A stretch of 64,000 bases of DNA from Pseudomonadota bacterium (GTDB taxonomy: Bacteria; Pseudomonadota; Alphaproteobacteria; Rhizobiales; Hyphomicrobiaceae), in assembly GCA_018242295.1 (NCBI GenBank), contig JAFECE010000007.1, positions 62,001 through 126,000 on the forward strand, given 5' to 3'. This document shows positions 1 through 64,000 of this stretch, one piece after another. The position numbers and the translations under genes are program-made. Numbering within the stretch: position 1 is the first letter of the stretch; every line of letters begins with the position of its first letter. The notes under the pieces were generated by a model. It was not told where the DNA came from. It saw only the letters and a list, made by a program, of their open reading frames with translations, and did not search any database.

Positions 1-720
1 TTGTGTCCGCGCCCTCTGTATCAGCTCAGACGTCGATACGAGCAGCGCATTCAGATCATCCACCAACGGCAGAACTTCCAAAGGGTATGTGCCCTCAAGT
101 TTCCTGGAAGCACCGGTTCGCACATTCGCCAGAGAGGTTCGCAAGGCATTTAGCGGTTTCAGGGCGTATAAGATCAGGAGTGCCGCGCCGAGAATCATTG
201 AAAGCGCAAACACCGTCAAAGCCCACGACAGAATGCCGTGAAATCGAGACACGACATCATCTACGTGACGTTCATCGGTCCCGACAACAAAGCGTATCGG
301 TGGGTCGCGGGGCGATGCCCAAACAAGGCGCTCCGCAATAAGAACATTGCCGGTCGGTCCCGCAAAGGTGCCGGTATGAGTGCCGATATCTGTCGGTGTA
401 TCCGCCGCGATTGAAAGCATCTTGCCCGCGAGCGAAGCCGATCTCGCGAGAACATTGCCCGATCTCTTAATTTCCCAATAATAGCCGGACATCGGGATAT
501 CGTAGCGGGGGTCGCTTAGACGGTGCTTGAGCAGTGGTGGCCCATCGGTCTTGAATTCCGTCTCGTGAAGGAGCTCGTCGAGGTGCTCATAGATCTCCGA
601 ATAGAACTGGTTGATCACATGGCGCTTGAAAACATCCGATAGAATGAAGCCTGCCGCAATCATACCAATGGTGATCCAGAGCGTGGCGGCTAAGATCAGC
701 CGGTATTTCAAACTTGTCAT
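1..720 (-). CDS. Sensor histidine kinase, partial (C-terminal part beyond the window)
   Basis: Open from an ATG at 720 to the window edge without a stop (240 codons). The N-terminus has one membrane segment (about residues 7-28), then a periplasmic sensor region, then a second membrane segment (about residues 158-180). The visible part ends at SELIQRARTQ, which in PhoQ/CzcS-like kinases lies just before the phosphoacceptor helix (DLAHALKTPL). The catalytic domain is therefore outside the window. The gene starts 5 bp after the stop of the response regulator, so the two form one operon. Divergent RND efflux genes suggest that it senses periplasmic metal or envelope stress. The ligand cannot be read from the sequence. 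Confidence 0.85.
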   Translation of the reverse strand, partial: MTSLKYRLILAATLWITIGMIAAGFILSDVFKRHVINQFYSEIYEHLDELLHETEFKTDGPPLLKHRLSDPRYDIPMSGYYWEIKRSGNVLARSASLAGKMLSIAADTPTDIGTHTGTFAGPTGNVLIAERLVWASPRDPPIRFVVGTDERHVDDVVSRFHGILSWALTVFALSMILGAALLILYALKPLNALRTSLANVRTGASRKLEGTYPLEVLPLVDDLNALLVSTSELIQRARTQ

Positions 721-725
721 GCCGC

Positions 726-1406
726 TCAGTCCATCCGGTACCCGAGACCGCGCACGGTCGTAATGACCTCCGAACCGAGTTTTCGCCGCAGACGGCTTAC
801 GTAGACTTCGATGGTATTCGACTCCCGACTGTCATCAAGAGCGTAGAGATGATCGATGAGCTCGGCCTGCGACACGACGCGGCCAACGCGGTACATGAAG
901 TAGGTTAGCATCTTAAGTTCGCTTGCCGTCAATTCGATGGGCTTGCCATTGAGCAAGACCCGGCTCGAAGCAGTATCAAGGGAGATGCCGTGATGGGTTA
1001 TCAGCGGACTTGCAATTCCTGAGGCGCGGCGGATCAGCGCCTTGAGTCGTGCGGCAACCTCGGGAATGTGGAAAGGCTTGGTGATATAATCATCCGCGCC
1101 CGCGTTCAGACCGTCCACCTTTTCCGCCCATGCACCTCGCGCGGTGAGAATCAAGACAGGCATCTTGCAGTCGCTCGCGCGCCACCGCTTGAGAACGTCG
1201 AGACCTTGAATCTGGGGAAGGCCGAGGTCGAGGATTACCGCGGCATACGCATCTTCCATACCCATAGCGTAGCCATCAGTCCCATTGTCAGCGCGCTCAA
1301 CAGTAAAGCCTGCTCGCGCAAGACCGGTTACAAGTCGATCGGCGATTTCATCATCATCTTCGATCAGCAGTATGCGAATGGGCTTCTCCTGCGGTTCAGG
1401 CTCCAT
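726..1406 (-). CDS. OmpR/PhoP-family response regulator
   Basis: 226 aa. The receiver domain (about residues 10-125) has the acidic pair in LLIEDDDE, the phosphoacceptor Asp in VILDLGLP and the Lys in YITKPF. It is followed by an OmpR-type winged helix ending VRGLGYRMD. It is co-transcribed with the downstream sensor kinase and divergent from the RND adaptor, so it probably controls that efflux operon. Start choice is open: the ATG at 1406 has no visible ribosome-binding site, whereas AGGAGA sits 5 nt before an ATT codon at 1379-1377 that begins the usual family N-terminus (IRILLIEDD). Paired TTCAG boxes occupy the divergent promoter region. Confidence 0.93.
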   Translation of the reverse strand: MEPEPQEKPIRILLIEDDDEIADRLVTGLARAGFTVERADNGTDGYAMGMEDAYAAVILDLGLPQIQGLDVLKRWRASDCKMPVLILTARGAWAEKVDGLNAGADDYITKPFHIPEVAARLKALIRRASGIASPLITHHGISLDTASSRVLLNGKPIELTASELKMLTYFMYRVGRVVSQAELIDHLYALDDSRESNTIEVYVSRLRRKLGSEVITTVRGLGYRMD

Positions 1407-1418
1407 AACACGATCAGC

Positions 1419-1480
1419 CTGAAACGAACCTGAAAAATCGTCGTCAGGTTTACTGCAGCTTCAATTCAGCTTCCTTTCAG
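1419..1480. promoter_or_regulatory. Divergent pairs of TTCAG direct repeats (likely response-regulator boxes)
   Basis: CTGAA occurs at 1419-1423 and 1430-1434 (TTCAG-N6-TTCAG on the minus strand), and TTCAG occurs at 1465-1469 and 1476-1480 on the plus strand. Both pairs have an 11-bp period, one helical turn, as expected for a tandem OmpR/PhoP-family dimer. One pair points to the response regulator and the other to the RND adaptor gene. Autoregulation plus control of the efflux operon is inferred. Confidence 0.6.
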
Positions 1481-1531
1481 GTTGGCATCGCATGTCTCAC
1501 CAGTCGGCATCGTCGGCAAAAAGGCACATCG

Positions 1532-2587
1532 ATGAGTCGAACAAAATTCATCCCTCACATTCTAGTCTCTGTAACGCTAATCGCGCCGGTAAGCGCAGGC
1601 GCAAAGGACGTCCGCATTACCCCAGAGCAGATCCGGCATCTCAACATCCAGATTGAGCAGGCGCAACACGCCAGCATGGAAACGGTCGCTGTCCTGTCCG
1701 GCACCGTGGTTCCTCCTTTAAATTCGCGTCTCGTCGCATCCGCACCTTTCGCAGGAACCGTCACGGAAGTGCATGTGCTGCCGGGACAGCACATCAGCAA
1801 AGGCTCGCCTCTGATCACGGTTTCCAGCCGCGAGTTGCTTGATGCTCAGAGCCAGCTCGCTCAATCCGAAGCGGAGCTGCTGGCGGCTGAAGCAATCGCG
1901 CGACGACGACGCGCCCTTGCGGACAAGAATTTTCAGAATCCAACACTGGCGGATGAAGCCGAGGCGCAGGCTGCAAAAGTGCGCGCCGTCCTTGACCAGC
2001 ATAAGCGCGCGACGGCATTGAACGGAATAATCACTCAACAGGATGGCCAGTACATTATTCCGGCGCCGGCCGAAGGAAAAGTCGCCGAAACTCTTGTCTT
2101 GCCCGGCGAGAAAGTCGAGGCGATGGCCGGGGTCGTGACGGTTGACACAAGCAACGAGCTATGGGTCCGAGTTCAAGTGCCGGTGGATATCATTGCCCTG
2201 GTGAAACCCGGTGACATCGTGCAGATCGCGAACGGCCCAGAGGGCCGGGTGGTTTCGGTGGGAGGCTCTCTCGACCGCACGACGCGATCTGCCGTAATGT
2301 TTGCGGCGATTCCGGCAGATTCCCATCTCTTACCCGGCCAGATCGTTTCGGTAAGCGTTCTCCGCTCGACGGTCACGGGGGCGTTGAACGTTCCGGCTTC
2401 GGCCGTTGTCAGAATTGATGATCAGCCTGTCGTTTTCGTCCGCAGCGCAGTCGGGTTCACGGTCGTACCAGTGCAACTGCGCGGCAAGTCTTCAAGCATC
2501 GCAACGATCTCAGGGCCGGTCACTAGCGAGGCCCAAGTCGCTGCGAGCGGGCTGCCCCAACTCGAACGTCTTTCGGCTGGGGACTGA
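1532..2587 (+). CDS. RND efflux periplasmic adaptor (HlyD/CzcB-CusB family)
   Basis: 351 aa with an N-terminal signal peptide (about residues 1-24, cleavage near AGA/KD). It shows a biotinyl-lipoyl-like half motif (SAPFAGTVTEVHVLPGQHI), a helical hairpin of about residues 105-165 rich in Ala, Gln and Glu, a second lipoyl half (PAPAEGKVAETLVLPGEKV) and a C-terminal beta-barrel. Membrane-fusion proteins of this kind bridge an inner-membrane RND pump and an outer-membrane channel. The pump gene follows after 3 bp, so they are one operon. No outer-membrane factor gene is in the window. Metal specificity cannot be fixed from this subunit. Confidence 0.9.
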   Translation: MSRTKFIPHILVSVTLIAPVSAGAKDVRITPEQIRHLNIQIEQAQHASMETVAVLSGTVVPPLNSRLVASAPFAGTVTEVHVLPGQHISKGSPLITVSSRELLDAQSQLAQSEAELLAAEAIARRRRALADKNFQNPTLADEAEAQAAKVRAVLDQHKRATALNGIITQQDGQYIIPAPAEGKVAETLVLPGEKVEAMAGVVTVDTSNELWVRVQVPVDIIALVKPGDIVQIANGPEGRVVSVGGSLDRTTRSAVMFAAIPADSHLLPGQIVSVSVLRSTVTGALNVPASAVVRIDDQPVVFVRSAVGFTVVPVQLRGKSSSIATISGPVTSEAQVAASGLPQLERLSAGD

Positions 2588-2590
2588 GGC

Positions 2591-5500
2591 ATGCTACGCT
2601 GTTTCATTGAGTTTTCTCTCACGCAGCGAGTCTTCACGCTGTTGGTATTCAGCCTCATCGCCGCTGCCGGAGGCTACGCATTTCAGTCAATTCCAATCGA
2701 CGCGTTTCCGAACATCTCTCCTGTTCAAGTAAAAATGATTCTCAAGGCACCCGGTATGACACCGGAGGAGGTCGAAACGCGTGTCATCGCGCCGATCGAG
2801 ATGGAGCTGCTCGGAATTCCAGGACAGACGGTTCTGCGATCCACCGCAAAATACGCAATCGCAGATATTACCCTCGATTTCGCTGAAGGGACCGACATCT
2901 ACTGGGCACGTCAGCAAGTGGCGGAACGCCTGAGTGGCGTCCGCGGCGACCTACCGAAAGACGTTACAGGCGGTCTCGCGCCAGTCTCGACACCACTCTC
3001 CGACGTATTCATGTTCACCATCGAAGGTGACGGTCTATCTCTCGAGCAACGCCGAAGCCTGCTCGATTGGACAATACGCCCTGCGCTCCGCACAATTCCT
3101 GGCGTCGCCGATGTCAACTCCCTCGGAGGCTTGGTACGGACCTTCGAGGTCATACCCAATCACGCGGCGCTGGCGGCTGCAGGTCTCGGCATATCGGATA
3201 TTGCTGCGGCCATAGAAGCCAATAACCGCAATGATGGCGCAGGAAGATTGAGCGAGGGCGAAAAGGCACTCGTCGTGCGGGCCCAGGGCGCCATAAATGT
3301 TCCCAAGGACCTTCAGCAAATCGTTCTCAAACTCGAAGGCTCTCGAGTGCTGCGTTTAGGCGACGTGGCGAAAGTCGAGGTCGGCAGTCTGACGCGATAT
3401 GGTGCGGTTACCGAGGATGGGAAGGGCGAAGCGGTTGAAGGTCTGGTTTTGTCGCTGCGCGGCGCCGACGCGAGTGCCATTGTCAATTCAGTCCGCCAGC
3501 GGCTCAACGATCTCAGCCCAAGTTTGCCGAATGGGGCGCGGATCAACGTCTTCTACGACCGGTCGGATCTCATCACGAGCGCAGTCGGCGCCGTCAAGAA
3601 AGCACTGATTGAAGCGACAGTTCTTGTGGTGGTTCTGCTCGTGGCCTTCCTTGGCAACCTGCGGGCGGCACTTGTCGTCGCCGTTACGTTGCCATTCGCG
3701 GCTCTGATGACCTTCATTATGATGCAGCTGTTTGGCATGTCGGCGAACCTGATGAGTCTCGGCGGACTTGCAATTGCCATCGGTCTTATCGTCGATGCCG
3801 CGGTCGTCGTGGTCGAGAATACCGTCGAGCATTTGCAGCACAATAGCGAACCGGTAAGCGCACCTAAGCTGCATAAAATCTATCGAGCCGCAGCCGAAGT
3901 CGCGCCGCCTGTTGCGGCCGGAATTCTGATCATCTGTCTCGTCTTCTTGCCCTTGCTGTCTCTGCAGGGACTTGAGGGCAAGCTCTTCGGGCCGGTCGCG
4001 CTGACGATCACTTTTGCGCTGAGCAGTTCGCTGATCCTGTCATTGACCCTAATCCCGGTTCTTGCCTCGTTGTTGCTCAAGCCCGGGCTGCATTCCGAGC
4101 CCCCGCTGATGCGGCTCCTCAATCGCAGCTATCGTGCGCTACTAACCGCCTGCCTCGCCTTCCCGCTACCTGTCTATGTGATTGCGGCCATTGGCGTCGG
4201 CCTCATCGGCGTCGCTTACAGCGCTATCGGAAAATCGTTCATGCCGACCATGGATGAAGGTGCAGTGATCATGCAGATCACCAAGCATCCTTCAATCAAT
4301 CTGAATGCCAGCATCGAAGGCGATCTCCAGATCCAGCGCGTGCTCAAGGAGAAAGTCCCCGAGATAGACCGCATCGTCGCTCGCGTGGGCTCGGATGAGC
4401 TGGGACTAGACCCTATGGGACTCAACGAGACCGACACGTTTATGGTTTTGAAGCCGAAGAAGGAATGGCGCATCCCCGACAAGACTTGGCTATTGGAGCA
4501 GCTTCGCACCGCGATGGCCAATCAGCCCGGCTATGAGTTCGCGTTTACGCAACCAATCGAAATGCGGACCAACGAAATGCTGACCGGTGCGCGGGGCGAT
4601 CTGGCTGTCAAGATTTTTGGTCCGGACCTGAAAACACTATCCAAACTCGCTGGGAGCATTCAGGAGACTTTGAGCAAAGTCGCAGGTGCTGCGGAAGTCT
4701 CGACGGTCGCCAACGATTCCATCGACTATCTGCAGATCAACATCGACCGGCTTTCCGCCGGCAGTGCCGGGCTTTCCGCAACGAAGCTGCAAGATGAGCT
4801 TCGCTCGACCGTTGAAGGCACTTCGGCAGGTATCGTCGCAGAGCCCGGCCGTAGAACCAATATCATCATACGAGGGGAGCGTCAGGTTCGTGATGTTCCG
4901 GAGATTTTCGCTGAAACGCAGCTCGCGACCGGAGACGGTGGCCTCGTTCGTGTCGGCGATGTTGCAAAGCTCGAGCGTGTAGCAGGCCCGGTCAAGATTG
5001 AACGCGAAAATGCGTCGCGGTTTGCGGTCGTTCAAGCTTATGTCACTAACCGTGATCTCGTCGGGTTCGTCGACGACGCCCAACGAGCCGTTGCGGCTCA
5101 GGTGCCGTTGCCGCAAGGGTATTATCTCGTCTGGGGCGGTCAGTTCGAAAATCAGCGCCGCGCCGCGGCCCGTCTGGCGATCGTCGTGCCAATTGCCCTT
5201 GGGCTTATCTTTGGCGTTCTCTTCGCCGCCCTGCGCTCGCTTCGCCAATCGCTTCTTATCCTCGCCAACGTGCCGTTTGCGCTTGTCGGCGGCGTTCTCG
5301 CCCTTTGGATTTCCGGCCAATACCTGTCCGTGCCCGCTTCGGTCGGCTTTATCGCCCTTCTCGGCATCGCCGTGTTGAACGGATTGGTCCTCGTCAGTCA
5401 CTTCAACGAGCTTCTGGCAGCCGGCGCGAGCGTTGCCGACGCCGTATATGAGGGCGCGCTTCGGCGGCTTCGACCGGTGATGATGACTGCCAGCATTGCG

Positions 5501-5755
5501 GCATTCGGACTTGTCCCGCTCCTATTTGCGAATGGGCCAGGTTCCGAAATCCAGAAGCCGCTCGCCATTGTCGTCATTGGCGGCCTCACCACATCGACAG
5601 CGCTCACGCTCATCTTACTGCCGATCCTGTTCCGTCGCTTCGGAATAGCTGGAGACCGTCCCACTAACCTCGCCGGACAGCTCGCATGGACAAATCCCTT
5701 TGTAAACTCACGCTCGTCTGCCCCCCTAGCAGCGTCGACATCATCATCGAACTGA
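2591..5755 (+). CDS. Heavy-metal efflux RND pump (CusA/CzcA family)
   Basis: 1054 aa, the normal length for an HME-RND pump. It has the N-terminal helix, the IDAFPNISPVQV stretch typical of metal pumps, two large periplasmic loops and two groups of membrane helices. The TM4 proton-relay motif at about residues 396-410 reads AIGLIVDAAVVVVEN, keeping Asp402 and Glu409. It lacks the extra Asp of CzcA (DFG...) and resembles CusA instead. Met residues occur in FMPTMDEG and in TNEMLTG, where CusA has its substrate methionines. Monovalent Cu/Ag export is therefore at least as likely as Zn/Co/Cd export. The 3' end overlaps the next gene by 70 bp. Confidence 0.92.
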   Translation: MLRCFIEFSLTQRVFTLLVFSLIAAAGGYAFQSIPIDAFPNISPVQVKMILKAPGMTPEEVETRVIAPIEMELLGIPGQTVLRSTAKYAIADITLDFAEGTDIYWARQQVAERLSGVRGDLPKDVTGGLAPVSTPLSDVFMFTIEGDGLSLEQRRSLLDWTIRPALRTIPGVADVNSLGGLVRTFEVIPNHAALAAAGLGISDIAAAIEANNRNDGAGRLSEGEKALVVRAQGAINVPKDLQQIVLKLEGSRVLRLGDVAKVEVGSLTRYGAVTEDGKGEAVEGLVLSLRGADASAIVNSVRQRLNDLSPSLPNGARINVFYDRSDLITSAVGAVKKALIEATVLVVVLLVAFLGNLRAALVVAVTLPFAALMTFIMMQLFGMSANLMSLGGLAIAIGLIVDAAVVVVENTVEHLQHNSEPVSAPKLHKIYRAAAEVAPPVAAGILIICLVFLPLLSLQGLEGKLFGPVALTITFALSSSLILSLTLIPVLASLLLKPGLHSEPPLMRLLNRSYRALLTACLAFPLPVYVIAAIGVGLIGVAYSAIGKSFMPTMDEGAVIMQITKHPSINLNASIEGDLQIQRVLKEKVPEIDRIVARVGSDELGLDPMGLNETDTFMVLKPKKEWRIPDKTWLLEQLRTAMANQPGYEFAFTQPIEMRTNEMLTGARGDLAVKIFGPDLKTLSKLAGSIQETLSKVAGAAEVSTVANDSIDYLQINIDRLSAGSAGLSATKLQDELRSTVEGTSAGIVAEPGRRTNIIIRGERQVRDVPEIFAETQLATGDGGLVRVGDVAKLERVAGPVKIERENASRFAVVQAYVTNRDLVGFVDDAQRAVAAQVPLPQGYYLVWGGQFENQRRAAARLAIVVPIALGLIFGVLFAALRSLRQSLLILANVPFALVGGVLALWISGQYLSVPASVGFIALLGIAVLNGLVLVSHFNELLAAGASVADAVYEGALRRLRPVMMTASIAAFGLVPLLFANGPGSEIQKPLAIVVIGGLTTSTALTLILLPILFRRFGIAGDRPTNLAGQLAWTNPFVNSRSSAPLAASTSSSN

Positions 5756-6045
5756 TGCTTTCGCTCGATCCGCCCGTTCCAGGTTTCACCACATGGAATG
5801 CCGAAGGTCATGGCTTTGGCTTCGCCGGTAGTACGGTGAATGAGCGCGTACGCGGCCGTGTCCAAAGAAATCTCATAGCCGCCGTGGTCAAGCGCGCCGA
5901 TGCTGAGCTTCTTCTTGAAGCCGTCGCACAAAGAGTACCGGTTCTTCACATCGCATTTTGGATTGAGCCCATTGAGCGCTTTGGCCAGCTGCAGCCGCTC
6001 GCATCGGCCCGTAGGAATGCAACCGACGCGGATAGTCATCGATGA
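5686..6045 (+). CDS. DUF3240-like small protein of the metal-efflux operon
   Basis: 119 aa. The pattern LTLVCPPSSVDIIIELMLSL, then GF near position 33, HGFGFAGS, RVQRNLIAAVV and a C-terminal IEPIERFGQL matches the ferredoxin-like/PII-like small proteins annotated DUF3240 that lie next to CzcA-type pumps. A cytoplasmic accessory or regulatory role is inferred from that association; no reaction is known to me. Translation is coupled at both ends: the start lies inside the pump gene and the stop overlaps the next start as ATGA. Confidence 0.72.
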   Translation: MDKSLCKLTLVCPPSSVDIIIELMLSLDPPVPGFTTWNAEGHGFGFAGSTVNERVRGRVQRNLIAAVVKRADAELLLEAVAQRVPVLHIAFWIEPIERFGQLQPLASARRNATDADSHR

Positions 6046-6260
6046 GCATCAGTCTCCTTAGTGAAATCATCCTGACCCTCGCTGGGCCCGCATTTTTGGT
6101 TGGTGGTGTCTGGGCTCTGGCGGCATGGGCGCTCAATGAGTCAGAGGCGCAAATGCAATGGCCTCATCTTCTCTCCGCGCCGGAGAAATCCTCTGTCGCA
6201 CGGCAACCAGGCGTCGACAGACAAACCCAAGACGACATTTCTAAACTTGAGGAGCTTTGA
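6042..6260 (+). CDS. Small single-span membrane protein
   Basis: 72 aa. One hydrophobic helix (about residues 5-30, LLSEIILTLAGPAFLVGGVWALAAWAL) is followed by a polar tail. The ATG overlaps the preceding stop as ATGA, so it belongs to the RND operon. I do not recognise the family. It may be a small accessory subunit of the efflux system. Confidence 0.6.
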   Translation: MSISLLSEIILTLAGPAFLVGGVWALAAWALNESEAQMQWPHLLSAPEKSSVARQPGVDRQTQDDISKLEEL

Positions 6261-6262
6261 AC

Positions 6263-6577
6263 ATGCGCAACAGAACTGCCGTGCCATTACTAGCTATGGC
6301 GACTTGTCTCGTCGTCGGTACTGGCTGTTTGAGTTCGGCCAAAGCTTCAATCATCGAAACGCTGTCTGAAAGGGCAACTTCCGAAAAGCTGGTTCGTCTA
6401 GCGGATGCTCGAAGTTACCGTCACTGTCACAACATTCATACGCGTGTTTATTGTCATAAGCGCGATCGGTTGCCCGTGAATTGGCCCCCTCTATCCGATA
6501 CCCCGAGCCGAGAAAGTGTTGAGCCTGGAAACTCGCTCGAATTTGTCCCGTTTAAGCAGACGCCAGTGTTGAAATGA
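6263..6577 (+). CDS. Small secreted His/Cys-containing protein at the end of the efflux operon
   Basis: 104 aa from the ATG at 6263, which has GAGG/GGAG at proper spacing; a TTG at 6257 is in frame but poorly placed. The N-terminus is a signal sequence of lipoprotein or Sec type (LLAMATCLVVGTGC, possible lipidated Cys). The mature part contains a compact metal-ligand cluster, YRHCHNIHTRVYCHKRD, with four His and two Cys in 17 residues. A periplasmic metal-binding role beside the pump is plausible but inferred. No family recognised. Confidence 0.6.
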   Translation: MRNRTAVPLLAMATCLVVGTGCLSSAKASIIETLSERATSEKLVRLADARSYRHCHNIHTRVYCHKRDRLPVNWPPLSDTPSRESVEPGNSLEFVPFKQTPVLK

Positions 6578-7311
6578 AATTTACGCAAAAAGCCTGAACG
6601 ACAGTGAGGACTTCGTCGTCTGCTCAGCGGCCTTTTTCAACTCGGAGAAAGGTAAGAATGCAGCCTGACTTGATAACTCGAGCCAATTGGTTGTCCGCAA
6701 TATTTCCAAGGCAGCAAATACGGCGTCTGTTTGAGAGCTTGTATAAGCGCTTCTGCATCCAGTAATTTTGCGCTCCAGAAGCGCTTGAGCCAGCTCGTCC
6801 AAAGCCTTCCTTGTCACACTGACATGTGAATGGTTAATCGGACTTCGCTCATCGAAAGGCGTTCGCTGCGCGAATGGCAATCTATTTAAGATGTTTCTTG
6901 ACCGGCCGTTCACCGGCTTGCGGTTAGCTCGCAAACGCTCATCTAGAAATGAGTAGCTGGTCCCGGACTCGTGAGGCTTCCCGACGCCGCAGCTTTGCGC
7001 AGTCACCTATGTGATTTTCAATTTTGATGACGAGCAAGGAAGGACCGCGAAATTGAGTTCTCGAGTCTTCGGTCCCACTGACGTGCAAATAAAATTTCGG
7101 CGCGCAAACGGTGGCCGACAGGGCGAACCTCGTACAACGAACGCCGTCGGGGCGGCGAGGTTAAGTAGCAGACAGTCAAGGAGCGTAAGTGAGTGCGCCC
7201 CGACATCCATGTCCGAGACCGCCACCCATTGCATCTAGCCGCTTCGCTCAAGCGACGCGGCTATAGTGGCCGGTTGAGCGTTCAACAACCGCGTAAGCCC
7301 GGAGGTCCGTA
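6578..7311. other. Gap without a convincing gene
   Basis: About 730 bp between the efflux operon and the DUF1269 gene. A minus-strand ORF at 6581-7006 (141 aa) and small ORFs at 7007-7251 exist on both strands, but I see no recognisable domain, signal peptide or good ribosome-binding site. The ORF of 6581-7006 may be a gene remnant. Nothing else seen. Confidence 0.4.
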
Positions 7312-7833
7312 ATGTCTGATCTCGTAGTGATTGTTTATCCGACCGAGGCGAAGGCCGAAAAAATGCGAACGAAGCTCGCTTCGCTTCAGAAGGAGTACTT
7401 GCTCCAGCTTGGCGATGCGGTCATTGCCGTCAAGCGAGAGGACGGTAATGTCAAGCTCAACCAACTTGTCAACACGACGGCAACTGGCGCTCTAACGGGC
7501 GGGATCTGGGGCACACTGGTCGGCTTGATCTTTTTGATGCCCCTCTTAGGAGCCGCAATTGGCGCAGCTTCTGGCGCCGTCGGTGGCGCACTGAGCGACT
7601 ACGGCATCAACGATGCTTTCATGAAGGAGCTGGCAGCCAACCTACACCCCGGTGACGCGGCACTGTTTGTGGAGGTCAAAAAGATGACCGACGACAAGGT
7701 CCTGGAAGCTATCAGAGGCACTGGCGGAGTCGTCCTCAAGACGTCTCTCAATGACAGCAAAGAGAAGGCGTTGCGCGATGCCATCGCTGCAGCACCGCCT
7801 GCATCAGCATCAGCTACGCCGCATGCTGCCTAA
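7312..7833 (+). CDS. DUF1269 family protein
   Basis: 173 aa. It starts MSDLVVIVYPTEAKAEKMR and has a glycine-rich hydrophobic segment in the middle (about residues 58-95, TGALTGGIWGTLVGLIF...GAASGAVGGAL). The C-terminal half contains GDAALFVEVKKMTDDKVLEAIRGTGG, the hallmark of DUF1269 proteins. The central segment may insert in the membrane. Function is unknown. It heads a run of same-strand genes for small membrane proteins; AAGCCCGGAGGTCCGTA before the ATG supplies the ribosome-binding site. Confidence 0.85.
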   Translation: MSDLVVIVYPTEAKAEKMRTKLASLQKEYLLQLGDAVIAVKREDGNVKLNQLVNTTATGALTGGIWGTLVGLIFLMPLLGAAIGAASGAVGGALSDYGINDAFMKELAANLHPGDAALFVEVKKMTDDKVLEAIRGTGGVVLKTSLNDSKEKALRDAIAAAPPASASATPHAA

Positions 7834-7889
7834 GTGGCCCCCTCTTCGGGACTCCGCCAGAAGTCTGCCTGATGCCCGGAGGAAGATCC

Positions 7890-8444
7890 GTGACTGACAC
7901 AGGGTCGCCGATAAACTCAGCAAGTTCGACGGACGTTGCCGTCGAGCCCCCCCAGCATACGCGCAAAGAAGATTTGCTTCTGCGAACGCTGCCCTATCTC
8001 GTGGTGTTGGCCCTGACCATTGCGGGTGTGGCCTTTACCAGCATCACGCATACGCCTCTGGTTCGCTATTGGGAATTATTGGCGGTAGCGACCGCTATCC
8101 TTTGCGTAACGACAGGATGGGCTGTTCACGACCAGAAGGGCCGATTTGAACTGGTTTGGAAACAAGCAGCCCACTGGTTGGCAATTATCATTGCGATGAG
8201 AATCGTGCTGCTGCCCGACATTCAAACGATGTATACGGGGCCGGCGACAGGTTACACGCTTCTGTTGCTGCTGGCTCTTGGCACGTTTCTCGCTGGGCTG
8301 AATATTTCATTTCAACTCTGTGTCCTGGGCTTCGCCATGGTGATTGCCGTGCCGGCGATGCTCTGGCTCAAACAAACCGCCCTCTTGGTCTTTTTGATAG
8401 TAGCAGCAATCGTTGGAATCGGGGTGGCGTTCTGGCGGCGCTAG
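7890..8444 (+). CDS. Multi-span inner membrane protein of unknown function
   Basis: 184 aa from a GTG at 7890, chosen because GGAGGAAG at 7878-7885 precedes it by 4-5 nt; an ATG at 7872 is in frame but lies upstream of that site. A polar N-terminus of about 30 residues is followed by about five hydrophobic helices. No catalytic motif or family recognised. It lies between two other membrane-protein genes on the same strand and is probably co-transcribed with them. Confidence 0.7.
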   Translation: MTDTGSPINSASSTDVAVEPPQHTRKEDLLLRTLPYLVVLALTIAGVAFTSITHTPLVRYWELLAVATAILCVTTGWAVHDQKGRFELVWKQAAHWLAIIIAMRIVLLPDIQTMYTGPATGYTLLLLLALGTFLAGLNISFQLCVLGFAMVIAVPAMLWLKQTALLVFLIVAAIVGIGVAFWRR

Positions 8445-8571
8445 TTGCGCCGCGATAGCCGGCAGCAAGGGCACTACGGAGTGATCAGCGAGCCTCTCAT
8501 CTGCAGAAGTGCTCCGTGTTCTAGAATCGTCTGTGAGGTGTGAGCAGGCCCCTTTTATTTGGAGTCGGGCG

Positions 8572-8760
8572 ATGACCACTGAAGCGAACGGCGACACGCC
8601 ACTGTCCATTGGCTTGTTGCTTAGAGACCTACCCAAGCTCATCTGGGCGTTGGTTCTTCTCATGACCGGCGTCGCGTATGTTGCGGTGAAAGTTCGACGA
8701 CAGCAGTGGGCAAAGCACACCGTACAAAAGCCGAGCGTGGCGATGAAAAAAGAACGCTGA
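8572..8760 (+). CDS. Small single-span membrane protein
   Basis: 62 aa from the ATG at 8572, which has GGAG 7 nt upstream. One helix (about residues 22-40, LIWALVLLMTGVAYVAV) is followed by a Lys/Arg-rich tail, so the C-terminus is probably cytoplasmic. Family unknown. It sits in a run of same-strand membrane-protein genes. Confidence 0.6.
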   Translation: MTTEANGDTPLSIGLLLRDLPKLIWALVLLMTGVAYVAVKVRRQQWAKHTVQKPSVAMKKER

Positions 8761-8797
8761 AGCTCGACTGGAATCGACGCGAGAGCAGAGGTGGCGG

Positions 8798-8968
8798 ATG
8801 CACCGCAATGTCGTGCGCTTTGCAGTAGTGGTTGCGATTGTTCTTGGGGCGCTGGCCACGGGTATCGGCCTTGGGTTTGGCCTGTACTATTTCTTTAGGC
8901 ATACTCTCTGGGCCGCCCAACCGTTGGTGTCGGAAACGACGTCGACATTCCGTCGCGCACTGGACTAG
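8798..8968 (+). CDS. Very small membrane protein
   Basis: 56 aa (ATG at 8798, TAG at 8966-8968), beginning MHRNVVRFAVVVAIVLG. One long glycine-rich hydrophobic helix (about residues 6-34) is followed by a short polar tail. A GGTGGCGG stretch precedes the start and the next gene begins 2 bp after the stop, which argues for translation within an operon. Family unknown. Confidence 0.55.
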   Translation: MHRNVVRFAVVVAIVLGALATGIGLGFGLYYFFRHTLWAAQPLVSETTSTFRRALD

Positions 8969-8970
8969 CG

Positions 8971-9999
8971 ATGTCGCGAAGCCTGCAGCCGAAGCCTAAT
9001 GATCCGGGTTCATTCACCTCGCGATTGTACTTGGCGGGGCTCATGGTTGGTGTGGCGGCCGTCGTCTTTTTCCTGTCGAAGGTCTTACTCGTAATATTCG
9101 CGTCGATCCTTGTTGCAATCGCACTCTGCGGTCTAGCCAAGCCGATCACTAGGTTCACCAAAATTCCTCATGCTTTGGCTGTGTCGATCGCCACATTGAT
9201 TATCGCCGCCGCTGTCGTCTGGCCGTTCATGACGTATGGCTCGCGCCTGTGGACGCAGTTCGACGAAATTGCGATGGACATACCGAAAGCCGTAAACTCA
9301 ATCAAAGCATCCCTCGAAGCGCACGCATCGGTTCAATTTCTTGAACAGATTGTCGGAGACATAGATCTCTCAAGAATAGCAGCTCCGATCGCGACGCACC
9401 TGACATCGGTCATCTCGTCGGTCAGCACGATAATCGGTTATGTGATTTTTCTGGCGTTCGGCGGAGTATATCTCGCGATCAACCCTGATCGATACGTCCA
9501 TGGTCTCCTGCGATTGACTCCTGTAAATTACAGAGACCGTGCGCAGCAATTTATCGAGCAGTGCGGCGCCTCGCTCCGGGTTTGGCTAATTACGCAGCTT
9601 CTCGTCGTTCTAATCAATGGAATAGTTGTGGGGATCGGGCTGTGGGCCTTCGGCGTCAACGATGCTGCGGCGCTTGCAATGCTAGCAGGCCTTCTCTCCT
9701 TCATTCCCTATGTGGGAACAATTGTCGCCATGATCATCGGGGGCCTGGCAACGCTTCCGCAAGGAACCATCTTCGCGATCTATGCGCTCGTGGTCCTCGG
9801 TTTCACGAGCATTATCGAGGGATATTTCATTACGCCCTATATTCAAAGCACGACGCTTTCTCTTCCTCCCGTCGTTCTGATCTTCTCGATATTTTCATTC
9901 ACGATTTTGTTCGGCACGCTTGGGATTATCTTGGCGGCTCCGCTGACGGTCGTATCAATTGTAGCGCTAGAAACGTTCTACAAACCACACTTGGTATAG
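8971..9999 (+). CDS. AI-2E family transporter (PerM/YdiK-like)
   Basis: 342 aa. It has the typical family layout: two or three N-terminal helices, a charged middle loop (about residues 95-150), and a C-terminal group of helices. Conserved-looking stretches are LLSFIPYVGTIVAMIIGGLATL and the final ILAAPLTVVSIVALETFY. Family members export small molecules or act as Na+/H+ antiporters; the substrate here is unknown. It follows the 56-aa gene by 2 bp. Confidence 0.9.
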   Translation: MSRSLQPKPNDPGSFTSRLYLAGLMVGVAAVVFFLSKVLLVIFASILVAIALCGLAKPITRFTKIPHALAVSIATLIIAAAVVWPFMTYGSRLWTQFDEIAMDIPKAVNSIKASLEAHASVQFLEQIVGDIDLSRIAAPIATHLTSVISSVSTIIGYVIFLAFGGVYLAINPDRYVHGLLRLTPVNYRDRAQQFIEQCGASLRVWLITQLLVVLINGIVVGIGLWAFGVNDAAALAMLAGLLSFIPYVGTIVAMIIGGLATLPQGTIFAIYALVVLGFTSIIEGYFITPYIQSTTLSLPPVVLIFSIFSFTILFGTLGIILAAPLTVVSIVALETFYKPHLV

Positions 10000-10052
10000 C
10001 CGAGTGTGTGCACCGCCTTTTAGCGGCGCATTCTTTGACGCGATGGGCCACT

Positions 10053-11915
10053 ATGCCTGACGTCTTCCATGATGCAGATCGCTGCGCGGAAGCCATCGTA
10101 GACCGCGTAGGTCATGATATCAGGCTAGCGGTTCCAATCAGTATCGGTAAGCCACTCCTGCTCATTGACGCACTCTATCGCCTCGCAGAGGCAGACCGGC
10201 GTGTGCAGCTTACGATCTTCACCGGTCTCACTCTGACGCATCCACGCCTTGGCTCCTCATTAGAGCGCCGGTTCGGCGAACCGCTACTCGCCCGGCTTTT
10301 TGACGATTGCCCCGAGCCACTCTACGCGGCAGCTATACAGCAGGATCGGTTACCTCCCAACATCCGGATAAATGAATTTTTTCTGCTTGCCGGCGCATCA
10401 CTGACGAACATGCGGACGCAGCGCAGCTTCATCTGTCTCAACTATTCCCATGTGGCTCGATACCTGGAGAACGCCGAGACGAACGTTTTCGCCCAACTCG
10501 TCGCCCCTCATCACAGCGCCTCGCGCGTGAGCCTCAGCTCCAACACTGACGTTACGTTGGATATCCTGCCCTACATCGACCGCCGGCGGACCCAGAAGCC
10601 AACCGTTTTCGCCGCTGAGCTCAATGCAAATCTCCCCTACATGCCGGGCGAGGCCGAGATCCAGCGCACAGAATTCGACGCCATTTTGGACCCCGAAAAC
10701 CAGCACTACGGACTGTTCGCTCCGCCCAAAGAACCGGTGTCCCTTGCCAACTTCGCCATGGCCTTGCATGCGGCGACTCTGGTTAAGGACGGAGGTACCA
10801 TTCAAATCGGGATCGGCTCGTTCTCGGATGCTCTCGCGCACGCGCTCGTATTGCATCACACCAACAACGCTACGTTCCGCGACCTTCTCAAGCGTCTTGG
10901 CTCCCCTCTTCCAGAATGGGCCGAGCTGAGCCCTTTCGCGGTCGGGCTCTACGGCTGCACGGAGATGTTGGTCGACGGCTTTCTCGCCCTGAAGAGCGCC
11001 GGCGTCTTGAAGCGCCGTGTCCCCGCTCTGGACGGCAATTCCGCATTGCTACACGCGGCATTTTTTATCGGCAATCAAGCGTTCTATCGCCAGCTGCGAG
11101 AAATGCCCGCCGAAGAGCTGGCCGAGATTTACATGACGGCGGTATCCTACACCAACACGCTTACGGGCGATGCAGAGCGCAAGCGCGCCGAACGCCGGCA
11201 TGCACGCTTCATCAATACGGCATTGACTGTGACGCTCTTGGGAGCGGTCTCCTCAGATACTCTCGAGGATGGGCGAGTCGTAAGCGGTGTTGGAGGCCAA
11301 CACGATCTTGTCACCATGGCGCACGAACTCGCCGATGCTCGCGCTATTATCGGTGTCCGGAGCACACGCCATCAAGGACGCAAAGTCGGATCCAACATTA
11401 CCTGGACCTACGCCAACGCGACCATCCCGCGCTCCCTCCGAGACATCATCGTCACGGAGTACGGTATTGCCGACATAAGAGGCAAGTCGGACCGGGACAC
11501 GATCGCCACAATGATCAGTATTGCTGACAGCAGGTTTCAGCGCTCGCTCCAAAACGAAGCTCAGCACGCCGGCAAGCTCGAGCGCTCATTTTCTCTGCCC
11601 AGCAATGCAATTGCGAATAGTCCCGAGCGGCTGGAGGCGGCATTGGGGCCAGCGCGGCGCGCAGGGCATCTGCCGATGTTCCCGCATGGCAGCGATATGA
11701 GCCCAGTCGAGCAGTCTCTCATTAAGCCGCTCTTTGCGCTCAAACGCGAGCCTCATCTCGAGTTGCTTCGCATTTTCCTGGCGGGATTGACGGGTGCGAC
11801 GGTCACTCCGTCGGAAGCCGCGGCACTCGAGCGCCTTGGACTAGCGGCGCCGGCAGGGCTTGAGGAACGCGCATTGCGAGCGCTGGTGAGGGGGGCGTTG
11901 CGGCGGCATTCATGA
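10053..11915 (+). CDS. Acetyl-CoA hydrolase/transferase family protein
   Basis: 620 aa from the ATG at 10053; the reading frame is open further upstream only as a shadow of the preceding gene. Family signs are DGGTIQIGIGSFSDALAHAL in the middle and, in the C-terminal domain, DTLEDGRVVSGVGGQHDLVTMAHELADARAIIGVRST followed by IVTEYGIADIRGKSDRDT, which match the AcetylCoA_hyd_C region. Enzymes of this superfamily move CoA between acids or hydrolyse acyl-CoA. The long form of about 620 aa is distinct from the roughly 500-aa acetate:CoA transferases, and its substrate is not known to me. No clear ribosome-binding site is visible. Confidence 0.85.
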   Translation: MPDVFHDADRCAEAIVDRVGHDIRLAVPISIGKPLLLIDALYRLAEADRRVQLTIFTGLTLTHPRLGSSLERRFGEPLLARLFDDCPEPLYAAAIQQDRLPPNIRINEFFLLAGASLTNMRTQRSFICLNYSHVARYLENAETNVFAQLVAPHHSASRVSLSSNTDVTLDILPYIDRRRTQKPTVFAAELNANLPYMPGEAEIQRTEFDAILDPENQHYGLFAPPKEPVSLANFAMALHAATLVKDGGTIQIGIGSFSDALAHALVLHHTNNATFRDLLKRLGSPLPEWAELSPFAVGLYGCTEMLVDGFLALKSAGVLKRRVPALDGNSALLHAAFFIGNQAFYRQLREMPAEELAEIYMTAVSYTNTLTGDAERKRAERRHARFINTALTVTLLGAVSSDTLEDGRVVSGVGGQHDLVTMAHELADARAIIGVRSTRHQGRKVGSNITWTYANATIPRSLRDIIVTEYGIADIRGKSDRDTIATMISIADSRFQRSLQNEAQHAGKLERSFSLPSNAIANSPERLEAALGPARRAGHLPMFPHGSDMSPVEQSLIKPLFALKREPHLELLRIFLAGLTGATVTPSEAAALERLGLAAPAGLEERALRALVRGALRRHS

Positions 11916-11975
11916 TCGGTTCGCGTGTCGATAAGCCGACGAACCGATACGCATCTTCGGATGCAGAGGAGGCAG

Positions 11976-13286
11976 TCAGTCCGCATAAGGACCGTCGGGT
12001 CTGCGTGCAACGAGGCCGATACCCGCGAAAGCCAACAAGAGGCCCCACACGTTGAGACCAAACCATCCGTATCCGCCAACTCCGTGAGCAGCAAGCAGCA
12101 CGAGACCACCGGCAGTCAAGATTGCGCCGAGCACGTAATGCCACGCGGGCGCTGCCTCGCCGTCGCGCGTGACCGGACGCTCAAAGCGGCCGAGCAGCAG
12201 GATAATAGGTATGAGCGCGATCGCATTCGCTAGGAGCCAAGGAATTCGCAACCACCACCACTCGGCGCTTCCCGGCTCCGCCCTGAGGCCAATACCCCCT
12301 GTCAGATAGGCCGCAAGAACGACGAGCGTGGTAGCTGTCAGGTGCCAGATGAAAAGCGTCATGATGCCCCCGTTGATTGCCACGGTTGCCATCCATGGAA
12401 TGCGGCCTTCCAGCCAGCGGCGCGCTGGCCGCTGTGCGGCCAGCAGCAGTCCGCCTTGCATTATCGCAAGTGCAATAAGTGTGGCCTTGGGCGGTGTCGT
12501 GTTACTGATCGGATCACCGGGAACGCCGATCATGGAAACCGGATAGGGCCCGACGCGAACGAATAAGATCAGCGCCACAAGGCCGATGCCAGCGCAGATC
12601 AGCATCGCTGATGTTCCGGAACGCGACTTGTCGAGCCATGCGTATCCGAGCAGGAAAATTGCAGCCCAGACGAACAAGTAGTTGGCGAAGCCGATCCAAC
12701 GCAAGTCGGAGCTGAAGTACGCAACATCGACAGCGACTGCGGCAACGGTCAGCGCCCAGAACGATCCCATACCGAATCGCGCCCACGCCCTCTCGATAAC
12801 GGGCACGAGCAGAATCATTCCGATGTATACCGCGAGGAACCAGATTGGAATGAACGCAACTTGCGAGCCGTAACTGATGAGCTCCGGCCGCACACCGCGA
12901 GCGTACTCGATGGCGACGATCATCACCCAAAAAACGAGCAGTGGAATGAGTGGCCAGAGAAGACGGCGCAGGCGACCTTCAAGCCAGGCGGCGTACGACT
13001 TGTCGTCCCGCCGCGCTGCGCGCCAGCTGACGCCATTCGCGTATCCGCCGACCATAAAGAAGATGGGCATCACCTGTACGACCCACGTGAGCCAGGCCGT
13101 CCAGGGAGCGACCGTCAGGAGGTGAACATTGACCAGTGTATTACTTGCGTCGAAGTAGGGCGCGGCGGCCAACCAATGACCAACAACGACCACGAGCATC
13201 GACACCGCCCTTAGGAAGTCGACATACCGGTTTCGAGACGCTGGTGTGCGATCAGCAAGCGCGGCAACACGCAACCAGGCTGACAT
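11976..13286 (-). CDS. Membrane acyltransferase (acyltransferase 3 family)
   Basis: 436 aa from the ATG at 13286, preceded by GGAGAG; the longer frame to 13349 lacks a ribosome-binding site. It begins with RNRYVDFLRAVSMLVVVVGHWLAA, where the Arg and His match the acyltransferase-3 signature, and has about ten membrane helices, including IFFMVGGYANGVSW and IPIWFLAVYIGMILLVP. Such enzymes O-acylate surface polysaccharides or other extracytoplasmic acceptors; the acceptor is unknown. It is convergent with the acetyl-CoA hydrolase-family gene. Confidence 0.85.
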   Translation of the reverse strand: MSAWLRVAALADRTPASRNRYVDFLRAVSMLVVVVGHWLAAAPYFDASNTLVNVHLLTVAPWTAWLTWVVQVMPIFFMVGGYANGVSWRAARRDDKSYAAWLEGRLRRLLWPLIPLLVFWVMIVAIEYARGVRPELISYGSQVAFIPIWFLAVYIGMILLVPVIERAWARFGMGSFWALTVAAVAVDVAYFSSDLRWIGFANYLFVWAAIFLLGYAWLDKSRSGTSAMLICAGIGLVALILFVRVGPYPVSMIGVPGDPISNTTPPKATLIALAIMQGGLLLAAQRPARRWLEGRIPWMATVAINGGIMTLFIWHLTATTLVVLAAYLTGGIGLRAEPGSAEWWWLRIPWLLANAIALIPIILLLGRFERPVTRDGEAAPAWHYVLGAILTAGGLVLLAAHGVGGYGWFGLNVWGLLLAFAGIGLVARRPDGPYAD

Positions 13287-13648
13287 GATCACTCTCCAAG
13301 TTATCGTTCGAGCCGCGTAGGCAAAACCGGCGGGCGGACTTGCTTCCATATCTCAAGCGGTTCTCGGGAAAGCGAATCCATTCCTTACTGATGAAGCTTG
13401 AACCAACGCAGTACGAGATGAGCCGTTATCAACTGGGAAGTCTCCGCTCCATGCATTCAGTATGCGGTTTAATTCAAATCGAACCTATGTCAGCGAACCG
13501 CCAGTTAGAAAAGTAAAAGAAAATCGCTATCCGCGCGCGCTTTCCAAACCAATAATGTCGTGCGTTCGATGCGAGCGCTTGTTATAGTTTGATGAGACGG
13601 CAAGGGACACTTTGGGGAGGATATTTGCGCTTAACCAAGGAGTTCATA
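13287..13648. other. Divergent intergenic region
   Basis: About 360 bp between the acyltransferase and the repeat-containing secreted protein. No gene seen. It probably holds the two divergent promoters, but no site stands out. Confidence 0.4.
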
Positions 13649-13945
13649 ATGAGAATTGTTATCGCAGCGGCTTTTTCCGCGCTCCTAATCGGCACCGCCT
13701 TGGCGCCGGCAATTGCTGAGGATCAACCCTCATCGGATCCCACCCGCCACAGAATGGGCGATGAGGGAAAGCTCCCAGCAACAAATAGCGTAACAACCCG
13801 TGTCCCCGAGATGGGGGCCGGTACGGGAGCAAGCAGCGGCACCACTGGCTCTCATACATTCGGCGATGAGGGGAAACTTCCGCCGACCAACAATATGAGC
13901 ACCCAGGTTCCCGAGCAGGGCGCCGGCACTCACGAATCAAAATAG
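13649..13945 (+). CDS. Small secreted protein with two tandem repeats
   Basis: 98 aa from the ATG at 13649, which follows AAGGAG. A clear Sec signal peptide (MRIVIAAAFSALLIGTALAPAIAE) is followed by a low-complexity, Gly/Thr-rich mature chain. The chain holds two copies of a unit of about 27 residues sharing GDEGKLP, then TN, then VPE and GAGT (around residues 36-60 and 71-95). No family recognised. A perfect terminator follows, so it is transcribed alone. Confidence 0.65.
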   Translation: MRIVIAAAFSALLIGTALAPAIAEDQPSSDPTRHRMGDEGKLPATNSVTTRVPEMGAGTGASSGTTGSHTFGDEGKLPPTNNMSTQVPEQGAGTHESK

Positions 13946-13976
13946 CAAACGTCGACCTACTGTCGATTGAGAACAT

Positions 13977-14013
13977 GCAATCGGCGATGACAAATCGCCG
14001 ATTGCTGTTTTGA
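13977..14013 (+). terminator. Rho-independent terminator
   Basis: A perfect 12-bp stem (GCAATCGGCGAT / ATCGCCGATTGC, 13977-13988 and 13994-14005) with loop GACAA is followed by TGTTTTGATTT. It ends the transcript of the repeat-containing secreted protein. Confidence 0.85.
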
Positions 14014-14517
14014 TTTGATATATCTCTCGCACTTGCCCCACCCCTTAGCATGGGCCAGCCCGCATGCATGTCGCGACCCTTGTTCTAGGGTGCGCAGCAG
14101 ATGCTCCAAGTCCTGTGCCGAGCCCAGCATCAATCGCTCCTGCCTGCCGCCAAGAGACGGATATGTCACCCCGCGACGGCGCATCGTTTGTCAATGGAGC
14201 ACCGATAGTCGAATTCTCGTTGCCCGTTCTCGCGTATCGTTCGGCGAACAAGGAGCCTGGCTCGCTCGGTCGAGCGGCGAGGTTTCAGGGAGGAGAGAAT
14301 TTGCAAGGTGGGTCAGGTTTGGTCTCGACCAATCAGTCCTTTGCCCTTGTCCGAGCGACGCTCAGAATGAGGAAACTACCGACGTAGAATTAAGATGATA
14401 CACATTATAAGATAGAGAAAAACTATCAGTTCTAGGGATTGATTTATCCCAGTTATTAGACAGAATCTAAGTGTTACCTTCGTCGGGAGGGTGTCTTCTA
14501 CCAGGAGGAGACGGCTC
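14014..14517. other. Gap before the LysR gene
   Basis: About 500 bp. Overlapping ORFs occur on both strands but none shows a domain or a good start. The last 120 bp (14395-14517) are markedly AT-rich and probably contain the LysR gene promoter and its regulatory site. Confidence 0.35.
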
Positions 14518-15648
14518 ATGTTCTTGAAGCAATTTCAGTATCTGATCGCAGTTGCAGAAGAGGGGCACTTCGGGCGGGCGGCAGAGAGATGCCACGTCAC
14601 GCAGCCTAGCCTTTCGACTGGAATCAAGCTCCTCGAACTAGAGCTTGGAGCGCCGATCTTCTTGCGAGGGCGTGGCCAGCGATTTCGCGGCTTAACACCT
14701 GAGGGTGAGAAGGTTGCGCGTTGGGCGCGGAGCGTGGTCGCGAACTGCGATGCGATGCGGGACGAAATCGCGTCAATGTCGAATGATCTCCGCGGCCGCC
14801 TTCGCATCGGCGCGATGCCCTCAATGTCGCCAATGCTGCCATCTCTGCTTCGTAGGGTCCGAGAGCGTCACCCGGGTATCATCATCGATGTCCAATTCAT
14901 CGGAAATGACGCCATGCGACTTGGATTGAATGAATTCTCGCTGGACGTTGCGTTCACTTATGTTGAAGCATCGGACATGGGTCGGCGTAACACGCTACCA
15001 GTATACAGTGAAAAATTGAGCCTGCTCGTTCCCGACACGGACGAGTTCCGAGATCGCACCTCAATCAGTTGGGAGCAGGCGTCCCGGCTGCCGCTGGCAA
15101 TGTTGCGATCCAAACTTCGCGAACGGGTATTCGTCGACAAAATGTTTGAAAAAGTCGGATGCAGACCAGAACCAAAAATCGAATCAGAATCGATACTGCA
15201 TCTGATGTTTCAGGTTCAGTACACTGAGTTATGTACTGTCATCCCGTCGCATTTCACGAAAATGCCAGGGTTACATGCGGGCACGCGTGCACTCGATCTC
15301 GTGGATCCTGTGGCAAGCCAAGACATAGCGATATTCTGGGCGGAGGGCGAAACGGCCATGCCCATGGCAAAAGCGCTCGTCAAAATCATCCGCCAAATGA
15401 ATAAAACGGGCGAACTCGCCGCGCAGCTGTCTCACGAAAATGAGAAAAGTAATAAAGCGCAGAAAAACATTTCGAAGCCCCGAGTTCTCCCAGAAGCAAA
15501 AGCTCAGAACCCAGAGAAGGGGCGAGGAAAGAGGCGGAAAAGTATCGATGGGGAGCTTTGTCAATTGACCAAGCGGCGTACGGCACCCAGCTCATCCGAG
15601 GAGGCCCCCAATAACAATGTGACCGTGATTATGGCTGAGACGGCTTAG
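14518..15648 (+). CDS. LysR-family transcriptional regulator with a basic C-terminal extension
   Basis: 376 aa from the ATG at 14518, which is preceded by AGGAGGAGA. The winged helix-turn-helix covers residues 1-60 (FGRAAERCHVTQPSLSTGIKLLELELG) and the periplasmic-binding-like effector domain covers about residues 90-290. The usual family length is about 300; here about 75 further residues, rich in Lys, Arg and Ser, follow (KPRVLPEAKAQNPEKGRGKRRK). The N-terminus resembles formate-dehydrogenase and CynR-type regulators. Its target is unknown; the methanesulfonate island begins 1.4 kb downstream and is a candidate. Confidence 0.9.
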   Translation: MFLKQFQYLIAVAEEGHFGRAAERCHVTQPSLSTGIKLLELELGAPIFLRGRGQRFRGLTPEGEKVARWARSVVANCDAMRDEIASMSNDLRGRLRIGAMPSMSPMLPSLLRRVRERHPGIIIDVQFIGNDAMRLGLNEFSLDVAFTYVEASDMGRRNTLPVYSEKLSLLVPDTDEFRDRTSISWEQASRLPLAMLRSKLRERVFVDKMFEKVGCRPEPKIESESILHLMFQVQYTELCTVIPSHFTKMPGLHAGTRALDLVDPVASQDIAIFWAEGETAMPMAKALVKIIRQMNKTGELAAQLSHENEKSNKAQKNISKPRVLPEAKAQNPEKGRGKRRKSIDGELCQLTKRRTAPSSSEEAPNNNVTVIMAETA

Positions 15649-15753
15649 GCCCACCTGGCGGCATATTCTGTCCGCGATCTCGGACGAAAAAGACTGAGCT
15701 GGAATGCGGCCATTAAAAGAAGTGCCGTATTCCAGCATTGCGACAGCGGAAGT

Positions 15754-16569
15754 CTACTGCACAGCCAACTTTTGCAGTTTTGCAACCGCTTCGGATATCC
15801 TCTTGGCGATCGCTTGACCGGCAATCTCAGCAGGCGTCGTGCCAGATACCTTGATGATCTCGTAAACATCCGGGCCTTTCGATGACTCCGACCGGGCCAC
15901 CCGGTAGTGAGGATCAACGACACCCACACGCAACGGGTAGAACCCAATGCGGATTAGTCCATCGTTCTGTGCGGTTTCTGCCTGATCGATAAGAGGAATG
16001 CTTACCTCAAGAGAAAAATCTCTCGTCCATAGCATAAGTTCCGGTGAGCTATCGTCTTTGCTGTCTGGCTTCTGGGTAATCTTCTTCAGAAGAGCGCCAG
16101 TCGCGCTGAACCAATCAAGAATGTTCTTTAGCTCACCTTCTCGGAAGTCCGGAGAATATTCGACACTGTCGCCAGCCATCGGGTGCGGGATGTCGTAGGG
16201 AAGATCCTTCGAAAACCGGCCGCGATCGAGGCCTCTATGCAGCAGCTCGACCAATATCCAAGCCTCGACTTGGGCGGGCGAGCGACCTTCCATATTAAGC
16301 GGATGCTTCGCTGGTTGGCCATGTTCAAGAAACTGCAGGGTGAGCTCCGGCAGTTTCATTTCCATCTTGAGACCATCAGCAAAATCGTCAGTTACGAACG
16401 CGTTTCGTTCGTCATTCCATCGCAATGCGATGTCCGCGCCTGCATTTACACTTCTAAAGCTGCGCACCAACCTTGCGAGCCACTGAACAGCATTGTGCGA
16501 CTGCGAAAAGGCGTCGCGCAGCGTATCGGTAGAAGTCTCTGACTGAAAAGCAGTCTGGTCCGTAGACAT
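15754..16569 (-). CDS. Conserved-looking protein of unknown function
   Basis: 271 aa from the ATG at 16569, chosen because GGAG lies 8 nt upstream; longer starts at 16575 and 16620 are possible. The protein is soluble and acidic, with no signal peptide or membrane segment. It contains YDIPHPMAGDSVEYS and GFYPLRVGVVDPHYRVARSES and ends with a helical segment. No family recognised. It is convergent with the LysR gene and divergent from the YeiH-type exporter gene. Confidence 0.6.
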   Translation of the reverse strand: MSTDQTAFQSETSTDTLRDAFSQSHNAVQWLARLVRSFRSVNAGADIALRWNDERNAFVTDDFADGLKMEMKLPELTLQFLEHGQPAKHPLNMEGRSPAQVEAWILVELLHRGLDRGRFSKDLPYDIPHPMAGDSVEYSPDFREGELKNILDWFSATGALLKKITQKPDSKDDSSPELMLWTRDFSLEVSIPLIDQAETAQNDGLIRIGFYPLRVGVVDPHYRVARSESSKGPDVYEIIKVSGTTPAEIAGQAIAKRISEAVAKLQKLAVQ

Positions 16570-17051
16570 CAGCATGGCTCCATTTAACGTTCGGATATTT
16601 ATGCACCACGGTAGCGACACATAAAAGTTGTCACCGCGATGTGTACTCGCTCGCTGTCACGACCGGAATTGAATTGTCTGATTTGGGGAATAGTTATCTC
16701 CTATAGATGCTGCGTCGTTCCTAAGATGGAATTCGCTCAGCTGAGCGAGATGCCGAACATGCAGAAGCCATGACGGAATCTAATCGATTTCACGAATTTA
16801 TAATTAGGCATTGCCGATTTTTGTCGAAATAGGAAATCCCGATTGCGCAAATGAGAGATAGCCAGTCTCGATGGAACAGAAGAAAGCCTCAAATAGATAA
16901 TGCCGCTCTTGATTGCTAGGCGTTTGACTCATTGCTGGCGCGTGCACCCAATATTCAATGCAAATGCTGGGCGCGCGCTTGGGGAAAGCATTCGGCTTAC
17001 CAGCAGAGTCAATCAATTGGCGGGTGGGAAGCGCACCCGAAGGGCGGCTTT
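16570..17051. other. Divergent intergenic region
   Basis: About 480 bp with only short unsupported ORFs. It presumably carries promoters for the unknown minus-strand gene and the YeiH-type exporter. No convincing motif seen. Confidence 0.35.
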
Positions 17052-18107
17052 ATGGAAGGTTCTATTTCGACCCGAGGATCTCGCAAGGTACAGACGGCGA
17101 GTCATCGGGATCTTATCGCCGGCATTGGTCTGGCGGCTGTAGTTGCAGTCATTGCGGTACTTCTAGCGCCGCACATGCCCAAAGCACTTCCGCTGCCCGC
17201 GATGGTGATCGCGCTAGTTCTTGCGATCAGCCTGCACGCACTTGCACGCAATTCCGTCTTTCAGCCTGGCTTGGCGTTCTGTGCGAAGCCGCTGTTGAGA
17301 TGGGCTGTGGCGCTTCTGGGGATGCGAGTCGCCATCGGCGACATCATAAGTCTCGGCGTGCCCGTTGCCATCATGGTCATGGCATCGATGGCGGCCACGA
17401 TTCTCACTGGAATCGGAATAGCGAAACTTCTAAAACAGAATGTGTTCTTCGGGATGCTCGTCGGATCGGCTACGGCCGTTTGCGGCGCCTCGGCCGCACT
17501 CGCGACATCGACCGTGTTGCCGAACTATAAGGGCAGGGACACGGATGTGGCGTTCGTGGTTGTCGGAGTCAATCTCCTCGCTACGTTGGCCATGCTGGCC
17601 TATCCACCTCTTTGCCTCTATCTGGGCTTCGACGAGAAGACGACGGGAGTCATGCTCGGGGGCACAATTCACGATGTCGCCCAGGTCGTCGGAGCAGGAT
17701 ACGCCATCTCCGATACGGCAGGAAATGCAGCGGCCATCGTAAAGCTGTTTCGCGTCTTCTTGCTCTTGCCTGTCGTGTTGATCCTCGGCTTCTACGTAAG
17801 TCGATTGATCGGCCAACGCGAGGAGGCACGCGTCGCGATGCCGACGTTCGCAATCGTGTTCCTCGTTCTATGCATCATTAACAGCATCTGCTCATCGGTT
17901 CCGGCAATCGCCGAAAGCTACCATGTCGTTAAATCACTCACAGTGGGGTTGAGCACGTGGGGGCTTCTGCTTGCTATTTCCGCGATAGGACTGAATACTT
18001 CGATGAAAGCCATCGCCAATCTCGGCTGGCGTCACATCGTCAATCTCTTGGGCACCACCCTTGCTATCGCCACATTGATGACCGTAGGCTTGCTCTATAT
18101 TCGATAG
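17052..18107 (+). CDS. YeiH-family (UPF0324) putative sulfate exporter
   Basis: 351 aa from the ATG at 17052; the frame is open upstream without good starts. About ten membrane helices. Family signatures are LLRWAVALLGMRVAIGDI, SATAVCGASAALATSTVLP, GGTIHDVAQVVGAGYAIS and the C-terminal GLSTWGLLLAISAIGLNTSMKAI. YeiH-family proteins are annotated as putative sulfate exporters. Here it stands upstream of sulfite dehydrogenase and methanesulfonate monooxygenase genes, so removal of sulfate or sulfite from sulfonate breakdown is a sensible inferred role. Confidence 0.88.
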   Translation: MEGSISTRGSRKVQTASHRDLIAGIGLAAVVAVIAVLLAPHMPKALPLPAMVIALVLAISLHALARNSVFQPGLAFCAKPLLRWAVALLGMRVAIGDIISLGVPVAIMVMASMAATILTGIGIAKLLKQNVFFGMLVGSATAVCGASAALATSTVLPNYKGRDTDVAFVVVGVNLLATLAMLAYPPLCLYLGFDEKTTGVMLGGTIHDVAQVVGAGYAISDTAGNAAAIVKLFRVFLLLPVVLILGFYVSRLIGQREEARVAMPTFAIVFLVLCIINSICSSVPAIAESYHVVKSLTVGLSTWGLLLAISAIGLNTSMKAIANLGWRHIVNLLGTTLAIATLMTVGLLYIR

Positions 18108-18535
18108 CTCGGAACTTGTCTCGACGATACAATGCCAATAACGGGGCTCCTCAGAAACAACCTCTTCGGTACATGTGATAGTTGAAGAGCGTCAATCCTG
18201 AGGAGCGCCCATCTCTGGCGGCAAGCCTTGCGGCGCAGCAATTCTGTCCGGCTCGCCTGCGGACCCATGACACAACATCAGCAACGTTGCTAATTCAAAC
18301 TAGGCTGAACAAGCCACGTCAGCTCAGCGCCGGCACCTCAGTCGCGCTGCGGCGGCCAAGTTTATGCCAAGCTGATGTTTATTTTTCCTAGATGAAAAGG
18401 CGCTGATTTCGCGCGGCAATTATAAGGCCTGATACGCCAGCCTATTTCTAAATTTAGTATATTGATTTTACCAGCGGATCGTCTTGAGCGGTAATGCTGC
18501 TGCAAACAAAATAGAAAAAACGAGGGAGCAACACC
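18108..18535. other. Gap before the MFS transporter
   Basis: About 430 bp. No gene seen. The second half (18390-18520) is AT-rich and probably holds the promoter of the MFS transporter gene. Confidence 0.35.
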
Positions 18536-19882
18536 ATGCAGGAATCATTTGCGGGAGATGGGACGAGGTCGGCAAAGCCGAACGATCGGCTATACGAAAC
18601 TGGTTTAATAGAAGGTATAGCAGCAGAACATACACAAACGGCCACCGGAACAGTCGTCCCGTTTAAGCAGGCTTTGCTTGTAGCTATCGCCGCTGGGGTA
18701 GGATACGGGTTCGATTCTTACGCGGTAAACATCTTCGGCATGTTAAGTCCGCTGATGGTTAAGGAGCTTAATATCGACGTAAAAGCTATTGGTGTTATCG
18801 GCTCGCTATTCCTTGTCGGCTATACCATCGGCACGATTTTCTTCGGGCGTCTAGCCGACAAGGTTGGTCGGCGAGCTTCTCTAAAATTCTCGATCGCCTT
18901 ATATGGCACAACGACGGTGCTTGGCGGGATGGTGAGCAACTTATATGCAATCACCGGACTGCGCTTTCTGACGGGCGTGGGCGGCGCGGGAGAATTGGCG
19001 GTTGGAGCGCCATACACCGCAGAAATGTGGCCGCCGAAATATCGTGCCGTCGGAACAGGCGGCATTATGTTCGCCCTCTATTCTGCTGGATATGTCATTG
19101 CGGCTATAACGGCGTTGGCTATCGTTCCGGAATACGGCTGGAGATCGGCGTTTATTTTCGCAGCGATTCCGGCTGCTCTGGTCTATTGGCTCAGAAGCTC
19201 GGTCGAAGATTCTCCGCGTTTCAAGGAAGCGCAAGAAGAAATGGAGCGCCTGGCTAAAGAAGGCGCAGAGAACCGTCCGAGCGAAAGCATTTGGGCGATT
19301 CCCGGGGCGAAACGGCGAATTGTGGTTGGGTGGTTGCTCTACACAGCAAATACGTGCGGATATTGGGGCATCACGTTCTTCCTCACGACGTTCATGATTA
19401 AAAAATTCAACGTGACCATGGCGGAGTCGATTTACTATGCGATGCTCTTCTATATCGCGCAGTTCTTCCTTTCCTTCATTGGCACGGCGCTTTCGGACTG
19501 GATTGGCAGGCGTCCGGCGGGAATCTTGGGTGCCCTGATCATGATGGCATGCACGGTCATGGCATCGACTGCGGATAACCTGGACACCTTCCTCATGTAC
19601 GGCGGCTTGATGGTCGGTATGCTCGGTTGGCTTTGGGGCATTGGCGACACCTACCTCAGCGAGTTCTTCCGTACATCGCTTCGCGGTACTGGCTTTGGTA
19701 TTATGGTCGGTGGTGGTCGCGCCGTCTCGATCCTTGCGCCGTTCCTCGTTGGCTGGGGGATCGCGGAATACGGTCCGACAGGTCCGTTCCTGGCGACTGC
19801 CGGATTGTGGGTCCTGACGATCATCGGATATCTCATGGGACCGGAGACGGCAGGCAAGGAGCTTGAAGAAGTCCAGCTTTAA
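18536..19882 (+). CDS. MFS transporter, candidate methanesulfonate importer
   Basis: 448 aa, start ATG at 18536 with GGGAG 7 nt upstream. A polar N-terminus of about 45 residues is followed by 12 helices. The A-loop motif GRLADKVGRRAS (TM2-3) and its repeat DWIGRRPAG (TM8-9) mark the sugar/aromatic acid:H+ symporter branch of the MFS. Known msm clusters carry an ABC-type uptake system (msmEFGH); none is seen here, and this gene lies directly before sorAB and opposite msmABCD. Uptake of methanesulfonate is therefore an inference from context; export of another product cannot be excluded. Confidence 0.85.
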   Translation: MQESFAGDGTRSAKPNDRLYETGLIEGIAAEHTQTATGTVVPFKQALLVAIAAGVGYGFDSYAVNIFGMLSPLMVKELNIDVKAIGVIGSLFLVGYTIGTIFFGRLADKVGRRASLKFSIALYGTTTVLGGMVSNLYAITGLRFLTGVGGAGELAVGAPYTAEMWPPKYRAVGTGGIMFALYSAGYVIAAITALAIVPEYGWRSAFIFAAIPAALVYWLRSSVEDSPRFKEAQEEMERLAKEGAENRPSESIWAIPGAKRRIVVGWLLYTANTCGYWGITFFLTTFMIKKFNVTMAESIYYAMLFYIAQFFLSFIGTALSDWIGRRPAGILGALIMMACTVMASTADNLDTFLMYGGLMVGMLGWLWGIGDTYLSEFFRTSLRGTGFGIMVGGGRAVSILAPFLVGWGIAEYGPTGPFLATAGLWVLTIIGYLMGPETAGKELEEVQL

Positions 19883-19909
19883 GCACGAGCGATCATCAAG
19901 AAAGACTGC

Positions 19910-19950
19910 GAGCGGCGCGTTGAACGAGCGCCGCTCACTTGCTCTTGTCC
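19910..19950 (+). terminator. Probable terminator after the MFS transporter
   Basis: A 9-bp GC-rich stem (GAGCGGCGC at 19910-19918, GCGCCGCTC at 19928-19936) is followed by a weakly T-rich stretch (ACTTGCTCTTGTCC). The strong stem supports termination; the U-tract is poor. Confidence 0.55.
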
Positions 19951-20218
19951 AATCGTTGTTTGCCCCATATATTTATTGACGATTTTTTGCCCGTATAAAA
20001 ATCTTATGGGAGATTGCTTTTAGCAATTTTGGAATTGAATTTTTGCATTAGATCGCTCGCCTGCCACCCTGATAATCTTTCGAACAATTAACTCCTCCAT
20101 TCGAGGCGCCACTCGAATTGGCTTAATTCGACGGGACGTGGGGGCCTATGTCGTTTTGGGATCAATACGTCCTTCCGCTATTCAAACAAGAAGCAAGAAG
20201 ATCGGGGAAACTAAAAGA

Positions 20219-21427
20219 ATGCTCGATAGGCGCCATATAATCAAGGGAGCTGGCGGATTGGCGGTCGCTCTCGCAGGCGCGCATCTCGGTGCGCAGAGAG
20301 CCGTTGCGGATTCCGTGACCTTACCGTTTGACAATGGCGAGCGGCCGCTCGTGACTTACCCGCAAAAGCGACCGCTCATCCAACTCACAGAACGCCCCCC
20401 GCAACTAGAAACTCCATTCGCAGTCTTCGACGAAGGAGCCATTACGCCCAACGACGCATTTTTTGTGCGCTATCATCTCGGCGGCATCCCACTTGAGATC
20501 GACACCGACGCCTTTCGGCTCGAAGTCGGCGGCAAAGTAAATTTGCCACTATCGCTCTCGCTTCAGGATATCAAGGCGATGGCGCCGAAGGAGATCGTGG
20601 CGGTTAATCAGTGCTCAGGCAATAGCCGCGGTCTGTTCAATCCACGCGTGGGAGGCGGGCAGCTCGCCAATGGCGCAATGGGCAATGCACGCTGGGTAGG
20701 CGTCTCGCTAAAATCCGTTCTGGACAAGGCTGGCGTGCGGCCGGAGGCCAAGCAGGTCGTCTTTGACGGGCTCGACAGGCCCGTGATGCCCGAAACACCG
20801 GATTTTACCAAGGCTCTGGATATCGACCATGCTCGTGATGGCGAAGCGATGCTCGCATGGTCGATGAACGGGACCGATCTGCCGTGGCTGAATGGCTATC
20901 CGCTGCGCCTCGTCGTACCTGGATATTACGGCACCTACTGGGTCAAGCACGTCAATAAGATCACCGTAATTGACGGGGTGCTCGAAAACTTCTGGATGAA
21001 GACAGCTTATCGCATACCAGACAATTCCTGCGCATGCGTCGCGCCGGGCACCAAGCCGGACAAAACCGTGCCGATCGGCCGCTTCAACGTACGGTCATTC
21101 ATTACGAATATTCAGGGTGGCGACACGGTTCGCGCAAACACCGATACGCCGCTTCGCGGTATAGCCTTCGACGGCGGCAGGGGCATCAAGGAGGTTTTCA
21201 TCTCCAGCGATGGTGGAAAGACCTGGAGTGGCACCGAGCTTGGCGAGGATCTCGGCAAGTATTCATACCGGACTTGGCACACAAACGTGAAGCTACCGGC
21301 CGGCTCCTACGACTTGTTGGTGCGCGCGACCAGCCGCAGCGGAGAGGTGCAGCCCATGGAGCAGCGCTGGAACCCCTCCGGTTACATGCGCAACGTCGTG
21401 GAAAGCATTCACGTTCAGGCGGCGTAA
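20219..21427 (+). CDS. sorA: Sulfite dehydrogenase, molybdopterin subunit (SorA-like)
   Basis: 402 aa from the ATG at 20219. The N-terminus is a twin-arginine signal (MLDRRHIIKGAGGLAVALAG), so the protein is exported folded. The sulfite-oxidase fold is shown by VAVNQCSGNSRGLF, whose Cys132 is the expected molybdenum ligand, then ARWVGVSLKSVLDKAG, GYPLRLVVPGYYGTYWVKHV and a C-terminal Ig-like dimerisation domain (VFISSDGGKTWSGTELG). It oxidises sulfite to sulfate in the periplasm with electrons passing to a c-type cytochrome. The adjacent gene, 10 bp downstream, encodes that cytochrome. It would detoxify the sulfite released by the Msm enzyme. Confidence 0.93.
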   Translation: MLDRRHIIKGAGGLAVALAGAHLGAQRAVADSVTLPFDNGERPLVTYPQKRPLIQLTERPPQLETPFAVFDEGAITPNDAFFVRYHLGGIPLEIDTDAFRLEVGGKVNLPLSLSLQDIKAMAPKEIVAVNQCSGNSRGLFNPRVGGGQLANGAMGNARWVGVSLKSVLDKAGVRPEAKQVVFDGLDRPVMPETPDFTKALDIDHARDGEAMLAWSMNGTDLPWLNGYPLRLVVPGYYGTYWVKHVNKITVIDGVLENFWMKTAYRIPDNSCACVAPGTKPDKTVPIGRFNVRSFITNIQGGDTVRANTDTPLRGIAFDGGRGIKEVFISSDGGKTWSGTELGEDLGKYSYRTWHTNVKLPAGSYDLLVRATSRSGEVQPMEQRWNPSGYMRNVVESIHVQAA

Positions 21428-21437
21428 GGAGAGTGGA

Positions 21438-21761
21438 ATGAAGGATATCAAGCTTGTCGTAGTATCGCTCGCCGCTTTCGCTTTGGCCGTTGCTGCGAGC
21501 ACTGCCACCTTTGCAGGTAGCAAGGAGTACACGCTACCTGATGAAACTGCGGCACTTACGAAGTCGCATGATGCGGGTTACGAAAAAGCTGAAGCTAACT
21601 GCACAGCTTGCCACTCCGTCGACTACATCAACACGCAACCGCGCGGGAAGGGAAAGGATTTTTGGAACGCTGTAGTCAACAAGATGATGCATGCCTATGG
21701 TGCCCCGGTCTCTGAACCCGATGTACCTGCTATCGTAGACTACCTCTCCAGAAACTATTGA
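21438..21761 (+). CDS. sorB: Sulfite dehydrogenase cytochrome c subunit (SorB-like)
   Basis: 107 aa with a Sec signal peptide (about residues 1-26) and one haem-binding motif CTACH (about residues 55-59). It ends in the usual small cytochrome c helix (DVPAIVDYLSRNY), and a Met in KMMHAYG is a candidate axial ligand. SorB is the haem subunit of the SorAB heterodimer and passes electrons to the respiratory chain. Start ATG at 21438 has AGGAGAG upstream; gap to sorA is 10 bp. Confidence 0.92.
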   Translation: MKDIKLVVVSLAAFALAVAASTATFAGSKEYTLPDETAALTKSHDAGYEKAEANCTACHSVDYINTQPRGKGKDFWNAVVNKMMHAYGAPVSEPDVPAIVDYLSRNY

Positions 21762-22127
21762 GGCCGGCGAGTTTCCAGCGCGCTGTCACCTGAACCTTCG
21801 ATCAAGTCGAGCCAACTCGTCGCCGGTGGCGTCTCTCCCTTTTCGGGAGATACGTCGTTTTGGCACCCCGCTCGAAAATTTTTTATTTGCAGGAGAAAAT
21901 TGGCGGCCGTGGGATCGAAGACGACGTACATCGCGCGCCGCCTCTAGCTGCCGGAGGTGCCATGAATTTGGTCCTCGAGATCTGCCAAGCCGGCGTCCTC
22001 AGTCGCTACAGCACATGTAATCGCCGCATCTGCAGCTTTAATTGGTGCGTTTGGCCCGCGATAATGGCCAACCGCATCAATGCAGACCCGGCTTCCTGAG
22101 GAGGTGCAGCGTTAGCTAGATCCTAGG
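21762..22127. other. Convergent gap between sorB and msmD
   Basis: About 365 bp between two convergent operons. Only short ORFs without support. I see no strong hairpin with a T-run. Confidence 0.4.
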
Positions 22128-23234
22128 TCAACCAAACTTATCGTAACGAATGGCTTGTGGTGATAACTGTCCATCGGTGATCAGAACGCGAAGCGCTGCA
22201 TCGATCATCGGCGGTGGGCCCGCAAGATATGCCATTGCATTATCGTAGCGACCGGCCATCGATGCTCCCATAGCCGTATGAACGAAACCGTTTGCCAGCT
22301 TGATTCCTTCGTAATTCGGGTGGCTTGCCTGGGACGGCTGCTCGTTCGAAAGAGCAAGCGTCACATTGAGGCCACCTTGCGCTTTGGCGACGAACTTCGC
22401 GAGTTCATCGAGGTAGAAGCCATCCTTCAGGGTTGGCACCCCGAAGAAAACATGCCCTGCGTACTTTGAAAAATAATTTGATCGGGTCGCACGCTCAAGG
22501 ATGGCCATCATCCCAGCGATGCCAGATCCACCCGCTACGATGATCAAATTTTTCTTTTCGCTCGTATCGAAGGTGGCGCGGCCTAGCGGACCAAATACGT
22601 CGACCTCTGTTCCGTCGACAGTGTCGGAAAACAGCCAGTCGCAAAATCCGCCGCCATGCTTGCGCTTGACCACAAATACGATGCTGTCCGTCTTGTCGAT
22701 GGAGTGGTTGACCATCGAGTAGGCGCGGGCGCCGACAACCGATGGAGACGTGAGCAGTGCAAACTGTCCGGCCTCGAACGTCATCGGAGCCGAGAGCTTA
22801 AGCTGAAACTCGACGACGTCGCGGGTCAGTTTACGGCTATTGCATATTACGCCCCTGGTTTTCGCCGGCACCGCCTCGGCAGAGGTTTGGGTAACGGTTT
22901 TGGCGGGGACGCGCACCAAACAATCAGACTTCGCCTTCGTTTGGCAAAGCAGAATGTCTCCCTTTTCTCTTTTGAGCTTGGCGAGAGCCGGGGACGCTTC
23001 CCATCCGATATCGACTTCGCCTGTCATGAGCCGGCCGCGACAGGTTCCACATGTTCCTGTCGCGCACTCGTACGGTAGAGAGACACCCGCTCTAAGGCCT
23101 GCATGAAGGAATGTTTCTCCTTCTTGGCAGGGAAATTCAAAAGCTCCCGTGGGCGTCTGAATCGTGACTGTCAGATCTTCCGTTTGAGAAGATTCCTGCG
23201 GCAAGAGACATTCGGCTTTAGCCAAAGAAGTCAT
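22128..23234 (-). CDS. msmD: Methanesulfonate monooxygenase reductase component (MsmD)
   Basis: About 368 aa. The N-terminal plant-type [2Fe-2S] ferredoxin domain has CATGTCGTC plus a later Cys in ILLCQTK. It is followed by an FAD-binding barrel (AGQFALLTS, RAYSMVNHS) and an NAD-binding domain (IIVAGGSGIAGMMAILE, AYLAGPPPMIDAAL). It transfers electrons from NADH through FAD and the iron-sulfur cluster to the ferredoxin MsmC. The start is ambiguous: ATG at 23234 or, in the same frame, 23264; both overlap the end of msmC, so translation is coupled. Confidence 0.92.
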   Translation of the reverse strand: MTSLAKAECLLPQESSQTEDLTVTIQTPTGAFEFPCQEGETFLHAGLRAGVSLPYECATGTCGTCRGRLMTGEVDIGWEASPALAKLKREKGDILLCQTKAKSDCLVRVPAKTVTQTSAEAVPAKTRGVICNSRKLTRDVVEFQLKLSAPMTFEAGQFALLTSPSVVGARAYSMVNHSIDKTDSIVFVVKRKHGGGFCDWLFSDTVDGTEVDVFGPLGRATFDTSEKKNLIIVAGGSGIAGMMAILERATRSNYFSKYAGHVFFGVPTLKDGFYLDELAKFVAKAQGGLNVTLALSNEQPSQASHPNYEGIKLANGFVHTAMGASMAGRYDNAMAYLAGPPPMIDAALRVLITDGQLSPQAIRYDKFG

Positions 23235-23583
23235 CGTCGAGATCATCCTCGCTGTCAAAGTCATAGACGAGCTCTTCGACCATATTGACGAATAGCGCGC
23301 CGTCCTCTTCGCGTGTCTCGTAAAACTTCAGTGGCTTCTCGGTTTCACCAAGCATGCCTTCCGTGCGCAAATCCCACGCCCAAAGATGCTTTGAACACGT
23401 CAAGACGCAATTGGCGACGATTCCGGACACATCGAGCGGCTCTTCCATGTGCGGACAGATCGGTGGAATTGCCCTAAAGCCAGAGCCGTAGTTCGTGACG
23501 AGGACATTCACCCCTTCGACGTCGAAGAGTTTTACGGAATTAACTTCCACATCTCCGACGCCGCATACTTTCTTCCAAGCCAT
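23218..23583 (-). CDS. msmC: Methanesulfonate monooxygenase Rieske ferredoxin (MsmC)
   Basis: 121 aa. Rieske [2Fe-2S] ligands are present as CPH and, 17 residues later, CSKH. The very acidic C-terminus (DFDSEDDLDDDFFG) is unusual for a Rieske ferredoxin and could help docking to the reductase or oxygenase. It shuttles electrons from MsmD to MsmA. It lies between msmB (20 bp) and msmD (overlap). Confidence 0.92.
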   Translation of the reverse strand: MAWKKVCGVGDVEVNSVKLFDVEGVNVLVTNYGSGFRAIPPICPHMEEPLDVSGIVANCVLTCSKHLWAWDLRTEGMLGETEKPLKFYETREEDGALFVNMVEELVYDFDSEDDLDDDFFG

Positions 23584-23603
23584 AATAGCACTCTTCCTGT
23601 GTC

Positions 23604-24092
23604 TTAGAGTGGCCAGTGCGACCCCTTATCGAGGCGGCGATTATCCAGCTTGAGTTCACGAGACAGGAAAGTGGCTTTGCCATCTTCAACTTGGAGCGTG
23701 TCGATGTATCTTCCGATAAGGAACAAACGGCTTTCACCTGCATCGATATGCGAGTTCGTGCCATCCAGCATGTTCTGGAAAATGAGCACCGAGCTAACGG
23801 CCTTCGCGGTCTTGCCATCGTCCGACGGCGTTACGGAATAAACGCTCGTATGCCGATGGAGAGGAGAATGGTCGGTGTTGTGCTTCGGGAGAAGATCAAC
23901 AAGATGATGCATATCTTTTTTGCTCGCCGCAAGATACGTCATGTTGTAGTTGATCTCAGGGCTCCACGACGTGATCGAGTACTGGAAGCTCTCGTCACAC
24001 ATTGAAAGCCAATCGTTCCACTTCTGATCGTCGAGCAGAGCGGTAGCTTGATAGATTGCGTCGCGAACGGTTTCGCACGTAGACACTGTCAT
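23604..24092 (-). CDS. msmB: Methanesulfonate monooxygenase small subunit (MsmB)
   Basis: 162 aa with the cone-shaped SnoaL/ring-hydroxylating beta-subunit pattern: an N-terminal helix followed by DDQKWNDWLSMCDESFQYSI, then a C-terminal SRLFLIGRYIDTLQVEDGKATFLSRELKLDNRRLDKG. Such subunits are structural partners of the Rieske oxygenase alpha subunit. Located 84 bp after msmA, with a stable hairpin in that gap. Confidence 0.92.
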   Translation of the reverse strand: MTVSTCETVRDAIYQATALLDDQKWNDWLSMCDESFQYSITSWSPEINYNMTYLAASKKDMHHLVDLLPKHNTDHSPLHRHTSVYSVTPSDDGKTAKAVSSVLIFQNMLDGTNSHIDAGESRLFLIGRYIDTLQVEDGKATFLSRELKLDNRRLDKGSHWPL

Positions 24093-24117
24093 TTCTCCAC
24101 AGATTGGGGTTGGGAGA

Positions 24118-24141
24118 GGATGCCGGCTACAGTCGGCATCC
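24118..24141 (-). promoter_or_regulatory. Intercistronic hairpin between msmA and msmB
   Basis: GGATGCCG (24118-24125) pairs perfectly with CGGCATCC (24134-24141), with an 8-nt loop. There is no T-run on the minus strand after it, so it is not a terminator. An mRNA-stabilising or processing element that raises msmA output over msmBCD is inferred. Confidence 0.55.
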
Positions 24142-24176
24142 TTCCGCCATTTACGCCAAATGGCGTTGTCCTTCTC

Positions 24177-25427
24177 TTATTCCGCAGCTGTAACGGCAGA
24201 CGCCGCCGCGTACGGCTTATCCGGGCTACTCGGCAGTCTGTTCAGCCACTTGCCCCACTCGTCATAGTAGTGGCGCATGCCGTTCTCGTCGTGGATCGTT
24301 TGATTTTCCTGACGACCGTGAAGCACGCGGCGCGGCTCGGTGCCGGGCATCATCGTGTTGCCCTGACCTTGAACGCCGATGAGATCTTCGTGCAGGTTGC
24401 GGCCGAACGGACCCCAGATCGAATTGTGGTGGTTGATACGGGTCATGCGATCTTCTTTCGAGTCGCTCTTCAACCCGAGACCACGGAACTCGATCATCGT
24501 CTTGTTCGGACCGAGCGGCGTGACGACGTCGCAACGGAGCGCCGAGCCGCGAAGGTTGAAGTTGATGCCCGGGAACAAGTCGATCATGTACCACTGGTTA
24601 GGCGGCAGATGCGGGAACGACAACGACGCGCGGCTCTCGAAGCCTTCGTACTTGTCGTAGTTCACTTCGAAGGTACCGACGACGATGTGGCCGTTATCGA
24701 ATGCTTCGTTCTTACGAGCGAAGTAGGCGTCGTTAAAGCCCGTCACGCGGTTATGGTAGTGCATGAAATCGTGATAGAATTCGCAGTTGGTGTCGTGCCA
24801 AAGCTTGTAGTTCGTATCGACGATGGCTTTGTGATAGTGAAACACTTCAAGCGGCTCAGCTTCGAGTGACTTACGTAAGCACTCGAACGGCTTGCCGGCC
24901 CAGGACTCTAGGTCCGGAGCCTTGTCGTTCAGGTTGACCCAAACGAATCCGCCGAATTTCACTTCGCAACGAAGGCGACGCAGACCCACGTCGTCCTTAC
25001 AGAGACGATCCTGATAGCCTTCCTTTTCGCGGCTGACGTATACGCAGCTGCCCTTCATGTCGAACTGCCAGCCGTGGAACATGCACGTCATGCGCTTCGG
25101 GTTGCCCGAGGGCTGCCCTTCAAAGAAGCTGCCGGACGGACGGCGCTCGATCATCATGCCACGATGGGGGCAGACGTTTAGAAACGCGCGAACCTGATTG
25201 TCGGGGCCGCGGCAGACGATAATAGGCTCGCGTGCGATTGACGTCGTACGGAAGTCGTAGGGCTTGGAGAGTTCCGACTCGTGGCAGACCGGGACCCACG
25301 CGTTCTTGAAGATCTTCTCGTTCTCTTCTTCGAAGATCTGATAGTCGGTATAAACACGACTATCAATCCACTCACCCTTCTGCAGTGGCGGCGTTGCCAT
25401 CCACTGATCGTGGTTTCGTGCAGCCAT
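24177..25427 (-). CDS. msmA: Methanesulfonate monooxygenase large (Rieske) subunit (MsmA)
   Basis: 416 aa from the ATG at 25427, preceded by AGGAGG at 6 nt. The Rieske motif has Cys86-His88 and Cys115-His118, with 26 residues between His88 and Cys115. Ordinary Rieske oxygenases have about 17; the C-X-H-X26-C-X2-H spacing is the recorded peculiarity of MsmA. The mononuclear iron region is around HDTNCEFYHDFMHYHN. The enzyme hydroxylates methanesulfonate, which breaks down to formaldehyde and sulfite. First gene of msmABCD. Confidence 0.95.
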   Translation of the reverse strand: MAARNHDQWMATPPLQKGEWIDSRVYTDYQIFEEENEKIFKNAWVPVCHESELSKPYDFRTTSIAREPIIVCRGPDNQVRAFLNVCPHRGMMIERRPSGSFFEGQPSGNPKRMTCMFHGWQFDMKGSCVYVSREKEGYQDRLCKDDVGLRRLRCEVKFGGFVWVNLNDKAPDLESWAGKPFECLRKSLEAEPLEVFHYHKAIVDTNYKLWHDTNCEFYHDFMHYHNRVTGFNDAYFARKNEAFDNGHIVVGTFEVNYDKYEGFESRASLSFPHLPPNQWYMIDLFPGINFNLRGSALRCDVVTPLGPNKTMIEFRGLGLKSDSKEDRMTRINHHNSIWGPFGRNLHEDLIGVQGQGNTMMPGTEPRRVLHGRQENQTIHDENGMRHYYDEWGKWLNRLPSSPDKPYAAASAVTAAE

Positions 25428-26124
25428 TTCGGTCCTCCTGATTGTCATTTTTCTGCCCCGCGCCGTTCGGCGCGCTTGCATCAATCATTAGCAGCCCTGT
25501 GACGGGTTGAGGAGGTTTGAGGGGATTAAAGTTCGTTATGCATATATAGGCCTGGGCCATGATATACGCAGCATGTATACGCCAAAACAATTTCTCCCTC
25601 GGCTTTCTTGTGGCCTCCATTGCTATCTTGGAAGGTTGCGCGGTCTGAATTTTTCTCATTGTATCAAGGATAGGATGCAGACCGATGCACGCAATCGGCA
25701 CTTTGGTCCTGCCGCCATCAACGCTGTCGTACTCTGGCGTTGGTTCCGATGCTCCGGCGGATAGCCGGTGACGCCTCAGTCCAGTTTTAGATTGGTATAG
25801 GTGAAAAAAATAACTGTCCGAAGATAGCCGGGTCTCGGCGGGGCAAAAAAAAGGCCCGAACGAAGTTCGGACCGAGTCACCTCGAAAGCGCTTGGAGAAA
25901 GCTCATAGGAAGCCGTGAAATTTCTGGCTAATGGAGTTCCAACACAATTGGAAACTTCGATTTCCTATATATGAATTGAAGGAGTCGATAACATAGGATG
26001 CATTGCGGGAATGGAAAGGTGACTGCCAGTACCCAGCCGTTTGCGAGGTGAATTATCTCCGCAATGGAAGTTTTGCGCCTAGCTGGCGCGTCCAGTTTGC
26101 GCCTTCAGCGCCATACGCCACTTG
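25428..26124. other. Region between msmA and the TauE/SafE gene
   Basis: About 700 bp. It contains the msmA promoter region (25430-25600, no consensus sigma-70 site that I can defend) and a terminator for the upstream minus-strand gene at 25845-25873. Small ORFs at 25372-25764 show no domain and are rejected. Confidence 0.45.
25845..25873 (-). terminator. Rho-independent terminator after the TauE/SafE gene
   Basis: On the minus strand GG-CCGAAC and GTTCGG-CC form a 9-bp stem with one mismatch and a TTC loop, followed by eight T. It lies 250 bp beyond the stop of the TauE/SafE gene and insulates msmA from it. Confidence 0.85.
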
Positions 26125-26868
26125 CTAAGTCGAAGATCGAGTTACATCCACAACAATCGCGGAGCCAATCACTACCAGCAGGCAGGAGACAATGAGTTTG
26201 AGCGCTTTCCCGGGAAGGCGATGTGCAGCAGCTGCGCCAAGCCAGCAGCCGACCGATAACCCGACAGCCAGCGCGCCTCCGAGATAGAGATCAAGGGTGC
26301 CCATTGCCATGTTCGTTAGTGTTGCGACAATCGAAATGGGAAGCTGGATGACCTGACTCAGTCCGATGGCGCCAAGAAGCGGCTGCTGTTGCCACATCAG
26401 AATTGGAACAAGGAGCAGGGGACCGCCGGTGCCGCTGACCGTCGAGAAGAAACTCGTGAAGGCGCCTGCCGTCGCCAGTCGTCGCGAAGACAGCACCGTA
26501 GCCGATGAACTCTCGAGTACAACGCTTCCAAAGATAGCCTGAAGCCCAGATAGCGCCGCTAGAGCGCCTATCAAACATTTAAGGATCAGCGGGCTCACCT
26601 TCTGAACCATCAAGCTTCCAAATAAGGCCGCGGGAACTGCGGCAGCAACGAGCACCCCGGCGGATCCCCATGCGATGGATCCCTTCCTCGCATATTGAAC
26701 TGTTCCGACAATTCCCGTGAAGATGAAACCCATCAAGGTTGCAGCAATCGCGTACTGGATGTCGAGGCCGGTTAGGTAAGTAAGGGCAGGAACAACGATC
26801 ACCCCGCCGACTCCGACACTTCCAATAAAAAAACCAGCGAGCAAGCCGATAGCGATAATCGGTATCAT
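26125..26868 (-). CDS. TauE/SafE-family sulfite/organosulfonate exporter
   Basis: 247 aa from the ATG at 26868 (GGGGACCGGAA precedes it); the frame up to 26988 lacks a good start. About seven or eight helices, with the family's glycine-rich first helix (GLLAGFFIGSVGVGGVIVVPAL) and its repeat (SFFSTVSGTGGPLLLVPIL). Family members are proposed to export sulfite or sulfoacetate. Position 700 bp upstream of msmA suggests relief of sulfite built up by Msm activity. Confidence 0.9.
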   Translation of the reverse strand: MIPIIAIGLLAGFFIGSVGVGGVIVVPALTYLTGLDIQYAIAATLMGFIFTGIVGTVQYARKGSIAWGSAGVLVAAAVPAALFGSLMVQKVSPLILKCLIGALAALSGLQAIFGSVVLESSSATVLSSRRLATAGAFTSFFSTVSGTGGPLLLVPILMWQQQPLLGAIGLSQVIQLPISIVATLTNMAMGTLDLYLGGALAVGLSVGCWLGAAAAHRLPGKALKLIVSCLLVVIGSAIVVDVTRSST

Positions 26869-27345
26869 TTCCGGTCCCCGGCATCTCAAGACGGAGAGAG
26901 AATAGACGATGCATGGCAGTGCCAGAATTGAATGTATCAATTTAGAAGTTGGGAGCAGCTTGCTAGTGCCTAGCGGCCAGCCGCACAAAGTCGGCCTTAA
27001 TTATATGGACTGGAGCGGAGCCCACGCATCTCGCCACGCGCGGACACTGTTGGAACGAGAAGAAATAATTGCAGTCAATAATATTATAGGAAGTTCCTTG
27101 GTGTGAGCGCTCGAGAATGTCGACGCCGCTGCAGATTCATGCCTAAGAGATCCATCCGAATTAGGATCGGCCTATGGCCTGATCCGAAATTTCAAATATT
27201 TTTCGACCTCCGTTGCCCATCAGAGTGTCTGCGTCATCGCAGAGTGAAACTGGAATCGGCCAGTGCTCAACGCCACATCCTTTAAGTGGTGAGCCATCAG
27301 TCTGCGGTCAAAGACATTAGCAATTGCGCAATAAGAGGATACACA
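26869..27345. other. Divergent promoter region
   Basis: About 475 bp between the TauE/SafE gene and the amidohydrolase-fold gene. Only short unsupported ORFs. AT-rich stretches at 26985-27110 may carry promoters. Confidence 0.35.
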
Positions 27346-28221
27346 ATGCTGTCTCGCAGTGCTCGACCAGTAATTGACATGCGGAGCCGCCCGGCTTTTT
27401 TGCATAAATTCTTTGGCTCGACGCCATCCACACCGGAATACGAGGTCGTGCGCTGGCTCAACAAGCGGGTCGGCAGCCGAGATATCGATCACTTCGCGCG
27501 CGCACGCGATCCGAAGGGGTTCGTTGCCGAGATGGACGCGGCCGGGATTACGTCTGCGGTGATGGTTGCTCGCAGCGTGCCCGGTGTGCGCGTCAGCAAC
27601 GATGACCTTGCGGCAGTCGCTAAAACCGCACCCGATAGACTGCTTGCCGTCGCTTCAGTCGATCCGATTGAACTTGGCGTTAAGGAGGCGGTTGCCGAGG
27701 CAACGCGCGCCGTGAAAGAACTTGGTCACAAAGGCATCAACGTCGACGCCGGGTTCTATGCTGAGCCGCTCAAGTCAAACGACGAACGTTTGATGCCGCT
27801 CTATGAGGCATGCCAGACTTTAGGCATTCCGGCCTTCGTGATGTCGGGTCCGACGACGCCCAACCTCGAATTCAACGATCCATTCGCTGTCGAGACAGTC
27901 GCGAAAACGTTCCCAAAACTCAAGATCGTCTGCTGCCACGGCTTCTATCCGCGCGTTGCAGATATAATCACGATCGCATTCCGCAACGAAAACATTTTCG
28001 TCTCGCCGGATATGTATACCTTTGCGCCGGGCGGCGGGCTGTACGTCGAAGCCGCAAATGGCTTCATGAAGGACCAGTTCCTGTTCGGCAGCTCCTATCC
28101 GTTCCGTCCGATGAAGCAGGGCGTCGAAGATTTTCAGGCACTCGGCCTCTCTGATGAAGCTTACGCGGCTGCGACGTATCAAAATGCCCAACGCATTTTC
28201 GGCGTCACCGTAGATGCATGA
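27346..28221 (+). CDS. Amidohydrolase-2-fold protein lacking the usual metal ligands
   Basis: 291 aa from the ATG at 27346, with GAGG 7 nt upstream. The TIM-barrel course of the ACMSD/amidohydrolase-2 family is visible: GFVAEMDAAGITSAVMVARS, DRLLAVASVDP, KGINVDAGF, LMPLYEACQTLGIPAFV, KIVCCHGFYPRV, FGSSYPFRP. However, the N-terminal metal motif DxHxH is IDMRSR here, and the catalytic Asp of FGSDYP is Ser. A classical metal-dependent decarboxylase or hydrolase reaction is thus unlikely; the role in the sulfonate island is unknown. Confidence 0.8.
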   Translation: MLSRSARPVIDMRSRPAFLHKFFGSTPSTPEYEVVRWLNKRVGSRDIDHFARARDPKGFVAEMDAAGITSAVMVARSVPGVRVSNDDLAAVAKTAPDRLLAVASVDPIELGVKEAVAEATRAVKELGHKGINVDAGFYAEPLKSNDERLMPLYEACQTLGIPAFVMSGPTTPNLEFNDPFAVETVAKTFPKLKIVCCHGFYPRVADIITIAFRNENIFVSPDMYTFAPGGGLYVEAANGFMKDQFLFGSSYPFRPMKQGVEDFQALGLSDEAYAAATYQNAQRIFGVTVDA

Positions 28222-28652
28222 GCCGACAGTGCTCAGCATTTGAGCACACTATACAAATCGTCCAAGCGCGGAAAAACGCGACCGCGCTTGGACCGGCATC
28301 GCCCGAACCAAGATGCACGCTGTCTTCTTTCTTTGGGTACCGGCGCTCACACCAGCTTATGAGCGGCAAGATGACAGGTGATCGACTTGCATTAGAGACC
28401 AGCTTCTGAGCGAACAATCGTCCCGTGCGAGCAACCTGTCCCCGAAGACTAGCGCTGAGGTACGGCAGGAACGCCATTTGACGGCAAATTCAATAAGTCG
28501 TTAATTGAAGTAGATACAAATTGCACGAATTAGGAATAATCTGCTCTCACCGAATGGTTTTTTTAAGAAGGGATATACCAACTTCATAATACGCCTTTTG
28601 AGCGTTTGTTGAGCCGGGGAAAGAGCCGGACACGACGCGTGAAGTGGATCCC
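28222..28652. other. Gap before the GGDEF/EAL gene
   Basis: About 430 bp. Apart from the hairpin at 28260-28293, I see only overlapping short ORFs on both strands. The stretch 28490-28580 is AT-rich and may be the GGDEF/EAL promoter. Confidence 0.35.
28260..28293. terminator. Strong hairpin after the amidohydrolase-fold gene
   Basis: A perfect 12-bp stem (GTCCAAGCGCGG / CCGCGCTTGGAC) with a 10-nt loop starts 38 bp after the stop. There is no T-run behind it, so it is a weak or Rho-assisted terminator, or an mRNA 3'-end stabiliser. Confidence 0.5.
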
Positions 28653-31328
28653 ATGCCGCAGAGTTCCGAGCCTCGACGCTTATTCTTCCCATTGGATCCT
28701 GGCGTTATCGGTCTTCGCGGAGACGAGCTTCGTGAGACTATTGGCACTGCGGCAATATTTGGCGTAGTTGCGTATCTATCTGTGGCATTCACGCCGAGCG
28801 GCGGCGTGGCGATGGTTTCACCTTCCAACGGTATCCTGCTTGCCGCACTGCTACTTGTACGCCGCACGTCGTGCCGCGGAGCAATTCTCGTATTCTCGAT
28901 GATTGCAGATATTTTTGCGACTACTGCAATCCATCACACTCTTTGGACCAGTATTGGGCTTTCGCTGATCGACGGCCTCGAAATTTTGATTGCGTTCTCC
29001 ATCCTCGAATCTCGTGAACGCTTACCATTCCATTTCAAAGGCATACCCTCGCTATTGTCATTCAGCATGGCGGTCTTCGCGGCCAGCGCCGCTGCCGCAG
29101 TGCTCTCGGGAACTGTCTGCTCATTCTCGCAAAAGCCAGTCGATGCGCACTCTTTGTTTTCTCTGTTTGCCGCGCACCTGCTAGGCCTTTTCACCGTTAC
29201 ACCGGCGCTCATTCGTTTTCTGGGACGCTCGAAAGCCGCGCACCCAACACCGTCGTTCCATGAACGATTTGGCCTTCTCGGGTTGTTGGTCGTTCTGCCG
29301 GTGATAATGATCGTCTCCTATCAGTCACCTTTTGGTTTCGTGATCCTTCCAATCCTTGTCGCGGTTGCCTATCGGCTCGGACCAAAAGATACGTCTGCGG
29401 CGGTCCTATTGCTATCCACGACGGTTCTGATCTGCTCCGCGCTTGGCTTCGATCCCAGTGCCAACATTGCACCGACCTCGCTCCTGAGCGGCCCGCTGAT
29501 CCTTCAGCTTCGCATTCTCACAACCGTTTTCACGGTCATGCTGTTGGCTGAGACGATTGCGTCACAAGCACGCCTGCGAGCGCGACTGTCGGCCGAATTG
29601 GCCCGCCGCTCGAAATTGAATTGTCACCTCAAGTCACAGGAAGAAGCGCTCACTCTGCAAAAGGCTGAACTCGAAAGAGCTCATAATAGATTGAAGGAAG
29701 CCATCAATATCCTGCCGGAAGGCATGGTCATTCTCGATGCTGATAATCGATATGTCGCCTGGAACAGGCGGTACGCCGAGATCTATAGCCAGACTGCCGA
29801 TTTGCTATCGGTCGGCGGAAACGTCATTCTTGAAAATGGTCTCCATCCAGGAGCTGCAGATCGCGAGGATGCCTCGCTCGCGGATAAGTCGAATTTGCCG
29901 GTGCCTGCGGACCCGCGCGAGCACTTCCTCGATGGTCGCTACTATCTTGTCGAGGAGAAACGGACCAGCGAAGGTGGACTCATAAGTCTGCAAATCGATA
30001 TCACGGATATAAAGAAGCGCGAGAGCTCCGCCGTCTATATGTCGCGACACGATGCACTGACATCGTTGCCAAATCGCCATGTGCTGACCGAGCGCATGCA
30101 CTTAGCCACGACCTGCGAGCATCGAGGGGAGGGCATGGCCCTTCTGCTTCTGGACCTCGATAATTTCAAGACGGTGAATGATACGCTCGGGCACGCCGCA
30201 GGGGATGAATTGCTGCAGGCTGTGGCTGACCGGCTCAGAAATGCACTCCGGGAAAGTGATACAGTAGCCAGACTTGGCGGCGACGAGTTTGCTGTGTTGG
30301 TGAAGGTTTCGCAGCCGGAAACGGCGGGTGCTACTGCCGCTCGGATTCTCAATGTATTAAAAAATCCTGTTCGCATTGGCGGCAAGGATGTGGTGTGCAG
30401 CGCAAGCATCGGCATTGCGATCACCCCCGACCATAGCAGCGAAGCTATCGAACTCTTCCGGCTGGCCGATCTTGCACTCTATGCCGCTAAAGAGATGGGA
30501 CGCGGCACCTATCGGATATTCGAGCCCGAATTGGACATCAAGTTCAAGGCCAAGGCTCAGCTTGAAACAGAGGTTCGCGAGGCCATTATTGGCAAGCAAT
30601 TCGAAATTCACTACCAGCTGATCACCTGCCTTTCGACGCTGAAGCCCATAGGGGCTGAGGCCCTCGTGAGATGGAGCCACCCGCGTCAAGGCTCCGCATC
30701 GACCGCAGACTTCATAATGATTGCCGAGGAGATTGGATTGATCTCCGAACTCGGAGCCGAAATTCTTCGGCGAGCCTGTTTTGAGGCAGTGACATGGCCG
30801 GACGAAATGAGTGTCTCGGTAAACGTCACCGCTACGGAACTAGAGGCCGACAGTTTCATCGATACGGTCAAGTCCGCTCTGGCCGATTCAGGCCTTGCCG
30901 GCGACCGCCTCATTATTGAGGTCACAGAATCGACAGTGATGAAGGATGTCGAGCGCTCGGCCCGCATTCTGCGAAATATAAGAGAATTGGGTGTTGAAGT
31001 GGCCATGGACGATTTCGGCACCGGTTACTCGTCCCTAGGATCTCTGGCCAAGGTACCCTTCCAAAAAATCAAGATCGATCGGTCGTTCGTGCGCGACCTC
31101 GCAGCATCTCCCGAAGCCCGTGCGATCCTCGCCACTATTGTTGATCTCGCCAAAACACTTGGCATGACCACCACGGCCGAGGGCATCGAGACTGCAGAAC
31201 AGCTCAGCATTGTCAAAGATTACGGTTGCACGTTAGTGCAGGGCTATTTGTTCCATCGGCCACAGCAGGCAGAGCAGGTTCGAGCACTTCTGTGGAATGC
31301 CCGCGTTGCTGAACAGAATGCAGCGTAG
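28653..31328 (+). CDS. MASE1-PAS-GGDEF-EAL cyclic-di-GMP protein
   Basis: 891 aa from the ATG at 28653 (a GTG at 28644 is in frame). The MASE1-like membrane sensor has about eight helices (residues about 30-310). Next come a coiled segment, a PAS domain (about 345-455), GGDEF (about 470-620) with RLGGDEFAVLV intact, and EAL (about 640-885) with EALVRW, DDFGTGYSS and EGIET. Both active-site sets look complete, although the usual YQP of EAL is YQL. It could both make and break c-di-GMP. Convergent with the decarboxylase gene 11 bp away. Confidence 0.92.
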   Translation: MPQSSEPRRLFFPLDPGVIGLRGDELRETIGTAAIFGVVAYLSVAFTPSGGVAMVSPSNGILLAALLLVRRTSCRGAILVFSMIADIFATTAIHHTLWTSIGLSLIDGLEILIAFSILESRERLPFHFKGIPSLLSFSMAVFAASAAAAVLSGTVCSFSQKPVDAHSLFSLFAAHLLGLFTVTPALIRFLGRSKAAHPTPSFHERFGLLGLLVVLPVIMIVSYQSPFGFVILPILVAVAYRLGPKDTSAAVLLLSTTVLICSALGFDPSANIAPTSLLSGPLILQLRILTTVFTVMLLAETIASQARLRARLSAELARRSKLNCHLKSQEEALTLQKAELERAHNRLKEAINILPEGMVILDADNRYVAWNRRYAEIYSQTADLLSVGGNVILENGLHPGAADREDASLADKSNLPVPADPREHFLDGRYYLVEEKRTSEGGLISLQIDITDIKKRESSAVYMSRHDALTSLPNRHVLTERMHLATTCEHRGEGMALLLLDLDNFKTVNDTLGHAAGDELLQAVADRLRNALRESDTVARLGGDEFAVLVKVSQPETAGATAARILNVLKNPVRIGGKDVVCSASIGIAITPDHSSEAIELFRLADLALYAAKEMGRGTYRIFEPELDIKFKAKAQLETEVREAIIGKQFEIHYQLITCLSTLKPIGAEALVRWSHPRQGSASTADFIMIAEEIGLISELGAEILRRACFEAVTWPDEMSVSVNVTATELEADSFIDTVKSALADSGLAGDRLIIEVTESTVMKDVERSARILRNIRELGVEVAMDDFGTGYSSLGSLAKVPFQKIKIDRSFVRDLAASPEARAILATIVDLAKTLGMTTTAEGIETAEQLSIVKDYGCTLVQGYLFHRPQQAEQVRALLWNARVAEQNAA

Positions 31329-31339
31329 CTCCACAACAG

Positions 31340-33013
31340 CTACTTGGAACTCTTCCCCGAAAAGCGCGCGCGCCCTTTTTCAGGAGACAGCTCGGCGCCC
31401 AACTGCTTCAGCGCGTCGGACGTATCGAACCTTTCGAGCATGATTTCAATCAAGACGGGTCCATCGTTTGTCGCCCGGGCATGCGCGAGTGCATCCTCAA
31501 GTTCGTCTTCTGTCGTCACGCGCCGGCCCCAGCCTCCGCCGAAAACCTCCGGGAGCTTGTGATAGGCCCACGGTTGAATATCGTTATAAGGCCCCTCGTG
31601 GATGACCCGTTCGGTTGTGTAGCCATCGTTATTCAGGAGAAGCACAATGGCATTGCTCTTTCGTCGACAAAGCGAAGAGAGTTCCTGGGCCGTCATCTGA
31701 AAAGCGCCATCACCGATGAACGTAACCGGCCGTCGCAACGGATCGGCGAGCGCTGCGCCGAGCGTCGCAGGAAGTGCATAGCCGATCGAGAGGTAAAAGG
31801 CCTGGCCGATAAAGCCGACATCGTGGTGCATCACGAGGTCCGCAGCTAGGAAAATTGAGTCACCGGTTTCCGCAATGACCGTCGTGGCTTCTCCGATGAA
31901 GGCGTTGATCCGCTTTGCGACGCGGCTCACCGTCAGGGCGCGACCGGGCTCGACCGTAAATCCGGTGTCCAACAAGCGCGAAACGCTCGTGAAAGGCGGA
32001 TGAGATAGACCGCCTTCCGGCATGCGGTCAGCCAATCCCGCGACCACATCGCCGATCCATACCTGTTCGTAGACATGTTGGCTGATCTTCAAGCGTCCGG
32101 AGTTCGCGAGGATCATGTGACGGCCCTCGAGCCGGCCGGTGTGCACACCGAAGTTGATATCGCTGATCCAGGCCCCAAGGCACAGCAGGACATCACTATT
32201 CTCAACGATGTCGCAGATCGTCGGACGCGAGGTTCCGCCCTCATAGACACCAATCGCCTGCGGATGAAGTTCGGAAATGACCGTCTTTCCGAGCAGCGTC
32301 GTCGCAACGGGCAGGGCGCTCGCCTCAACAAGCCGGCGGAATTCTTGCATTAGGCCGTAACGATGCAGTTCGACGCCACCCAGAATAACCGGTCGGCGCG
32401 CCGTTGAGAGAAGCGCCATCACCTCATCGAGCGCCTCTCCCAGCGCATCAGGATCGGACGGCGGCCGCGCAGGCGGAGCGAAGGTGCCTGGCACTTGGCA
32501 CGGCCGATCCACCATATCGACAGGGATCTCGATCATGATCGGCCGCTTTTCGGCTATACAGAGGGCAAGCGCCCGATCGATGCGCTGTGGTGCATCGACG
32601 GCATCGTCCAACAACACAGAGGCCACCGTGATGTGGGAATAGGCATGCTGCATCGTTGCGACATCTCCCACACCGTGGTGCAATAGCATGGGGGAACGCC
32701 GTTGCATCGTGCGCGGCCCGCCGACCAGGACGACAAGCGGCACTTGCTCCGCGTAGGCGCCCGCTACAGCGTTCATGGCACTGAAGCCACCCACTCCCCA
32801 GGTGACGCAGATGCAGCCTATGCCGTTGATGCGAGCATAGGCGTCCGCGGCATAGCCAGCGTTGAGTTCATTACAAGTGCCGACGAATTCGATGCCGGAC
32901 TCGATGAGACGGTCCATGAACGTCAACACATAATCGCCTGGCACGCCGAATGCATGCTTGAGACCGATCTGCTTCAGTCGGTCAATGAGATATGTGGCGA
33001 CCGTCACTTGCAT
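31340..33013 (-). CDS. ThDP-dependent 2-oxo acid decarboxylase (indolepyruvate/pyruvate decarboxylase family)
   Basis: 557 aa, normal length for the family. The catalytic Glu is in CNELNAGYAADAYAR, the His pair in LLHHGVGD, and the ThDP/Mg motif runs GDGAFQMTAQELSS to NNDGYTTERVIH. These enzymes decarboxylate pyruvate, phenylpyruvate or indolepyruvate to aldehydes. Substrate choice cannot be decided here, but the overall sequence is closer to IpdC-type than to acetolactate synthase. The gene is monocistronic as far as seen. Confidence 0.9.
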   Translation of the reverse strand: MQVTVATYLIDRLKQIGLKHAFGVPGDYVLTFMDRLIESGIEFVGTCNELNAGYAADAYARINGIGCICVTWGVGGFSAMNAVAGAYAEQVPLVVLVGGPRTMQRRSPMLLHHGVGDVATMQHAYSHITVASVLLDDAVDAPQRIDRALALCIAEKRPIMIEIPVDMVDRPCQVPGTFAPPARPPSDPDALGEALDEVMALLSTARRPVILGGVELHRYGLMQEFRRLVEASALPVATTLLGKTVISELHPQAIGVYEGGTSRPTICDIVENSDVLLCLGAWISDINFGVHTGRLEGRHMILANSGRLKISQHVYEQVWIGDVVAGLADRMPEGGLSHPPFTSVSRLLDTGFTVEPGRALTVSRVAKRINAFIGEATTVIAETGDSIFLAADLVMHHDVGFIGQAFYLSIGYALPATLGAALADPLRRPVTFIGDGAFQMTAQELSSLCRRKSNAIVLLLNNDGYTTERVIHEGPYNDIQPWAYHKLPEVFGGGWGRRVTTEDELEDALAHARATNDGPVLIEIMLERFDTSDALKQLGAELSPEKGRARFSGKSSK

Positions 33014-33196
33014 TGTATTCCTTCTTAGGTGGCGAACCCAAAAGCATCACACAATCTTAAAGCCAGTGCGATCAATTTTGGACGATCGGCATCGTCCGAC
33101 AGCGTATGTTTCGAAAAACACTCCACGCTACAGTATAATGAGAACTCCAGCGCGGCAGTCCCGATTGTAGTTGGTTGGAGCGATGGGACTTCAATT

Positions 33197-33988
33197 ATGC
33201 AGGAAAGTAGTGGCAGCTCGTCTCGAATCTCCGGTGTTCTCCTAGATTTAGGGGGCGTCATTTACGTGGGCAGTACTCCCATCAAAGGAGCGCTTGCAGC
33301 GGTCGAGCGGCTTCGCCATGCTGGTCTACCGCTCCGCTTCATCACAAATACAACCAGGCGCTCAAGGCGTCAGGTGCTCGACGATTTATACCGGATGGGT
33401 CTGCGTGTCTCAAACGACGAGCTGTTGACGCCGGCCACACTAGTGCGGGCATACTTGGAAAAGCACACGCTATCGCCATTCCTGGTCGTTCATCGCGAAT
33501 TGGAAGAGGACTTTGCGGATCTCCCTTCTGACCGGAAAGTGGCTGTCGTCGTCGGAGACGCGGGGGAATACTTCACCTACGACCGGCTCAATTGCGCTTA
33601 CCGGAAGATCACGGAAGGCGCACCACTTTTGGCGCTCGCAAAGAACCGAAACTTCAAGGACGCAGATGGCGAATTGAGCCTCGACGCCGGCCCATTCGTC
33701 GCCGCGCTCGAATTTGCAACCAACTGTCGGGCCATACTTTTTGGCAAACCGTCGTCGGATTTCTTCGGCGCTGCCGTCGAAGATCTCGAATATCCCGCGA
33801 GCAAGGTCATTATGATCGGCGACGATGCAGAAGCCGATATTGAAGGCGCAATTTCAGCGGGCTCAATGGGCGTTCTCGTTCGAACCGGTAAATATCGTCC
33901 GGGAGATGAATCTAAATTGTCCTCTCCACCCGACCTCGTCGCCGAAAACCTCGAGGAGGCAGCTCAATGGATTTTGGCGCACCGTTGA
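33197..33988 (+). CDS. HAD-IIA family hydrolase (LHPP/NagD-like)
   Basis: 263 aa from the ATG at 33197; the open frame reaches 33029 and the true start could be upstream. HAD motifs: I is LLDLGGVIYVG, II is FITNTTRRS, and III/IV are GKPSSDFFGAAVEDL and MIGDDAEADIEGA. The order with a C2 cap matches NagD/LHPP phosphatases, which hydrolyse small phosphoesters or pyrophosphate bonds. In motif I the second Asp (general acid/base) is replaced by Gly; LHPP also departs there. Substrate unknown. Confidence 0.85.
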   Translation: MQESSGSSSRISGVLLDLGGVIYVGSTPIKGALAAVERLRHAGLPLRFITNTTRRSRRQVLDDLYRMGLRVSNDELLTPATLVRAYLEKHTLSPFLVVHRELEEDFADLPSDRKVAVVVGDAGEYFTYDRLNCAYRKITEGAPLLALAKNRNFKDADGELSLDAGPFVAALEFATNCRAILFGKPSSDFFGAAVEDLEYPASKVIMIGDDAEADIEGAISAGSMGVLVRTGKYRPGDESKLSSPPDLVAENLEEAAQWILAHR

Positions 33989-34015
33989 GGTTAGCGGCGT
34001 GACGCCGGCGGTCGG

Positions 34016-34780
34016 CTAGCTCCCCTCGCCCGGGCGTTTGCCAAGATGACCGAGGAGGTCCATCGGCAGCGGGAAGACGACGGTCGAGGAGCGTTCGCCG
34101 GCGACGTCGTGGAGCGCCGCAAAATAGCGCAGCTGCATCGCCTGCGGCTCCCGCGCCAGTATGCGGCCAGCCTCGACGAGTTTCTCGGCCGCCTGCTGCT
34201 CGCCCTCGGCGTTGATCACCTTGGCGCGGCGAAGACGCTCGGCCTCGGCCTGCTTGGCGATGGCGCGCACCATATTCTCGGCGAGGTCGATATCCTTGAT
34301 CTCGATATTTGCCACCTTGATGCCCCAGGCATCGGTTTGCTGGTCGAGGATCTCCTGGATGTCAGCGTTGAGCCGGTCGCGCTCGGCCAGCATCTCGTCG
34401 AGCTCGTGCTTGCCGAGCACCGAGCGCAGCGTCGTTTGCGCGAGCTGGCTGGTCGCAGCCATGAAGTCCTCGACCTTGATAATCGCCCGTTCGGGATCGA
34501 TGATCCGGAAGTAAAGCACGGCGTTGACCTTGACCGAGACGTTGTCGCGCGAGATCACGTCCTGCGGCGGCACGTTGTGCACGACGACCCGAAGATCGAC
34601 CTTCACCATCTGCTGCACGAAGGGCACGAGGATGATGAGGCCGGGGCCCTTGACCCCGGTGAAGCGGCCAAGCGTGAAAATCACGCCACGCTGATATTCG
34701 CGCAGGATGCGGATCGCCGCGGACAGGAAGATGACGGCGACCACGGCGACGAGCAGGTAGGGCAGATAATCGAGCGTCAT
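34016..34780 (-). CDS. Slipin (stomatin/prohibitin SPFH family)
   Basis: 254 aa with an N-terminal membrane anchor (about residues 5-25). The SPFH domain contains [46 protein letters not shown] and [15 protein letters not shown], followed by an Ala/Glu-rich coiled coil (residues about 170-215). Slipins form membrane microdomain scaffolds and are classic partners of NfeD proteases. The start overlaps the NfeD stop by 4 bp, so they are translationally coupled. Confidence 0.93.
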
Positions 34781-36207
34781 AGAGGCTCTCCTTCGGCGGC
34801 CACCGTATCCGGCCGGCGCCGCACCATCAGAGTGAGGCCGCTGACGGTCGCCACCTCGACCGTCTCGCCGGGAGTGAAGGTTTCGTCGCCGCGGGCTCGC
34901 CAGCGCTCGCCATTGGCGCGCACGTGACCCTCCCCCACCTGCCAGTCGAGGATCTTCGCCGGCAGGCCCTGCATCGCCTCGCAGCCGGCGCGCGGCTGGC
35001 GGCGGCGCGCCCGCCAGAGCGCACGACCAACGACGACAACCAGAGCGAAGACCAGCGTAGCGGCGACGCCGACGACAGCCGGCGAGAGGCGGAAGCCGGG
35101 CGCCTCGACCTTGAACAGCATCGCCGTGCCGAGCAGGAAGGCGGCGAGGCCGCCGAGGCCAAGGATGACGGTGGGGTTGAAGGCCTCGACAATCAGGAAG
35201 GTCAGCCCGAGCAGCATCAACGCGAGGCCGGCATAGTCGATCGGCAGCAGATTAAGCGCATAGAGGCCGAGCAGGAGCGCGATGGTGCCGACGACGCCGG
35301 GGGCCACGGCGCCGGGGCTCGTAAACTCGAAGATCAAGCCGTAGACGCCGACGAGCATCAATATGACGGCGACATTCGGATCGGTAATCACTGAGAGCAG
35401 ACGGATGAGCCAGCCAGGTTGCAGCACCTCGGCGGTGAGGCCGCGGGTTGCCAGATGCTCCGAGACGCCACCAGTCACGGCGACCGTACGGCCGTCGATC
35501 TTCGCCAACAGCTCGGTCGTGTCTGAGACCACGAGATCGATCACGCCGGCCCGCAGCGCTGCGTTGGCCGAGAGACTTGCAGCCTGACGCACGGCCTTCT
35601 CCGCCCAGTCGGCATTGCGGCCGCGCAGTTCGGCCAGGCTGCGGATGAAGGCGACGGCGTCATTGGTCATCTTCGCCGTCATGGCGTCTTGTGCGGGCGC
35701 CGGCGTCGCACCCTTGTCGCTACCGCCATGATCTCCCTTATCCGGTTGGCCGGGAAGGCCCGGCATGGGGGCGCCGATTTCGACCGGCGTTGCGGCACCG
35801 AGATTGGTTCCAGGCGCCATGGCCGCAACATGCGTCGCATAAAGGATGTAAGTGCCGGCACTCGCCGCATGGGCACCAGACGGTGCCACAAAGCCGACGA
35901 CCGGAACCGGCGATGCGAGCACGTCGGCGATGATCTCGCGCATGCTTGTGACAAGGCCGCCGGGCGTGTTGAGGCGCAGGATGACAATTTCCGCGCGGCG
36001 CTCATCTGCGTTCGCCAGCGCTTCCTTCACTTGCCGGGCGGTGGCGGGGCCGATCGCGCCGTCGATATCAATCTCAAGAGCAAGTTTAGTGGAACCCGCC
36101 TTGTCGGCCGCAAGGGGCGGCGAGAAGGTCGCCACGGCAGCGGCGAAAGCGGCTGCAACAAGAAAAGGCGCGCGCACCAGTTTCACACGCTCATAGCTCC
36201 CTTCCAA
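34777..36207 (-). CDS. NfeD-family membrane serine protease
   Basis: 476 aa, the long NfeD form: signal/anchor (about residues 10-34), ClpP-class protease domain (about 40-245), four or five membrane helices (about 265-405) and a C-terminal OB-fold NfeD domain. By comparison with the archaeal 1510-N protease, the nucleophile is Ser116 in AASAGTY and the base Lys179 in AMTAKMTND; both are present. The archaeal enzyme cleaves the hydrophobic tail of its partner stomatin, and the slipin gene follows directly. The block 34.0-36.2 kb is visibly richer in GC than its surroundings. Confidence 0.92.
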
Positions 36208-36338
36208 GCCGATCGCGTCACGCGAGAAGCCCGTACAAAAGCAATCAACGCCGCAGTGGATCTATTGTCCAAGCGAGCGGCGGCTTAAGTCCGCAAACCT
36301 CCGCGCACATCACCGGCCCCGCAGGGCAACGGGTCGGC

Positions 36339-36566
36339 TCAGGGCGAGCTGGCCCCATGTGCCTGCCGCTCGGCGTCGTCGGCAGCCCGACGAAAGTCGT
36401 CGGCTTCCTTTTGCCAAGCTGACTCATTGCCGAACAGGGACGGAGAGATGACGAGGACCGCGAAAAACGACATATGCTCGAGCATCTCCAGCGATGGCAC
36501 TTCGCGCTCAACACTCCGCGCGTCGGCCGTCTCGTAGATGATGCTTTGCGGAAGAGTGGTCCCCAT
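36339..36566 (-). CDS. Small hypothetical protein
   Basis: 75 aa from the ATG at 36566, with GGAGGG 7 nt upstream. It begins MGTTLPQSIIYETADA, has a short hydrophobic stretch (MSFFAVLVISPSLFG) and ends in a charged helix. No family recognised. Lies 130 bp upstream of the NfeD gene on the same strand. Confidence 0.5.
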   Translation of the reverse strand: MGTTLPQSIIYETADARSVEREVPSLEMLEHMSFFAVLVISPSLFGNESAWQKEADDFRRAADDAERQAHGASSP

Positions 36567-36688
36567 CGGAACACCCTCCATGCAATACCGGCACCAATCG
36601 CCGGCATTTCAACAAAAACATGGGCAACTCGTACCGGGGTTTCAATGCCCGGGTCGTTAGCTGCCGAAAATATTCATAACCTAACGGA

Positions 36689-36904
36689 TTACGCAGCCGA
36701 CGCCATCAGACGCTCGACCGTCGCCGCGAAGTGACCGCACCAATCTTTCTTTTCTACCACCGGCCACACTCCATGACCGTTGGAGGCTGATTGAGCCATA
36801 GGCGGATTATAGCGGCACAGGCCGGTGTCTTTTTCCTTATGCTTCGTGGCAGTCTTGCTTTGATTATCGAAGAATTGGCAATTTCCGCAGGCACAGGTGG
36901 TCAT
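36689..36904 (-). CDS. Small Cys-rich (probably metal-binding) protein
   Basis: 71 aa from the ATG at 36904, preceded by AGGAGG at 6 nt. Five Cys plus a His occur in the arrangement CACGNC, GLCRYNPP and DWCGHF, typical of a zinc or iron-sulfur knuckle. No signal peptide or membrane helix, so it is cytoplasmic. I recall similar small proteins in other Proteobacteria but cannot name a characterised one. Confidence 0.65.
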   Translation of the reverse strand: MTTCACGNCQFFDNQSKTATKHKEKDTGLCRYNPPMAQSASNGHGVWPVVEKKDWCGHFAATVERLMASAA

Positions 36905-37061
36905 TGGATGCCTCCTAGTCCGAGTTGGCAGTTCTCGCGCAAAACCGCGTCTCAAAAAGCGCTGTTGTTATACTCCATTTCTCGAGATCTGGCTTGAGCC
37001 ATCGCAAGACGACGCATCCTGGACGGGCCCCAAGCGCCCATGACCCGAACCGGATCTCCCG

Positions 37062-37310
37062 TCAGGCTCTGCCCATCGCCAGCGCACTTTTTGCGTCGCT
37101 CCGGACAGCTTCCAGAGCCAAAATCGCATCGTCGACAAAACGATCAATCTCGGCTGCAGTCATCAGATGCGGAGAAATGGGTAGATCAGCCACCCGGCTG
37201 AGGGCGCTGGATTTCACATAGATTTGGACGAATGCCGGCGTCAAACGAGCGTCGTCATCGCCCGCTGAAAAATGAAACCCAAACCGGCCTTTTGTTTCTT
37301 CGATTTGCAT
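37062..37310 (-). CDS. Small hypothetical protein
   Basis: 82 aa from the ATG at 37310, with GGAG 7 nt upstream. It begins MQIEETKGRFGFHFSAGDDD; the rest reads as a mixed alpha/beta domain with a C-terminal helix (AAEIDRFVDDAILALEAVRSDAK). Soluble. Family not recognised. Confidence 0.55.
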   Translation of the reverse strand: MQIEETKGRFGFHFSAGDDDARLTPAFVQIYVKSSALSRVADLPISPHLMTAAEIDRFVDDAILALEAVRSDAKSALAMGRA

Positions 37311-37413
37311 CGCGGGTCTCCACACGCACCAGCTCGTCAGACGTACCGGCCGCTATATCTTCAGCTCGACATCGGTCCGCATTTATGTGACGGCAGCCGG
37401 ACCCGCTTGTGGT

Positions 37414-37848
37414 TCAGCGGTCGCCTTTGATGTAATGTTCAAGCTGCTCGATAATAAACTTTTGATCTGCAATGACGCTTTTGACCAAATCGCCTATCGA
37501 AACCAATCCGATAACTGTCGTGTGCTCAAGGACAGGGAGATGGCGCACGGCCTTCGCGGTCATGATAGCCATACACTCCTCGACGGTTTGATCTAGTCGA
37601 GTGCAGATCACGGTCGTCGACATGATCTCCCGTACCAACGTCCGAGGAGAGGTCCGTCCCTTCAACACGATTTTTCGAGCGTAGTCTCGTTCGGTGATGA
37701 TCCCGGCGAGACTGCCACCGTCGATGACGACTAACGCCCCAATCTGATGCTCCGCCATCATCTCCAGTGCGGCCAGCACGGAAGCGTCTGGATGAATATA
37801 AAAGACTCCGCGCCCTTTCTGCTCGAGCACATCTCGAACGGTTGCCAT
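37414..37848 (-). CDS. CBS-domain-pair protein
   Basis: 144 aa made of two CBS domains: VRDVLEQKGRGVFYIHPDASVLAALEMM...GALVVID...GIITERDYARK and REIMSTTVICTRLDQTVEECMAIMTAKAVRHLPVLE...GLVSIGDLVKSVI. Stand-alone CBS pairs bind adenine nucleotides and regulate partner proteins. The partner is not evident. Confidence 0.9.
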   Translation of the reverse strand: MATVRDVLEQKGRGVFYIHPDASVLAALEMMAEHQIGALVVIDGGSLAGIITERDYARKIVLKGRTSPRTLVREIMSTTVICTRLDQTVEECMAIMTAKAVRHLPVLEHTTVIGLVSIGDLVKSVIADQKFIIEQLEHYIKGDR

Positions 37849-37920
37849 CTTGCGTCACCTCTCGACATCTTGTCGGCAACCATCAACGTGTATCTCAAAG
37901 ACTGCAGCCGTTACGGCGGC

Positions 37921-38649
37921 TCATATGCCCCATCCAGTGACGGCTAGGACTTGCCCTGTCACTCCGGCAGATGCGTCGCTCGCTAGAAACGCAACGGCTT
38001 GAGCGACATCACCGCGTTTCGCCCAATGCTTCAGGTCTTTGGGCTTCATGGCGGCAATGTTGGATTCCGTGTCGACCAGTCCAGGCGCCACAGCGTTGAC
38101 CCTGATACCGACGTCACGACCTTCGAGTGCGAGTGTTCTCGTAAGCGCCTCGATGCCAGCTTTAGCGCAATTATAGGCGACCATGTTGGCCTGAGGCAGG
38201 CCGGCACGGGCAAAATTGATGATGGTTCCGCCCCCGCTATCCCGCATGCGGAAAAAGGCAGCGCGCGAGCACAAAAATGACGACAAAAGATTGTTGCTCA
38301 TTTCATGCTGCCAGTCATCCAAGGAGTGCTCGACAGCCGGCTTGTAACGCGTGAGCCCGCCCGCCAAGTTCACCAGAATATCGATGCGACCGTACTCCCG
38401 AATCATCTGATCCATCGCCTCGTTCACTTCTTGCTCGTTAGTCAGATCCGCGGCCAGCGCCAGCACGCGAGCACCACCTGAGCGTAGCTCGGCCGCCCGT
38501 GCCTCGACATTGGCCCGATTGCGAGCCGCGATTGCGAGACTCGCCCCAAGGTCAGCCAGCGCTTGGCATGCTGCAACCCCGATCTGTCCACTCTTACTAA
38601 CGCCGGTGACAAGAGCAAACTTGCCGTCTAACCCGCTCGCCATGGCCAT
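37921..38649 (-). CDS. SDR-family oxidoreductase, atypical active site
   Basis: 242 aa. Rossmann start LVTGVSKSGQIGVAACQAL, NAG-like motif VNLAGG, YxxxK as YNCAKAG, and C-terminal substrate loop APGLVDTESN mark a classical short-chain dehydrogenase. Two departures are seen: the glycine motif has an extra residue, and the position of the catalytic Ser (13 before Tyr) is Phe in INFARAG. Activity as an ordinary alcohol/ketone dehydrogenase is therefore uncertain. GGAG lies before the ATG at 38649. Confidence 0.87.
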   Translation of the reverse strand: MAMASGLDGKFALVTGVSKSGQIGVAACQALADLGASLAIAARNRANVEARAAELRSGGARVLALAADLTNEQEVNEAMDQMIREYGRIDILVNLAGGLTRYKPAVEHSLDDWQHEMSNNLLSSFLCSRAAFFRMRDSGGGTIINFARAGLPQANMVAYNCAKAGIEALTRTLALEGRDVGIRVNAVAPGLVDTESNIAAMKPKDLKHWAKRGDVAQAVAFLASDASAGVTGQVLAVTGWGI

Positions 38650-38692
38650 CTCCTTTTACGTTATGTTTCTAGCTCGGCCAGCAGATTGGCTA

Positions 38693-39523
38693 TCAGTCCG
38701 CATGCGGAACGAAGGCAACATGGGCGACCTTGCTCTCGACCGTTGTCACGCCTTCAACGCCCTGAAGCAAACGCACAGCATCAACGATCATTTGTTCATC
38801 CGTTGTTGCTCCCGTCAGCAGCACCTTGCCGCTGAAAACATGCACATCAAAGCAATTTTGAATGGACCTGGCGCCGAACCGCCGATCCATGGCAGCCCGA
38901 GCACGAAACTGGATAACCTGGTCCATTAGGACGTCGCGGGATCGCGTGGTCTCCTGAAATGTAGCGCTCTCTGCCAGGCGAACGATATGTTCGACGCAGT
39001 CTTCCACCGGGACCCGCGCGGTATTGAGCACGATCGCATAAAGCGACGGATCCTCCCAGTCGATGCCAAAAAGTCTTTGCATCGTTCCGTTGTGAGCGGC
39101 GTCGCTGCGCTCGATTTCCCGCCGTGCGTTTGTGGCGATACCAACGCCGAGCCGCTCAATCAGGACTCTCTCACGAAATAGCATCGGCGCGCAGATGCGC
39201 ACGCAGATGACGTGCGGTACGGACCTCAGGAGATAGGTGGCGCCCCAACCCCTGATCAGAACGCTTCCCTTTACCGCCAGCTCCAAAATCTCTTGAGCTG
39301 TATACCGGGACATTCGCTTGCGATCGAGCGTCCACCGCTCCAGCATCGACGTCTCGCCTTCGAGAAATCGATGCACGTCGCTTTCCGGCATGCCGGCTCG
39401 TTCGGCGATGTCGTGCTCGACGATCTCGTGGTGAACTATCGCAAGCCCCAATCGATTTGCGAGGCCTGTTGCTACTTCGCTTCCACGCGTCGCCATTTCG
39501 CGCGTCATGGCAATGACAGCCAT
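38693..39523 (-). CDS. Cytidylate-kinase-like protein with C-terminal BON domain
   Basis: 276 aa from the ATG at 39523, with AAGGAGGATACA directly upstream; the open frame runs to 39670 without support. Residues 1-190 show the cytidylate kinase-like pattern (MAVIAMTREMATRGSEVATGLANRLGLAIVHHEIV, GSVLIRGWGATYLLR). The last 75 residues form a BON domain (VHVFSGKVLLTGATTDEQ, GVEGVTTVESKV). The P-loop is unusual (TREMATRGS). The combination is known in Rhizobiales but the function is not established. Confidence 0.8.
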   Translation of the reverse strand: MAVIAMTREMATRGSEVATGLANRLGLAIVHHEIVEHDIAERAGMPESDVHRFLEGETSMLERWTLDRKRMSRYTAQEILELAVKGSVLIRGWGATYLLRSVPHVICVRICAPMLFRERVLIERLGVGIATNARREIERSDAAHNGTMQRLFGIDWEDPSLYAIVLNTARVPVEDCVEHIVRLAESATFQETTRSRDVLMDQVIQFRARAAMDRRFGARSIQNCFDVHVFSGKVLLTGATTDEQMIVDAVRLLQGVEGVTTVESKVAHVAFVPHAD

Positions 39524-39874
39524 TGTATCCTCCTTTCGGCATCGCGCGCCGGAGGATGCGCTTGTTGGCCCAACGGCCCGCCAAGCAGCATACGGGTACT
39601 CAGAGCTCGCGCTCGCCGCCGAATAGAACCATTCGGGCAAAATTTTAGGCCGTCGTTTCTGACCTCGCAATACGGATGGAGTACCTTTGGCAAGGTTACT
39701 GCCCCCTTGCCCGAGGGGACCGCATCAAGCGTATTGCATTGCGGTAACGCTGGCGTGATTGATCAAATTTTCCGATTCCGGCCGCCGCGCCCTTGAACGA
39801 CTTAGACGGTCAATTACTTCAAATACAGAGATGCGAACTCCCCTAATGGGACTCGCGGTGTCAGCCGGAGGAGG

Positions 39875-40240
39875 TTGGCAATGGATGCAAGGCAAAACAT
39901 CACAAACGACTGGCAAGACTCGGCCAACGTCCTACTCGGAATTGCACTGTTTATCTCGCCTTGGGCGCTAAACTATGTAGGAGAAAGCAATGCTGCTCTG
40001 AATGCTCACATCGTCGGGGCAGTCATCACGTTGCTGGCTCTAGCGGCTTTGTTCGCCTTCCGCGCCTGGGAGGAATGGATCAGTGCCGTCTTGGGCGCTT
40101 GGCTGATCGTAGCACCATGGGTGTTAAGCTTCAGCGGCCATGCGGTGGCGACGCGTACGAGCATGGCGATCGGCATCGCCACGATGGTGTTAGCGCTGTG
40201 GTCGGCGAACGAGCACACCTCAGGGCATATGAGCGCCTGA
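39875..40240 (+). CDS. SPW-repeat membrane protein
   Basis: 121 aa, ATG at 39875 with GGAGG 6 nt upstream. It has four hydrophobic helices and two copies of the SPW-type motif: LFISPWALNYVGES and LIVAPWVLSFSGH. SPW-repeat proteins are small integral membrane proteins of unknown function. Confidence 0.85.
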   Translation: MAMDARQNITNDWQDSANVLLGIALFISPWALNYVGESNAALNAHIVGAVITLLALAALFAFRAWEEWISAVLGAWLIVAPWVLSFSGHAVATRTSMAIGIATMVLALWSANEHTSGHMSA

Positions 40241-40400
40241 GATTAAAGGAATAGGGAGCAGCCTCCCGCAGATCACCGCCGTAATATTGATGACGATCAC
40301 GCCTTGAGCCTGTGCCGACAAGCGACAGGAGCGGCGCCTGTGCATGCACGGCCTGACGTATAAATATGTCGGCGTCGCGAGGGAAAGGGCTCCCGACGTA

Positions 40401-41230
40401 TCACTTTTCCTTCGTAGAGCGTACTGCCGGCGCGGCCAACGCAGCGGCGACCGCGAGCACCAGAACCACGAGTATTGCGTTTCTCAGGCCATAGTGTTCG
40501 CCGATGAAGCCTCGAAGAGGCGGACCGACTAGGAAGGCGATTTATCCCGTTGTCGCGACAAGCTTCACGCGCGTGGCCGGGTTTGCGCCTGACTGTCCGT
40601 CGGCCGATATCGCAACGGCAAAGCCCAGCGAAGCACCGACGCCCCAAAGCAAGACGGCTCCCCCGCCTGCAACGGCGCTGTTCGCGATAGAGACGATGCC
40701 GATACCCAAGGCGCAAGAATAGAGCAGCCTCGAATCACGACGGCTCGTCCGTAACGGTTCAAAAAGAACCCTCCGCTGAAGCGGCCCAGGGTCATCGCGA
40801 CGGCGAACGCGAGGAAGGTCAACGATTCCGAATCCTGGTCGTACCCGTAGCTGTCGACCATGATGAGGGTAGCCAATCGTTGGCTGCGCCCTCCGCCAAA
40901 GACATTCCCAAGATGATGAGACCGATGATAAGAAGGCGACGCTCTCGCAGCAAAGGGAAGATGCCCGACGACGGCCGGGACGGGGCCGGACTAATCGTCA
41001 GAAAACTCTTCTCGCGCCGGACATAGTCCGGCAACGGCCCCCGACGGGACCCTAAGAGCCAACAGCGGCTTCGGAATCTCAACATCAAATTTAGGTCGGA
41101 CCGCGCTTTCGTCGCCGGCGATTTTAATCCCGAGAACGAGAACAGGGTAAGTGGCAAGCCGAAGACGTTCATTGATGTCTTCGGCGGATTCGTCGCGATC
41201 GGATTCATGAGGCACTGAAGGAACCAAGCT
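40401..41230 (-). pseudogene. Decayed MFS transporter
   Basis: On the minus strand the pieces RERRLLIIGLIILGMSLAEGAANDWLP, MVDSYGYDQDSESLTFLAFAVAMTLGRFSGGFFLNRYGR, LLWGVGASLGFAVAISADGQSG and [20 protein letters not shown] line up with the C-terminal half of a YbjJ-like MFS transporter. They lie in different frames. A TAA stop (tta at 40542-40544) interrupts the stretch ATTG-IAFLVG, and the frame shifts near 40860 and 40700. The N-terminal half is missing. The end is set by a TGA at 40401-40403; the 5' limit is approximate. Confidence 0.8.
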
Positions 41231-41289
41231 AGTACCTTCAATTACCCGCCATCAAACACCTTTGACATAAGGCTGATCCGCCCATTCAC

Positions 41290-42570
41290 TTAGAAAGATA
41301 TTTGTGATCCGACGGAAAAGGTCTCAGCATCTTCTAGGTTGCGACCAGGGACGTCGACTTGATGATGTCTATAACGTAGCCAAACTAGCATCGCAGCATC
41401 GTCGATTTCCTGAGCAACGCCGAGCCCCCAAATTGTGGCCCCTGAACCTTCTATGACCTTGGCGCCGCCTTGGGTATTATTCACATCAAAGATTGCAACG
41501 CCGTCGGTCGATCGCAGGTATTCTCCGTACGGAATTGTGTGACCGAGTGAGGTCAGTTTCAGTCTATCGCCGACCTTGAGATAGTATGTATCGGTCGTCG
41601 GATTGTTCATTTTATTGACCTGCTGGTTGATGCGCCCCCATGCGCCGAGAGCGAACAGGCCTGTTGGTTTATGCTCTACATAGGTGCCAACTTGCCAAAC
41701 ATTCAGACGATCGTCTGATTCAATGGTATTATTGAGCGGGTTTTTCCAATTCATCGCCGACTCGGAATAACTGAGAATGCCCTGAACTCTCAGATCTCCG
41801 AAGTTTTGGTTAAAGTATCGGAGGGCTAATGCCAAACTATCACGTTTGGGCTTCCAAGAAGCGGTCGCCACGAAACCCGCTAACGTCGGACTGTCATATC
41901 TAATGATCTCTTCCCGACCAGAGTCGCAATCGGCAGGACCGGCACCGTTGCCGCGACAAGAGCCAACTTGCGCCCAAACGAGTTTTTCGCCCGCTCCAAT
42001 GTCTCCTTGAACATTGAAGGCGTAGACATTGTAGGCCTGCCAATAGGCAGCCCAAATAGTGCCGGAACCATCGATCGTCTGAGGACCCTGTGAGTCTGCC
42101 GTCTGACGTTTACCCACACTGAGCTGACCCAATTGGCCGCTTTTCAGATACCAGTACGAGAAGAACGTTTGAGGCGCATTTTTTACGCCGGTATATAACC
42201 CGGGGCCATCCGGATCTTTTTGAGTAATCGAGAAAATGTCGCTGTCGATAGCTTCCATATACAAAACGAAACCGGCGGAAACGTCTTTTGCTATTTTAGC
42301 TTCTCCACTGAAGCTGATATAGCTCGCCGCGCCTGTTCCCATTCCTGTTACATAGACGTTTGAACTTCGACCATCGTCCCAATACAGCACTTCTTCGGCG
42401 ACCTTGCCTTGCACCGTTAGCGAGATTTTTCGATTGCCTTTTCTTGCGGCCGTATTTTCCAGCTCCTCAATTCTCTGTTCTAGGTCGTGACAGCAATCCG
42501 CTGCTAGATCTGCAGCTTGAGCGTTGGCCGCGCTAAAACAAACGAGAGCCGCGAATGCAAAGCGTTTCAT
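41290..42570 (-). CDS. Outer membrane porin (paralogue 1)
   Basis: 426 aa with a Sec signal peptide (MKRFAFAALVCFSAANAQAA). A short periplasmic coiled segment (DLEQRIEELENTAARKGNRK) is followed by a Gly/Tyr-rich beta-barrel ending in a terminal Phe (VGSQISF). This is the alphaproteobacterial porin_2 layout. It is clearly a paralogue of the porin at 45289-46566, sharing YWYLKSG/D, GLGVAQEID and RYRHHQVDVPG. A plus-strand gene for passive uptake of small organosulfur compounds is plausible. It lies downstream of dmoA on the same strand after a 385-bp gap. Confidence 0.9.
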   Translation of the reverse strand: MKRFAFAALVCFSAANAQAADLAADCCHDLEQRIEELENTAARKGNRKISLTVQGKVAEEVLYWDDGRSSNVYVTGMGTGAASYISFSGEAKIAKDVSAGFVLYMEAIDSDIFSITQKDPDGPGLYTGVKNAPQTFFSYWYLKSGQLGQLSVGKRQTADSQGPQTIDGSGTIWAAYWQAYNVYAFNVQGDIGAGEKLVWAQVGSCRGNGAGPADCDSGREEIIRYDSPTLAGFVATASWKPKRDSLALALRYFNQNFGDLRVQGILSYSESAMNWKNPLNNTIESDDRLNVWQVGTYVEHKPTGLFALGAWGRINQQVNKMNNPTTDTYYLKVGDRLKLTSLGHTIPYGEYLRSTDGVAIFDVNNTQGGAKVIEGSGATIWGLGVAQEIDDAAMLVWLRYRHHQVDVPGRNLEDAETFSVGSQISF

Positions 42571-42955
42571 TCAATCGTTTCCCCCAAGGAACCCTTGAAC
42601 AACGGCAAGTCTCACCCGGCGCCCCCGCGGTGCGGACGAAAATCTGCCAGATAGGATGGGGTGATCGCTGCTTCTGGTCCCCTCGAAGCAAACGCTTGTA
42701 CCATCTTCCGTGCATTGGAGGTCTTCTGTCACGACAAATGGTCGCGATCTAATCCAAAGATTCAATAGTTAAATCGCCTGAATCAATTTCGCTGACTGCG
42801 GCGCCACGCGCCTCCAAAACAGCAAGCGCGTAGCGGCGTCAAAATGGCGGAGCCGAAGCTTCGCAACCGGGCCCTCGTGAAAAACCAGATCGCGAAAGAC
42901 TTCGACCCCACCTGAACATCAGGCGTGTTGGGCGCAACCTGACGTCGTCGTGTGC
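42571..42955. other. Gap between porin 1 and dmoA
   Basis: About 385 bp with only unsupported ORFs. It should carry the porin 1 promoter. I see no copy of the TetR-type operator found before porin 2, so the two porins are probably regulated differently. Confidence 0.4.
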
Positions 42956-44398
42956 TTATTGCGGCTCAAGTACTTTCGGCACGCTTGCGAACTTCGATTC
43001 GATCGTCTTGCTCGCAACGCTCTCTTTGCTCGCATAGGCGTCTCGGTACTGAGCGGCCGGATGGGAGCTCTCGACCTTGCCGCCTTTGGTTCCGATAAAC
43101 TTCTCGCGGAGCGTACCTTCCTTGTACGACGTCTGTGCGCGACCGCGCTTACGAAGTTCCGGAACAACATAATCGATAAAGTCGGTCGTGGTGCCCGGCG
43201 TGACCGCATAAGCCAGGTTAAAACCGTCCACGCCGCCTTCGTCGACCCAGCGTTCGAGTTCGTCCGCAACTTTCTTAGGACCGCCGACGAGCACGGGACC
43301 GAGGCCGCCGATGCAACGGTTGCGGATCACTTCGCGCACCGTCCACTGCTTGTCGCTTCCCTGCGTGAGGGATTCGAGGGTCGTCCGCAGACTGTCGTTA
43401 TCCATCGCCTTCAGAGGCTCATCCGGATCGAGCTGCGAGAAGTCCATACCCGTCCAGCCGCCGAACAGAGCCAACATGCCTTCCGGGCTCGCGTAGGAAA
43501 GGTATTCCTCATACTTCCGCTGCGCGGCTTCGTCCGTCGGACCGGTGATTACGGTGAGCAGCATGAAGATTTTGACCGAATCCCGGGAACGTCCCTGGGC
43601 GACTGCTTGATTGCGGATATCATCCGTCATCTTGCGCGCTTGCTCGACGTTCGTCGTCAGGATGAACATGCCCTCCGCATGGCGGGATGCGAACGCACGG
43701 CCACGCCCGGAAGCACCAGCCTGGAAGATCAGTGGCGTGCGCTGCGGCGAGGGTTCGCAAAGGTGGAAACCAGGCACCTTGAAGTATTTGCCTTCATGGC
43801 GAATGGGATGAACCTTGCTCGCATCCGTGAAGACGCCCGTTTCCTTGTTGCGCTGGACCGCGCCATCTTCCCACGATCCTTCCCATAGCTTGTACATGAC
43901 TTCCATGTACTCTTCGGCGATATCGTAGCGTTCGTCGTGCCCGAGCTGCTTGTCCATGCCGATATTGAGCGCAGCACTATTGAGATAAGACGACACCACG
44001 TTCCACGCGACGCGGCCCTTTGTGAGGTGATCAAGCGTGGAAAGACGGCGGGCAAGCAAATAGGGCGGTTCGAACGTCACGGCTGCCGTAACACCAAAGC
44101 CGACATGGTTTGTAACGGCAGCCATCGCCGAGATGGCTCCAAACGGGTCATTGACCGGCACCTGATCGGCGTCGCGAAGGGCCGCTTCCGCAGAGTTGCG
44201 GTAAACGTCATACACACCGACGACGTCCGCGATGAAAAGCGTATCGAAGCATCCCCGCTCCAATTCGCGAGCCATATTCGTCCAATATTCGATGTCGTTA
44301 TATTTCGATGCCTGACTGGAGGGATGTCGCCATGTGCCGGCAGCCTGATGGCTCACACACGTCATATCGAAGGCGTTGAGGATGATCCTCGGTTTCAT
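42956..44398 (-). CDS. dmoA: Dimethylsulfide monooxygenase, flavin-dependent subunit (DmoA-like)
   Basis: 480 aa from the ATG at 44398; the frame to 44521 is not supported. It belongs to the bacterial-luciferase-like group with NtaA/DszA: NAFDMTCVSHQAAGTWRHP, NMARELERGCFDTLFIADVVGVYDV, GRVAWNVVSSYLNSAALN and LIFQAGASGRGRAFASRHAEGMF. The N-terminus resembles, from memory, that of DmoA of Hyphomicrobium sulfonivorans, and the length fits its 53-kDa subunit. It would use FMNH2 and O2 to split DMS into methanethiol and formaldehyde. An operator-like site lies 253 bp upstream. A related NtaA-type substrate cannot be fully excluded. Confidence 0.85.
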   Translation of the reverse strand: MKPRIILNAFDMTCVSHQAAGTWRHPSSQASKYNDIEYWTNMARELERGCFDTLFIADVVGVYDVYRNSAEAALRDADQVPVNDPFGAISAMAAVTNHVGFGVTAAVTFEPPYLLARRLSTLDHLTKGRVAWNVVSSYLNSAALNIGMDKQLGHDERYDIAEEYMEVMYKLWEGSWEDGAVQRNKETGVFTDASKVHPIRHEGKYFKVPGFHLCEPSPQRTPLIFQAGASGRGRAFASRHAEGMFILTTNVEQARKMTDDIRNQAVAQGRSRDSVKIFMLLTVITGPTDEAAQRKYEEYLSYASPEGMLALFGGWTGMDFSQLDPDEPLKAMDNDSLRTTLESLTQGSDKQWTVREVIRNRCIGGLGPVLVGGPKKVADELERWVDEGGVDGFNLAYAVTPGTTTDFIDYVVPELRKRGRAQTSYKEGTLREKFIGTKGGKVESSHPAAQYRDAYASKESVASKTIESKFASVPKVLEPQ

Positions 44399-44650
44399 CA
44401 CGTTTCCTCGTTTTTGCTTTTGCACGTTATCGAGACTTCCAATCGGCCAAGCTGCACGGACGTCATTTCCGATTTCTCCTGAAAGTCCGACCTGACCGCC
44501 CGCTTTCGCGGCCCGCATCAACCGATTTGCGGCACCCGATCAAAGCAGGCACCGACCACGTCTCTGTTGGGATTTCGATGGCTCGGATCTTCAGCCTTCT
44601 CTCCGACTCCCGGTAAACCCGAGAGTCGTTTGGATCAATAAGTCCATTAC

Positions 44651-44670
44651 GTGTACCGACCGGTCCACAT
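44651..44670. promoter_or_regulatory. TetR-type operator A (dmoA upstream region)
   Basis: GTGTACCGACCGGTCCACAT; its complement ATGTGGACCGGTCGGTACAC differs at only three or four positions from the site before the tetR gene (54853-54872). Near-perfect palindrome around ACCGGT. Control of dmoA is inferred. Confidence 0.65.
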
Positions 44671-44816
44671 AATCGCAAACGCGCGACAAACGCAAGTCGC
44701 ATTTCAAAAGCGCGCCGCGCCTGTAGCCAAATCTTTCGCGATCCCGCCAACTGGCAATGCCCCTGCACAATGCGATAGAGCACGAAAAATCATGCACGCA
44801 CGGGTCTCTCGCAGAA

Positions 44817-44990
44817 CGTTAAGCAGATCTGATTTCCGTGCAATTTGCATGGTTGGAACAGACGATCGAAAAAGGAAAAGCTGCCGGCGATTTCAAAAGG
44901 GATATCGACACCCGACAAGAGGCGCTCCGCGTACTCAGCTCCCAGCGGGAAGCAAGCATGGTCACCGATGCGTCGACGAGAAGAGCATCG
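44817..44990 (+). pseudogene. Remnant of a TetR-family regulator (C-terminal part)
   Basis: Plus-strand reading from about 44817 gives FAWLEQTIEKGKAAGDF, KRDIDTRQEALRVLSSQREASMV, which matches the ligand-domain end of TetR proteins (usual pattern ...EGQAAGEFRRDIDP..AALALLSSL.GA). An in-frame TAA stands just upstream and no helix-turn-helix can be found in the preceding 250 bp, so only a fragment remains. Placed between dmoA and porin 2. Confidence 0.55.
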
Positions 44991-45198
44991 TCGGGTCAAT
45001 TTTTGAGAGCACCCAGCCCTTTCCTGACAGCCAAAGACCTCCCCGCCTCCCCTGATCGGCTAGCCGCGCCAAGATTGTTCGGCCCTGTTACCGTAACGCC
45101 CCCACGCGTTGGCAATCCCAACTAATACCTTGACGCGCAATAAAGAATTCCTGCCAGACATCCTAACGCGCCGCGCCGTTTAAGGGACCGGAAAATAT

Positions 45199-45243
45199 AT
45201 ACCGGTCGGTCGTTATCGCAATTTAATTGTACCGTTCGGTCAG
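45199..45243. promoter_or_regulatory. TetR-type operators B and C upstream of porin 2
   Basis: ATACCGGTCGGTCG (45199-45212) and GTACCGTTCGGTCAG (45229-45243) are two copies of the same half-palindromic element. Corresponding positions are 30 bp apart (about three helical turns), and site C ends 45 bp before the porin ATG. Confidence 0.65.
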
Positions 45244-45288
45244 TTCGATATGTTGACGCGCCAAGGAGATATCGATTCGAGGGGAATA

Positions 45289-46566
45289 ATGAGAATGAAA
45301 AATAAGGCGTACATCGCCGTTGCGAGTTGCGTTGCGCTTCTGGGATATGCTGGCTCAACATCAACGCAAGCTGCCGATCTCGGTGGAAATTGTTGTGCGG
45401 ATCTCGAGGAGCGGATCGCCGAACTCGAAGCGACTGCGGCCCGCAAAGGCAATCGCAAAGTTTCGTTGACCATCTCCGGTTGGGTTGCCGAACAGGTCGT
45501 TCACTGGGACGATGGCGTCGAGTCCAACACCTACATCACCGGTCTCGGAACCGCCTTCGCGAGCAACTTCCACATCGTCGGCGAAGCGAAGATCAGCAAT
45601 GACGTCAAGGCCGGATACGTGCTTCACATCGAGGCAATCGACAGCGATGTCTATTCCACCAACGCAAATCGTGCGGATGGCCCGGGGCTGACAGGAAGCC
45701 CAAATTCAACACAAGTTCTCTATTCGTATTGGTATCTCAAGAGCGACTCGCTAGGACAGGTGAGCGTCGGTAAAATGTCCCAAGCCGACGATAACGTCGT
45801 CGTCTCTCTCGACAGCTCTGGAACGTTGGCAGCCGCCTATTGGGTCGGTTACGACGTTTTTGGATTCAACGTAAGAGGCAACTTTGCGCCGGGAGTATCG
45901 CTGAGTTGGGGCAATGCGTCCTCCTGCCGAGGATGGGGCGGTGGTCCTGGCGACTGTGATGGATTGCCCAGAAACGTGGTGCGCTATGATACTCCAGCTA
46001 TTGCGGGCTTTTCCGCTGCAGCCTCGTGGGGCGAAGACGACGAATGGGCTGTGCTGGGCCGCTACAATAATACCATTGGCAATGTGAAAATTTCTGCCGC
46101 CGTATCCTACGGCGAAACGAACGACCAGAACATCGCGCGGACCCAGGGTGGCACACTCAAGTATACCCAAGCGGGCCTCTATCTACAGCACATGCCGTCC
46201 GGCATCTTCGGTATAGGCGGTTACGGTCACTTGGATCAGACCGTCAACCCGATGAACAACCCCGCCACCGACACGTGGTATTTCAAGGGTGGCATTCGGT
46301 TGAACCTCACGCCCATTGGCGCCACAATTCCTTACGGCGAATATCTCGGCGCCAACAACAGTGCAATGATCACCGACAGTATCTCGGAAACGTCACAGGT
46401 GCTCAAAGGGTCGGGCACGACATGGTGGGGTGTCGGCGTCGTCCAAGAAATCGATGCGGCGGCGATGTCCCTATGGCTTCGATACCGCGATCACTCTGTG
46501 GATGTCCCCGGCGTCGACACGAAAGACATGACCACCGTCGTCGGCGGCGCAATGATCAATTTTTGA
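45289..46566 (+). CDS. Outer membrane porin (paralogue 2)
   Basis: 425 aa from the ATG at 45289, with GAGGGG upstream; the open frame to 45250 runs through the operator region and is not supported. Signal peptide ends at TQAA; then DLEERIAELEATAARKGNRK, a beta-barrel with the constriction-loop-like Cys pair SCRGWGGGPGDCD (also SCRGNGAGPADCD in paralogue 1) and a terminal Phe (GGAMINF). Preceded by two TetR-type operators, so it probably belongs to the methylated-sulfide regulon and admits the substrate. Followed by a strong terminator. Confidence 0.9.
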   Translation: MRMKNKAYIAVASCVALLGYAGSTSTQAADLGGNCCADLEERIAELEATAARKGNRKVSLTISGWVAEQVVHWDDGVESNTYITGLGTAFASNFHIVGEAKISNDVKAGYVLHIEAIDSDVYSTNANRADGPGLTGSPNSTQVLYSYWYLKSDSLGQVSVGKMSQADDNVVVSLDSSGTLAAAYWVGYDVFGFNVRGNFAPGVSLSWGNASSCRGWGGGPGDCDGLPRNVVRYDTPAIAGFSAAASWGEDDEWAVLGRYNNTIGNVKISAAVSYGETNDQNIARTQGGTLKYTQAGLYLQHMPSGIFGIGGYGHLDQTVNPMNNPATDTWYFKGGIRLNLTPIGATIPYGEYLGANNSAMITDSISETSQVLKGSGTTWWGVGVVQEIDAAAMSLWLRYRDHSVDVPGVDTKDMTTVVGGAMINF

Positions 46567-46604
46567 GTACAACCTAAACGTAAAAGCTACTGCTCCCTAA
46601 ACTG

Positions 46605-46635
46605 AACCGAGGCCGAAAGGTCTCGGTTTTTTCTT
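46605..46635 (+). terminator. Rho-independent terminator after porin 2
   Basis: AACCGAGGCC and GGTCTCGGTT form a 10-bp stem closed by a GAAA tetraloop (46615-46618), followed by TTTTCTTTG. Ends the porin transcript. Confidence 0.9.
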
Positions 46636-46773
46636 TGTGGTCTCGGAGCTCTGTCAGCTCACGTCAATGGCTGTAACCGAATCCCGTGCTGCGATACGGC
46701 AGGGTTTGCTAAGCGCGAAAGACTCGCACTTCACGCGGATATCTCTTGCGTCTGCTCGAATTTCACATAAGGT

Positions 46774-46811
46774 TGGACCGATCGATACAAACGAGTAGCC
46801 GATTGATCGGC
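46774..46811. promoter_or_regulatory. TetR-type operator D and adjacent palindrome before the FMN reductase gene
   Basis: TGGACCGATCGATAC (46774-46788) matches the operator core with one change. A further perfect palindrome, GCCGAT-TG-ATCGGC, lies at 46798-46811. Both precede the FMN reductase start (46840), so control of the FMN reductase-sfnG operon is inferred. Confidence 0.6.
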
Positions 46812-46839
46812 TCGATTGATGTCCCGGGAGCGACGCTTG

Positions 46840-47397
46840 ATGCCGACTATGGTCAAGATCAACGGAAGTCCGACACAACCCTCAAAAACAGGAATCTTGA
46901 TCAACGCAATCGGTGACGCGGTTGCTGGGAAGATGGCAATAAAGAGCGAAACCATCACGTTAAGCGAGGTCGCACCGGAAATTATGTGCGGCCTTACGCG
47001 GCCGGACGTTACCAAGGCTGGGGAACAACTCCTTCAATTGGCCGAGCGCGCTGACCTTTTGGTCATTGGAACGCCCGTTTATCGCGCCGCCTACACCGGC
47101 GTTTTGAAGCATTTCTTCGATCTTGTCGACCGCGACGCCATGCGCAACCGCAAAGCTATCGTATGCGCTACAGGCGGTAGCTCGATGCATGCATTGGTCA
47201 TCGAGCATCAATTGCGGCCGCTTATGGGTTTCTTTGCCGTACAGACGGTGACAACCGGACTTTACGGGTTGAGCGAGGACTTTGCAGACGGCGCCGTGGC
47301 AAGCCCTTCTCTCAAGGATCGGATCGAGCGTGCCGCAAGCGAAGCGGTCGAGATCCTCACGAGTTCAATAGTGCGCCGTCCGCAATTGGTGCAGTAG
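46840..47397 (+). CDS. NAD(P)H-dependent FMN reductase (MsuE/SfnE-like)
   Basis: 185 aa from the ATG at 46840, with GGGAG 9 nt upstream; TTG 46816 and ATG 46819 are in frame. Flavodoxin-like fold: phosphate loop INGSPTQPSKTG, then LVIGTPVYRAAYTGVLKHFFDL and ATGGSSMHALVIEHQLRPLMGFF, as in the reductase partners of two-component sulfonate/sulfone monooxygenases. It would supply FMNH2 to the downstream SfnG and perhaps to DmoA. First gene of the operon with sfnG (45-bp gap). Confidence 0.87.
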   Translation: MPTMVKINGSPTQPSKTGILINAIGDAVAGKMAIKSETITLSEVAPEIMCGLTRPDVTKAGEQLLQLAERADLLVIGTPVYRAAYTGVLKHFFDLVDRDAMRNRKAIVCATGGSSMHALVIEHQLRPLMGFFAVQTVTTGLYGLSEDFADGAVASPSLKDRIERAASEAVEILTSSIVRRPQLVQ

Positions 47398-47442
47398 CTG
47401 CGCGCGCGGGTATTTTTCGCTTCGGTTACCAAGAGGCCGCAG

Positions 47443-48558
47443 ATGGGAACGAAAGCACAAAATCATGTGAAATTCGCTCATTGGATTCCCAATGTGAGTG
47501 GAGGACTTGTCGTCAGCAAAATCCCCCAGCGCACCGACTGGGGGCTTCAGTACAACGTGAAGCTGGCAAAGATCGCGGAGGAGGTCGGCTTCGAGTATGC
47601 ACTGACGCAGATCCGTTTCATGGGCAGTTATGGTGCCGAGTACCAGCACGATTCACTGATCTTCTCGACTGCATTGTTGGCTAACACTGAATCCATCAAC
47701 ATCGTCACCGGCATCCTTCCCGGGATGTTCCATCCTGGCGTGATCGCGAAGCATGGGGCCACTGCCGACCAGATCTTCAACGGCCGATGGGCAATCAACG
47801 TTGTAAGCGGGTGGTATCGCCGCGAATACGATGCCCTGGGTGTGCAATGGCTTGAGCACGACGAGCGCTATGTTCGCTCGCAGGAGTTCATCGAAATTCT
47901 TCGCGGTGCGTGGAGCGATGACGATTTCTCCTATCGTGGCAAGTACTGGCAGATTGACGGTTACACTTTAAAGCCGAAGCCGTTGGTAATCCCGGGCAGG
48001 CCGATGCCTGAGATATTTCAGGGCGGAAATTCCCTCGCCGCTCAACGCATGGCGGCTGCCGTTTCTGACTGGTACTTCATGAACGGCAACTCTTTGGAAG
48101 GCTTCAAAGAGCAGATCAACAACGTCTCTAAAATGGCGGCTGCCCGCGGACGGAAAGTCAAATTTATCGCGAATGCATTCGTCATCGCGCGCGATACGGA
48201 AGCGGAAGCGAAGTCAGAGCTTGAGCGCATCATTCGGAGCGCCGACACCGAAGCTGTCGAAAAATTCCGCGTGGCCGTGAAGGAAGCCGGCCAATCGACC
48301 AAAGAGGGCAAAGGCATGTGGGCAAAATCCACGAGCCGCGATTTGGTCCAGTACAACGATGGCTTCAAGACCAATCTGATTGGCACCCCCGAACAGATCG
48401 CATCTCAAATCCATGAACTCGGCAGAATTGGCGTCGACGCGATTCTTTGCGGATTTCTGCATTTTCATGAGGAAACGCGCTTCTTCGGCGAACGGGTCAT
48501 TCCGCTCGTTCGAGAGATGGAGGACGCTGCCAGCGTGAAGAGGTCAGCGAATGGATAA
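47443..48558 (+). CDS. sfnG: Dimethylsulfone monooxygenase (SfnG-like)
   Basis: 371 aa, start with AGAGG 6 nt upstream. Luciferase-like monooxygenase close to SsuD/SfnG: FAHWIPNVSGGLVVSKIPQ, IRFMGSYGAEYQHDSL, GILPGMFHPGVIAKHGATADQI, GRWAINVVSGWYRREYDALG and EIFQGGNSLAAQRMAA. The opening residues are typical of SfnG. With FMNH2 and O2 it cleaves dimethylsulfone to methanesulfinate and formaldehyde. Paired with an FMN reductase gene upstream and riboflavin genes downstream. Confidence 0.9.
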   Translation: MGTKAQNHVKFAHWIPNVSGGLVVSKIPQRTDWGLQYNVKLAKIAEEVGFEYALTQIRFMGSYGAEYQHDSLIFSTALLANTESINIVTGILPGMFHPGVIAKHGATADQIFNGRWAINVVSGWYRREYDALGVQWLEHDERYVRSQEFIEILRGAWSDDDFSYRGKYWQIDGYTLKPKPLVIPGRPMPEIFQGGNSLAAQRMAAAVSDWYFMNGNSLEGFKEQINNVSKMAAARGRKVKFIANAFVIARDTEAEAKSELERIIRSADTEAVEKFRVAVKEAGQSTKEGKGMWAKSTSRDLVQYNDGFKTNLIGTPEQIASQIHELGRIGVDAILCGFLHFHEETRFFGERVIPLVREMEDAASVKRSANG

Positions 48559-48667
48559 GGTGTAGGGAGCACTTTGCGGCTGTTCGGGCCGCACCTTTCC
48601 AAATAAGCATAAAATAAGCCCTGCAGTCGGCACGCCGGCTTCCGGGATTGGGGAAGGAACGGAAGCT

Positions 48668-49789
48668 ATGAACGTCATGTTCACCAACCACGATTCGGAA
48701 AGCCCCTCTTGGGGTATCAGCTCAGCAGAAGAAATAATCGAAGAGGCCAGAGCTGGCCGCTGCTTCATTCTCGTCGATGATGAGGGTCGCGAGAACGAGG
48801 GCGACATTGTCATCCCCGCGCAGTTCGCAACCGCCAACGTTATTAATTTCATGGCACGTCACGCACGCGGCCTCATTTGCCTCGCGCTAACCGCCCAACG
48901 CGTGTCACATCTCAAATTGAGCGCCATGGCTCAATCGAGCACTACGGGCTTGCAAACTGCGTTCACATTATCGATTGAAGCAAGGACCGGAGTGACGACG
49001 GGCATATCGGCAGCAGACCGAGCCAGGACTGTGGCCGTCGCCATCAATCCGGAGAGCTCATCCGGCGATATCGTAACGCCCGGGCACATTTTTCCCCTGA
49101 TTGCGCGCGAGGGCGGAACGCTGGTTAGAGCCGGCCATACGGAAGCGGCTGTCGATGTTGCACGCATGGCGGGCCTCAATCCCTCGGGCGTCATTTGCGA
49201 AGTGATGAACGACGACGGCACGATGGCGCGCTTGCCGGACCTCGTGCGGTTCGCGCTTCAGCATGAAATAAAGCTCGGCACAATCGCCGATCTGATCGCC
49301 TATAGGCTTCGCCATGAGCGCCTGATCACCACGGTCGCCACCTCGGCAATCCATCATCCGAGCTTCGGAGAATGGGAACTCGTGATCTACCGCGATACTG
49401 TCGACGGATCAGAACACGCAGTCCTCGTCAAAGGCAATGTGACGAAGCCAGGTCCCATTCCCGTCTGTCTTCATAGGTCTGACCTCATAAGCGATGTCAT
49501 CCTCTCTCGCGACGGCGAGGGCCTAAGCAGCGCCATGTTCAAAATCATGCGCAAAGGAAGAGGCGTTATCGTTCTCCTCAATGATGGGCGCCAGGGCGCC
49601 CTCTCTGAGCGAATTCGGAAAAGCAGCCCGCACTCCAGGCCGGGACCGCAGCTCCGAGAATACGGAATTGGTGCACAGATCCTGGTCGATCTCGGCGTGA
49701 AGGAAATGATCGTGCTCTCGAGCCTAGAGCAAACGCTTGTCGGCATCGAGGGATACGGCCTCACCGTCGTGAGACAAGAGCCCCTGTGA
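48668..49789 (+). CDS. ribB: RibBA-type 3,4-dihydroxy-2-butanone 4-phosphate synthase with degenerate GTP cyclohydrolase II domain
   Basis: 373 aa. Residues about 15-215 are DHBP synthase (ILVDDEGRENEGDIVIPAQ, FMARHARGLICLAL, TPGHIFPLIAREGGTLVRAGHTEAAVD). The C-terminal 150 residues follow the GTP cyclohydrolase II fold but lack the zinc cysteines (PVCLHRSDLISDVIL replaces CLTGD...RCDC), so that half cannot be active in the usual way. It makes the C4 precursor of riboflavin. A separate, intact ribA stands at 53507-54175. Probably part of the operon running from 46840. Confidence 0.92.
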   Translation: MNVMFTNHDSESPSWGISSAEEIIEEARAGRCFILVDDEGRENEGDIVIPAQFATANVINFMARHARGLICLALTAQRVSHLKLSAMAQSSTTGLQTAFTLSIEARTGVTTGISAADRARTVAVAINPESSSGDIVTPGHIFPLIAREGGTLVRAGHTEAAVDVARMAGLNPSGVICEVMNDDGTMARLPDLVRFALQHEIKLGTIADLIAYRLRHERLITTVATSAIHHPSFGEWELVIYRDTVDGSEHAVLVKGNVTKPGPIPVCLHRSDLISDVILSRDGEGLSSAMFKIMRKGRGVIVLLNDGRQGALSERIRKSSPHSRPGPQLREYGIGAQILVDLGVKEMIVLSSLEQTLVGIEGYGLTVVRQEPL

Positions 49790-49854
49790 ACCATTCGTGC
49801 CCAAGCGGCATGCCTTCTCCAACAAAACAAATGGAAATAGGAGCGCCTTGAACT

Positions 49855-50394
49855 ATGCAGATGGGACCGATTCGTTCGGCGATGAGTAATTTTGGGAAAG
49901 CGCTACGCGGCAAACCATCGGCGGTCGACGCCGACACGTTTCGCTCGGTCATGCGCCAGTTGGCGGGCTGCGTTACGGTTATATCAACGGAGGATGCCGG
50001 ATCCCTCTACGGCTTCACCGCGACAGCCGTGTGCAGCGTTTGCGCGGAGCCGCCAACCATCCTCATCGCCGTCAACCGCACCGCGCGTACGTATCCTCAT
50101 ATCGACCGCAAAGGTGCGTACGCGGTCAATATCCTTGCGGACGGACAAAAGCATATCGCCGAACATTTCGCGGGGAAAAAGGACAATCAGTTCGATACTG
50201 TTGAGCACACCATCGGCGCGATGGGCGTTCCCTTGATAACGGGTGCGGCAGCGCATCTCGAATGCAATGTGGATCAGAAGATATCGATCGGAACACACAC
50301 GCTGTTTGTTGGAAGGGTCATTGGTTCTGGAGTAGATGCTCTCAAGCCTCTGATTTATCACGACGCCAAATACGGCTTGGTCTCTCACATTTGA
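49855..50394 (+). CDS. Flavin reductase (NtaB/HpaC-like; candidate DmoB)
   Basis: 179 aa. Split-barrel flavin reductase: FRSVMRQLAGCVTVIST, YGFTATAVCSVCAEPPTILIAVNR, GAYAVNILADGQKHIAEHFAGK and HTLFVGRVIGSG, ending with a DAKYGLV motif. The 19-20 kDa size suits the small subunit of two-component monooxygenases such as DmoAB, so it may serve DmoA. Lies between ribBA and ribF. Confidence 0.87.
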   Translation: MQMGPIRSAMSNFGKALRGKPSAVDADTFRSVMRQLAGCVTVISTEDAGSLYGFTATAVCSVCAEPPTILIAVNRTARTYPHIDRKGAYAVNILADGQKHIAEHFAGKKDNQFDTVEHTIGAMGVPLITGAAAHLECNVDQKISIGTHTLFVGRVIGSGVDALKPLIYHDAKYGLVSHI

Positions 50395-50446
50395 GCAAGC
50401 TTTTGACGTGGTTCCGATAGGCAGCCAACGCGAGCAATGTCGGTAA

Positions 50447-51487
50447 ATGCAAATCGGAATATTGAGCTCGACCTTGATTGGGCGAGGGTCGAGCAAACCC
50501 ACACTAACGTTGCAGGATCTAGTTGACCTACCCGAGCAGGTTCGGGGAGGTTACGTCGTTATTGGCAATTTTGACGGTGTCCATCTCGGACACCAGCATA
50601 TCGTGCAGCGCGCATCCAACCTCGCAAAGATCGATTCGGCGAGGCTGATCGCGATAACGTTCGATCCGCATCCGCGCAGTTTCCTCGAGCCGCACCAAAC
50701 CTTACTTCCGCTGACCGATCAGGACGAGAAAGCTTATCTGCTGAGAAAGGCGGGCGTAGACGAGGTTATCGTACTGAACTTCGACTCGTGTCTCGCCTCA
50801 CAATCAGCGAAAGCCTTTGTCGAAGAGGTGCTGGTCAAACAATTCGAGGCAAGAGGCATTGTCGCCAGCCGCAATTTCCGGTTCGGTCTCAACCGTGCGG
50901 GAGACGCGTCACAGCTCGCGTCCATAGGACCTGGATTGGGACTGGTGGTCGAACTCATACCTCCGCAGGTCGACTACGATACCGAAGAACCGATCAGCTC
51001 CACTGCCGTGCGTGCAAAACTCGCGCTCGGTGAGATAAAGGCAGCGAACCGGATGCTCGGCCGCAGATGGACCATCGAAGGCGAAGTCGTTCACGGCGAC
51101 AAGCGAGGTAGAGAACTCGGATTTCCCACGGCAAACATAGCCACGGGCTTTGGTTCGCGCTTTTGCTTCGGAATCTATGCGGTTCGCGTGCTTGTGGATG
51201 ACACAATAGCGAAGGGCGTTGCGTGTTACGGCACCCGTCCTCAGTTCGATGACGGGGCGCCTCGACTTGAGGTGCATATCTTGGACTTCAATGGCGACCT
51301 ATATGGCAAGCAGATGATCGTTGAGTTCGTGGCGTTCCTCCGGCCCGAGCGAACGTTCGTCAACGTAGACGCATTGAAGGAGCAGATTATTCGCGATTGC
51401 AATCTCGCCAGCAGCTACATCGGCTCTGACCTTGAGCACTCAACGTTGGATATGGACTTCGCGCACCACTTCCCAACGCTGCGCTGA
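50447..51487 (+). CDS. ribF: Bifunctional riboflavin kinase / FAD synthetase (RibF)
   Basis: 346 aa. FAD synthetase half with GNFDGVHLGHQHIV and TFDPHPRSFL, and the second nucleotidyl motif EPISSTAVRAKLALG. Riboflavin kinase half with GRELGFPTANIA and VACYGTRPQFDDGAPRLEVHILDF. Converts riboflavin to FMN and FAD. Its place after a flavin reductase and before soxC suggests extra FMN supply for the flavin-dependent monooxygenases of this island. Confidence 0.92.
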   Translation: MQIGILSSTLIGRGSSKPTLTLQDLVDLPEQVRGGYVVIGNFDGVHLGHQHIVQRASNLAKIDSARLIAITFDPHPRSFLEPHQTLLPLTDQDEKAYLLRKAGVDEVIVLNFDSCLASQSAKAFVEEVLVKQFEARGIVASRNFRFGLNRAGDASQLASIGPGLGLVVELIPPQVDYDTEEPISSTAVRAKLALGEIKAANRMLGRRWTIEGEVVHGDKRGRELGFPTANIATGFGSRFCFGIYAVRVLVDDTIAKGVACYGTRPQFDDGAPRLEVHILDFNGDLYGKQMIVEFVAFLRPERTFVNVDALKEQIIRDCNLASSYIGSDLEHSTLDMDFAHHFPTLR

Positions 51488-51554
51488 CGCACATTTAGCA
51501 CTCTCGAATGTGACGCTCATCTCTTCGAGCAGTGGGTTAAACGTGGACTTTCTT

Positions 51555-51572
51555 GTATCGACTGATATATAC
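51555..51572. promoter_or_regulatory. Possible TetR-type operator E before soxC
   Basis: GTATCGACTGATATATAC agrees with GTATGGACCGGTCGATAC (site G) at 13 of 18 positions. It ends 26 bp before the soxC ATG. The match is weaker than the others and could be chance or a promoter -10 region. Confidence 0.35.
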
Positions 51573-51598
51573 AGCACGGAGTTTTCACAGGTTGTGAG

Positions 51599-52945
51599 AT
51601 GGCAAGCGTGACCCGACAAAAAGAAGACGACTCAGCAGCAAAGCCATCGAAAGATGACTGCCCCTGTCGCGAGGGAATGAAACCGCGCCTTGATTACAAT
51701 CGCCGTGGCTTTCTTCTCTCTGCCATGGCGGCATCGACGGCGGGAGCCGTAACGGCCACAGGGGCGGAAGCCGAGAAAATGAAGGCTCCACCAGGTGCAA
51801 CGCTGTATGACGTGCCCGAAGATCCCACCAAAGAAATGGCACGAGGCGTTCATGAAGACGGTGGCTACGGAACGCGCTCACAATTCGAAACCGAAACGCG
51901 CATCAAGGCTGAACGTCCTCTTGACGGCACGTCATGGACGTACACGCCATTAGCGTCGACCATAGGCAATCTCACGCCATCAGGCCTGCACTTCGAACGT
52001 CACCACGGCGGTATTCCCACGATCGACCCATCGCGCCACTCGCTTTACGTCCATGGACTTGTCGATCAGGCAAAGAAATTTTCCGTCGCAGACATCAAGA
52101 GCCTGCCATCGATCACCCGTCGCTTCTTCATTGAGTGTTCCGGAAACACTTTGGCTGAATGGGCAAAACCAACGGGAAAGAACGTCCAGGTCACGCATGG
52201 ACTGTTAAGCACATCTGAGTGGACAGGCGTACCGTTTGCGACGCTGGCCCGCCAAGTCGGATTGAAGGAGAATGCGGCCTGGGTGCTCGCGGAAGGGGCT
52301 GATGCTGCTGTCATGACGCGCAGTATCCCCATCGACAAGCTGATGACCGACGCGCTCATTGCTTACGGCCAGAACGGCGAATCGCTTCGGCCTGAGCAGG
52401 GTTACCCGCTTCGCCTTATTCTTCCTGGCTTTGAAGGAAATACACAGATCAAATGGTTGCGCCGGCTTCAGGTCAGCGACCGTCCTTTCATGACCCATGA
52501 AGAGACTGCCACCTACACGGATTTGCTAAAGGACGGGCGAGCGAAACAATTCACATTGGCTATGGATCCCAAGTCGGTGATCACATTCCCATCGGGCGAG
52601 ATGATACTTCCCACACCGGGATATTATCTCATCAGGGGATTCGCCTGGACTGGACGTGGGCGCGTCAATGCCGTCGACATTTCCCTCGATGGCGGAAAGT
52701 CATGGGCGCCGGCACGCCTCGACAACGATCCAGAGCCCATGTCCACGGTACGCTTTAGCTATCCGTGGTTCTGGGACGGAAAGCCTGCAATCCTACAGAG
52801 CCGATGCATTGATGACGCCGGCAACGTCCAACCCTCGCGCAAGGAGCTGATCGCAGTGCGCGGTCTCAACTCCGTCTACCATTATAATGCAATTCAGAGC
52901 TGGGCCGTCGCGTCCGACGGTAGTGTTTCGAATGTCCACGTTTAG
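51599..52945 (+). CDS. soxC: SoxC-type sulfane/sulfite dehydrogenase molybdopterin subunit
   Basis: 448 aa with a long polar N-terminus, then a twin-arginine signal (NRRGFLLSAMAASTAGAV, residues 34-51). Sulfite-oxidase fold with the molybdenum-ligand Cys180 in FIECSGNTLAEW, then GYPLRLILPGFEGNTQIKWLRRL and VDISLDGGKSWAPARLD. In Paracoccus SoxC works with the cytochrome SoxD on sulfane sulfur bound to SoxYZ. No soxXAYZB genes are present here, so it may act on free sulfite or another sulfur compound from DMS breakdown. Confidence 0.88.
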   Translation: MASVTRQKEDDSAAKPSKDDCPCREGMKPRLDYNRRGFLLSAMAASTAGAVTATGAEAEKMKAPPGATLYDVPEDPTKEMARGVHEDGGYGTRSQFETETRIKAERPLDGTSWTYTPLASTIGNLTPSGLHFERHHGGIPTIDPSRHSLYVHGLVDQAKKFSVADIKSLPSITRRFFIECSGNTLAEWAKPTGKNVQVTHGLLSTSEWTGVPFATLARQVGLKENAAWVLAEGADAAVMTRSIPIDKLMTDALIAYGQNGESLRPEQGYPLRLILPGFEGNTQIKWLRRLQVSDRPFMTHEETATYTDLLKDGRAKQFTLAMDPKSVITFPSGEMILPTPGYYLIRGFAWTGRGRVNAVDISLDGGKSWAPARLDNDPEPMSTVRFSYPWFWDGKPAILQSRCIDDAGNVQPSRKELIAVRGLNSVYHYNAIQSWAVASDGSVSNVHV

Positions 52946-53510
52946 GCACGTCTTCGTCACTGTTCTTTTCATCCTGCTGTCCGCGACGGGAGCCCAATCG
53001 GATGCTCTCGGAATAGACGTTGGCACGCCGGTTGGCGTCAATGAACTCGCGAAGTTCTACGCGATCCCTCCAGACGGCACGGGGCTTCCCCCCGGGAAAG
53101 GCACAGCAGCCGAAGGGAAAGAGCTATTTGCCCAACGCTGCGCCCATTGTCATGGGGAGCATTTGGAGGGTCTCAAAGAAGTCGGCGGACCCAAGCTCAT
53201 CGGTGGTCGTGGAACACTCACAAGCGCCGCGCCCGTGAAGACCGTCGAGAGCTATTGGCCCTACGCCACCACGTTGTTCGACTACGTCTGGCGGACAATG
53301 CCATTCGACCAGCCGGGTTCTCTCACGCCCGACGAGGTCTATTCGCTCTCCGCCTATATCCTGTCTGCTGGCCACGTCATCGACGAAAAAGAGGTCTTGG
53401 ATGCGCAATCACTTCGAAAAGTCGTGATGCCGAACGCTAATGGCTTTTTTAGCGCGTTAGGACCCGAACTCGACATGTATCGCCTCGCGCCAGGAGAACC
53501 CAAAAAATGA
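52932..53510 (+). CDS. soxD: SoxD-like monohaem cytochrome c
   Basis: 192 aa from the ATG at 52932, overlapping the soxC stop by 14 bp. Signal peptide (MSTFRHVFVTVLFILLSATGAQS) and one haem site CAHCH near residue 73. SoxD signatures such as YWPYATTLFDYVWRTMPF and LTPDEVYSLSAYIL are clear. The long Paracoccus SoxD carries two haems in about 380 residues; this is the short one-haem form. Electron acceptor of SoxC. Confidence 0.88.
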   Translation: MSTFRHVFVTVLFILLSATGAQSDALGIDVGTPVGVNELAKFYAIPPDGTGLPPGKGTAAEGKELFAQRCAHCHGEHLEGLKEVGGPKLIGGRGTLTSAAPVKTVESYWPYATTLFDYVWRTMPFDQPGSLTPDEVYSLSAYILSAGHVIDEKEVLDAQSLRKVVMPNANGFFSALGPELDMYRLAPGEPKK

Positions 53511-54175
53511 ACGCATATTCGCGAGGGCGCACTCGCGAGAAACTCACGACCGAGGTTCGTTTGGAGCTATCCGCGAACGAGCCAATGGAACGGATCGCCA
53601 CCACTATGTTGCCTATTGAGTTACTCGGACAAGAGTACGCTCTGCACGCTCACGCATTCCAATCGATCGATCAGATCGAACAACTGATCGTCCTCGTCAA
53701 TAGAAGCGAGGCGACGAGCGCTATCCCGTTGGTCAGAATTCATTCCGGATGCCTCACAGGCGATATCTTTCACTCATTGCGCTGCGACTGTCACCAGCAG
53801 CTCCAAAGCGCACTGCGGATGATCACTGACGCCCCGTTCGGGGCGCTAGTCTATATCCCTTACCAGGAGGGGCGCGGAATTGGCCTCTTTAAGAAGATCC
53901 AAGCCTACGCCCTTCAGGATCAGGGATTGGATACGGTCGATGCAAATCTTGCAGTGGGCTCGCCGGTTGACGCACGAGATTATTCACTTGCTAGCCGTGC
54001 ACTGCTGGATCTGGGGATCACCGAAATCAGGTTGTTGTCAAACAATCCCGATAAGCTGAAGGCGCTAAAGCTCCACGGCATCGACGTCGTTGAGCGCATT
54101 GCGATGAAATTCGAACCCAACCGACACAATGCGCGCTACCTCGCGACGAAACGGCACCGTTTGGCGCACGACTAG
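53507..54175 (+). CDS. ribA: GTP cyclohydrolase II (RibA)
   Basis: 222 aa. The zinc site CLTGDIFHSLRCDC is complete and is followed by YIPYQEGRGIGLFKKIQAYALQDQG, VDANLAVGSPVDARDYSLAS and RLLSNNPDKLKAL, as in active RibA. Opens GTP to start riboflavin synthesis. The start overlaps the soxD stop as ATGA, so a flavin gene is translationally coupled to a sulfur-oxidation pair. Compensates for the dead second domain of ribBA. Confidence 0.93.
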   Translation: MNAYSRGRTREKLTTEVRLELSANEPMERIATTMLPIELLGQEYALHAHAFQSIDQIEQLIVLVNRSEATSAIPLVRIHSGCLTGDIFHSLRCDCHQQLQSALRMITDAPFGALVYIPYQEGRGIGLFKKIQAYALQDQGLDTVDANLAVGSPVDARDYSLASRALLDLGITEIRLLSNNPDKLKALKLHGIDVVERIAMKFEPNRHNARYLATKRHRLAHD

Positions 54176-54213
54176 TAAATCCCTCGTTGAATTGCGCACG
54201 AACCAAAGCTTTC

Positions 54214-54807
54214 TTACGGAGCCTGACGGTTCTTCGATTCAGCCATTGCCAGCGCCATGTCGGCGAAGACGTCGGCGATTTCGCGAGACGAACTCTTTCC
54301 AGACGGCGTAAGCCAAAGGAAGCTGTAGAAGTACATCCCAAGGATGCCTTTGATCGCAACGTTCGGTAAGGGCCGGAAAATACCCTTCTTTTCCCCTTCC
54401 CGGAAGGTATTGGTCCAAATGTCCTGGTAGGCCTGGTGTAGGTTTGAGACGATGCGATGCCGTTGGCCGGTGAGGCAGTCCGCTTCCCTGAAGCACACTG
54501 TCATCTCAGGCAGGTTGGCGAAAATCGTTGCCATGAGCTTGCGGCTCAGAAGGTAGATGCGTTTGCTCGGATCCGGCTCCGACTCCAAAGTGTCTCTGCC
54601 CGCGACCACCAAGTCTTCAATGTACCTGACCACGATGCTGAACAGCAGGTCTTCCTTGCTGCTGATGTGATAGTAAAGAGCCCCGCGGCCAAGGCCTACC
54701 GCTTCGCCAATCTCCGCGACGCCAACCGCCCTGTAGCCACGCGTGGCAAACAAGTCTGCGGCAATCTTCTGAATTCGTTCAAACTGAGGGCCCCCAGGCG
54801 CGGGCAT
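54214..54807 (-). CDS. TetR-family regulator of the methylated-sulfide island
   Basis: 197 aa from the ATG at 54807. The helix-turn-helix is IQKIAADLFATRGYRAVGVAEIGEAVGLGRGALYYHISSKEDLLF; the ligand domain follows. The frame is open to 54954, but the longer start would place a strong operator (54853-54870) inside the gene, so the shorter start is preferred. That operator recurs at several promoters nearby. The ligand could be DMS, a sulfone or a CoA ester; the sequence does not tell. Convergent with ribA. Confidence 0.9.
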   Translation of the reverse strand: MPAPGGPQFERIQKIAADLFATRGYRAVGVAEIGEAVGLGRGALYYHISSKEDLLFSIVVRYIEDLVVAGRDTLESEPDPSKRIYLLSRKLMATIFANLPEMTVCFREADCLTGQRHRIVSNLHQAYQDIWTNTFREGEKKGIFRPLPNVAIKGILGMYFYSFLWLTPSGKSSSREIADVFADMALAMAESKNRQAP

Positions 54808-54852
54808 TTTCGCATTCCGTGCAAATCGATCGCTGGTACCAGACCATTCTGT

Positions 54853-54872
54853 GTGTGGACTAGTCGGTACAC
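54853..54872. promoter_or_regulatory. TetR-type operator F (autoregulation)
   Basis: GTGTGGACTAGTCGGTACAC, a near-perfect palindrome around ACTAGT, lies 46 bp upstream of the tetR start. It matches site A closely. TetR regulators commonly bind their own promoter, so this copy links the element to this regulator. Confidence 0.7.
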
Positions 54873-55261
54873 TACTGCTATGTGTCAAAGACGCCCGCTT
54901 TCGTCCAGCCTGTGAGGGTGCCTTCAAATCTGAACGTGACAATAAAGCCTCCAAGAAATGCCCCGGACAGTAGCGCCGATTTGCTGACCGGAAAATCTAA
55001 TAACAGCATACAATCGAGAACTTTGCGACGACCGAAATGACGCTTTTGTGCGACAATCCAAAAAGCCGATGGAATCGGCGACCGTCGATTTTCCCACTTC
55101 TTATCTTCGTCGTCGCTCCAAGCCGATTCTTCTCCACATCATTTCGAGAACATCTGAAATGCAGAGCGCGTTGATTTCTCGCGCCGCAGCATATCCGCAA
55201 ACTTTAATTCACCTCGGATCCGTTGCTCATCAATTCAAAAAAATCAGAGGGAGTAAGCGCC
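54873..55261. other. Divergent region between tetR and the MaoC-like gene
   Basis: About 390 bp. No gene seen; ORFs here are short. TGACCGGAAAATCTA near 54985 resembles GACCGGAAAATATA upstream of porin 2 (45185) and may be a weak extra regulator site. Confidence 0.3.
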
Positions 55262-55738
55262 GTGACCACAACCGTGAAATCGATCTGGGACGATACCGTC
55301 AAGGGCAAGCCCGAGGTTGGCTCTAGCGCTCGCAGATCCCGCAAGACGACCGCTGAGGACATCGTACGCTTTTCCGAAATGACAGGCGACTATAATCCCC
55401 TCCACTATGATGCCACCTTGGCCGAAGCCTCGGTTTTCGGACGCATCATCGTGCAAGGCGGTGTAACTTCAGGTCTTTTGAACGCGATCGTAGCCGAAGA
55501 TCTTCCTGGTCCGGGAACGGTCTTTTTGGGCGTGAACTGGCGGTTCATCCGCGCCGTTGGAATTGACGAAACGATCACCGCCGAGGTTCAGGTGACCTCG
55601 GTGCGGAACGATAAGCCTATCTGCGAGCTCTCCACCAACATCTACGATGCCGAGGGCAATGCCTGCCTCTCGGGCACAGCGACGGTGTATGTCACACCCC
55701 TGCGCAGCCTGATGTCCAAACTAAAAAAGCAATCCTGA
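55262..55738 (+). CDS. MaoC-like hot-dog hydratase/dehydratase
   Basis: 158 aa from a GTG at 55262, with GGGAG 8 nt upstream. R-hydratase motif FSEMTGDYNPLHYDATLAEASVFGRIIVQGG has the catalytic Asp and His. Such enzymes hydrate enoyl-CoA esters; a role in sulfur-compound metabolism is not established. Lies 13 bp before an MFS gene, so the two are one operon. Confidence 0.87.
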   Translation: MTTTVKSIWDDTVKGKPEVGSSARRSRKTTAEDIVRFSEMTGDYNPLHYDATLAEASVFGRIIVQGGVTSGLLNAIVAEDLPGPGTVFLGVNWRFIRAVGIDETITAEVQVTSVRNDKPICELSTNIYDAEGNACLSGTATVYVTPLRSLMSKLKKQS

Positions 55739-55751
55739 TCGAGGAATACAG

Positions 55752-56990
55752 ATGCTGGCACCCGCACAGGCTGATGCGCAGGCAAAAGAGAATTCGCGAT
55801 GGGCGATGCTCGGAATTTTGAGCTTGGCGATCGTCCTCTCGATGACAACCTGGTTTTCGGCAACCGCAATCCTCTCCGAACTTCGCGAAGTTTGGTCCCT
55901 AGATGGTGCTTCAATTGCGTGGCTGACGAATGCCGTGCAAATCGGCTTCGTCGTCGGCGCTCTTGGTGCCAGCATCTTCAACCTGCCCGACATCATTGCA
56001 CCGCGGACGCTGATGTCGGTGTCCGCTGTCCTCGCTGCGGCAGCGAACGTCGGCCTCCTCATCGCTCCCAACGCCGAGACAGCGATGTTTTTGCGTTTCG
56101 TCACCGGCCTCGCGCTTGCTGGCGTCTATCCGCCGGCTCTGAAGCTCATTTCCACGTGGTTCGTTCAAGGACGCGGTCTAGCCCTCGGCTGCGTGATCGC
56201 CGCTCTGACGTTGGGTTCGGCATTTCCGCATTTACTGCGAGCGCTGACATCGAATCTCAATTGGAAGCTTGTCGTTTGCTCGACATCGGCCATGACGGTC
56301 ATCGGTGCGGCATTGATGGCGCGTTTCGCGGTGGAAGGACCATATCCGTTCTCTCGGACGACTTTCGATCTTCGGAAGATCGGTCAGGTGTTGCGCGATA
56401 AGCCCGTCATGTTGGCGAACATCGGATACTTCGGTCACATGTGGGAACTTTACGCGATGTGGGGTTGGTTTCTCGCCTTCACTCAAGCGAGCTGGGAAGC
56501 ACGCGGACTCATTTCACCCAGCGCATCCCTAATTACGTTTGCCGTCATCGCTTCCGGCACCGTTGGCTGCATACTCGGTGGATTGATGGCCGACTCCATT
56601 GGCCGAACCGCAACGACGTCAATCATGATGGCGCTCTCCGGCCTTTGCTGCATCCTAATCGGATTCACGTTCGACGCTCCCCTTTGGGTATTCCTGCTTA
56701 TTTCGATCCTTTGGGGTATCACCGTCATTGGCGACTCGGCGCAATTCGCGGCCGCCGTCACCGAAGTCGGGAATTCGGCATTCATCGGAACCGCGTTGGC
56801 GCTTCAGCTGGGATTAGGATTTGCACTGACGGTCGTCGCCATTCGCGTGATGCCCGTTCTCGCTGACTATCTTGGCGGCTGGCAATGGGCTTTCGTTGCC
56901 CTCGTTCCCGGTCCCATCATCGGAACCATAGCTATGCTAGCCCTGCGACGTCTCCCGGAGTCCGTCAAAATCGGTCAAGGGCGGCGATAG
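55752..56990 (+). CDS. MFS transporter
   Basis: 412 aa, about 12 helices. It has WLTNAVQIGFVVGALGAS in TM2, RFVTGLALAGVYPPALKLISTWF in TM4 and LMADSIGRTATTS between TM8 and TM9. It resembles CynX/nitrate-type or organic anion MFS carriers; the substrate is unknown. Co-transcribed with the MaoC-like gene. Its 3' end overlaps the convergent EamA gene by 26 bp. Confidence 0.87.
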   Translation: MLAPAQADAQAKENSRWAMLGILSLAIVLSMTTWFSATAILSELREVWSLDGASIAWLTNAVQIGFVVGALGASIFNLPDIIAPRTLMSVSAVLAAAANVGLLIAPNAETAMFLRFVTGLALAGVYPPALKLISTWFVQGRGLALGCVIAALTLGSAFPHLLRALTSNLNWKLVVCSTSAMTVIGAALMARFAVEGPYPFSRTTFDLRKIGQVLRDKPVMLANIGYFGHMWELYAMWGWFLAFTQASWEARGLISPSASLITFAVIASGTVGCILGGLMADSIGRTATTSIMMALSGLCCILIGFTFDAPLWVFLLISILWGITVIGDSAQFAAAVTEVGNSAFIGTALALQLGLGFALTVVAIRVMPVLADYLGGWQWAFVALVPGPIIGTIAMLALRRLPESVKIGQGRR

Positions 56991-58032
56991 GTTTTCGCGG
57001 CGGGGCTAGGTCGGATTGAACTGGCTGCTTCTGCTCCACAATGAGCGAGCGCTGATCATTGCTCGCTCTAGCCGCAACTCGATATCTTAGCACTATCGTT
57101 GCCGCAACGGATCCCAACAAGAAGACAATGCCAATTCCGATCGGCAACGAACTTTGAGAAAATCGTCCGTAGTGCCATCCCAGACCGAACACTAAAGGCA
57201 GCAAGAGCACCACGCTTTGTCCGCTCAGCGCGGGGGGAAGATAGGTCTGCGCTGTGTTCCACGCATACAGGGAAAGAAGAGAAGCCCCGACAGCCAGAAA
57301 GAATCCCCAGCCCGCCAATGCAAGCGTCGCGGCACCCACGGGATGCGTGAACAAACCAAACTCATTTGCAACCGGAGAAAACGGCAGCACCACAATGAGA
57401 AGAGGCAGCGCCCCTGCCCCCGCAATCAACGTTAGCAGTGTCCAGTCCTCGGTCGGTATCGCGGAGTGCCTGAGCAGGGCACGTTTGTTCAACACCTGAT
57501 AGCTGCTCCACATCGCCAGCGCGATAAACGCCGACGCGAGTCCCAAATTGCCCCGCAAATCCCGCAGCGAAAACTGACCCGCTTGAATTTGCGCTCCCAC
57601 GATGATCACAACACCGACGATCGCCAGCAAGACCGGCCATACGATCGATCGCCACGGAAACTCTTTGTAGATGAGATTGTTCGCAACCATCGTCACGATC
57701 GCGATCATCCCGATGACTGAAACTGTGATGACTTCCGATGTGTATTTGATCGCGGTTGCAAGGAAGAAGAAATAACCTGTAAATCCAAGAAATCCCAGCA
57801 AGCCGGCACTAAGCCAATCTTGGTAGCACCGATTGACGAGAAGTCTCCTTGCATTGCCGCTGAGCACCGCAACCAACAGGGCGAGCGCGGTTGAAAATAA
57901 GAAACGCACAATCGCCAAATCTGCGGTTCCGTACGGCGCGATGAAGTCCGTGTGGATGTAGAGCGTTGACCAGAGCGTGCACGCGGCGAGCGCGAAGACC
58001 AACCCCTTAGTCACTTTGCGAGCGTTCGACAT
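56965..58032 (-). CDS. DMT superfamily (EamA) transporter
   Basis: 355 aa with ten helices in two EamA halves (residues about 10-145 and 160-300). Signs are TLWSTLYIHTDFIAPYGTADLAIVRFLFSTALALL and YQVLNKRALL. Start ATG at 58032 with AAGG upstream. Family members export amino acids, metabolites or drugs. An operator-like site 93 bp upstream suggests that it belongs to the TetR regulon. Its end overlaps the MFS gene. Confidence 0.87.
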   Translation of the reverse strand: MSNARKVTKGLVFALAACTLWSTLYIHTDFIAPYGTADLAIVRFLFSTALALLVAVLSGNARRLLVNRCYQDWLSAGLLGFLGFTGYFFFLATAIKYTSEVITVSVIGMIAIVTMVANNLIYKEFPWRSIVWPVLLAIVGVVIIVGAQIQAGQFSLRDLRGNLGLASAFIALAMWSSYQVLNKRALLRHSAIPTEDWTLLTLIAGAGALPLLIVVLPFSPVANEFGLFTHPVGAATLALAGWGFFLAVGASLLSLYAWNTAQTYLPPALSGQSVVLLLPLVFGLGWHYGRFSQSSLPIGIGIVFLLGSVAATIVLRYRVAARASNDQRSLIVEQKQPVQSDLAPPRKPIAALDRF

Positions 58033-58124
58033 TTCTTACCTTATGCGGACGTTGTGCGCAGCATTGCGCATAGCGGGACTCAGAGTTGCCAATTCCGCTT
58101 GCTTCCTGGAAGCGGTCGTATAAA

Positions 58125-58142
58125 GTATGGACCGGTCGATAC
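58125..58142. promoter_or_regulatory. TetR-type operator G (EamA/membrane-protein promoter region)
   Basis: GTATGGACCGGTCGATAC, a nearly perfect palindrome around ACCGGT with GTAT/ATAC ends. It lies between the divergent EamA gene and the polytopic membrane protein at 58367, so it could control either or both. Confidence 0.65.
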
Positions 58143-58366
58143 AAAGATTCCTCATTAGAACGACGACCAGGAAACGCAAATGAACGCACCGTCGCCGCGC
58201 ACCGTCCCCAGCTAACAGGGGAAAAGCTGCCAAGTTGATCTGGGACATGTCAGTCGTGAGACGTTGCGTCGAGCGGCGGACTTCTCGCGCCCGGATTCCG
58301 CTTGGCTAAGTCGGCACAGCTTTGAATGGCGCTAGGCACGAAAAAAAAATAACACGGAGGATGTGC

Positions 58367-59434
58367 ATGACTGCAACAATATCTCAATCCGTTGCGCCCT
58401 TACGAGTCAGTGAAGCCGTACGAGGCTTCCTGTGGATCTACGGCCTATCTATCGTTTCGTGCTTTCTAGTCAATCATTGGGTGATCGCCAATCCCATCGG
58501 ACCGTGGACTGGCGAGGATATCGAGAAGTCATTCTGGCTCGACAATGTCAGCTGGCAGATCTTTTCAGCATGGTGGGCCTGCTTCTTTGTGGTTTGCAGT
58601 TTTTGGCCCTTCAACTTCATAGAAAACAAGAACATCCGAGGAACCACCGTTGTCATCGCTTCCTGGATTCTGGGTTGGTGGAGTGCCAAGCTCATTTTCC
58701 TGATCGGTCCCGGGGCGGACGGCATTTTTCCTCTCGTGGGAACGACGTGGTTCCTTCTTGCCTTCTTCTGCTTCGCAGGCGGTAACTTTCTTGTTTCGAA
58801 ATTCCCGCCACATCGGCAAGTCTACATCTATCTCCTTCTATTCACTGGCCTCACCTTCCTGATCACACATTCGGCAGTGAAGTGGGTTCCCGCGTGGTGG
58901 TTTCCATTCTTGCTCGTGGGACTTTCGACTGGAACCCTCACGTTTCTCACCAGAGGCTTGGGTCAACCTGCGCGCGCGATCGTAATCATGGCGATCCTCT
59001 TCGCGGCCGCATGCCTGTGCTTCCAGATTTCCGCTCTCGCTGGTTTCTGGGATTTCAGCAAGTCGCCGATATCGTCTTTCTGGACCATGGGTCATTTCAC
59101 CGACGATAGCTTCTGGCTTCTCTGCTTCATGACCGCAACATCGATAAACTATGCGATGCCGATCATCACTCACAATTGGCCATTCACGATGATCTCCATG
59201 CCCTTGGGAGGTCTGCTTGCCTGTTTGACGTACCTCGTCCTCGACGTGATCGTCGCCGGTTTGCTCGTCAAGTTGGTCGGACCCGTGTTCTCGAGCATGC
59301 AGGAGCTGCTGACCTATGCCTACATGGGCGTGAACTGGTCGCTGGTCATTCCATTGGTCTTCGGGATTGGGCTTCAACAGCCATACCTCTGGAAGGGACA
59401 AAAGACGCCCGGCGAATGGGATGATGTTGCTTGA
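58367..59434 (+). CDS. Polytopic membrane protein of unknown function
   Basis: 355 aa from the ATG at 58367, with GGAGG 6 nt upstream. About nine or ten helices, very rich in Trp and Phe (WLDNVSWQIFSAWWACFFVVCSFWPF, SAVKWVPAWWFPFLLVG). His and Asp in WTMGHFTDDSFW and ITHNWPF are possible functional residues. It is not an MFS, DMT or ABC protein and I cannot place it. Neighbours and operator G suggest a link to methylated-sulfide metabolism: uptake, sensing or a membrane enzyme. A strong terminator follows. Confidence 0.75.
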   Translation: MTATISQSVAPLRVSEAVRGFLWIYGLSIVSCFLVNHWVIANPIGPWTGEDIEKSFWLDNVSWQIFSAWWACFFVVCSFWPFNFIENKNIRGTTVVIASWILGWWSAKLIFLIGPGADGIFPLVGTTWFLLAFFCFAGGNFLVSKFPPHRQVYIYLLLFTGLTFLITHSAVKWVPAWWFPFLLVGLSTGTLTFLTRGLGQPARAIVIMAILFAAACLCFQISALAGFWDFSKSPISSFWTMGHFTDDSFWLLCFMTATSINYAMPIITHNWPFTMISMPLGGLLACLTYLVLDVIVAGLLVKLVGPVFSSMQELLTYAYMGVNWSLVIPLVFGIGLQQPYLWKGQKTPGEWDDVA

Positions 59435-59460
59435 GTTGTCCTCCATCTCAAGCCTTTGAG

Positions 59461-59498
59461 GGTGCCCGGCGGTGTTTCGCCGTCGGGCACCTCTTTTT
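59461..59498 (+). terminator. Rho-independent terminator
   Basis: GGTGCCCG (59461-59468) pairs with CGGGCACC (59484-59491), with further inner pairing GCGG/CCGT and a T loop, followed by TCTTTTT. Ends the transcript of the polytopic membrane protein. Confidence 0.9.
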
Positions 59499-59534
59499 AA
59501 CGCGCCATCGGCGCCCAAAGTTAGGAGAAAGCCT

Positions 59535-59843
59535 ATGAGCAAATATGCGCTGTACGTTCCGCTGGAAGCGCAGCCAGGAAAGGAAAAGCAGCTCGCTGAG
59601 TTTCTTCGGTCCGCGCTTCCCATCGTCAACGATGAAATCGGCACGATCTCTTGGTTTGCCGTCCAAGAAGGTCCCACGCGCTTCGCGATATTCGACACTT
59701 TTGATGATGAGGATGGCCGGCGTGCGCATCTCGAAGGCAAGGTGGCTGCCGCGTTGATGGAAAAAGTGAAAGCGGGCGATCTGCTAGCGAGCGCACCCGA
59801 AATTGTCACGCTGGACGTTCTCGCCGACAAGCTTCCTGGCTAG
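59535..59843 (+). CDS. Antibiotic-biosynthesis-monooxygenase (ABM) fold protein
   Basis: 102 aa from the ATG at 59535, with AGGAGA upstream. Dimeric alpha-beta barrel pattern: KYALYVPLEAQPGKEKQLAEFLRSAL, then EIGTISWFAVQEGPTRFAIFDTFDDEDGRRAHLEGKVAAAL. Members include quinol monooxygenases and haem-degrading enzymes. The exact activity is unknown. Confidence 0.85.
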   Translation: MSKYALYVPLEAQPGKEKQLAEFLRSALPIVNDEIGTISWFAVQEGPTRFAIFDTFDDEDGRRAHLEGKVAAALMEKVKAGDLLASAPEIVTLDVLADKLPG

Positions 59844-60095
59844 CTGCGACGCCTTTCTGGCACATGCGCTAAACCGTCATGTGACGCGACCACCTGTCGG
59901 TCGCGTGCGTCACAGAACGCTGCGCCCCAGATTCCGCCACCGAGTCGGCGGAGTGTTTCGCGCAGCTTCATCGCGCTCATCGTTGTGGCAAATACCACCG
60001 CGCTGACTCCGACTTCGCGACATCATGGTTTGAGCGGGCTTGCTTCAAGACACAAGAAGCAACGCGCCAGACTAAGCGGAAAGGAGAAACGAGTC

Positions 60096-60482
60096 ATGAT
60101 GTCGATTGCGAAAACGGCGCTAGCACTCGCGATAGGGCTAGTTACAGCGCATATGGCCGAAGCCGCCCGAGCTAACGATCCCACTGCCGCGCGAGAGCTG
60201 AAACCGAATCAGAGCGTGGCATTCCGGATCGAAGCCACGGCCACTTTAAGCTATTTCACGAACGAGGGCCGGACCTGCAAGGCGATCATGTGGGTCGCCG
60301 CGGCACCGACGTGGAAAGAAAAGGTCGCAACCTTCGCGACAACGAAGTACGAGGCCGATATCCCAGTTGGAAAATTCGCCATAATCACGCCGGCACCCCG
60401 CAAAGCATTTGCGTTCGAGTGTCGATCGGAAGCGCAGGTCATGACGATCCGCCCACTCATGCTCGAGAGCCTCGAGCGATGA
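60096..60482 (+). CDS. Small secreted protein, paralogue of the one at 61659-62045
   Basis: 128 aa from the ATG at 60096, with AGGAGA upstream. Signal peptide (MMSIAKTALALAIGLVTAHMAEAARA). The mature chain has LKPNQSVAFRIE, TLSYFTNEGRTCKAIMWV and a second Cys in FAFECRSEAQ, so a disulfide is likely. The same plan occurs in the product of 61659-62045. No family recognised. Confidence 0.65.
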   Translation: MMSIAKTALALAIGLVTAHMAEAARANDPTAARELKPNQSVAFRIEATATLSYFTNEGRTCKAIMWVAAAPTWKEKVATFATTKYEADIPVGKFAIITPAPRKAFAFECRSEAQVMTIRPLMLESLER

Positions 60483-60497
60483 TCAAAGATGTCAATC

Positions 60498-60537
60498 TCC
60501 TTGCCACCTGAGGGCGTGAACGCCTCCAGGCGGCAAG
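60498..60537. terminator. Long imperfect hairpin between convergent genes
   Basis: CTTGCC-CCTG-GGGCGT and ACGCC-CCAGG-GGCAAG pair across a short loop with single-base bulges. It stands between the convergent secreted-protein and metallo-beta-lactamase genes, so it probably serves as a two-way terminator, although no long T-run is seen. Confidence 0.5.
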
Positions 60538-60611
60538 AGAGGATGATGTTCATTTGTTGCCTAGGCTTTGCTGCAAGTGTCGCCGATCGCCAATCGATCC
60601 ATCGCCAGCCT

Positions 60612-61475
60612 TCACCCAAGTTCGATCACCTCTCCTTCCGCAGCCGCGAAGATGTCTTTGACGGTGCTACCCTGAGGTTCGGAGAGCCGTTGTTGTCCGA
60701 CCAATCTCACGAGCTCTGCATCCGTTCTGAGGGGATCGTGGTGCGTCAAAGCCAGGCGCGTCACATGCGCTGTTCTCGCTACGGCGGCCGCATACGGGAG
60801 AGGGCTGTGTCCCCAGCCGATCCGACAATCGTATTCATCGGCGGTGAACTGGCCGTCGTGAATAAGCAGGTCGGCATCCTTTGCGAACTCCGCGTGTGCC
60901 AGATCTTTCCCAGTCAACGGCTCGTTGCCGCCGGCAAGCCCCGCCGCGTAGGGCTCGTGATCGGAGGCGTAGACCAAAGCGGCGCCGTCCGCCTCCAGCC
61001 GGAAGCCAAGAGTCAGCGCCGTATGGTTCAGATATTGGGTTCGGATGCGCACATCGGCAATTTCGAATTCGCCTTCGACGAGTTCTGTAAACGTGATGCG
61101 GGCGCGCATCTGGTCAAGCCGGACGGGGAAATACGCATACTGCATCTGGCCTGCGAGCGTCTCTTCGATGGTCGATCCGAAACCCTTTGGTGCGAAAATA
61201 TGCCAGTGGCTATCCGCCATGAAGAAGGGAGCAAAAAAGGGAATGCCCTGAATATGATCCCAGTGCGTATGACTGATCAACAGGTGGCCATTCCTCGGCT
61301 TCCCCACTTTAACGATCTCTTGACCTAGGGCATGAAGGCCGGTCCCGCCGTCAATTACGATAAGAGTGCCAGCCGCGGTGCCGACTTCTACGCAAGATGT
61401 GTTGCCGCCAAAACGCAAAGTGTCGGGACCGGGTTTGGGAAGAGATCCCCGGGTACCCCAGAATCGCACATGCAT
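60612..61475 (-). CDS. MBL-fold metallo-hydrolase
   Basis: 287 aa, ATG at 61475 with GAGG 7 nt upstream. Begins MHVRFWGTRGSLPKPG and has the metal site SHTHWDHIQG (HxHxDH), an Asp in YASDHEP and a C-terminal His in LTHHDPLRTD. This is the RNase Z/PqqB-like branch of the metallo-beta-lactamase fold, typical of phosphodiesterases or hydrolases. Substrate unknown. Confidence 0.88.
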   Translation of the reverse strand: MHVRFWGTRGSLPKPGPDTLRFGGNTSCVEVGTAAGTLIVIDGGTGLHALGQEIVKVGKPRNGHLLISHTHWDHIQGIPFFAPFFMADSHWHIFAPKGFGSTIEETLAGQMQYAYFPVRLDQMRARITFTELVEGEFEIADVRIRTQYLNHTALTLGFRLEADGAALVYASDHEPYAAGLAGGNEPLTGKDLAHAEFAKDADLLIHDGQFTADEYDCRIGWGHSPLPYAAAVARTAHVTRLALTHHDPLRTDAELVRLVGQQRLSEPQGSTVKDIFAAAEGEVIELG

Positions 61476-61658
61476 GTCCGAACCTCATGTCATTTGCCTA
61501 AAACGCGACCGACCGGCGAGAGGCATTTGCGTTCCTCTTCACGCCGATCGCTCGAGCAAAATGACTAAGCGGATCGCACCGACACGCGCTGTGATTTTTC
61601 TCACAGCTTCAACTCAGTCCCGAACTCACGAGTACAAGGCGGGGCACGGCGGGCCGCT

Positions 61659-62045
61659 CTACCGGCTTCCGGCGGCTGCAAATCTGCTCAACCGGCTGAC
61701 GGTCAGCGCTTCGGCCCTCTGAGTGCATCCGAATTCAAAACCATGGCCATCATCGCTGTTGTATTGTTTGGTCTCAGATGGGGGAATGATGAACTCGATG
61801 CGTGTCGCCTCGAATTCATCTCGAGCAGCATCCGCGCTCGCCGTCAGGGTTAAAACTAACCTGCAGTCGCCGTTCTCATTGGTGTAATAACCGACGCCCC
61901 GCTTTTGTCCGACATCGATCATCAGGGCCTGCAAAGGCTTGAGGCCCAAGCTGTTTGCGCCGTCGGCGAAAGTAGCTTGTGAGTATCCGGTAAGGGTGAC
62001 GAGTGAGAACGCTGCGGCGCAAAACTTGTGATTGACGATATTCAT
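61659..62045 (-). CDS. Small secreted protein, paralogue of the one at 60096-60482
   Basis: 128 aa, ATG at 62045 with GGAGA 6 nt upstream. Signal peptide to about residue 27 (ATFA). The mature chain LKPLQALMIDV, VGYYTNENGDCRLVLTLTA and GFEFGCTQRAE repeats the plan of the other paralogue: YxTNE-x-x-x-C and a late Cys after FEF/FAF. Function unknown. Confidence 0.65.
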   Translation of the reverse strand: MNIVNHKFCAAAFSLVTLTGYSQATFADGANSLGLKPLQALMIDVGQKRGVGYYTNENGDCRLVLTLTASADAARDEFEATRIEFIIPPSETKQYNSDDGHGFEFGCTQRAEALTVSRLSRFAAAGSR

Positions 62046-62323
62046 TTGGGTTCTCCATCAGGTTCGGTTTCGGACACCGATCGTCGGTGTGTGACCTGAA
62101 GATGCATCGACCGCCGCGACCAAGCAGTGAGATTTGCCACAAGATGAAAGAATTTCGAAAAAGGGGATTCTGAAAGTTGACGACGGACTCCAACATTTCG
62201 CTGGCTCGACGGATCCGCCGATTGCTCGATTTACGCTTCCGGCCGTGCTAGCGTAACGCTCAAACTTGAGCGTACTGCATGCTGACGACCTGATGACTCT
62301 CCAAACGCGTGGAGGCAGTCGGA

Positions 62324-64000
62324 ATGGACGACCCAGTCAAATCAAGTGAAGAACTCCTGGAGGAGGTGGCGCGGCTTCGCGACAAGATCGCCGAACTGGA
62401 AGCACGTAGCCCGACACGACAATCCGAGAGCGAACTTAAAAGCGCACAAGAGCGCTTCGAACACCTGCTCGCATCGAGCCCTGCCATCATTTACACCACG
62501 CTTGCCTCCGGAACTTACGCCTGCACCTACGTGAGCGAAAACATCCGCTCGATTATGGGCTTCACACCCGATGAGATGACAACGGATGCAAAGTGCTGGC
62601 CGGATCAGCTTCACCCCGACGATGCGGAACGCGTCCTGAGCGAATTGGGACCATTGATCGAACAGGGAGGCGGAACGGTCGAATACCGATTTCGGCATCG
62701 GAACGGACATTACGTTTGGATCCAGGATAGCTTTAAGGTCGTCTATGATGAGACGAGCGCCTCAACCGACGCCTGGCCGAGGAACGTAACACATCCTCTT
62801 GAGCTCATCGGCGCTTGGGCTGACATCACGGAGCGCAAGGAGGCCGAGCAAGCAGCCCTGCGCGCCAACGCCCAGCTTCAGGAAACCAAGCGCTCGCTCT
62901 CACGTCTGATCGAAAGCTCGCCCGATGCAATCATTTCGACAGACAAAGCCGGCTGCATCGTCCTTTTTAATGAAGGAGCGGAAACACTTCTCGGCTATCG
63001 CACCGACGAGGTTGTGGGCAAAAGCCTTTCTCGCATTTACGGCGGCGAAGCTCGCGTCAACGACGTCTTGCGCGAAATGCGCAAGCGCGGCGGCACGGTA
63101 TCCGGATTTGATAGCGTTCTTTGGGCCAAGGACGGCACTTCAATTCCAGTGCTCATATCCGCTTCAATGCTCTTCGACGATGATGGTGAGCAGATCGGCA
63201 CAGTAGGCTTCGCGACCGATTTGAGGGAACGCAAGCGTTCGCAGGAAGAATTGCAGAACGCCTATGACGAATTGGAGAAGCGGGTTGAAGAGCGCACGAC
63301 GGAGCTGAATGAAGCGCGCGGCCGTCTCCAATACCTTCTCACCGTGACTCCGGGGATCATGTACACAAATCACGCGACGGACGGCTACCGATGCAGTTTC
63401 GTCAGTCGCAACATCGATCCCATCATGGGCTTCTCGGAGTGGGAAATGCTCGAGGATCCGGAATTCTGGTTGAAGCGCGTCCATCCGGAGGACACTGACC
63501 GAGTTTTTCAAGAAATGGGACCGCTTGTCGAGCAAGGCGGTGGCTCAATCGAATATCGCTTTAGGCACCGCGATGGCAACTACGTGTGGATCCAAGACAC
63601 GTTCAAGGTCGTCGAGGACGACACCGGAAAACCCCTCGAGATCGTGGGGTCGTGGGCCGACATTACCCATCGCAAGCAGGTTGAACAGGCGCTCGGCGAA
63701 CGTATGGCGTTGATGAATGACCTGCAGAACCTCGTGGCGGCAAGTCCCGCAGTCATTTACACGACGAAGGCCTCCGGAAATTTCTCCTGTACCTTCGTCA
63801 GCGAGAACCTGAAAACGACCATGGGTTATGCGCCATGGGAAATGCGTGAAGACTCGAAATTCTGGCTGAAACGGCTTCATCCCGACGACGCCGGCCGCGT
63901 ATTCGAAGAGCTGTCGAAGCTTATAGAACAAGGTGGAGGCGCTATCGAATATCGCTTCCGGCACCGGCGCGGTCACTACATCTGGATTCAAGACACGTTC
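62324..64000 (+). CDS. Multi-PAS sensor protein, partial (C-terminal part beyond the window)
   Basis: 559 codons without a stop, from the ATG at 62324 with GGAGGC 8 nt upstream. A coiled N-terminus (residues 8-40) precedes four PAS/PAC units. Units 1, 3 and 4 are close copies (YTT-ASG, SENI, MGF, LHPDD, IEQGGG, EYRFRHR, WIQD) at about residues 42-170, 335-455 and 470 onward. Unit 2 (about 195-310) is a different PAS (SPDAIISTDKAGCIVLFN). A coiled coil (EELQNAYDELEKRVEERTTELNEARG) lies before unit 3. Output domain is unknown; a histidine kinase or GGDEF domain is usual. Confidence 0.88.
   Translation, partial: MDDPVKSSEELLEEVARLRDKIAELEARSPTRQSESELKSAQERFEHLLASSPAIIYTTLASGTYACTYVSENIRSIMGFTPDEMTTDAKCWPDQLHPDDAERVLSELGPLIEQGGGTVEYRFRHRNGHYVWIQDSFKVVYDETSASTDAWPRNVTHPLELIGAWADITERKEAEQAALRANAQLQETKRSLSRLIESSPDAIISTDKAGCIVLFNEGAETLLGYRTDEVVGKSLSRIYGGEARVNDVLREMRKRGGTVSGFDSVLWAKDGTSIPVLISASMLFDDDGEQIGTVGFATDLRERKRSQEELQNAYDELEKRVEERTTELNEARGRLQYLLTVTPGIMYTNHATDGYRCSFVSRNIDPIMGFSEWEMLEDPEFWLKRVHPEDTDRVFQEMGPLVEQGGGSIEYRFRHRDGNYVWIQDTFKVVEDDTGKPLEIVGSWADITHRKQVEQALGERMALMNDLQNLVAASPAVIYTTKASGNFSCTFVSENLKTTMGYAPWEMREDSKFWLKRLHPDDAGRVFEELSKLIEQGGGAIEYRFRHRRGHYIWIQDTF

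Follow-up and report, generated by a model that had tools for sequence, protein, structure and literature searches.

The window analysed here, a stretch of 64,000 nucleotides from a bacterium of the Hyphomicrobiaceae, carries genes for the oxidation of dimethyl sulfide and dimethylsulfone, which raises the question of how these genes are switched. Dimethyl sulfide is a climate-relevant gas, and the literature searched, mostly excluding subscription papers and the founding DmoA paper, gave no account of a switch for DmoA dimethyl-sulfide oxidation in methylotrophs. An earlier note on this DNA had proposed that near-palindromic sites unite the cluster in a single TetR regulon. On the evidence of the sequence, we consider it likely that the cluster forms one such regulon, with a repressor that blocks RNA polymerase at 16-bp sites and is released by a metabolite. 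The TetR dimer (gene at 54214-54942) would bind the quasi-palindrome TGKAYCGRYCGRTMCA at dmoA, porin 2, msuE-sfnG-rib, soxC, a membrane-protein gene and a site in its own gene. Once bound, it would sterically block RNA polymerase, until a metabolite from dimethyl-sulfide or dimethylsulfone use releases it. Conservation, co-occurrence and specificity at zero to one mismatch bear out the proposal for dmoA, porin 2, the msuE-sfnG-flavin genes and soxC. The roles of this TetR as the binder and as a repressor, and the nature of the releasing signal, are inferred; the EamA gene, which had also been included, is not a steady target.

The putative operator motif and its specificity

The site positions listed earlier are present in the 64-kb window. 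With up to three mismatches, the 18-mer first used to describe them has seven matches in the window versus 1.81 expected, and at least seven were obtained in none of 100 shuffles. The improved motif is a 16-bp quasi-palindrome with the halves TGKAYCGR and YCGRTMCA, from which the sites at 44652, 46774 and 58128 show no mismatch, those at 54856 and 51554 two, and those at 45198 and 45228 three. In the organism's own genome (4.05 Mb), the motif occurs without mismatch at three places, every one inside the window, and with exactly one mismatch at a single place (C4:138444). With up to two mismatches there are 38 places versus 20 for the reversed control, so the 16-bp pattern alone is unspecific at this level. 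The whole-genome scan thus upholds the sites at zero to one mismatch, and at two mismatches it approaches background.

A genome-wide regulon is unsupported: five of the 38 places lie in the cluster, one is C4:138444 and 32 lie elsewhere. Among the best-scoring eight of those 32, six are within open reading frames of at least 110 residues, one is located before another TetR gene and one between open reading frames; these frames were called mechanically, and at one of the six they are short and overlapping. No sulfur gene was recognised by eye beside these best-scoring eight places.

As the 16-bp pattern was derived from the window's own sites, it carries a risk of circularity. The cross-genome tests therefore consisted of a matrix built from the own sites and applied to relatives, and of a relatives-only matrix, with 27 training sites hand-picked among matches at orthologous positions, applied to the window. 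G020 was left out of both matrix tests and of the tetR codon comparison because its TetR is nearly identical to that of the own genome. With the relatives-only matrix, the top five scores in the window are those of 44652 (24.3), 46774 (24.2), 58128 (23.0), 54856 (18.5) and 51554 (18.3), all of which exceed the best of 100 shuffles (17.2).

Proposed target genes and promoter geometry

The gene dmoA (42956-44398, reverse strand) encodes a dimethyl-sulfide monooxygenase of the NCBIfam NtaA/DmoA subfamily, of which residues 4-476 align with residues 1-474 of a dimethyl-sulfide monooxygenase of solved structure, 6ak1, thus over the full length (E 2.9e-276). Its putative promoter operator (44652-44667, reverse strand) reads TGGACCGGTCGGTACA towards dmoA and has a weaker second box beside it, at 44631-44646. 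G020, G004 and G003 have the same operator sequence, and G012, G144, G209 and G328 have close variants of it. Porin 2 (45289-46566, forward strand) has no Pfam match itself and is 49.1-50.2% identical (tblastn) to a second porin at 41290-42570, which matches Pfam Porin_4. Two weak putative operators, 30 bp apart on the forward strand, precede it (45198-45213 and 45228-45243, scores 10.9 and 10.5). In G020, G004 and G003, an imperfect box aligns with the first, and the second has aligned counterparts in G020 (two mismatches), G004 and G003. The scores of the porin 2 sites listed earlier are at noise level, comparable to those of the non-sites 37342 (11.2) and 50280 (10.7).

The putative operator at 46774-46789 (forward strand) is identical in G020, G004, G003 and G144. 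It precedes msuE (FMN reductase), sfnG (dimethylsulfone monooxygenase), ribBA, a flavin reductase-like gene and ribF (46840-51487, forward strand), which probably form one operon, judging from strand and spacing. SfnG scores above the cut-off of its equivalog model (564.4 against 382.95 bits), MsuE below that of its own (186.7 against 212.5 bits), ribBA was assigned by Pfam, and ribF and the flavin reductase-like gene were named by eye from their translations. Further downstream are soxC (sulfite dehydrogenase; TIGR04555 above cut-off), a cytochrome c gene, so named by eye because of a CXXCH motif, and a GTP cyclohydrolase II gene (Pfam GTP_cyclohydro2), at 51599-54175 on the forward strand. 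The putative operator in the spacer of the soxC promoter (51554-51569, forward strand) corresponds to the weaker site noted earlier near 51555, which is real: forms with one mismatch occur in G020, G003 and G012, and its score is among the top five of the window.

The putative operator at 58128-58143 (forward strand) lies before a gene for a conserved membrane protein (58367-59434, forward strand) and, where present, a divergent gene for an EamA-family transporter (56965-58032, reverse strand; Pfam EamA). The EamA gene was found in G020 and G003, whereas the clusters fetched from G004, G012 and G144 lack it and retain the site before the membrane-protein gene (exact in G004 and G144, two mismatches in G012). 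This weakens EamA as a target, and the site probably serves mainly the membrane-protein gene. The membrane protein is 57-96% identical in six relatives, and sequence searches of Pfam, NCBIfam and the PDB found no match to it; its structural model (mean pLDDT 46.9) is too poor for a fold search. Its gene occurs in five of 22 genomes, the same five that have full-length dmoA and tetR.

With promoter elements assigned by eye, the operator of dmoA, msuE and the membrane-protein gene begins at or just behind a -10-like element, and that of soxC is situated between -35-like and -10-like elements. Among 22 promoters of dmoA, msuE and the membrane-protein gene, 20 have a CTTG -35-like box 22-33 nt before the operator, and in 16 of them the distance is 27-30 nt. 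At such positions, a bound repressor would block RNA polymerase. The opposite sign, with TetR as an activator that recruits polymerase when the substrate is present, is improbable in our view. A TetR-family regulator of a biodesulfurization operon reportedly acts as an activator. The link of that operon to a TetR-family regulator is given in a paper title (PMC6534649). The placement of the operators at these four promoters suits repression.

The TetR regulator and its relatives

The tetR gene (54214-54942, reverse strand) has a likely TTG start preceded by GGAGG, and its product has TetR_N and TetR_C_24 domains (PF00440, 48.4 bits, and PF17932, 65.4 bits, both above cut-off). In the structural model, 155 of 242 residues reach a pLDDT of at least 90, and the N-terminal extension (residues 1-49) is modelled as disordered. 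The best fold match in the PDB is 3vpr, that is PfmR (E 1.7e-10, TM 0.88 by target length). A putative operator (54856-54871, reverse strand), reading TGTACCGACTAGTCCA in the tetR sense, lies inside the likely coding sequence, where it makes up codons 24-29. The sites are thus not all intergenic, as had been claimed, and the 46 bp that were said to separate this site from the TetR gene precede an internal ATG rather than the likely TTG start. At codons 25-30, five genomes show third-position differences in 0 of 60 pairwise comparisons, versus 0.566 per codon in the remaining extension. The encoded peptide is also conserved, so that a constraint at the protein level may contribute. Autoregulation is still plausible, with the reservation that the site is within the likely coding sequence and that none was found near tetR in G209. 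Bound there, roughly 70 bp past the likely start codon, a dimer would either form a roadblock or mask an internal promoter.

The operator type is already known from Thermus PfmR and Burkholderia PaaR. Literature matches to the operator letters include, among the matches listed, papers on PfmR, PaaR and SbtR, and the ACCGRYCGGT-like core of published PfmR/PaaR-type TetR operators is present in the sites of the window and of its relatives. PfmR (TTHB023) of Thermus thermophilus belongs to the TetR family and represses genes for phenylacetate and fatty acids. The 16-letter consensus measured for it, (a/c)Y(g/t)A(A/C)YGryCR(g/t)T(c/a)R(g/t), is compatible with the cluster operator over the inner 12 positions (PMC7022988). 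The same paper describes sites that often overlap +1, double sites at two promoters and an operon containing a MaoC-related gene (PMC7022988). PfmR differs by its sequence (about 26% identity to the cluster TetR), by the outer dinucleotide TG..CA, which belongs to the cluster operator, and by its fatty-acid-type targets, as opposed to organosulfur oxidation. For PaaR of Burkholderia cenocepacia, a TetR-type repressor, the operator ACCGACCGGTCGGT is placed between -35 and -10, as at soxC here (PMC2770484); PaaR controls a phenylacetate regulon, and the likeness concerns the operator. The Pseudomonas activators SfnR and SfnR2 control sfnG-type genes for dimethylsulfone and dimethyl sulfide, but belong to another regulator class with sigma54-dependent activation, as judged from reference titles in PMC13352529. 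No SfnR-type sigma54 activator was found among the window proteins searched against NCBIfam and Pfam.

The next-best folds to the TetR model are AibR (5k7z), whose structure includes isovaleryl-CoA and operator DNA, and KstR2 of Mycobacterium tuberculosis (4w97), a likeness that rests on the fold, at 23-26% identity to the cluster TetR. KstR2 answers to a CoA thioester. Divergent from tetR are a maoC-like hydratase gene (Pfam MaoC) and an MFS transporter gene (weak match, below cut-off), at 55262-56990 on the forward strand, and this maoC-MFS module also accompanies distant TetR homologues. In L067 and L084, it is found with acetoacetate-CoA-ligase-like genes (L084 below the ligase cut-off), and in L085 with a gene for an AMP-binding enzyme, whereas the MaoC-like gene is the only acyl-CoA-type gene in the window. 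These relatives suggest an ancestor that sensed CoA thioesters, as the tetR-maoC-MFS module lies beside CoA-ligase-type genes in the distant homologues. We tentatively propose, as a possibility, that a formerly acyl-CoA-sensing TetR was recruited to the control of dimethyl-sulfide use, its ligand still being a CoA thioester or some other metabolite further downstream, and not dimethyl sulfide itself. Its own gene would be controlled via an operator whose letters also serve as codons of the disordered N-terminal tail, one stretch of DNA being both switch and protein.

The sites might also be read by one or more other TetR paralogues, with the cluster TetR as a bystander or sharer. A look-alike site directly upstream of another TetR gene of this genome (C11:188355, score 17.2) indicates that operators of this kind are not exclusive to the cluster TetR, and PfmR sites are also bound by SbtR, hence by more than one TetR in a genome (PMC7022988). 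Against this, every sampled genome with near-full-length dmoA also has the cluster TetR, its gene carries a frozen site of its own, and exact sites are confined to genomes having it, which makes a different reader unlikely. The cluster TetR is very probably the reader of the 16-bp site.

Conservation of the sites and meaning of the proposed regulon

The sites, their conservation, their co-occurrence with the regulator and the promoter geometry can be read directly from the DNA. The exact 16-bp form occurs at 12 places among 22 Hyphomicrobium genomes, every one of them inside a dmoA cluster (G000, G020, G004 and G003). With up to one mismatch, the five genomes that have both tetR and full-length dmoA contain 22 places, of which 17 are in the cluster. 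Other genomes of the genus hold 31 places, and at the eight that were inspected the window proteins (tblastn) match nothing except, weakly, one short-chain dehydrogenase. With the own-site matrix, the zones upstream of dmoA, msuE, the membrane-protein gene, soxC and tetR in G004, G003 and G012 beat all background stretches (0 of 345-353 each). Some other zones do not give independent scores: in G004 and G003, porin 2 shares its divergent gap with dmoA, and its zone overlaps with the dmoA operator, while in G004 the zone of maoC overlaps with the site in tetR.

The comparison of promoters with those of other genomes confirmed sites at the orthologous places of four further species. The sites travel with the genes where gene order differs, stand out by eye as islands of identity within diverged promoters, and are retained in both halves of a split operon. 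The relocated dmoA and membrane-protein genes of G144 carry exact sites, and in G209, from another family, three genes (dmoA, msuE and the MFS transporter gene) have one-mismatch sites. With the own-site matrix, nothing stands out in G209 near tetR, soxC, maoC and the membrane-protein gene, or in G144 at soxC and maoC; in these two genomes, some of the genes concerned may be internal to operons. In the order, dmoA occurs in seven of 397 genomes, all seven among the nine with the TetR. G016 has a dmoA remnant and lacks both a TetR ortholog and, in the 3.8 kb inspected, a site; in G018, TetR is present and dmoA was not found in the incomplete genome. This co-occurrence is partly due to physical linkage and inheritance.

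A chance origin, with a GC-rich palindrome turning up in gaps, would fit the 38 versus 20 places at up to two mismatches, but is contradicted by the exact-site scan of the 22 genomes, in which exact sites are restricted to the clusters, by both matrix tests, with scores above all shuffles, and by the orthologous positions in several species, and can be dismissed.

For the reading of the cluster as one TetR regulon, the sites supply oligonucleotides of exact sequence, together with a named regulator gene and a testable list of regulon members. They offer a possible sensor part for dimethyl sulfide or its oxidation products, and the site at 58128 connects dimethyl-sulfide use with a hitherto uncharacterised membrane protein.

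Operator pattern and specificity

The observation that a near-palindromic operator is shared across the dmoA cluster is confirmed, all sites being present in the sequence at the places given in the earlier note. With up to three mismatches, the 18-mer is found seven times in the window against 1.81 expected, and none of 100 shuffles reaches seven. The pattern fitted to these sites is a 16-bp quasi-palindrome, TGKAYCGR followed directly by YCGRTMCA, which is matched exactly at 44652 (dmoA, the dimethyl-sulfide monooxygenase gene, 42956-44398, minus strand), 46774 (msuE-sfnG-rib) and 58128. Two mismatches are observed at 54856 (tetR, 54214-54942, minus strand) and 51554 (soxC), and three at 45198 and 45228 (porin 2). 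The dmoA operator is accompanied by a second, weaker box at 44631-44646, at a distance of 21 bp; this box has counterparts in G020, a relative, and in the C4 copy described below, and no clear counterpart in G004 or G012. The porins encoded at 41290-42570 and 45289-46566, on either side of dmoA, are related (about 49-50% identity); no site with up to three mismatches is found near the former.

The own genome, with 4.05 Mb on 11 contigs, has three exact matches to the 16-bp pattern, all within the dmoA cluster, and one mismatch adds a single further place, C4:138444. Allowing up to two mismatches gives 38 places, and the reversed control gives 20, so little can be read from weak matches. Across 22 genomes of the genus, the 12 exact places all fall in the dmoA clusters of four genomes, and up to one mismatch gives 53 places versus 19 for the control; in the five genomes with tetR and a full-length dmoA, 17 of 22 such places lie inside the cluster.

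A matrix trained on 27 sites chosen by hand in five relatives, own-genome sites excluded, ranks 44652, 46774, 58128, 54856 and 51554 as the top five of the 64-kb window (scores 18.3 to 24.3), all above the best score of 100 shuffles (17.2). The porin pair scores 10.9 and 10.5, not above two non-sites. Conversely, the seven window sites were made into a matrix that was scored on gene zones of relatives and on background stretches. The dmoA, msuE, soxC, tetR and membrane-gene zones of G004, G003 and G012 were matched by none of 345-353 background stretches, as were the dmoA, msuE, tetR and membrane-gene zones of G144, from another genus of the family (0/347), and the dmoA, msuE and MFS zones of G209, from another family (0/340). 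Porin 2 of G144 is weak (4/347), and clear misses are observed at soxC and maoC in G144, at soxC, tetR, the membrane gene and maoC in G209, at MFS in G012 and at maoC in G003.

Conservation and probable targets in relatives

Outside the own genome, TetR orthologs with 80-99% identity are present in G020, G004, G003, G018 and G012. The proposed promoter comparison bears the sharing out: G020, G004, G003 and G012 exhibit sites before dmoA, porin 2, msuE, soxC and the membrane gene, and at tetR. Most of them form conserved islands in alignments, and those of porin 2 are imperfect (2-3 mismatches). In G144, dmoA lies behind ribF with an exact site, and the membrane gene, also with an exact site, is at the opposite end, followed by porin 2. 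G209 has 1-mismatch sites at dmoA, msuE and the MFS gene (maoC and MFS occupy 55262-56990, plus strand, in the window), and the relative G328 has a 2-mismatch site upstream of dmoA. Two-piece matches, either draft errors or true breaks, are seen for dmoA and the membrane gene of G328 (L083:13593-15013, 16536-17572) and the MFS gene of G209 (L081:7656-8800).

Of 397 genomes of the order, 7 have a DmoA match at E <= 1e-200, and all 7 are among the nine with a TetR match at E <= 1e-30. In a class sample of 385 genomes, DmoA (E <= 1e-200) and the TetR (E <= 1e-40) occur in the own genome only. In the fragmented genome G018, the TetR and a site with three mismatches are present, and dmoA was not found. 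A dmoA remnant in G016 (L091, C5 near 53572) lacks its first ~111 residues and is broken in frame; this genome is without a TetR ortholog, and the 3.8 kb read has no site with up to three mismatches.

Most of the single-TetR-regulon interpretation proposed earlier holds, and three points need correcting: the placement of the tetR site, the role of EamA and the strength of the soxC site. The 58128 operator lies between EamA (56965-58032, minus strand) and the membrane-protein gene (58367-59434, plus strand), and EamA is not a steady target: the cluster sequences compared for G004, G012 and G144 lack it, and in them site and membrane gene are retained together. The membrane gene is present in 5 of the 22 genomes, exactly those with full-length dmoA and tetR; its product shows 57-96% identity in six relatives and no family match in family and sequence searches. 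The soxC site, noted earlier as a weaker one, is not marginal: it is weak in the own genome, has two mismatches in G004, and is found with one mismatch in G020, G003 and G012.

The outlying site at C4:138444 (L034:9444) marks a second copy of the dmoA promoter. In G020, dmoA is followed, after a gap of about 240 bp, by an isochorismatase-family gene, and in G004 a 48% relative takes this position. In the own genome this operon is split: at the window locus (42788-42972) the isochorismatase-family gene was lost, the C4 copy lost dmoA, its promoter being fused to the last dmoA codons, and promoter and operator were kept at both loci. Beside the isochorismatase gene, a second gene group at L034:10651-14896 comprises two ribB/ribBA-like genes and DmoA-like (40%) and SfnG-like (28%) monooxygenase genes.

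The tetR site and promoter layout

The tetR site, taken earlier as intergenic, is probably inside the coding sequence. In six genomes, an open frame extends from the TetR domain back to a TTG preceded by GGAGG, which we infer to be the likely start codon, and indels in this N-terminal extension are multiples of three. Codons were compared in five of the six genomes (G020 excluded). Outside the operator, all codon positions of the extension vary (rates 0.479, 0.354 and 0.566), so the protein is loosely constrained there, and the structure model shows a disordered tail. At codons 25-30, second and third positions each differ in 0/60 and first positions in 8/60; only 3 of 222 five-codon windows along tetR have as few third-position changes, all overlapping the operator. 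Third positions that stay frozen within quickly evolving sequence point to constraint on the DNA, although the encoded peptide is likewise conserved. A TTGACA-like box precedes the operator in the own genome, G020 and G004, and CTTGACC in G003; together with an internal ATG, this box would allow a short TetR form.

Promoter elements were read by eye from the sequence. A CTTG box lies 22-33 nt ahead of the operator in 20 of 22 dmoA, msuE and membrane-gene promoters (27-30 nt in 16), the exceptions, G209 msuE and the G004 membrane gene, having GTTG forms. This box is likely the -35 element and, given the usual spacing, the -10 would therefore abut or overlap the operator. In most of five genomes, the soxC operator takes up the spacer that separates a TGGACT-like from a TACATA-like box. 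Both layouts would suit repression by block, in which a putative repressor on the operator would obstruct the promoter at dmoA, msuE, the membrane gene and soxC.

Kind of regulator

The nearest solved structures in the fold search are PfmR, AibR with isovaleryl-CoA, and KstR2. The consensus measured for PfmR (PMC7022988) is compatible with the window sites over the same core, and the operator of PaaR, ACCGACCGGTCGGT, lies between -35 and -10 (PMC2770484). Among the matches listed in a literature search of titles and abstract beginnings, none links a TetR to dmoA. A look-alike operator, TGTACCGAGCGGTACC, is present at L103:2355 (G000:C11:188355). It precedes a different TetR gene, of the TetR_C_13 type, by 65 bp measured start to start, and the divergent neighbour of that gene resembles, by eye, an efflux membrane-fusion protein.

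Distant TetR homologues (44-53% identity) at the loci L067, L085 and L084 have maoC, MFS and CoA-ligase-type genes alongside in all three cases. The best matrix scores in their 20-kb surroundings are 17.0, 19.4 and 18.3, against 95th percentiles of 13.2, 13.1 and 15.1, respectively, for resampled maxima; the best site lies directly before tetR in L067, between maoC and tetR in L085, and about 8 kb off tetR in L084. The nearest folds, the shared operator core and these neighbourhoods suggest that the TetR of the dmoA cluster is a PfmR-like regulator put to work on organosulfur oxidation, whose ligand could be a CoA thioester.
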